Virus record (IMG/VR): IMGVR_UViG_3300025860_000098 | Coordinates: 1 to 22,243 of that record | Source: a virus | Strand: one strand, 5' to 3' | Length of the DNA stretch: 22,243 bases | Part shown: positions 1 to 22,243 of the stretch, piece after piece | Position numbering within the stretch: position 1 is the first letter of the stretch | How the letters are laid out: each line of letters starts with the position of its first letter | Translations under genes and position numbers: made by a program | Notes under the pieces: model-generated | Database searches by the model: none | Seen by the model: only the letters and a program-made list of their open reading frames with translations | What the model was told of the DNA's origin: nothing

Positions 1-1115
1 CCACTCTGGTCATACCATGTTTCGACAAAGCCATCCACTGTATTATCATAAGCAGGGATTCCAGTGATGCCGTAGGTTTCCCCAATGTTCGCCTCAATCG
101 CTGTGCGGTTGTCGGATTGGTCGGAGGGGTAGATGATGATTTCGGCAATCGTTCCGTTCGTGAAGTTGGCAGTGCCATCATACCTAGCCCCAATGGTGAG
201 ACCTTCCATCGCGTTGCTCCCTGCATCTCCGCTAGCCATTATCGTTCCGTTGGCGTAGAAAGACGAAGATGTTGAATCAAAAAAGTCTGACCTTAAATAA
301 TTAGTTCCATCGACCTGAGCTGATGCGGCGCTAATAATTGCAGTGCCTGCGGAAATTCTAAATGTATCATCTGTCGCGACCGAATATGAAACGACTCGGT
401 TTGTAGCAGATATGGAATCCCAAATGGACGGCGCAAAGGTAAGAGAATCATTCTTGAATACTGAGAATCCAGAAATTGGCTGTGTAATAGTTCCAATTGC
501 AACCTGCATAAAATCATTAACCCCATCAAAATCAATCCCACCAGAAACCAAACTACCACCATCAACAATCTTAGGCTGACTTGCGGCTGTCCCTTGAGTT
601 GCATGGTTGTCGTTCCCTGACTGGTCATACCATTTGGAGACGAAGCCGTCATTACCAACCCCGACCCAATCCGTCAGTGCCCCATCAGCAACCTCAGCCG
701 CAGTAAAGGATTCAGTTCCTCCACTAGACCGTCTCACGTCCACTACGTTCCCTGTGTAGGTCGTGCTAAGGTTACGCAAGCTATACGCAGCAGCAGGGGT
801 TCCAATGCTAGTCCCTCCCTCTGGAACTGGTATGCGCCCATCTTCGGTTTCAATGCCGATGTCCAAAGGTGGAACAGTCTGGGAGTTCACCCAGTTCGTT
901 AGCTCGCCACTGCTTACTTGCAAAGCCGTAAAGTCCTGCTCTGCATTATCCGAGCTGCGACGCACGCGAACAACATTGCTGGTTGAACTTGAAAGCTTGC
1001 GCAGCGAATACGCAGCCGCTGCACCTGGGTATTGATTCAGCAGGCCACGAAAGGCGCGCCCGTAGGATTTCAGTGCAAGCCCGATGCCGATGCCGATGCT
1101 GGAATCGCCAGACAT
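1..1115 (-). CDS. Large modular tail adhesion/fibre protein, LamG-like (3' end outside window)
   Basis: An open frame of 371 complete codons starts at ATG 1115 and runs off the left edge without a stop. After a short glycine/isoleucine-rich start, residues about 31-77 and 107-152 are two related modules (AYSLRKLSSS...VRVRRSS...LTNWV and AYSLRNLSTT...VDVRRSS...LTDWV). Then comes FVSKWYDQSGNDNHATQ (about 158-174) and a beta-rich domain that resembles concanavalin/LamG-type sugar-binding folds common in phage tail proteins. A second FVETWYDQS starts at the window edge, so more modules probably follow. The YSLR...VRRSS signature is also found in arabinofuranosidase-B-like regions. Inferred role: host surface recognition. 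The start lies one base after the stop of the upstream gene. Family membership is by motif only; the frame itself is certain. Confidence 0.8.
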   Translation of the reverse strand, partial: MSGDSSIGIGIGLALKSYGRAFRGLLNQYPGAAAAYSLRKLSSSTSNVVRVRRSSDNAEQDFTALQVSSGELTNWVNSQTVPPLDIGIETEDGRIPVPEGGTSIGTPAAAYSLRNLSTTYTGNVVDVRRSSGGTESFTAAEVADGALTDWVGVGNDGFVSKWYDQSGNDNHATQGTAASQPKIVDGGSLVSGGIDFDGVNDFMQVAIGTITQPISGFSVFKNDSLTFAPSIWDSISATNRVVSYSVATDDTFRISAGTAIISAASAQVDGTNYLRSDFFDSTSSSFYANGTIMASGDAGSNAMEGLTIGARYDGTANFTNGTIAEIIIYPSDQSDNRTAIEANIGETYGITGIPAYDNTVDGFVETWYDQS

Positions 1116-1116
1116 T

Positions 1117-1365
1117 TTAGTAGAGCGCGATGATGGATGTTGCAGTCGTGCCGGTCGCATTGATTCGCGCCGTTTGAACTGGCAGAATCGAGCCAGCAGT
1201 GACGCCAGTAAATACGATTGTAGCAGCGTTCCCATCGACCAGCGAGATATTGCCATCGCCGCCGACGTAAATCGCCCGGCAGGTGCTGTAGGTCAAATCG
1301 GTGCTGTCGCTAGGTGTGACTGCGAGGCAGACGGTTGCGGAGTGTGTTGCGGTCTTCTTACTCAT
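1117..1365 (-). CDS. Small beta-rich virion protein, possibly spike-base-like
   Basis: 82 residues. The pattern TPSDSTDLTYSTCRAIYVGG, then G-N-I-S...TIVFTGVTAGSILPVQ and a terminal ATGTTATSIIALY matches a family of small proteins found near the fibre genes of many tailed phages. From memory it resembles the spike-base protein of the Rhodobacter gene transfer agent (Rcc01079 type); this was not checked by a search. No signal peptide or membrane segment is seen. It sits between two large fibre-type genes, which fits a structural adaptor role. The start is preceded by an A/C-rich leader and by a copy of the 19-bp dyad, with no Shine-Dalgarno sequence. Confidence 0.75.
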   Translation of the reverse strand: MSKKTATHSATVCLAVTPSDSTDLTYSTCRAIYVGGDGNISLVDGNAATIVFTGVTAGSILPVQTARINATGTTATSIIALY

Positions 1366-1372
1366 GAGTTGT

Positions 1373-1406
1373 GTATTAGGTTATTGGATACAATTTTGCA
1401 AGGCAA
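1373..1406 (-). promoter_or_regulatory. GTAT-N11-ATAC dyad and putative leaderless promoter for the 1365 gene
   Basis: On the minus strand GTATCC-N7-TAATAC occupies 1391-1373. TTGCAA (1401-1396), 17 nt, TAATAC (1378-1373) and 7 nt then lead to ATG 1365, the same spacing as four other late genes in the window. A second possible -35 box, TTGCCT (1406-1401), would give a 5-nt-longer leader and keeps the register seen at 3144. The -10 box is a poor match to the sigma-70 consensus. The element is recognised by its repetition rather than by strong boxes. Confidence 0.45.
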
Positions 1407-1407
1407 A

Positions 1408-3144
1408 TTAGTCTATCGCCTTTAGGAATAAATGCCCGTGCTGTGCGGTAATGCTTGATGTGTCCGATTTATTTGTCGCCCAAATCTCGACATATTCGCC
1501 GGTTGCCAGAGAGACGATCCAGTTGATTGTTGCATGTGCTGCAACATTGTTTGTCGTTTCGCCGTTGGATTCTGTTGGATCGATTAGCACTCCATTTTTA
1601 GCAAGCTTGATTGCAATGTTTTTGTTTCCGGATCCGTCGATAATGTCAGTGCGAGCCATTGCCTGAAATACCCGAGTCGTGCCGCTGTTATTTTGCAGGC
1701 GGTTGTTTTGCGGCATTGTAATGCCATTCAAACTGTCGCTGGTTGTCGTGCCTGCCAGCTTCACGTAAGTGCCCGCCACTGCGATTGTAGTCGCTGCTGT
1801 AGCAGAGAAGTAAAGCTGGCCGTAGAGTGTGGTATCCAGAGCAGTGTTCCACGCATCGGCGTCAAAGCCCGGATAATTCGCTGGATCGCTTGCCAGTGTG
1901 CCGCCGTATGGTGCCGCACTCGATACGCTAGCCGCGCCGCCGACTGGTGCCAGCACTCGGATCGGAGTCGAGCAAATGGCGTCGTCGTCAATTCTGACTT
2001 CAAAGTAAAATTCGATAGACTGGCCGTCGCTCAGAGTTTGAACGATGCGCCCGACGTCTGCGTCCAAAGTGCCGCTGAATCCGTTTGTAATCGTCGACCA
2101 GGTATCTTGGAAAATAGCAGGCTGGCGGTTCACTTCGATGAGCTGCTGGCATTTGCTCGATGCGTCGCCTGTAACCGAGATTGACGGCACGACTACGCTT
2201 TCCGGAGTCAAGTCCACGCTTGCGCCAGTCAAAACGGTTCTGGCGCCATTTTCGCGCCATGTAGCCAGCCAGATGCCAGATCCGAGCTTTTGCACGTCGA
2301 CCTTACTGGGAGACGATACGCCGTCAATGTAGCTGTTGCCGCCCGTGCATCCGTCATAGGTTCCGTCATAGGTTCCAAGTGAGTCAACCGCCGTAACGCC
2401 GTCTAGGGATCCGCTGGATTGCTCATTAAGAGGCCAATTAGCTACGACCGTATCAACGCTTGTATCTTGAGATACTCCAACTTGCTTATATAATTTAACG
2501 TCTGACCAATCTGCCGCAGTCCACTGAACCGGGAATGTGGCATTCGCAAACCCAAGCAAGACAGAAGAAGGAGAACCCCCTGATAGGCTTACAGTGGATA
2601 TGAGGAATTCCCACTGGTTAGTGACTGTCGTAACAAATTTAATGGCATCGCTATTAGAAGTCTGCGCCCATTTATCTCCTGTGCTAGTGCTTCTAATCCA
2701 CGCTGTCAGGTAATACACTCCGTCGCCCGCAACCGAACAATCCGCATTGATCGCCTTATCGTCCACGCCATCTGTCGACGCGTAGTTGATGATCTCATTA
2801 TCGACGCCCGTGCCGCTATTCATTGCGTTCAGCACGTCCTCGACAGCCTGCGCCGATGCGGTCGCCGAAATCTCGGCACTGGTGCCACTTGAATCTGTTA
2901 TCGTGAAATTGCCGCTTGTGGCAGTCTGCGCGCGCTGGCCGATTGCTACATTGACCGAGACTGCCCCGGATCCGCTGCGGCTGTCGTAGGTGCCGTCAGA
3001 TTTGACCAAGTAAAGATTGTAGGTCTCAGTCGTGCCGGCCACGATCTCGCGCAGCGGCACCCTTGCGGATGGCCGATTAAGCCCTGCGACAGGTGCGGAT
3101 TCGATGCTGCCGTTGTCGGTATTGATGTAGATCGTGCGTGCCAT
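1408..3144 (-). CDS. Tail fibre/structural protein with inserted carbohydrate-binding-like region and C-terminal jelly-roll
   Basis: 578 residues. Residues 1-110 (MARTIYINTDNG..., then YNLYLVKSDGTY and VNVAIGQRAQTATSGNF) look like a phage structural domain. Residues about 283-400 (DVQKLGSGIWLATWRENG, then QQLIEVNRQPAIFQDTW) look like its continuation. Between them, about 113-282, is a region of different character with YYLTAWIRS and WPLNEQSSG...YDGTYDG, resembling carbohydrate-binding or LamG-type modules. Residues about 440-578 form a beta-rich tail (GQLYFSATAATT, IAIKLAKNGVLI, YVEIWATNKS, HGHLFLKAID) like TNF/C1q-type knobs. Inferred role: a fibre or receptor-binding protein. The start is at ATG 3144, directly after a dyad promoter. 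An in-frame extension upstream is blocked by a stop. Confidence 0.8.
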   Translation of the reverse strand: MARTIYINTDNGSIESAPVAGLNRPSARVPLREIVAGTTETYNLYLVKSDGTYDSRSGSGAVSVNVAIGQRAQTATSGNFTITDSSGTSAEISATASAQAVEDVLNAMNSGTGVDNEIINYASTDGVDDKAINADCSVAGDGVYYLTAWIRSTSTGDKWAQTSNSDAIKFVTTVTNQWEFLISTVSLSGGSPSSVLLGFANATFPVQWTAADWSDVKLYKQVGVSQDTSVDTVVANWPLNEQSSGSLDGVTAVDSLGTYDGTYDGCTGGNSYIDGVSSPSKVDVQKLGSGIWLATWRENGARTVLTGASVDLTPESVVVPSISVTGDASSKCQQLIEVNRQPAIFQDTWSTITNGFSGTLDADVGRIVQTLSDGQSIEFYFEVRIDDDAICSTPIRVLAPVGGAASVSSAAPYGGTLASDPANYPGFDADAWNTALDTTLYGQLYFSATAATTIAVAGTYVKLAGTTTSDSLNGITMPQNNRLQNNSGTTRVFQAMARTDIIDGSGNKNIAIKLAKNGVLIDPTESNGETTNNVAAHATINWIVSLATGEYVEIWATNKSDTSSITAQHGHLFLKAID

Positions 3145-3146
3145 TG

Positions 3147-3180
3147 GTATTCAGATATTGGATACTGGTTGAATTGTCAA
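3147..3180 (-). promoter_or_regulatory. GTAT-N11-ATAC dyad and putative leaderless promoter for the 3144 gene
   Basis: Minus strand: TTGACA (3180-3175), 17-nt spacer, TATCTG (3157-3152), 7 nt, ATG 3144. The dyad GTATCC-N7-GAATAC covers 3165-3147 and overlaps the spacer and -10 box. Translating upstream in frame from this ATG meets a TGA inside the element, so here the repeat cannot be coding. That supports reading all copies as DNA control sites. The rest of the 3145-3269 gap holds only an AT-rich 7-bp hairpin (3241-3257) with no T-tract. Confidence 0.55.
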
Positions 3181-3269
3181 TTTAAGATTCTAAAGGATGG
3201 GGTTTTGGGTTATGGTTAAAATTGATTAGTAGCACGAGCTTGTTATATATTATAACATATAGGTGGGTA

Positions 3270-4076
3270 TTAGTAAGTGTAGAAGTCGAGCGATATGATT
3301 TCGGCATACCCGTTGCGCACGGTTGAGCCATTCGTGTATGTTATCTCAGAAATAAGTAAAGATGCGTCAACGGTTCCGCTATATACTCCAGAGTTCTGAG
3401 CGATGGCCGCGCATGTTAGCCATATTGGTGATCCCTCGCTACCCATGTTTACATATTGGTAATCCTCAGCAATGGACGATATGTTTTCTTCATTTAAATA
3501 ACCGCCTAGCACGGTCGAGCAAAACCCAGTTGCCGCCCCGCCAGTGCATCCTATGAATGTGGTTCTAGGATTTAATGGTCTAGCCAATGTTGCCCCGTGT
3601 CCAATGAAATTGTCTTCACTGCTAGTTGACCCGTTATACATTCGGCAGATGTTGAGTCTATTTGATCCTATCTGAGCATGTGGGAAAATTGAATTGTTAG
3701 GATCGGTTGTTGAAGATTGTAAGCCTAGCGTCTCGCATACTCTATCTTTAGGCTCCGTGGCGATCCCCGATTCGTTAAACACCTCAAATATGGCACTGCT
3801 AACCGAATTAATATTGCCACTTATATTTTCATACGCGGCATCGCAGTTGATTTCATTAAGGTTCCAAAACAGCTTCATTCCAGCCGCTAGGGAGTCGGCA
3901 ACACTCTTTGCCTTTGCAGCATCGTCAATCGGCGTATTAACCTTGCTCCACCCGCCTAACGTAGTCCAGTAGTCATATGGACTGCCGTCTCCCCTGTCGG
4001 CAACATTGACTTTAGGGGGGCAAAACGGAAACCCGTTGCCTGCGCCTAGTGCTGTAAATGGTGTTGCTGTTGGCAT
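3270..4076 (-). CDS. Unknown virion-associated tail protein, cysteine-containing
   Basis: 268 residues, not recognised as a named family. It begins MPTATPFTALGAGNGFPFCP and holds WTTLGGWSKVNTP, about seven cysteines and a tyrosine-rich end. It looks secreted-like in its many Asn/Ser/Thr/Gly residues, but no signal peptide is present, which suits an exposed virion protein. The ATG shares one base with the stop of the upstream gene (TAATG), and AAGGAG lies 11 nt before it, so translation is probably coupled. It lies in the tail-tip block between the tape measure and the fibres, so a tip or decoration role is inferred. The gene is followed by a 125-nt gap and the 3144 promoter. Confidence 0.8.
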   Translation of the reverse strand: MPTATPFTALGAGNGFPFCPPKVNVADRGDGSPYDYWTTLGGWSKVNTPIDDAAKAKSVADSLAAGMKLFWNLNEINCDAAYENISGNINSVSSAIFEVFNESGIATEPKDRVCETLGLQSSTTDPNNSIFPHAQIGSNRLNICRMYNGSTSSEDNFIGHGATLARPLNPRTTFIGCTGGAATGFCSTVLGGYLNEENISSIAEDYQYVNMGSEGSPIWLTCAAIAQNSGVYSGTVDASLLISEITYTNGSTVRNGYAEIISLDFYTY

Positions 4077-4549
4077 TATTCTGGCGACTCCTTGAAAAAG
4101 ATTTGTCCCTCGACTGGCTCGCCGTCCTTGCAGATCACCACGTCCAAAAGTTGCATCCCGATTAGCGAGAAATTTTGAATGCCACTAGTGGGGTCGTAAA
4201 ACATGACCTGCGGGAGCGGGTTGCTTTCGCCGTCCTCTAAGTCTGGGTCTCCTTGAAGCCATAAAGCCTCATTTTCCGCAACACTCCAAGCCAAAATTCC
4301 CTTGAAGTCTGGAACATTAGGAATAGTGCCTGGATATTCTGGCAAACCGCTACCACCATCATCCGGCAGTTCACTGCCGCCCGTTGTAATGATCTCAGTT
4401 GATCCTTCACCAGCTACTAATTTAGGGGATTCAGTCGATGAACCCTCACGAACTTTTGCGTTTAATAGTGAGTTGAGATAGCGTATGACCTCATTTAGTT
4501 TCTTGCTTTTGGCGAGTGAACCGCTTTTAATTTCTTCAATTCTTGCCAT
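4076..4549 (-). CDS. Small acidic tail-region protein
   Basis: 157 residues. The N-terminus (KSKKLNEVIRYLNSLLNAKV, about 14-33) looks like a short amphipathic helix of the type seen at the start of small phage tail-tip proteins. A proline/glycine-rich acidic linker follows (about 55-85). The C-terminus ends LLDVVICKDGEPVEGQIFF, a beta-hairpin-like finish seen in other phage proteins of this position. Function is unknown. It overlaps the upstream gene by one base (TAATG) and has GTGAGG about 8 nt before the ATG, so it is probably translated by coupling within the tail-tip operon. Confidence 0.75.
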   Translation of the reverse strand: MARIEEIKSGSLAKSKKLNEVIRYLNSLLNAKVREGSSTESPKLVAGEGSTEIITTGGSELPDDGGSGLPEYPGTIPNVPDFKGILAWSVAENEALWLQGDPDLEDGESNPLPQVMFYDPTSGIQNFSLIGMQLLDVVICKDGEPVEGQIFFKESPE

Positions 4550-5463
4550 TATAAAGCCCTCACTTTTACGTCTGCTTTTTGGATGATGTTACCTTGCAAT
4601 CGAGTTACGTTTGACTCGATAGTTAAGTAATTACCAGAAGAAACTTGTGTATTATAAGTCGCTTGGTCTGGAATAGTTGTATTTGTTAATGTATTTACCG
4701 CGGCGCCGGTCTCTGCGCTGAACGGTGAAAATACTGGGCTCTCAGTAACATCCTCTGGATTAGTGATGCCGGAAGTGACGCCGGGCAAATAGTATGTATA
4801 ATCAATTAAGGTTCCCGTTGAAATAGTTTTTTGTCCAGATGGTTGAATCACTAATTCTGTTACGGTTCCCGATACGAACGTAGCTCCAAGTGCTATCGCT
4901 GGCATTTTTATTACACTACCAGTCGTCCCATTTAGTGCATAAGCGTATCCAGATGGAGTAAGTGTAGTTGCGCCAGAGGTCGTTGTCACTGTATAGTAAA
5001 AAGCCTCACCGACTGACACTGTATTAGTGCATGTCAAAGTTGTAACGCCTGCTGTATTAGAAGCAGCGGTGACAGTGCGATCTGTTCCGCCTTCTTTATC
5101 GGCTGCACGCCCCGGATAGTTAAATGCCGTAGTGCCGCCAAATACATTATTGCGCGTTGATGGTATCGTGCGGAATACTCGATCAAAGCGAAGCATTACT
5201 GAGTTTACCACTTGATGATTAAAGTCGCCGACGTAATACGCCTCCGCGTCTGCTGTAAATGGCAAGCTGATGACATCAGCATTCAATGCACTTGCCATTG
5301 TTGTATCCAGCGCAATCGGCGCATAATCCGCCTCATTGACTTCGCAGACCAGATGATAAACTTTCGTCGTATTATCGCCATATTCAATGAATGGATATTC
5401 GATCCAGCTTTCGCCGTTTGCTCTCGCCGATGTAAAGTCTCCGGATGTGTATGGTATGCTCAT
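4549..5463 (-). CDS. Putative minor tail/tail-tip protein
   Basis: 304 residues encoded directly after the tape measure, where siphophages usually carry distal tail or tip proteins. The N-terminus is MSIPYTSGDFTSARANGESW, with YHLVCEVNEADYAPI and then MLRFDRVFRTIPSTR (about 97-111), the kind of conserved strand pattern seen in tail proteins. The second half is Thr/Gly/Ser-rich and probably beta-structured. It shares the opening MSIPY-S/T-S/T with the 8293 gene product, which may be chance. The ATG overlaps the tape-measure stop (ATGA); AGGAG lies rather far upstream. No enzymatic motif is seen. Tail-tip assignment rests on position. Confidence 0.75.
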   Translation of the reverse strand: MSIPYTSGDFTSARANGESWIEYPFIEYGDNTTKVYHLVCEVNEADYAPIALDTTMASALNADVISLPFTADAEAYYVGDFNHQVVNSVMLRFDRVFRTIPSTRNNVFGGTTAFNYPGRAADKEGGTDRTVTAASNTAGVTTLTCTNTVSVGEAFYYTVTTTSGATTLTPSGYAYALNGTTGSVIKMPAIALGATFVSGTVTELVIQPSGQKTISTGTLIDYTYYLPGVTSGITNPEDVTESPVFSPFSAETGAAVNTLTNTTIPDQATYNTQVSSGNYLTIESNVTRLQGNIIQKADVKVRAL

Positions 5464-7076
5464 GGATTTTTCTGAATCTCCTCTTTAATAGTTGTAAGTA
5501 ATTTTGTCTGCTCTTTTAGCTCTGCATCGGTGCCTTTTGCGTTTTCGGCAGCTGCTTTATCATTTGCACTTGTGCCGCCCACATCTCGCCCAGCAGTTGT
5601 TCCCGTAAGCCCTGCCCCCCGTTCGCGTTCGGTCATTCGTTGCTCGCGTTGTTTTTGGCGCTCTATTTCAGATGCTCCAATTTCTGCCGATCTTTCTGCT
5701 CTTTCACGCGCGCGCCTTGCTTGGTCTTCTTTTCTTTGCCGACTTTCTTGTGCGCGTTGCTCTCTCGGCGTGACGTATCCGCTTTGATTTGTGTCGCCCG
5801 CTGCAAACTTCTTATCTGAGCCGCCTGTGCCGGTGCCGCTGGTGCCGCCGCCATTTCCTGTGCCGCCAGCGCCGCCTCCAGTTCCAGTGGTTCCAAATGC
5901 TTTGCTGATATTGTCAGCCACTTGCCTAGATTCTTGCAGCAGTTTGCGCTGCTCGTCGATTGCTTCGTCGTAAAATTCCCCGGGATCGTATCCAAAGCGG
6001 TTTTTCATGTCGAACTTTTCCTGCTTTGACATTCTCTCGTCAAAGTAGTCGGCGAATGTTTTTGCTCCCTTTTCTAAATCTCGATCTAAGTCCTCATACA
6101 TTTTTTCAGTATCAATTAGGTCGATGTTGATTTTAGGTATCTTATTCACCTTTTCCAACAGCGGGTTGATCGACTCGGCTAGTGTTATCTTTAACTCCGT
6201 GCCTATCAATCCAATAGTGGATGAGAGCTTGTCGTATAAATAGTCTGCGAAAGCCCCGAATGCGTTGCGAGCGAGTGCAATGGTGTCCATTATGCCGTCT
6301 ACCATTCCAACGCCAAGCTGCGAGCCAGCTTTAGCAATAGCAAGACCAAGCATTTTCAAAGCAGCACCATCAGCTTCGCCGGCGATCAGTTCACCTACTT
6401 TAATTGTCGCCTTGTTTTTAAATCGCTCGATCTGGTCAGCGGCTTTATCGAGAGCTTTTTGAGTTGCCTCGTCCATTATGCCATACGCCGCCTCAATGTC
6501 TTTTGCCATCTTGCCGTAGCCATCTTTGTCCAGTCGTTTAAATACTTCGATCAATCGCGGAGCGTTTCGTTGCCCGAATATTTCAATCGCGGCAGTCAGT
6601 GCGCCCTGCTGATCCTTTGCGCCTGCAATAGCCTTGCCGATTGCTTGAAACTGATCCTCCGGCTTCATCTTGCGTAGATCGTCTACATTTAGCCCCAGAC
6701 GCTCGAAAGCCCGCGTGTAGGTAGTCATGCCTTCGGAGCCTTGCACAATCGCCTTTTGCATCAGCGTAATCGCCTTTTCCATGTTCTCAGCTTTGCCGCC
6801 GGCATCGATTAAAGCGCCACGGAATACTTGAAATTCCCTAGTGGCAAATCCTGTAGATTCTGCGACGTCAGACAAATACGAGCCAAGCTGGATTGCATTT
6901 CTCGAAAGCAAAAGCACTGCCGCCGACGCTGACGCAAGTCCCATTTTTGCCAAAGCGTTTGAAGCACCGACAACGGCTTTTTGCATTTTTCCAACAGCTT
7001 GCTTGCTACGCTGAATCCCGCGCTGAAAGCCCGTCGAATCCAAATTGAGTCTGCCTGTGATGTCTGCTTTAGCCAT
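5460..7076 (-). CDS. Tail tape measure protein
   Basis: 538 residues. The start MAKADITGRLNLDSTGFQRGIQRSKQ with coiled-coil heptads to about residue 110 is typical of tape measure N-termini. A hydrophobic helix-like stretch lies at about 41-58. The middle has TTYTRAFERLGLNVDDL and FEQ/AIEIFGQRNAP-type motifs common in prophage tape measures. Residues about 397-425 are a glycine/threonine linker, followed by a highly charged Arg/Glu/Lys region (about 440-490) that is probably helical. In this family, length sets tail length; at about 1.5 angstroms per residue this would give a short tail of roughly 80 nm (a rule-of-thumb estimate). It overlaps the upstream gene by 8 nt and the downstream gene by 4 nt. 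Confidence 0.85.
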   Translation of the reverse strand: MAKADITGRLNLDSTGFQRGIQRSKQAVGKMQKAVVGASNALAKMGLASASAAVLLLSRNAIQLGSYLSDVAESTGFATREFQVFRGALIDAGGKAENMEKAITLMQKAIVQGSEGMTTYTRAFERLGLNVDDLRKMKPEDQFQAIGKAIAGAKDQQGALTAAIEIFGQRNAPRLIEVFKRLDKDGYGKMAKDIEAAYGIMDEATQKALDKAADQIERFKNKATIKVGELIAGEADGAALKMLGLAIAKAGSQLGVGMVDGIMDTIALARNAFGAFADYLYDKLSSTIGLIGTELKITLAESINPLLEKVNKIPKINIDLIDTEKMYEDLDRDLEKGAKTFADYFDERMSKQEKFDMKNRFGYDPGEFYDEAIDEQRKLLQESRQVADNISKAFGTTGTGGGAGGTGNGGGTSGTGTGGSDKKFAAGDTNQSGYVTPREQRAQESRQRKEDQARRARERAERSAEIGASEIERQKQREQRMTERERGAGLTGTTAGRDVGGTSANDKAAAENAKGTDAELKEQTKLLTTIKEEIQKNP

Positions 7077-7689
7077 TGTTGAGTTCAGTTAAATATTCGC
7101 GGCGCAGGTTCATGAGTGACTCCGGCTGCGCCAGTTTGTAGTCCGGTATGGTGGCAATGCGGATTGCCTTCTGTAGTTGAAAAATTCGATTGAGCGGCCA
7201 GTCCAGCACATCGGCAGGATCACGCCCGTATCTGTGCGCCACTTCGTCCACCGCGCAGACGATGCCCTCGACGGCAGGCAGGCCATTGTTGCGCGATACT
7301 TTGCCGCCATTGGTTCCGGTCGACACCGGGATCTCCTCAAACGCCGCGCGAGAATGCTCATAAGCCGCCAGGATGACGCTTTCCAAGTCTTGCTTGCCAA
7401 GGGTTTCACCCAGTGCCTCCTGCGCTTTCTCGGTCAAATGTGTGCGTTTGGCTGCGTATTGCGCAGAGTTGCGCCAGTAGTAAGCGCAGACGTCCTGAGT
7501 GGTCGGCACGCCGCCGATTACGAAAGCATTCTCTGCCAGTCGCAGATCCACCCATGCGCGCGCCGTCAGTGGCTCCATTTCGACGCCGCAGATGCTTTGG
7601 CATACGCTAGCACTCGACCACGCCAAAAGCCGCTCCTGCGTGATTCTCGCGGATTCCTCGTTGTATTCTGCTATCAGGTGGTCGATCAT
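7069..7689 (-). CDS. Putative tail assembly protein upstream of tape measure
   Basis: 206 residues if started at ATG 7689 (MIDHLIAEYNEESARI). A TTG at 7701 would add four residues but lies in the terminator T-tract and is unlikely. The protein is helical and mixed in charge, with EGIVCAVDEVAHRYGRDPADVLDWPLNRIFQLQKA (about 145-179, quoted in part), a pattern like phage proteins that sit just before the tape measure and act as assembly chaperones. No frameshift partner was found. It overlaps the tape measure start by 8 nt. It sits directly after terminator 7704-7735 with no dyad promoter, so expression probably depends on read-through. Confidence 0.7.
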   Translation of the reverse strand: MIDHLIAEYNEESARITQERLLAWSSASVCQSICGVEMEPLTARAWVDLRLAENAFVIGGVPTTQDVCAYYWRNSAQYAAKRTHLTEKAQEALGETLGKQDLESVILAAYEHSRAAFEEIPVSTGTNGGKVSRNNGLPAVEGIVCAVDEVAHRYGRDPADVLDWPLNRIFQLQKAIRIATIPDYKLAQPESLMNLRREYLTELNNG

Positions 7690-7699
7690 CTTATTTAGC

Positions 7700-7735
7700 A
7701 AAAAAGCGCCGCCCGCACTTGGGCAGACGACGCTT
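7700..7735 (-). terminator. Intrinsic terminator after the 7911 gene
   Basis: On the minus strand a 13-bp hairpin (7735-7704, several G-U pairs, 6-nt loop) is followed by six T residues (7705-7700). It is about 30 nt after the stop of the 48-residue gene and 11 nt before ATG 7689. It would separate tail-tube expression from the tape measure, either as a full stop or as an attenuator that lowers downstream expression. Confidence 0.7.
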
Positions 7736-7764
7736 TCAACTTATCACGATTATGAACAAACAAA

Positions 7765-7911
7765 TTAGGTTTCTGACTTCTTCGCTTTCGGCGTTTCAGC
7801 ATCGCCGCGCTCGATGAGCCATTCGGCGACGCCTTCCGATACGTCAACGGTGGCGCCCTTTTTTTCGAGCGCGCCCCGGATCGACTTAGGCTTTAAGAGT
7901 GTGACTTTCAT
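7765..7911 (-). CDS. 48-residue phage protein, tail region
   Basis: A short gene missed by length cut-offs: ATG 7911, stop TAA at 7765-7767. The sequence MKVTLLKPKSIRGALEKKGA is followed by VDVSEGVAEWLIERGDAE and a Lys-rich end. This pattern (MKV-LLKP, then a spacer, then a V-WLI-RG-AE motif) recurs in very small phage proteins located in head-tail regions; the function is unknown to me. It starts 7 nt after the tail-tube-type gene and precedes the terminator, so it is co-transcribed with that gene. No Shine-Dalgarno sequence is seen. Confidence 0.65.
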   Translation of the reverse strand: MKVTLLKPKSIRGALEKKGATVDVSEGVAEWLIERGDAETPKAKKSET

Positions 7912-7918
7912 CAGTCAA

Positions 7919-8293
7919 TTAAGCTTGGTAAGTAACGAGAACGGCGGACATTTCAAATGTGTCGAAAGCGTCCTTGTCGCGTGCAACAGTCACGTCCTTA
8001 ACAACGAGCGTCGAGGCTGTGCCGCTGCGGTCGTAGTCGTGTGTGAATGTCGTGCCCTCAGGTGGCAATACAGTGGTATCGGTTGCGCGTTGCAGCGTGT
8101 AACTGACTTCAATCTGATCGCTTCCGGCGCGAAGCTGGAAATCAGCACGGTCGCCATTTGCGTCGGTGCGGCTGATGATGCGGTTTTCTTTAGAAGCGCC
8201 AGAGCAGGCGTCAACGATGTAAGGAACGGCATTGATAGTAACTGACTCAAATCCTTGAGGCAGGTTAGTGGTGGATGAATAGGGTATAGACAT
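7919..8293 (-). CDS. Putative major tail tube protein
   Basis: 124 residues. It starts MSIPYSSTTNLPQGFESV and continues with a beta-rich body: ADFQLRAGSDQIEVSYTLQR, then TFTHDYDRSGTASTLVVKDV and a C-terminal strand FEMSAVLVTYQA. The gene lies after the neck/terminator genes and before the tape measure, where the tube protein is expected. It has its own dyad and a terminator two genes downstream, which suits a protein needed in many copies. It is shorter than most tube proteins, so a different small virion role remains possible. The leader is A/C-rich with no Shine-Dalgarno sequence. Confidence 0.65.
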   Translation of the reverse strand: MSIPYSSTTNLPQGFESVTINAVPYIVDACSGASKENRIISRTDANGDRADFQLRAGSDQIEVSYTLQRATDTTVLPPEGTTFTHDYDRSGTASTLVVKDVTVARDKDAFDTFEMSAVLVTYQA

Positions 8294-8321
8294 TGTAGTT
8301 TATGGTTGGCGGTTGGTCTGT

Positions 8322-8358
8322 GTATCCAAATTTATAATACAGGAAATGCGGATGGCAA
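8322..8358 (-). promoter_or_regulatory. GTAT-N11-ATAC dyad with promoter boxes upstream of the 8293 gene
   Basis: The dyad GTATTA-N7-GGATAC covers 8340-8322 on the minus strand. TTGCCA (8358-8353) and TATAAA (8336-8331) are 16 nt apart and form the best-looking -10 box of the set. Unlike the other copies, the ATG is about 30 nt further on, so this transcript would have a leader (ACAGACCAACCGCCAACC and on) without a Shine-Dalgarno sequence. Confidence 0.5.
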
Positions 8359-8835
8359 GACGGAAATTTGCCCATCGAAAGAAAGTGTTGTTTCGTCAAA
8401 CTCAGATTCCTGCGAGTGTGCGGTGCCGGCAGGTCTCAGAAACTCGAATTCGTAGTAATTCAAATAGCCCTCAAGTGCGGATCCTTTGGCCTGCGATATA
8501 CTGAGCCAAGTCCGCATCGCGGAAGTCAGTGCTTGGTGCCTTGATCGCAGCGGTGGTGTCACGTTGCCAGACTCGTCAAAGCGCGCTGTGCGGATTGTGA
8601 TCTCCAGCGAGCAAGCGTATTGGTCGTATTCTGGAGTAGCTGCGCCGCCCGGTGCCGGATTGTAGTGCCCCGTCACGGCGCCGAGTTCGAGCTTTGCGCC
8701 GATGTAATCGTCTGGCAGGATGTCAAACTCGATTGTCTGGTATAGCTCGACCTGGTTGTCGGCCAGCCATGACTTGAACGCCGCCTCGACGTTGCCTTCA
8801 AAATTGTATAGCTCGATTAAATTTGCAGCTGGCAT
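8332..8835 (-). CDS. Putative tail terminator/tail completion protein
   Basis: 167 residues from ATG 8835 (MPAANLIELYNFEGNVEAAF). It has the size and alpha/beta pattern of tail terminator proteins: an N-terminal helix, EFDILPDDYIGAKLELGAV, a strand EYDQYACSLEITIRTAR, then a helix RHQALTSAMRTWLSI and a final strand region. The location, between a gp10-like gene and the tail-tube candidate, agrees with this. The longer frame starting at TTG 8871 adds twelve residues encoded by a TTGACA box and the dyad, and is judged an artefact. The stop overlaps the dyad of the next gene. The function is inferred from position and length. Confidence 0.7.
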   Translation of the reverse strand: MPAANLIELYNFEGNVEAAFKSWLADNQVELYQTIEFDILPDDYIGAKLELGAVTGHYNPAPGGAATPEYDQYACSLEITIRTARFDESGNVTPPLRSRHQALTSAMRTWLSISQAKGSALEGYLNYYEFEFLRPAGTAHSQESEFDETTLSFDGQISVLPSAFPVL

Positions 8836-8838
8836 GTT

Positions 8839-8871
8839 GTATCCAATAAATGGATACCGCGCATTTGTCAA
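8839..8871 (-). promoter_or_regulatory. GTAT-N11-ATAC dyad and putative leaderless promoter for the 8835 gene
   Basis: Minus strand: TTGACA (8871-8866), 17-nt spacer, TATTGG (8848-8843), 7 nt, ATG 8835. The dyad GTATCC-N7-GGATAC (8857-8839) is perfect in both 6-nt arms. The TTGACA box overlaps the TGA stop of the upstream gene. This is the closest match to the element at 14497: both have a perfect TTGACA and the same TATTGGATAC core. Confidence 0.6.
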
Positions 8872-9713
8872 CGCACTTTAAGCCCTGCCTTTTTTGCGTT
8901 GTCTCGGAGTATGAACTTTAATCTGCGCTCCATTGCTTTGAGCCGTTCGACTTTAATAAATGTTAAATTGTTGTCTTTTACATGGTAGAGCGCGTCTGCG
9001 CTTGCTCTAAAGATTGCGCTCCACCCGCCGCCAATCTTCGCCATGCGCGCATTGCCCATGACTTTGTTGAGTTGCCGCTTTACCCACTTGGGCACGTTGC
9101 GACCCTGCTTTGGGTTCAGTTTCAGCATGGCTTTGGAGACTGACGCTTTTCCCTTGCCTAAATCTTTGATCAGATAGTCTTGCAACTGGTTGTAGATGTC
9201 TTGATTCACCCACATAACATTGCGATCTTTCCATCGCCCGATCTTAGTGTCTTTGCCGCCCTTTCTTCGTTGAAATGCCCGGCCTGTAACTTTGCTTTGC
9301 CTACTTCTGTGGAACCTTAAAGCTTCGCCAAAATTGCCGAGATTGAGATAGTCAATGTCAACGACGTATTGCTTGCCTTTTTTATTCCTGAGAACTTGTC
9401 GAATATTCGCGGTTTTTCCAGTCACGTCAAATATGTGTTCAATGTAACTTTGATCTCTGACTCGAAAATTCGTTGCCAAGTCTTTTCGTATCGATGTCAC
9501 GCCAGCCTCGTAATCTGCCATCTTGTTTGGTGCGACGTTTGCACCTTTCAAGCTATAGACTTTATACGGCGGCACGATTTTGGCAATATCGCGCAGCAGC
9601 AACGCGCCCTGCTCGCTAACAAACTCCTTCTCATCCACGCCGACGCGCTTCGCTAAGTCGCGGATCTTCTTTTGGAAGATAGCATCGTCCAGCGTGAATC
9701 CTTTTTTAGCCAT
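8868..9713 (-). CDS. Basic head-tail/minor tail protein (HK97 gp10 or lambda gpZ type)
   Basis: 281 residues, very rich in Lys and Arg. The N-terminus (MAKKGFTLDDAIFQKKIRDL, then EQGALLLRDIAKIVPPY at about 30-46) matches the opening of phage minor tail proteins of the gp10/gpZ type, with the usual helix followed by a PP turn. The C-terminal half is strongly basic (for example KLNPKQGRNVPKWVKRQL) and could touch DNA or an acidic tail surface. It overlaps the preceding gene by 8 nt and ends in the promoter of the next one. The role is inferred: joining or completing the tail. Confidence 0.7.
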   Translation of the reverse strand: MAKKGFTLDDAIFQKKIRDLAKRVGVDEKEFVSEQGALLLRDIAKIVPPYKVYSLKGANVAPNKMADYEAGVTSIRKDLATNFRVRDQSYIEHIFDVTGKTANIRQVLRNKKGKQYVVDIDYLNLGNFGEALRFHRSRQSKVTGRAFQRRKGGKDTKIGRWKDRNVMWVNQDIYNQLQDYLIKDLGKGKASVSKAMLKLNPKQGRNVPKWVKRQLNKVMGNARMAKIGGGWSAIFRASADALYHVKDNNLTFIKVERLKAMERRLKFILRDNAKKAGLKVR

Positions 9714-10026
9714 TGCGCTTGGTCTTATTTTTGGCGATCAGCTCGACGTTGCCGGTGCTGATCTTCACTTCAGTAATAAAGAAAGTCTCGCCGGTGGCAG
9801 TGCGCACGAACGTCTGAGCCTTATTCGGAATGATGTTGAGACTAGCCAGCGCAATGACCAGCGTGACCGTCGGCTGGTCATCCGTGCCAAACTCGTTCAT
9901 TTCCCATGAATTCGTTTGCTCATCGAATACTGCCTGCACGGTCTGGCCATTGATTGAAATAGGCTCGCCCATGATGCCTGTAGCCTCCTGAGTGGCGTTT
10001 GTAATGAAGTCAGTAAACTGTGTCAT
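9706..10026 (-). CDS. Small head-tail connector-region protein
   Basis: 106 residues from ATG 10026 (MTQFTDFITNATQEATGIMG). It contains EPISINGQTVQAVFDEQTNSWE, then PTVTLVIALASLNIIPNKAQTFV and ETFFITEVKISTGNVELIAK, a beta-strand pattern seen in small head completion or stopper-like proteins (lambda gpFII region, similar size). A longer frame from GTG 10110 would start inside the terminator stem and be read through the promoter, so it is rejected. Translation is linked to the next gene by an 8-nt overlap. The function is inferred from position and secondary-structure pattern. Confidence 0.7.
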   Translation of the reverse strand: MTQFTDFITNATQEATGIMGEPISINGQTVQAVFDEQTNSWEMNEFGTDDQPTVTLVIALASLNIIPNKAQTFVRTATGETFFITEVKISTGNVELIAKNKTKRNG

Positions 10027-10029
10027 GCT

Positions 10030-10062
10030 GTATTGAATAAGCCGATACAGCGCAAATGGCAA
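10030..10062 (-). promoter_or_regulatory. GTAT-N11-ATAC dyad and putative leaderless promoter for the 10026 gene
   Basis: Minus strand: TTGCCA (10062-10057), 17-nt spacer, TATTCA (10039-10034), 7 nt, ATG 10026. The dyad is GTATCG-N7-CAATAC (10048-10030), with one mismatch between arms. It lies a few bases after an intrinsic terminator, so it appears to start a new transcript for the neck genes. Confidence 0.55.
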
Positions 10063-10067
10063 GACGT

Positions 10068-10101
10068 AAAAAAGCCGCCCACCCTTTCGAGTAGACGGCT
10101 T
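10068..10101 (-). terminator. Intrinsic terminator with GAAA loop
   Basis: Minus strand hairpin with 13-bp arms (10101-10089 and 10084-10072, some G-U pairs) closed by a GAAA tetraloop and followed by six T residues. It lies just after the stop of the 10373 gene. It should stop transcription coming from the capsid side. Confidence 0.8.
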
Positions 10102-10124
10102 TCTTTTCACTTATGATCCCACAA

Positions 10125-10373
10125 TCAGACAGATTTTGGTTTGCGGCCGCGCTTCTTTGGCGCCTCTTCGATGGCCTCGGCAGACTCAACTGTCAGACGT
10201 TTCGCCTTATAAGTTTTGCGCTTTTCAAGCTGCCCTTTGCGGATGTAAACTACGTCGCCCGGCTCCTCGCAGTCCAAGTAAGCTTGTAGGCAGGCTGTTG
10301 CGTCGCTGCCATATGCAAGGCAGGTTTCTTTACCGTCGATGTCGCGGTGGATTGTTACGGATGGTATATACAT
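10125..10373 (-). CDS. Small protein with AT-hook-like basic tail
   Basis: 82 residues. The body (MYIPSVTIHRDIDGKETCLA...YLDCEEPGDVVYIRKGQ) is beta-like. The C-terminus EEAPKKRGRKPKSV has the RGRKP form of an AT-hook, which in known proteins binds the minor groove of AT-rich DNA. Such tails are common in small phage proteins and can also simply neutralise charge. It is the single gene between the capsid terminator-like hairpin and the terminator at 10068-10101. The function is unknown; a head-associated or DNA-contacting role is a guess from location. No Shine-Dalgarno sequence lies in front of the ATG. Confidence 0.65.
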   Translation of the reverse strand: MYIPSVTIHRDIDGKETCLAYGSDATACLQAYLDCEEPGDVVYIRKGQLEKRKTYKAKRLTVESAEAIEEAPKKRGRKPKSV

Positions 10374-10390
10374 AGTTTTTAGAAAGTTAA

Positions 10391-10418
10391 GAGAGCCGCC
10401 GCATAGACGACGGCTCTC
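10391..10418 (-). terminator. Terminator-like hairpin after the capsid gene
   Basis: Minus strand hairpin with 11-bp arms (10418-10408 and 10401-10391, one G-U pair) and loop TCTATG. What follows is TTAACTTTCT, a broken T-tract, so termination may be partial; the hairpin could also protect the 3' end of the capsid message. Confidence 0.5.
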
Positions 10419-10432
10419 AATTTAGGGGCAGG

Positions 10433-11320
10433 TTAAGCAGATGGAACGCGAACGCCGAAGTCTTGACCCTTGGCAACGCCATAGAGCAGACCGACAGAGT
10501 ATTTCAACTCGCCAGCGTTTTTGTCATACCAGCGGCGCCATTGAATAGGCAGACCGAGACCTGGGATTTCGATGTCAACGAGTTCGCCGCCGTTTTCGAC
10601 GAAGCCCTCGGAGTCAACGCGGCGACCTGCGAACAGGAGCGAGCTGCGATGGAATGCGAATGCTGCGAGATCCTCGCCGTTTGCATCGCATTGGTCAGAT
10701 TCGTAAACGTCAAACTTGTTGACGCGAGGAACCATGCCTTCAGCCTTCATGTCGCTTTGGCCAGGGAACTCAGCAGAGTTCAGGCTTTTAAGCAGCGAGC
10801 CGTAGTAGGTAGGGTTCATCCAGACCGAGCGGCCAGTGCGAGGTGCCTTCTTCGTTTCGGTCAGAGTCTGGCCGAGGTCGATGAGATCATCGCGGTCGAA
10901 GTTGGCAGCTGTGATGGCGCTGGTTGCAGTTGCGAAGTTAGCAGCTGTGATCAAGTTCCAGATGTCACCAAAGATCTTGTCGCCGAGAGCATTCAGAGAA
11001 GGCTCAACGAAAAGGTCATTCAGGCGAACCGAAGACTTGGAGCGCTCAACGTCCTTGAATCCATAAACGAATCCGTAGAAAGTATCGAGCGTGATGGTTG
11101 CAGCAGTCATCGCAGTATTTTGCGAAGTGTAACCACTTGAGAGATCGACAGCAGTCGGTTTGGTAGGGTAGCGTGTAGTAACGCTAGCGCCCTCGGAGCC
11201 TACATCAGACGAAAAGTCTGTGACAAGCGCAGAAAGCGGTTGGAGCATGGATGTGAGCGCAGGAAGGGATTCCTCCGCGATTTGTGCCAGATTGACTCCG
11301 GCGATGGTGTTGGTAGCCAT
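10433..11320 (-). CDS. Major capsid protein
   Basis: 295 residues. The order portal, protease, this gene, neck genes fits the major head protein, and the sequence agrees: an N-terminal helix region (IAEESLPALTSMLQPLSAL), VTTRYPTKP, a long DLFVEPSLNALGDKIFGDIW helix at about 103-122, GRSVWMNPTYYGSLLKSL and a conserved C-terminal GLGLPIQWRRWYDKNAGELK. These are features of HK97-fold coat proteins of about 300 residues (P22/P2-like small coats). The leader is A/C-rich (AACCTCCAACCCATAAAAA) with no Shine-Dalgarno sequence, despite expected high expression. A strong hairpin follows the stop. Confidence 0.85.
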   Translation of the reverse strand: MATNTIAGVNLAQIAEESLPALTSMLQPLSALVTDFSSDVGSEGASVTTRYPTKPTAVDLSSGYTSQNTAMTAATITLDTFYGFVYGFKDVERSKSSVRLNDLFVEPSLNALGDKIFGDIWNLITAANFATATSAITAANFDRDDLIDLGQTLTETKKAPRTGRSVWMNPTYYGSLLKSLNSAEFPGQSDMKAEGMVPRVNKFDVYESDQCDANGEDLAAFAFHRSSLLFAGRRVDSEGFVENGGELVDIEIPGLGLPIQWRRWYDKNAGELKYSVGLLYGVAKGQDFGVRVPSA

Positions 11321-11341
11321 TGTTTTTTTATGGGTTGGAGG

Positions 11342-12364
11342 TTAAAGGTTCTCTAGCAGATGCTTGTTGGCTTGGTGCCAAGCGTGCTTTTCAGATGGAT
11401 GCTGGTCATTGTAAGCTTTCCAGTATTCGCTCTGATTTGCGAATTGCTTGACGCTTTCGTCGCCGGCTGCTTCTTCGATAGCTTCCTGCGTTTGCAGTGC
11501 CATGAGTTCAGCGGCCTTGGCTGCGACAGCTTGAGCGGTTGCAGTTTCAGCGTTTTCAATTTCGGCTTTATGTTCTGTATTCATTTCTTCGATACGAGCA
11601 TTAAGCAGATCGCGCTCAGTTTGCAAGGCAGAAATGCTCTCGGCATTTTTTGCAAGCTGATCGTTTGCACTGGTAAGCTCCGAGTTGATAATTTCAATTT
11701 CACCGGCGAGCTTTGCAGTTGCGCTGGCAATCATCTTTTCAACTGGCAGCGTGACGCTGGCCTTGGCTGCGATTGCTGCCATGTCTGCGACAGATGCAGC
11801 CATTGCAAGCTTGCCGTCGATGCGGTCGATGAAGTCAGCTGCAAGTGCTTCCTCGGCGGTGAACCATGTGGTCGCGTCCATGAGAGCAGTCAATTCCTCG
11901 GCATCGTATCCGCTGCGAGAATACGCATTGATGATCGACGCCTTCATCTTGTCCATGAGATCCGCATCCTTGCGCAGCTGCTCGCTGTCGCCGATGGATA
12001 CAGTCCAAGGGTTGTGAATCATAAGCAACGCGTTTTCAGCCATGACGATTTCGTCGCCGGCCATAGCGATGACGGATGCCATGCTTGCTGCCATGCCATC
12101 GATGTAAACTGTGACGTTTGCCGGATGGCGCTTGATGGCGTTGTAAATTACATTGCCTTCGATGATGGATCCGCCTGGTGAGCTGATCCGCAGATCGATG
12201 TTAGAGACTTCGCCGAGCGATTCGAGCGACGCGATGAAGTCGTTTGCGGTAACGCCCCATCCTCCGATCTCATCATAAATCGAGATTTCGGCGCTGCCAG
12301 TCGCATTGCCTTCGGAGTCTTTGGCGATTTCCATTGCATACCAGTTATTGGTTTCGGTTTTCAT
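11342..12364 (-). CDS. Head maturation protease, ClpP/S49-like, with coiled-coil scaffold-type C-terminus
   Basis: 340 residues from ATG 12364 (MKTETNNWYAMEIAKDSEGN). Residues 25-190 are a ClpP-like fold: EISIYDEIGGWGV, oxyanion segment RISSPGGS (59-66), catalytic Ser94 in DGMAASMAS, His117 in MIHNPW. Residues about 205-300 form a long coiled coil (ALQTERDLLNARIEEMNTEH), and the end is a scaffold-like tail. In lambda-type phages the protease and scaffold share one gene, with the scaffold made from an internal start; Met211 (nt 11734) or Met261 (nt 11584) could serve here. Inferred role: processing of head proteins and core of the prohead. It overlaps the portal end by 20 nt. The frame extends to ATG 12481, but homology of the fold begins near residue 1 of the start chosen here. 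Confidence 0.85.
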   Translation of the reverse strand: MKTETNNWYAMEIAKDSEGNATGSAEISIYDEIGGWGVTANDFIASLESLGEVSNIDLRISSPGGSIIEGNVIYNAIKRHPANVTVYIDGMAASMASVIAMAGDEIVMAENALLMIHNPWTVSIGDSEQLRKDADLMDKMKASIINAYSRSGYDAEELTALMDATTWFTAEEALAADFIDRIDGKLAMAASVADMAAIAAKASVTLPVEKMIASATAKLAGEIEIINSELTSANDQLAKNAESISALQTERDLLNARIEEMNTEHKAEIENAETATAQAVAAKAAELMALQTQEAIEEAAGDESVKQFANQSEYWKAYNDQHPSEKHAWHQANKHLLENL

Positions 12365-14144
12365 TGTTAGTATTGGGTTGGTTTTCTTCTTCGTCGTCAT
12401 CGTCCTCCGATTCGACTTGTTGTATTTCAGCAGATACTTGCTCTCCTGACTGTAAAGTAATTGGACGTCTGAATCCTCCATCGTCGATCCATGCTTTTTT
12501 CACTGCATCCGAAACAGGAGGCAATCCAGATTCTGATCTGAATGCGTCCTCATCATCTGCTTGAGGTGTAATACTTCCAGCACGAACGCCTACGCCGTAA
12601 GAATCAAACTTGGCCTTTAGGTTTTCAAATTGTAATAGTTGCTTTTTATGCTCCAATTCTTCTTCGCTTACTTGCTCGGCACCTTGCTGATCTCCAGGCT
12701 TGGTTAAAATTCCGAGTTGCGACTCATCGATGCCATATTCGGCAGCGATGTCTTGGCGCATCTTCGCATTTGCAGCGAGCTTGTGCAGGATGTCGCTGTA
12801 GTTCATGCCACGCGCCTCGACAATTGCATCCTCGGTGATTAGGCCAGCGCGCAAATCTTCGATTTCGGCCTTGCGCATCCGCCCTTCGTCCACAGTGAAC
12901 TGTGCTGGCTTTGTGAACGTGACTCGATACCAGTCCTCGGGTAGCGTGTAAACGCCCTGCTTTGCACGCTTGGCGATGATGTAAAGCGCCGCGCGTTGCA
13001 TTGCCATGTGTAGCACTTCGCAGCGCGTAGCGATCGATTTGTTGACGTCTGCCGCAAATCCGCGAACGCCAGCACCGCCGACCTTGGAACTGTCCAGCAT
13101 CTCACGGCGCCAGCCCATCGCATAAAATGCGGAGCTTTCCACCAGATGCGTAAAGTTGAGCCACTGATCAGATGGCCGCGCCGAGCTATGCGCTGTCAGG
13201 GATCCGCCGTTTTTGATGTAGCGAATCAGCCCCGAGTCCATGAGCTGCGTCTGTAAGCGCCCGTCGCTGCCCGGCATCGGATTGACAACTGAGTTGCCCA
13301 TATCCATGCGACCAGATTCGTTTGACTCGATCAGCGCCAAAGCAGAGTTTACTTTCTGTGATACCTTTTCGGCGTCGCGCGTCTCGGCCAGATCATACCA
13401 GTCGAGAATCGCAGCGGCGACAGTTGGCTGGCCTCGGCACTGCGAGAACCATTTGAAATCGTTTACGTGGATGACGCCATTTGCAGGCACGTCCTGGTAG
13501 CCGCGCTTCATAGAGTCATCAGCCACGCGATAAGCGATTGGCTCCATGTAGTCATTGACAATCACGCCATTAAAGATGCGGCGCCCTGCATAGGTGCCCT
13601 CCTGAATGACAGTCTCGCCATTCATATTGACCGAGCTAATTCGGTGCGCTTCCAAGAATTGCAGCTTCGGAAATCCAGTCTCTTTATTTTCTGACAGGAT
13701 GATAAAATAGTCGCCGTCCACGTCGAGCGTCTTGGATCCGATCCATGCTGACTTGCGAAATGAAAAGCCATTGCCCCGAGTATCGAGCAGACGGTCGATC
13801 TGTTCAAAGTCCTTCTCGACGGCTTCAACGAACGCCTTGTCTTTACTCAGTGATTGCAAGCGCCATGCGTTGCCGTAAACGTAGTTGGCCTTTTGATCGA
13901 CCGCGCCCGATACAGTTGAAAATGCTTGATAGATGTAGCGCGAATCGCCCAGCATCATGCGCTGGCGGTGATCGATCATGATCTCGGCGATGTCTTTTGC
14001 CAGCTTTGCACGCCCGAATCGGCGCTGGTCGTCCGCGCCGCCCGGGTAGAATTCATTCGTGCCGCCGCGCCCCCAGAATGAGACGATGCCGGATTTCAGC
14101 TTGTTGCCGACTCGCGGCAGTAATTTGATAGGTGATACAGCCAT
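12345..14144 (-). CDS. Portal protein, lambda-type
   Basis: 599 residues. The N-terminal third has RYIYQAFSTVSGAVDQKANYVYG and the QIDRLLDTRGNGFSFRKSAW region of lambda gpB-like portals. NGVIHVNDFKWFSQCRGQP (about 222-240, quoted in part) matches the conserved segment before the stem. The C-terminal part has KPAQFTVDEGRMRKAEIEDL and a long glutamate/asparagine-rich end. The protein forms the dodecameric DNA entry ring at one head vertex. Its ATG shares one base with the stop of the preceding gene (TAATG). The last 20 nt overlap the protease start. No internal disruption is seen. Confidence 0.9.
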   Translation of the reverse strand: MAVSPIKLLPRVGNKLKSGIVSFWGRGGTNEFYPGGADDQRRFGRAKLAKDIAEIMIDHRQRMMLGDSRYIYQAFSTVSGAVDQKANYVYGNAWRLQSLSKDKAFVEAVEKDFEQIDRLLDTRGNGFSFRKSAWIGSKTLDVDGDYFIILSENKETGFPKLQFLEAHRISSVNMNGETVIQEGTYAGRRIFNGVIVNDYMEPIAYRVADDSMKRGYQDVPANGVIHVNDFKWFSQCRGQPTVAAAILDWYDLAETRDAEKVSQKVNSALALIESNESGRMDMGNSVVNPMPGSDGRLQTQLMDSGLIRYIKNGGSLTAHSSARPSDQWLNFTHLVESSAFYAMGWRREMLDSSKVGGAGVRGFAADVNKSIATRCEVLHMAMQRAALYIIAKRAKQGVYTLPEDWYRVTFTKPAQFTVDEGRMRKAEIEDLRAGLITEDAIVEARGMNYSDILHKLAANAKMRQDIAAEYGIDESQLGILTKPGDQQGAEQVSEEELEHKKQLLQFENLKAKFDSYGVGVRAGSITPQADDEDAFRSESGLPPVSDAVKKAWIDDGGFRRPITLQSGEQVSAEIQQVESEDDDDEEENQPNTNNENRNQ

Positions 14145-14497
14145 TAGAAACGCCCTCCGGCGGATTGTGCGAAGCGAGCCTTGGCGACATTTGTCACTTG
14201 ATCGTCAGCATCGACAACATAGGCATTCAGCTCGGCATCAGTCATTTGCCCGCCGCTTGCGCCGCCGGTTGTGAGTATTTTGTAAAGACCGCGCAGAGTC
14301 TCAATGAAATCAGAATTTGACCAGTTCGGCGGTAGCTCGTAACTGAACTGTTTGCCAGCCACGTTTGCCGATACGATGCGAGCGCCACCGCGTGATTGCG
14401 TATCGTATTCGCCCAGTGCCAGCGTCTCAATGAGAGCAAGCGCAGCCGCTGCGTCCTTTCCAGACTTGATCCAAATGACAAAAAGTAATGCTCGCAT
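14144..14497 (-). CDS. Small head protein in the gpW position
   Basis: 117 residues from ATG 14497 (MRALLFVIWIKSGKDAAAAL). It lies between the terminase and portal genes, where lambda has gpW. The stretch RIVSANVAGKQFSYELPPNW followed by FIETLRGLYKIL recalls gpW's pattern of a short beta pair and then a helix, but the protein is longer than gpW (68 residues). It may be a head-tail joining protein; confidence in that is low. A longer frame from TTG 14551 would begin inside the terminator T-tract and run through the promoter, so ATG 14497 is preferred. It overlaps the portal by one base. Confidence 0.65.
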   Translation of the reverse strand: MRALLFVIWIKSGKDAAAALALIETLALGEYDTQSRGGARIVSANVAGKQFSYELPPNWSNSDFIETLRGLYKILTTGGASGGQMTDAELNAYVVDADDQVTNVAKARFAQSAGGRF

Positions 14498-14500
14498 AAC

Positions 14501-14533
14501 GTATCCAATAAGCGGATACGGTTGCGCTGTCAA
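14501..14533 (-). promoter_or_regulatory. GTAT-N11-ATAC dyad and putative leaderless promoter for the portal/capsid block
   Basis: Minus strand: TTGACA (14533-14528), 17-nt spacer, TATTGG (14510-14505), 7 nt, ATG 14497. The dyad GTATCC-N7-GGATAC (14519-14501) has perfect 6-nt arms. It lies about 20 nt after an intrinsic terminator and is the only promoter candidate in front of the portal, protease and capsid genes, so it should be a main late promoter. Confidence 0.6.
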
Positions 14534-14550
14534 TTCGCTTTTTAAATCCA

Positions 14551-14580
14551 AAAAAGCCGCTCCCTTTTAAGGAGCGGCTT
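14551..14580 (-). terminator. Intrinsic terminator between terminase and portal blocks
   Basis: Minus strand: a perfect 10-bp GC-rich hairpin (14580-14571 with 14563-14554, 7-nt loop) is followed by a run of six T residues ending with GG. It lies 21 nt after the stop of the 14829 gene. On the plus strand the following bases (gttttgcgg) make a weaker case, so it mainly serves the minus strand. Confidence 0.85.
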
Positions 14581-14601
14581 GTTTTGCGGTCTGCTTATTA
14601 C

Positions 14602-14829
14602 TTAAAAAGGAGGCTCGTCGGGAAGCTCGTCATCTAGTTCCTTGAGAAACGCATCTAGTGAAGCGACTGGATTCCAACCAGCGGCACGAGCCTCACGCTC
14701 CTCTACTTCGCGATCATATACTGCTTGCTCGCGCTCGTGGCGGAGAAACTGATCAGCTTCAGCTTGCTGCCAAGTGTCAATGTGTGAATCTTGAAGGTGT
14801 TCTTCTTCGTGTGTCATAGTGTTGTTCAT
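14602..14829 (-). CDS. Small acidic protein of unknown function
   Basis: 75 residues, ATG 14829. Almost entirely charged and helical: EEEHLQDSHIDTWQQAEADQ, then EVEEREARAAGWNP and an acidic, proline-containing end DDELPDEPPF. No family is recognised. The gene lies between the large terminase and a terminator, so it ends the packaging transcript. A second ATG four codons later is possible. The leader AACAACTAATCAAATCACGAC has no Shine-Dalgarno sequence and resembles the A/C-rich leaders of other first genes in this phage. Confidence 0.65.
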   Translation of the reverse strand: MNNTMTHEEEHLQDSHIDTWQQAEADQFLRHEREQAVYDREVEEREARAAGWNPVASLDAFLKELDDELPDEPPF

Positions 14830-14911
14830 GTCGTGATTTGATTAGTTGTTTTAATTTCGCTCTCTTGAGCTTGTATATAAAAATACGCACCCAATTACCC
14901 ATTGCAAGCTT

Positions 14912-14931
14912 TTTTTCTAAATTTAGAAAAA
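14912..14931. repeat. Perfect 20-bp AT palindrome in the 14830-14937 gap
   Basis: The sequence reads TTTTTCTAAA then TTTAGAAAAA, self-complementary over 20 bp, 6 nt after the large terminase stop. No T-tract follows in the minus direction, so it is not an ordinary terminator. The rest of the gap holds a weak promoter candidate for the 14829 gene (TTGCAA, 16 nt, TATTTT) at about 14906-14879. Confidence 0.5.
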
Positions 14932-14937
14932 TAATTG

Positions 14938-16713
14938 TTATTCATCATCGACTGACACTGCCAAGTTCTTGCACATGGCCGCGCAGACCGCTTGATAAAA
15001 TTCGCAGTCGCCGTAGTGGTCGTCTCGGTTCGTATTGATCCAATCATAAAAGACTGACCCGTCCGGCTTCGTTTTTGTAATCTTCGCCCATGCGTTGATC
15101 TGCTTCTCGTATTCCTCGCCCGCGTCATCAGCGTGCGTCCATAGCAGATTGCCGTGATTGTCCTTTAAGCTCCGTATCAGCGACAATCGATTTTTCGCCG
15201 ATTGCTTGGAAATGTAGAATTGCCCGACTCGGTTGCCGCCAGCCGCTCCGGTGCCGTCGAATGCGTCCACGACTTTCAGGTCAGAGTAGATCCGGCGCAT
15301 CCCGTCCTGGTTCATGTAGTCCTTGGCCGCGTCGCCTCGAAATACCATCCAGCCATTTTCCAACGCAATACGCTGCACTTGGTTCGTATTGTAGTTGCCG
15401 TCGATAAATACGCGGCACGCCCCACCCGATCCAAGCGGATGCTGCGGTATTTTCCACCGGTCGCACGCTGCCCGAATCTCGCCAGCAGTGACAACGTGAC
15501 CGCGATCCAGCAGCCGCGAACGCAAAAAGCCGTCAACCATTGCCCATGAGCGAATGACAAAGTAAAAGCTATCCTTCTGCACGTCGATCGTGCAAAATGC
15601 GAATTGACCATTCGCTGACCACGTATCACCCAACATGTAGCCGCCTCGCGCTGTATGTGATACGTCGGCGCTAATGTAATCGGTCTCGCTCCATGGCTCG
15701 GCCAATCTTTTGCGGATAAAGTTCTCCAGCGACTCCAGATTGCCATGCTCGCGCTCCATCTGCGCCAGCTTGAATTGCTCCACCAGCTTGCGCCACGGAA
15801 TATGCGCCATCGCATTGTAGTGATAAAAGTCAAATTCGCCGTCTGCATCCGGATTCATTGCGATATATCGCCCGGTTGCATTGCGCTCGATCTGCTGCCC
15901 GATGCTCGGATCCATGCGCCCGCCGCAAAGTTGGCATTCGTAAAAGACAGAATCGCCCAGAGCCTTCCAATCGATCTTTCCGTCTGCTTGCGTGTAATCG
16001 GCCTTAGAAGCCCAGCGCATCCCTCCGACCGGTATATCATCGCCGACAGCAGGCGCGCGCCATATATACGGCACCATCTCGCCGCAACAGTCGCATTTGA
16101 CGTGCCACGTCTTCTTCGTCGAGCGTTCCCACATTTCATCCAGTTCGCTGCTCCGCGTTTGCCCAGATGACGGCAGGAACATTTGCCAGCTCCACGGGTA
16201 TGAGCTTTGACGGTCGCGGATCTGATCCAGCCAGTTCTCGCCATACGCCCAGCACTCGTCGGCAGTGATCCGCTCCAGTGTCTTAGAATTCCGCGCCGCC
16301 AGCACGTTGGCCGAAAGCAGCCGGATCGCGCCGTAGTTCGTCGAAGTGTAGAATTTAGTCCGCCGATAGGGTTGCTCCGGCACGATCTCCATGATCGCAT
16401 CGGTGGAGTCGATCAGCGGCGTGAACTTGTCATCGCTAAACTCGCGCAGCGCTGATTCCGTCAAATCATACATCGCCGCCCGCCCGGGCTCAATGTGCAG
16501 ACCATAAAGCTGGCCAATCTGAGCAGTCAGCGTTTTGACTGCCTGCACAGATCCGATCAGCCCGACCACGGCGCCGCGCGTCTCGCACATCGCATTCAGC
16601 GGATCCACCAGCAACGGATGGTTGGCTGGGTCGAAGCGCCCGTAGTCCAGATGGATATTGCGCTCTGCCCATTCGGATGGCGCGATCGTGCTATATTTGT
16701 CCAGCAAGTTCAT
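14938..16713 (-). CDS. Terminase large subunit, GpA family
   Basis: 591 residues from ATG 16713, which overlaps the small terminase stop (ATGA). The N-terminus SEWAERNIHLDYGRFDP is the typical GpA opening. The ATPase part has a deviant Walker A (GSVQAVKT, 54-61) and a Walker B ITADEC with Asp152-Glu153. Four cysteines (C207, C210, C260, C263) form a zinc-binding pair of CxxC motifs. The nuclease part has the acidic residues Asp377 (TIDVQ), Asp438 (FIDGN) and Asp569 (YGDCEFY). The enzyme cuts concatemers and drives DNA into the prohead. The family is firm, from order and motifs. An upstream in-frame extension to 16773 lacks homology and is not used. Confidence 0.92.
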   Translation of the reverse strand: MNLLDKYSTIAPSEWAERNIHLDYGRFDPANHPLLVDPLNAMCETRGAVVGLIGSVQAVKTLTAQIGQLYGLHIEPGRAAMYDLTESALREFSDDKFTPLIDSTDAIMEIVPEQPYRRTKFYTSTNYGAIRLLSANVLAARNSKTLERITADECWAYGENWLDQIRDRQSSYPWSWQMFLPSSGQTRSSELDEMWERSTKKTWHVKCDCCGEMVPYIWRAPAVGDDIPVGGMRWASKADYTQADGKIDWKALGDSVFYECQLCGGRMDPSIGQQIERNATGRYIAMNPDADGEFDFYHYNAMAHIPWRKLVEQFKLAQMEREHGNLESLENFIRKRLAEPWSETDYISADVSHTARGGYMLGDTWSANGQFAFCTIDVQKDSFYFVIRSWAMVDGFLRSRLLDRGHVVTAGEIRAACDRWKIPQHPLGSGGACRVFIDGNYNTNQVQRIALENGWMVFRGDAAKDYMNQDGMRRIYSDLKVVDAFDGTGAAGGNRVGQFYISKQSAKNRLSLIRSLKDNHGNLLWTHADDAGEEYEKQINAWAKITKTKPDGSVFYDWINTNRDDHYGDCEFYQAVCAAMCKNLAVSVDDE

Positions 16714-17408
16714 TTCAGATCCACGCCATTCAAGTAGTTTTCGCCCTCGGATTGCATCACGTCCACGATCCACTCTGGCAGCTGCACTTTGCCCGGCGAC
16801 TTCATGACAGCCTTGAATCCTTCAAATAATCGACCGCCCAGGATCGCCGGCGCCAGCTTCTGGTAGATCGCATTCGGGTTGCTCTCACTCGCCAGCACTT
16901 GGCAAATCTCTTTCAGCTGATTGCGCACGCACGCATTGCCGGCGTAAATGACCGCCTTCATGATGCGCTCGACTTCTTCGCGCTGTATCGTCTCCCCTTG
17001 CTCAAGTCCGAGCTTGCGCTCATGCGCTTGGGATTCGCGGATGCACTTTTCAGCTTTAAGCAGCAGATCAGTCCAGTGCTTCACTTCGTCAGCAAGATTG
17101 GCCGCAGTTGCAATATTCAACTGGCCGGCGAAATAATCGCGAAACTGCTCCAGCGTTTTACGATCCTCGACTGTTTTTGGAGTCTCGATCTTTTCTGGCA
17201 TTTGCTCGATTGCGTGTTCCTTTTCAATCTCAACAACGCGGCGCTTTAAGTCCGGCTTCATCCGTCTATTCATTCGCAGCCACCGGCAGACTTCCAATGG
17301 ATCGAAAGGATCCAGTTTGCATCCGTCGCGCTTCCAATAAGAAACTGCCCGCTGATTTGTTTCAAAGTAATCAGCTATCTTGGTTTGCGTTGCTTTATCC
17401 TTAGACAT
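16710..17408 (-). CDS. Terminase small subunit, Nu1-like
   Basis: 232 residues from ATG 17408 (MSKDKATQTKIADYFETNQR). Residues 8-32 form a helix-turn-helix with TKIADYFETNQRAVSYWKRDG, very like the winged HTH at the start of lambda Nu1, which binds the cos region. The middle is helical and charged (about 75-145), and the C-terminus GKVQLPEWIVDVMQSEG probably contacts the large subunit. It starts DNA packaging by site recognition. The frame can be extended to TTG 17462, but the domain begins at the start chosen here. No Shine-Dalgarno sequence. The 90-nt gap upstream contains only a weak 5-bp hairpin (17428-17445); a cos site may lie nearby but none can be proved. Confidence 0.8.
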   Translation of the reverse strand: MSKDKATQTKIADYFETNQRAVSYWKRDGCKLDPFDPLEVCRWLRMNRRMKPDLKRRVVEIEKEHAIEQMPEKIETPKTVEDRKTLEQFRDYFAGQLNIATAANLADEVKHWTDLLLKAEKCIRESQAHERKLGLEQGETIQREEVERIMKAVIYAGNACVRNQLKEICQVLASESNPNAIYQKLAPAILGGRLFEGFKAVMKSPGKVQLPEWIVDVMQSEGENYLNGVDLK

Positions 17409-17498
17409 GGTTTTTCTGTTTTTAGATTCGCGCTCAAAAACGCGACAAGTCATATCACCCAAAATTGATGCGTTGATAAAAGATTCCTTGCACGGGGT

Positions 17499-17717
17499 CT
17501 AGCTTCGCCACGTCTGCCTCCACTTGTTCGGCTTGGTGAATCGTGCCATATCGTCCTCGGCATAAAGAAACAAGTCGCCGCGATCCGGATCGTAAACGAA
17601 GTCGATGCCATTGAATGATCCTGCGCCTGACAGAAACTCTACAACTTCATCGTAAGCGCCCAGCATATCAAATCGCTTGAGCAGCTTCTTGATCTTGCGT
17701 GATGTGAACCAGTTCAT
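17499..17717 (-). CDS. Small protein of unknown function
   Basis: 72 residues: a basic N-terminus (MNWFTSRKIKKLLKRFDML) followed by an acidic, aromatic body (YDEVVEFLSGAGSFNGIDFV, DRGDLFLYAEDD). No family is recognised. It has the clearest Shine-Dalgarno sequence in the window (GGTGGAGGGAG about 4 nt before ATG) and overlaps the HTH gene upstream by 4 nt (ATGA), so the two are translated together. It may act with the HTH protein, but this is only a guess from the coupling. Confidence 0.7.
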   Translation of the reverse strand: MNWFTSRKIKKLLKRFDMLGAYDEVVEFLSGAGSFNGIDFVYDPDRGDLFLYAEDDMARFTKPNKWRQTWRS

Positions 17718-17914
17718 TCGACTCCCTCCACCTTGCAGACCATTGAATCGACAAGCGCCTGCACCTTATCGATGTCGTCGGCTTCCATCTTGTCAGACGT
17801 CCCATTGCGAAAGTTCTTAAGCCGGTGCCAAGGCACGCCGGACTGACGCGCCAACTCCGACAGATTAAAAAGCGCGAGCCTGTCGCGCCATAGTTTGATT
17901 TGTTCCTCGTTCAT
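17714..17914 (-). CDS. Small helix-turn-helix DNA-binding protein
   Basis: 66 residues from ATG 17914 (MNEEQIKLWRDRLALFNLSE). Residues 18-40 (LSELARQSGVPWHRLKNFRNG) are a Cro/YdaS-type helix-turn-helix, followed by a helix DIDKVQALVDSM. It is small enough to be a dimeric repressor or activator. It is the only clear stand-alone regulator gene in the window and lies directly after the putative origin and ahead of the terminase genes. It could bind the CCGATAG repeats or the GTAT-N11-ATAC dyads; neither is shown. A TTG at 17950 gives a longer frame but falls in a TTGAAC box with the same 36-nt spacing to ATG as the late promoters. Confidence 0.75.
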   Translation of the reverse strand: MNEEQIKLWRDRLALFNLSELARQSGVPWHRLKNFRNGTSDKMEADDIDKVQALVDSMVCKVEGVE

Positions 17915-17951
17915 GCTGTGATTGGTATTTCTATTTTTGGATTTGTTCAAG

Positions 17952-17963
17952 TCTAATATTAGA
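17952..17963. repeat. 12-bp AT palindrome in AT-rich stretch beside the iterons
   Basis: TCTAATATTAGA is self-complementary. It lies in an AT-rich stretch (about 17938-17992) between the HTH gene and the CCGATAG array. In theta-type origins such a stretch often serves as the unwinding element; that role is inferred. Confidence 0.4.
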
Positions 17964-18006
17964 TTTCTTTGCTTTATTCTCTATCAAATTTTGAGGCTAC
18001 CGGCTA

Positions 18007-18033
18007 ATCGGCACCCCTTAGGGGGTTGCCGAT
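18007..18033. repeat. 11-bp hairpin at the edge of the iteron array
   Basis: ATCGGCACCCC (18007-18017) pairs with GGGGTTGCCGAT (18022-18033), with loop TTAG and one bulged T. The outer arm contains the same CCGAT core as the iterons. No T-tract follows on either strand, so it does not look like a terminator. It may be a primase or initiator recognition structure. Confidence 0.55.
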
Positions 18034-18164
18034 AGGCCGATAGGGTAGCTTTTAAAATCCGATAGCCTGCCGATAGCTGCCGATAGGCCATTTTATCATG
18101 TCCGATAGGTTTCCGATAGCGCCGATAGGTTTTGCCGATAGACCCCATTTTTGACCCCTATCGG
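18029..18164 (+). repeat. CCGATAG iteron array, putative replication origin
   Basis: Nine direct copies of CCGATAG start at 18029, 18037, 18059, 18070, 18080, 18102, 18113, 18122 and 18135, plus one inverted copy (CTATCGG) at 18158. Most intervals are 9-13 or 22 bp, close to one or two helical turns, so a bound protein would face one side of DNA. The array fills the 220-nt non-coding gap between the primase-helicase stop and the HTH gene, next to a hairpin and an AT-rich stretch. This is the layout of an iteron-type origin. No separate initiator gene is recognised here, so the primase-helicase or the HTH protein is a candidate binder. Confidence 0.7.
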
Positions 18165-18170
18165 CAGCCA

Positions 18171-20105
18171 TCATTCTGGCGCTTTTGACCCCACTTTCAC
18201 CCTGTCCCATCGTTCACCATCGAGCCTGATATATTCCAAATATTCGCACTCGACGGACATTTTGAGCAGATCACGAATGCGCTTTTCAGTCATCTTGGAG
18301 CCATAATCGTGAGCGTAAATCGTCCCCTTATTTGGATATTCTCCATGCCTTTGCCACTCTTTGACCATCTCAACGATCTGCTTTATCTCGTCCATTGGCA
18401 TGGTGTCCTCCTTCCTCATCCGGCGAATCTGCACGTCAGTGACGCCGTTTTTAGGCTCAATGTAGGCCATGAATACTTCCTCGCCCTTGGTGCCGATGCC
18501 GCCGTTTCTGTCCTTTGCAATGGTAAATTTGACCGCCCCGGCTTGGTTTGGCGAGTAGGGTTTGGCCAGTGTCACCATGTAAGAAACGCCGTCATAGCGT
18601 CCCATTTTGGCGCCAGATCCGCGGCTCCATGTGCCTCTGCCCTCGGTGCTTTTGACCACGTGATCAGATAGCAAGACAGCCGCGCCGCAGCTTGTAAATG
18701 GCCTCACATACTCACGGAAAAAGCCCAGTATGCTGACAGCATCGTCCTCTTTAAATCCGCATAGTGAGATCATTTCGGCCAGACCGTCGATGCTGACAAC
18801 GCTCGGATTGTTGCGATCAGCCCATGCCATGACGGCTTTGACATCCTCCGGAGCCGGATCGTGCACGTATTTCAGGTGCCGCCGGATCGACTCTTTAGGT
18901 ATGCCAAATGCGACTGCCCGCTTGACGATGCCCTGCGGATTGTCTTCAGGATCGATAAATACTACATCGCGACCCATTAGTAGCTCGGTGCCGATGATCG
19001 ACAGCGTGATGTTGGTCTTGCCGACGCTGGGCTCGCCGTGAATCTCGTTGATGCGTCCAGCATAGAGCAGACACTCGCCCGATATGCTAGGCGCCACAGT
19101 AGGCAATTCTGGCTCAAGTTCGCCAGACAGAATGTCGTCCAAGTTGACGAAAATGGAATCATCTGATGGCAGCATCTCAATTGCGCGCTCGATTTCGCCC
19201 GCCTCGATAATGTCGGCCAGATCCTCCTTTTCGCCAAATCCTGCGACATCGATGATCTCGGCGTGCTGTATGTGGCGCTTGATAGATTCGGCTGCTTTGA
19301 TGCCTGCCTCGTCGTTGTCTGGCCAGATGGCAACGCGTCTGCCCTCAAAGCCCGACCAATCGCATTTATTGACCGCTGACGAGCCACCAGGCCATGAAAT
19401 GACTATCCAGTCAGGCAGATGCTTTTCTGCCGCCTCAACGCATTTCTCGCCCTCGACGATCAGTATGGGTTTGCCGCCTTCGCGGTCGATGCGCTCGCCT
19501 CGGTATAATGGTCTCGGTTCTGCGAACGCGCACCATTTCCACTCTGGATCCTGCTTGTTGTGGAACTGCACCCATGAGAGCGGCCTGATGTCCTTGCCCT
19601 TTTCCTCGGTGGCATCCCAGCGCATAATAACGCCAATGGCAGACCCATCGCGCCCGCGATAGCGGTAAACGTGATCTGCCTTGCCATTGTCAAAGTGCGA
19701 GTCCGGACAGTCTGTCGGCGGTATTGACGCATGCTCCCATTGCTCGACTTTTGGCTTTTTGGCTGGCTCCTGCCTTGCAGCGCGAAATGGCACCACGTTT
19801 GATTGTAAATCCTCTGCCGCCTGCTCCAGTGAGACGTTGTAGCGGTAGGCGTAGAGACTGAGCATGCCCTTGCCGCTCTGATCGTCCTCAAATGAATGCC
19901 AGTGCCCGTCGTATTGATTGACGGATAGGCTACCTTGGTTGCCGATCTTATACCATTGCCCGGACAGCTTGACTGGCTTGTCTGCGAACCATTCGCCGAG
20001 TCGCGATTGAATGCTTGCAGCCAGTGATTTGTCGATTTCGTCGTAGTCAATGCGATCCGATTTTGGCCGCGTTTCGTCAGTGGTCTTGAATTTGTATTTT
20101 GCCAT
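18171..20105 (-). CDS. Primase-helicase: Toprim domain plus RecA-fold ATPase
   Basis: 644 residues. Residues about 25-105 are a primase-type N-terminal domain with HWHSFEDDQSGKGMLSLYAY, without zinc-finger cysteines. A Toprim domain follows: ILIVEGEKC with Glu218 and IWPDNDEAG with Asp263 and Asp265. A RepA/DnaB-like ATPase comes next: Walker A GEPSVGKT (357-364), Walker B VVSID ending at Asp440, and LLSDH (478-482). The C-terminus (about 572-640) looks like a winged helix. It probably unwinds and primes phage DNA at the adjacent iteron origin. The start is at ATG 20105, with an A/C-rich leader (TTTAACCAACACGAACACG) and no Shine-Dalgarno sequence. It may combine priming and unwinding in one chain; primase activity is not proved by sequence. 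Confidence 0.85.
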   Translation of the reverse strand: MAKYKFKTTDETRPKSDRIDYDEIDKSLAASIQSRLGEWFADKPVKLSGQWYKIGNQGSLSVNQYDGHWHSFEDDQSGKGMLSLYAYRYNVSLEQAAEDLQSNVVPFRAARQEPAKKPKVEQWEHASIPPTDCPDSHFDNGKADHVYRYRGRDGSAIGVIMRWDATEEKGKDIRPLSWVQFHNKQDPEWKWCAFAEPRPLYRGERIDREGGKPILIVEGEKCVEAAEKHLPDWIVISWPGGSSAVNKCDWSGFEGRRVAIWPDNDEAGIKAAESIKRHIQHAEIIDVAGFGEKEDLADIIEAGEIERAIEMLPSDDSIFVNLDDILSGELEPELPTVAPSISGECLLYAGRINEIHGEPSVGKTNITLSIIGTELLMGRDVVFIDPEDNPQGIVKRAVAFGIPKESIRRHLKYVHDPAPEDVKAVMAWADRNNPSVVSIDGLAEMISLCGFKEDDAVSILGFFREYVRPFTSCGAAVLLSDHVVKSTEGRGTWSRGSGAKMGRYDGVSYMVTLAKPYSPNQAGAVKFTIAKDRNGGIGTKGEEVFMAYIEPKNGVTDVQIRRMRKEDTMPMDEIKQIVEMVKEWQRHGEYPNKGTIYAHDYGSKMTEKRIRDLLKMSVECEYLEYIRLDGERWDRVKVGSKAPE

Positions 20106-20126
20106 GTTTGTTCGTGTTCGTGTTGG

Positions 20127-20366
20127 TTAAATTTCTTCAGTTTCTTTAAGCGTCGCCATCCATGCCCCGAATCCATCAGAGATGATGCTGGCTACGCGGT
20201 TGTTAAGTTTGCAGATGCCCTCTGCCGTAGTGGTGCAATCGTATCCAAGCTGCTCGCTCAAATACCACCGCTCCAAATCTATTAACTTTTGTATTTCGCA
20301 CATCTGGCTTTGATTGTGACCCTTTAAGCTCATGATTAGTCCAGTCTCTTTAAGCGTTGAAATCAT
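20127..20366 (-). CDS. Small early protein of unknown function
   Basis: 79 residues. MISTLKETGLIMSLKGHNQS is followed by QKLIDLERWYLSEQLGYDCT and KLNNRVASIISDGFGAWMA, a mostly helical pattern with no recognised motif. ATG 20366 overlaps the upstream stop (ATGA). A second start at Met12 (nt 20333) is possible. It precedes the primase-helicase by 21 nt, so it belongs to the same early transcript. Confidence 0.6.
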   Translation of the reverse strand: MISTLKETGLIMSLKGHNQSQMCEIQKLIDLERWYLSEQLGYDCTTTAEGICKLNNRVASIISDGFGAWMATLKETEEI

Positions 20367-20581
20367 TTGTTGAAGCGCAGTTCGTTTTTGCCAAAGTTTC
20401 GCGTCCGGTTGGCTAGTGCCGCCTCGCGCATTTCCTCAAACGTGTAGTCACGCTTTTGGATGTTTGGATTGTATTCCGGATCGAATTTGACCCGCATACG
20501 CTCGATCAGCTTCTCGCACTCATCCAGCGCGTTGCTGTTGAAGTTCTTTTCTATGTGTGTCTCGATGGATTCGTTTTTCAT
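20363..20581 (-). CDS. Small charged early protein of unknown function
   Basis: 72 residues, helical and highly charged: KNESIETHIEKNFNSNALDE, CEKLIERMRVKFDPEYNPN, then YTFEEMREAALANRTRNFG. No family is recognised. It starts 3 nt after the resolvase stop and overlaps the next gene by 4 nt, so it is embedded in the early operon. No clear Shine-Dalgarno sequence; coupling to the upstream gene is likely. Confidence 0.65.
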   Translation of the reverse strand: MKNESIETHIEKNFNSNALDECEKLIERMRVKFDPEYNPNIQKRDYTFEEMREAALANRTRNFGKNELRFNK

Positions 20582-20583
20582 TA

Positions 20584-21120
20584 TTATATGCGTTTTCTCA
20601 TGCCGTAGGTTGCTAGTAGAGCGGCATCGACGACGCCGTCATGTGGATTTTTTAACAGATTGCCTGCCTCGCTGGTGACGCGAAAATGCTCATCCGGCCA
20701 GAGCTTGCGAGCTTCAGCCAGTGCCGCCGCCTTGGTGTTGAATTTCTGGCCTTTTGGCATTTGCGGTTTTGACCAGAATTCTCGCTGCCATTTCTGACTC
20801 AGCACGATGTGATGCTTTAACTTGTAGGCCACCAGGAGCGTTTCGATTGCAGCGAAGCAGTAAGTCATCGAGCGAAGCCCGGCTGCGCTTGGTGCGTGCC
20901 CGCCGGGATCCTCGACGATGACCGTGTAGTCGCGCCCGTTCTCGATTGATAGCTTTTTGTAAGCGAAGTATTCCGCCAGCTTTTGCAGATCCAGCTTGCT
21001 GCCCTTGCCCTTGCCGACAATCGGCATTGCATGGAAGTCCAGCAGGTTGCCAGCGTTGTCAATTTCGGAGACTGCTCCGGATTTGCCGCAGTCGATGCCG
21101 ATGTAGTGTTTTATGCTCAT
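20584..21120 (-). CDS. RuvC-like Holliday junction resolvase
   Basis: 178 residues with an RNase H fold pattern. The first strand is YIGIDCGKSGAVSEI with catalytic Asp10, the second acidic residue is Glu70 in TVIVEDPGG, and the C-terminal acidic cluster is in NPHDGVVDAALLATYG (Asp161, Asp165). The size is near that of RuvC (173). In phages such enzymes resolve branched DNA before packaging. The leader TTTTAACCAATACACAAT before ATG 21120 lacks a Shine-Dalgarno sequence. Neighbours are unknown early genes and the primase-helicase, which fits a replication/recombination block. Confidence 0.85.
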   Translation of the reverse strand: MSIKHYIGIDCGKSGAVSEIDNAGNLLDFHAMPIVGKGKGSKLDLQKLAEYFAYKKLSIENGRDYTVIVEDPGGHAPSAAGLRSMTYCFAAIETLLVAYKLKHHIVLSQKWQREFWSKPQMPKGQKFNTKAAALAEARKLWPDEHFRVTSEAGNLLKNPHDGVVDAALLATYGMRKRI

Positions 21121-21132
21121 ATTGTGTATTGG

Positions 21133-21354
21133 TTAAAACTCAAATAGGTTGTGGTCGATGCAGTCTTCCCATAAGGCGTCGAGCAGCTCGTCCACGCTTT
21201 TAAATCGGTGCCCATGCTTGCGCCATGCCCGGATCTGCTCTGTTAAATCCCACAGGTTGGAGTGCAGGTCGATAGCCTTACGGCAGATTTCAAACTCCTC
21301 TCGCTCATCTGGTAGGTCAAATTCAAGTCTAGCTTTCATGGTAATTCTTTCCAT
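21133..21354 (-). CDS. Small early protein of unknown function
   Basis: 73 residues. MKARLEFDLPDEREEFEICR (from the second ATG) is followed by DLHSNLWDLTEQIRAWRKHG and VDELLDALWEDCIDHNLFEF. The pattern of a short strand LEFDLPDE, then a helix, is common in small phage proteins, but I do not know a function. Two starts are possible: ATG 21354 with leader AATAACCAATCACTGAACG, or ATG 21339 with GGAAAG eight bases before it. It is followed by the resolvase and preceded by a 143-nt regulatory-looking gap. Confidence 0.65.
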   Translation of the reverse strand: MERITMKARLEFDLPDEREEFEICRKAIDLHSNLWDLTEQIRAWRKHGHRFKSVDELLDALWEDCIDHNLFEF

Positions 21355-21377
21355 CGTTCAGTGATTGGTTATTGTAT

Positions 21378-21415
21378 TTAGTATAACATGTTGCATGAAT
21401 ATTAGTTTATCATGT
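21378..21415 (-). promoter_or_regulatory. Paired direct repeats and possible early promoter in the 21355-21497 gap
   Basis: Plus-strand TTAGTATAACATGT (21378-21391) and TTAGTTTATCATGT (21402-21415) match at 12 of 14 positions and start 24 bp apart. The minus strand carries TATACT at 21385-21380, a good -10 box with no convincing -35 at the right distance, and TTGACA at 21418-21413. The rest of the gap (21416-21497) is AT-rich with no gene. This looks like an operator/promoter region for the resolvase and primase operon. Confidence 0.4.
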
Positions 21416-21497
21416 CAACATCAGATATAAACAGACTCTTCGACTATCCAATTATATATTTCTAGTTTCGTCATAATAAAAAAGATAACCAGTCAGA

Positions 21498-21764
21498 TCA
21501 GCCAACGCCTTTGGCGCGGCTGTCTTCTATGTTCTGTGAATAAAAATACCGAGAAAGAATCTCGATTGCGTTTTGTCTGGCTTCCTTTGCGAACGGATCG
21601 GAAAGATACCAGTCGCGAATATCGGGATGAGCGCACTCACAGGTGATGTGAAGCTCATCAAGAGCTTTGTGCAGTTCCTCAATCGTCGGAGGCACAGAAC
21701 CATACGGAGCTGACAATGCCTGTCGTGGCCGCTGGTGTTGATCTGTGGATTTTTGGTCAGGCAT
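21498..21764 (-). CDS. Small early protein of unknown function
   Basis: 88 residues. A polar start (MPDQKSTDQHQRPRQALSAP) is followed by TIEELHKALDELHITCECAH, PDIRDWYLSDPFAKEARQNA and a helix IEILSRYFYSQ. No family is recognised. It has a good Shine-Dalgarno sequence (AAAGGA, about 7 nt before ATG) and starts 2 nt after the upstream stop, so the pair is one translation unit. Confidence 0.65.
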   Translation of the reverse strand: MPDQKSTDQHQRPRQALSAPYGSVPPTIEELHKALDELHITCECAHPDIRDWYLSDPFAKEARQNAIEILSRYFYSQNIEDSRAKGVG

Positions 21765-21766
21765 CG

Positions 21767-22099
21767 TCAGTCCTTTTTGTTAGCAATTAAAGAAAGAAGG
21801 TCATCAGTGGTTACTATCGGCTTTGACTCTTTCCAGTTACTCGCCTTCGCTTTTAGTTTCGCAGCTCCGTTGTCATTCTCCCACGAATACCAATCAAGCC
21901 ACCCGTCCTCATCGCCTAACAGCTTTGAAAGGACTTCAGTATAGTGACCAAACGTGTCATACATTGCCTTTACTGGCGAACAATCTGGATCAGCACCAAA
22001 CAAGCATTTCATCTTTGCATATTCGGCATCGATTCTCGATCTTTTTGCCGCCCAATTTGCTAACACGACGGAGTATTCAACTGCATTCGCTTCGCTCAT
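21767..22099 (-). CDS. Conserved-looking phage protein of unknown function
   Basis: 110 residues. The segment EVLSKLLGDEDGWLDWYSWE, then NGAAKLKAKA and VTTDDLLSLIANKKD, recalls a widespread phage ORF with the W-EWY-W-N motif near an acidic LLGD; this is from memory only and the role is not known. It is mostly helical and acidic. AAAGGA about 9 nt before ATG may serve as a Shine-Dalgarno sequence, and the ATG overlaps the upstream stop (ATGA). Confidence 0.7.
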   Translation of the reverse strand: MSEANAVEYSVVLANWAAKRSRIDAEYAKMKCLFGADPDCSPVKAMYDTFGHYTEVLSKLLGDEDGWLDWYSWENDNGAAKLKAKASNWKESKPIVTTDDLLSLIANKKD

Positions 22100-22243
22100 T
22101 TGTGATTATCCTTTGCGTTATCAGAGGTAAGCAGTTCGCGGATTCTAGCGTTTATGAAATCCTCTTCAGCTTGGTCTTTCGGAACCTCAGTCGATAGGAC
22201 TACGCTATTCACTGAGATTCTCGCTGGCCGTGCGGAAATCGCT
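22096..22243 (-). CDS. C-terminal end of an early gene (5' part outside window)
   Basis: The last 48 residues of a frame open to the right edge, ending at TGA 22098-22096, which overlaps the ATG of the next gene. The visible sequence SVVLSTEVPKDQAEEDFINA, then RIRELLTSDN, is helical and charged. The overlap and frame continuity support a real gene. Function cannot be judged. Confidence 0.55.
   Translation of the reverse strand, partial: AISARPARISVNSVVLSTEVPKDQAEEDFINARIRELLTSDNAKDNHK

Follow-up and report, generated by a model that had tools for sequence, protein, structure and literature searches.

In mycobacteriophage L5, many copies of one operator, the stoperators, are found through the late region near gene starts. 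These sites are asymmetric, and their reader is the lysogeny repressor that L5 itself encodes. As a rule, late operators of phages are recognized by phage proteins, and phage late promoters often depend on an activator. The activators C of phage Mu and Lpa of phage P1 are phage proteins whose dyads lie upstream of or at the -35 element. In Verrucomicrobia, the SOS regulator LexA has the motif TGTTC-N4-GAACA. The sites of the nucleoid occlusion protein SlmA of E. coli are palindromic, non-degenerate, scattered round the chromosome and located mainly in coding regions (PMC3116907). SlmA is also reported to act directly at a promoter in Vibrio cholerae (PMC5519180).

The motif considered here is a 19-bp dyad, GTAT-N11-ATAC, in the window, i.e. 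the whole 22,243-nt stretch of viral DNA that was analysed. The window is an IMG/VR fragment near the Verrucomicrobia phage P8625 (KP792622), with a major capsid 98.3% identical to that of this phage. The dyad resembles the L5 stoperators in that one operator occurs in many copies near gene starts of a phage late region, but its sites are symmetric, they occur in a lytic phage in the case of P8625, and the host chromosome carries the same motif. With Mu C and P1 Lpa it shares the repetition of one dyad at several late promoters of one phage; in contrast to their sites, it covers the -10 element at a variable distance from the -35. Its sequence also differs from the Verrucomicrobia LexA motif.

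Dyads and promoters in the window

The pattern GTAT-N11-ATAC, which itself fixes the outer GTAT/ATAC bases, matches the window eight times, compared to 0.09 matches expected from 100 dinucleotide shuffles (largest count, 1). The first-pass annotation had estimated 0.3 chance matches per 22 kb; the rarity it claimed stands, and its value was conservative. It had placed six copies in front of minus-strand genes and two further matches within coding sequence, and exactly these eight were recovered (Table 1): six at gene starts on the minus strand and two within the head-maturation protease gene. The spacing is specific, since every other gap from 3 to 21 nt gives only 0-2 matches in the window.

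Table 1 Positions of dyads, promoter elements and neighboring features in the window
Feature	Sequence	Position	Strand	-35 hexamer	-10 element	Gene and remarks
Promoter dyad	GTATCCGCTTATTGGATAC	14501..14519	(-)	TTGACA 14533-14528	TATTGG 14510-14505 (-10-like)	First head gene, orthologue of P8625 gene 8, ATG 14497-14495; 17-nt spacer; 7 nt from -10 to ATG
Promoter dyad	GTATCGGCTTATTCAATAC	10030..10048	(-)	TTGCCA 10062-10057	TATTCA 10039-10034 (-10-like)	Head-tail gene, ATG 10026
Promoter dyad	GTATCCATTTATTGGATAC	8839..8857	(-)	TTGACA 8871-8866	TATTGG 8848-8843 (-10-like)	Gene with ATG 8836
Promoter dyad	GTATTATAAATTTGGATAC	8322..8340	(-)	TTGCCA 8358-8353	inside TATAAATT 8336-8329	Gene with ATG 8293, judged by its position probably the tail tube gene; leader ~28 nt
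Promoter dyad	GTATCCAATATCTGAATAC	3147..3165	(-)	TTGACA 3180-3175	TATCTG 3157-3152 (-10-like)	Tail-fibre-like gene, ATG 3144
Promoter dyad	GTATCCAATAACCTAATAC	1373..1391	(-)	TTGCAA 1401-1396	TAATAC 1378-1373 (= right arm)	Small tail gene, ATG 1365; 17-nt spacer; 7 nt from -10 to ATG
Intragenic dyad		11577..11595	(-)			Head-maturation protease gene
Second intragenic dyad		11906..11924	(-)			Head-maturation protease gene; absent from P8625 and its relative G001
Terminator-like stem		14580-14554				Just upstream of the 14501 promoter
Terminator-like stem		10098-10079				Upstream of the 10030 promoter
HTH-like protein, 66 aa		17714..17914	(-)			P8625 gene 1; Pfam HTH_26 E=0.0022, below cutoff; sub-threshold Cro/C1 match

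Each promoter dyad lies inside a sigma-70-like promoter of the type TTGACA/TTGCCA-N17-poor -10, in keeping with the TTGACA-like -35 and TATAAT-like -10 hexamers 16-18 nt apart that are expected of such promoters. The -35 hexamers are good at all six promoters and the -10 boxes mostly poor; a strict consensus promoter scan is passed by the 8322 promoter only. On the coding strand, four sites share the layout TTGACA or TTGCCA, 8-9 nt, dyad, 2-3 nt, ATG, and at four sites the -10-like hexamer falls within the dyad (17-nt spacer). The distances from dyad to ATG are 3, 3, 3, 2, 7 and 28 nt. A fixed 11-nt distance between -35 and dyad was considered and rejected: the actual spacing is 7-12 nt (8-9 at most window sites, 12 at 8322). 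Seven nucleotides separate the -10 from the ATG at five of the six promoters, the exception being 8322 with its 28-nt leader. Because this spacing puts the ATG at the expected +1, late mRNAs from these five promoters would be leaderless.

Conservation of the dyad among phages

P8625, which infects the Puniceicoccales strain IMCC8625, has been described as a lytic phage with a host strain close to Coraliomargarita (PMC4642752). Its complete genome (32.9 kb) follows the same plan as the window and carries the same six promoter dyads plus the orthologue of the intragenic 11577 copy, with none elsewhere (P about 1e-6 for six of seven dyads falling at gene starts); the database record carries no promoter or operator annotation. 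In the P8625 counterpart of the 11577 dyad, GTATCCAAGAAATGGATAC (8089-8107), both six-base arms are perfect. Three IMG/VR relatives with 60-75% protein identity, G001 (36.3 kb), G002 and G003, have the dyad at orthologous promoters within changed flanks, and G001 contains over its whole length only five promoter dyads and the intragenic copy. The 19-mer at 1373 is identical at the orthologous place in P8625 and in G001-G003. The 11577 dyad is retained by every dyad-bearing relative examined; in the dyad-lacking relatives, the homologous codons do not contain it.

Searching by the pattern alone also brought up a second phage group (G018-G022). Its terminase identity is only about 25%, and it carries up to nine dyads, of which four are placed in promoters of the kind seen in the P8625 group; one promoter of G018, which carries nine sites, has the 1373 19-mer. 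The 11-nt gap stands out in all of these genomes (seven matches in P8625, six each in G001 and G002, nine in G018, and 0-2 for each other gap). A scan of the full phage genome and its relatives had been proposed as a check on the initial reading, and it bears this reading out: sites are conserved and enriched at starts (six of seven in P8625; orthologous promoters in G001 and G002). In the trees of MCP and terminase, the phages with dyads do not group as a single clade, and the portal tree is compatible with a single origin; in these trees L015 is labelled dyad-lacking though its contig stops short of gene 8. Phage genes, moreover, are mosaic.

Among relatives that lack the dyad, those with identities as low as about 50% still have TTGACA, followed at N30-36 by the gene 8 ATG; the most distant ones (41-46% identity) have another layout there. 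Since the dyad-lacking relatives retain the promoter layout, the dyad is, on this comparison, an added layer over the -10 of a more widespread promoter. This bears on the possibility that the dyad is an activator site, at which a phage or host regulator would recruit or remodel polymerase. The poor -10 hexamers (TATTGG, TATTCA, TATCTG) would fit such a role. We regard it as distinctly unlikely, however, because the same promoter is retained without the dyad in these relatives, and because the dyad covers the -10, with its centre near -13, and its distance from the -35 varies by several bases. A variable distance is easier to reconcile with a blocking site than with an activator site of fixed phase.

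A further question is whether the dyad acts as DNA or as RNA. The first-pass annotation had favored a DNA-binding dimer over an RNA hairpin, since the inner arm positions vary without compensating changes. This pattern was confirmed in 21 distinct phage sites: pairing is missing at the two inner arm positions in 11 and 10 of them, inner-pair covariation is matched by 336 of 500 shuffles, and the sole hint of compensation is a G-C for C-G swap in the innermost pair of the 10030 dyad. As the arms do not covary, an RNA hairpin is not indicated. Control of late-gene translation by a hairpin in the mRNA leader would agree with the four of six genes in which 2-3 nt separate dyad and ATG, and such a hairpin could fold in read-through transcripts. 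This reading is nevertheless extremely improbable given the missing covariation, a predicted transcription start downstream of the dyad, the 28 nt between the 8322 dyad and its ATG, and the occurrence of the motif genome-wide in host genes. A DNA-binding dimer remains the preferred reading, the sites being linked to promoters and conserved in divergent phages. The proposal of a shared late-gene operator is likewise supported, as a prediction from sequence, by symmetric sites that stand at several late promoters and are kept in relatives; the dyad is thus predicted to be a protein-binding operator shared by late genes.

Several further observations were made in these genomes. The annotated start of P8625 gene 13 (L040 9620-9656) is a TTG, namely the first three bases of the -35 TTGCCA; the conserved ATG at 9656 makes a better start. 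Upstream of the P8625 terminase lies a ParB-N6/N4 methylase gene (L040 604-1893), of which the window has a short fragment only (17408-17717). In G001 (L115 9632-10522), the capsid gene is about 29% identical to that of the window and the portal and several tail genes about 50-77%, which resembles a capsid swap. G018 (L170) encodes at 32687 and 32914 two adjacent lipoprotein-like genes, each with a dyad 33 nt past the ATG, in signal-peptide codons. The pattern scans with an 11-nt gap also gave an unrelated repeated element, which was set aside. The highly conserved element TTGACACAACATATAGG-GTATGGGATAATCCCATAC-CCTATG, unrelated to the dyad, recurs in many IMG/VR contigs (L041, L046, L048, L049, L053, L055, L057, L061-L063, L067, L073, L076, L077); its arms are near-perfect, with some compensated changes (GGG/CCC, AGG/CCT).

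The motif in host-group chromosomes

A P8625-like contig is present in an Opitutae MAG; the phage-host link rests on this one contig and on the isolation host of P8625, and the host genomes are mostly MAGs. In that MAG and two genus mates, GTATCC-N7-GGATAC occurs at 11 sites outside the phage contig, compared to 12 for 19 other spacings together. Across 44 Opitutae genomes of the family to which it belongs, the 7-nt gap gives 101 host sites and the gaps from 8 to 19 nt 71 in total (5.9 each), with 0 for the reversed control; these family-wide counts include orthologous sites and are not fully independent. The count has a bimodal distribution over 141 genomes of the order: some have up to 16 sites, most have zero (controls 0-1). 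One genome, G042, has 92 sites of the form GTATCC-N9-ATAC (82 on the main contig and 10 on a second; control 2), about one per 50 kb. On the main contig, position 7 is a purine in 75/82 sites and position 13 a pyrimidine in 60/82. A purine at position 7 is also found in five of the six phage promoter dyads.

Nearly all sampled host sites lie inside genes (22/22 and 18/20). As they are read in three frames and in different genes, an origin of the enrichment from a protein motif (YPxxGY) was rejected. No motif copy was found in a TTGACA promoter setting in the host genomes beyond chance-level matches, and transcriptional repression by this protein in the host thus gains no support from them. Literature searches for the motif found nothing. 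In G042, three GTATC-N9-GATAC sites lie within 5.2 kb near the GC-skew origin (contig C1:1116309-1121543, L268).

Like the sites of SlmA, the host motif is palindromic, enriched chromosome-wide and mostly located in coding regions. It differs in sequence (the SlmA site is GTGAGTACTCAC, 12 bp) and in its relation to the terminus, which SlmA sites avoid. Terminus avoidance of the host motif, hinted at by the strongest sites of G042, was rejected: the larger G042 set is even overall, and in G085 a perfect site lies about 0.2 Mb from the terminus and the site-free gap that was predicted to hold the terminus held the origin. The motif is therefore not named a nucleoid-occlusion site. Its distribution suggests that it behaves like a chromosome-marking motif.

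The symmetric and bipartite shape of the dyad would also suit the target of a host DNA methyltransferase, with methylation of the A in GTAT modulating the late promoters, and P8625 itself has a ParB/N6-N4 methylase gene. We consider this very improbable. The inner bases vary in a graded way, unlike those of a methylase target, the frequency of the motif is not neutral but raised, and the window phage has only a fragmentary match to the P8625 methylase.

Candidate readers and a proposed mode of action

The HTH-like protein encoded at 17714-17914 had been suggested in the first-pass annotation as a candidate for binding the dyad. It proved a poor one: apart from its sub-threshold Cro/C1 match, its gene is present only in the window and P8625 (87% identity), and tblastn found no homologue in the dyad-bearing G001 nor in G002 and G003, the latter two being partial contigs. 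G001 and G003 may encode a distant analogue, but this is doubtful, as the search profile already contained it. As a universal reader the protein was rejected, since it was not found in G001, G002, G003 or G018. No common regulator gene was detected between the G018 group and the P8625 group. P8625 has no annotated CI-like repressor and the dyad-bearing phages no common HTH, at odds with a lysogeny repressor reading stoperators.

A repressor or late regulator encoded by the phage, for example the 17714-17914 protein, may still read the dyad, in which case the host motif would be unrelated or convergent. The HTH gene common to the window and P8625, its weak Cro/C1 match, the possible very distant analogue in G001 and G003 and a clear HTH_3 protein in G001 are consistent with this, and the small HTH genes that exist (window 17714-17914; G001 24185 and 15439) could have converged or escape detection. 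We judge a phage-encoded reader unlikely, since tblastn gave no homologue in G001-G003 and no common regulator was detected in G018, all with the same operator, and since host genomes are enriched in these 12 fixed bases at an identical gap. The enrichment in host genomes points to a host reader, as does the failure to detect a phage regulator common to the dyad-bearing phages; the regulator is most likely host-encoded rather than phage-encoded.

From these data we infer the following sequence of events. A host dimer would occupy many chromosomal GTATCC-R-N5-Y-GGATAC sites, nearly all intragenic, as expected for a nucleoid or chromosome-organising protein. On phage DNA, its binding from about -22 to -4 would block RNA polymerase and so silence the late genes early in infection. 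They would be expressed once replicating phage DNA titrates the host protein, or once the protein is displaced. That a chromosome-wide host DNA-binding protein represses the phage late promoters until it is titrated or removed has, in our estimate, about an even chance of being correct. A more specific version is speculative and, taken as a whole, unlikely: a chromosome-organising protein of marine Opitutae would bind GTATCCR-N5-YGGATAC at about a hundred intragenic sites, and phages of at least two lineages would use sites over leaderless late promoters as a late-gene timer, with replication titrating the protein.

If a host protein does hold the late genes off, the phage would take its timing, in this uncharted host group, from the condition of the host nucleoid and not from a phage-coded switch. 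The 19-bp palindrome would then serve as a ready bait for a new nucleoid protein in Verrucomicrobia. Leaderless late mRNAs are predicted for the whole phage group.
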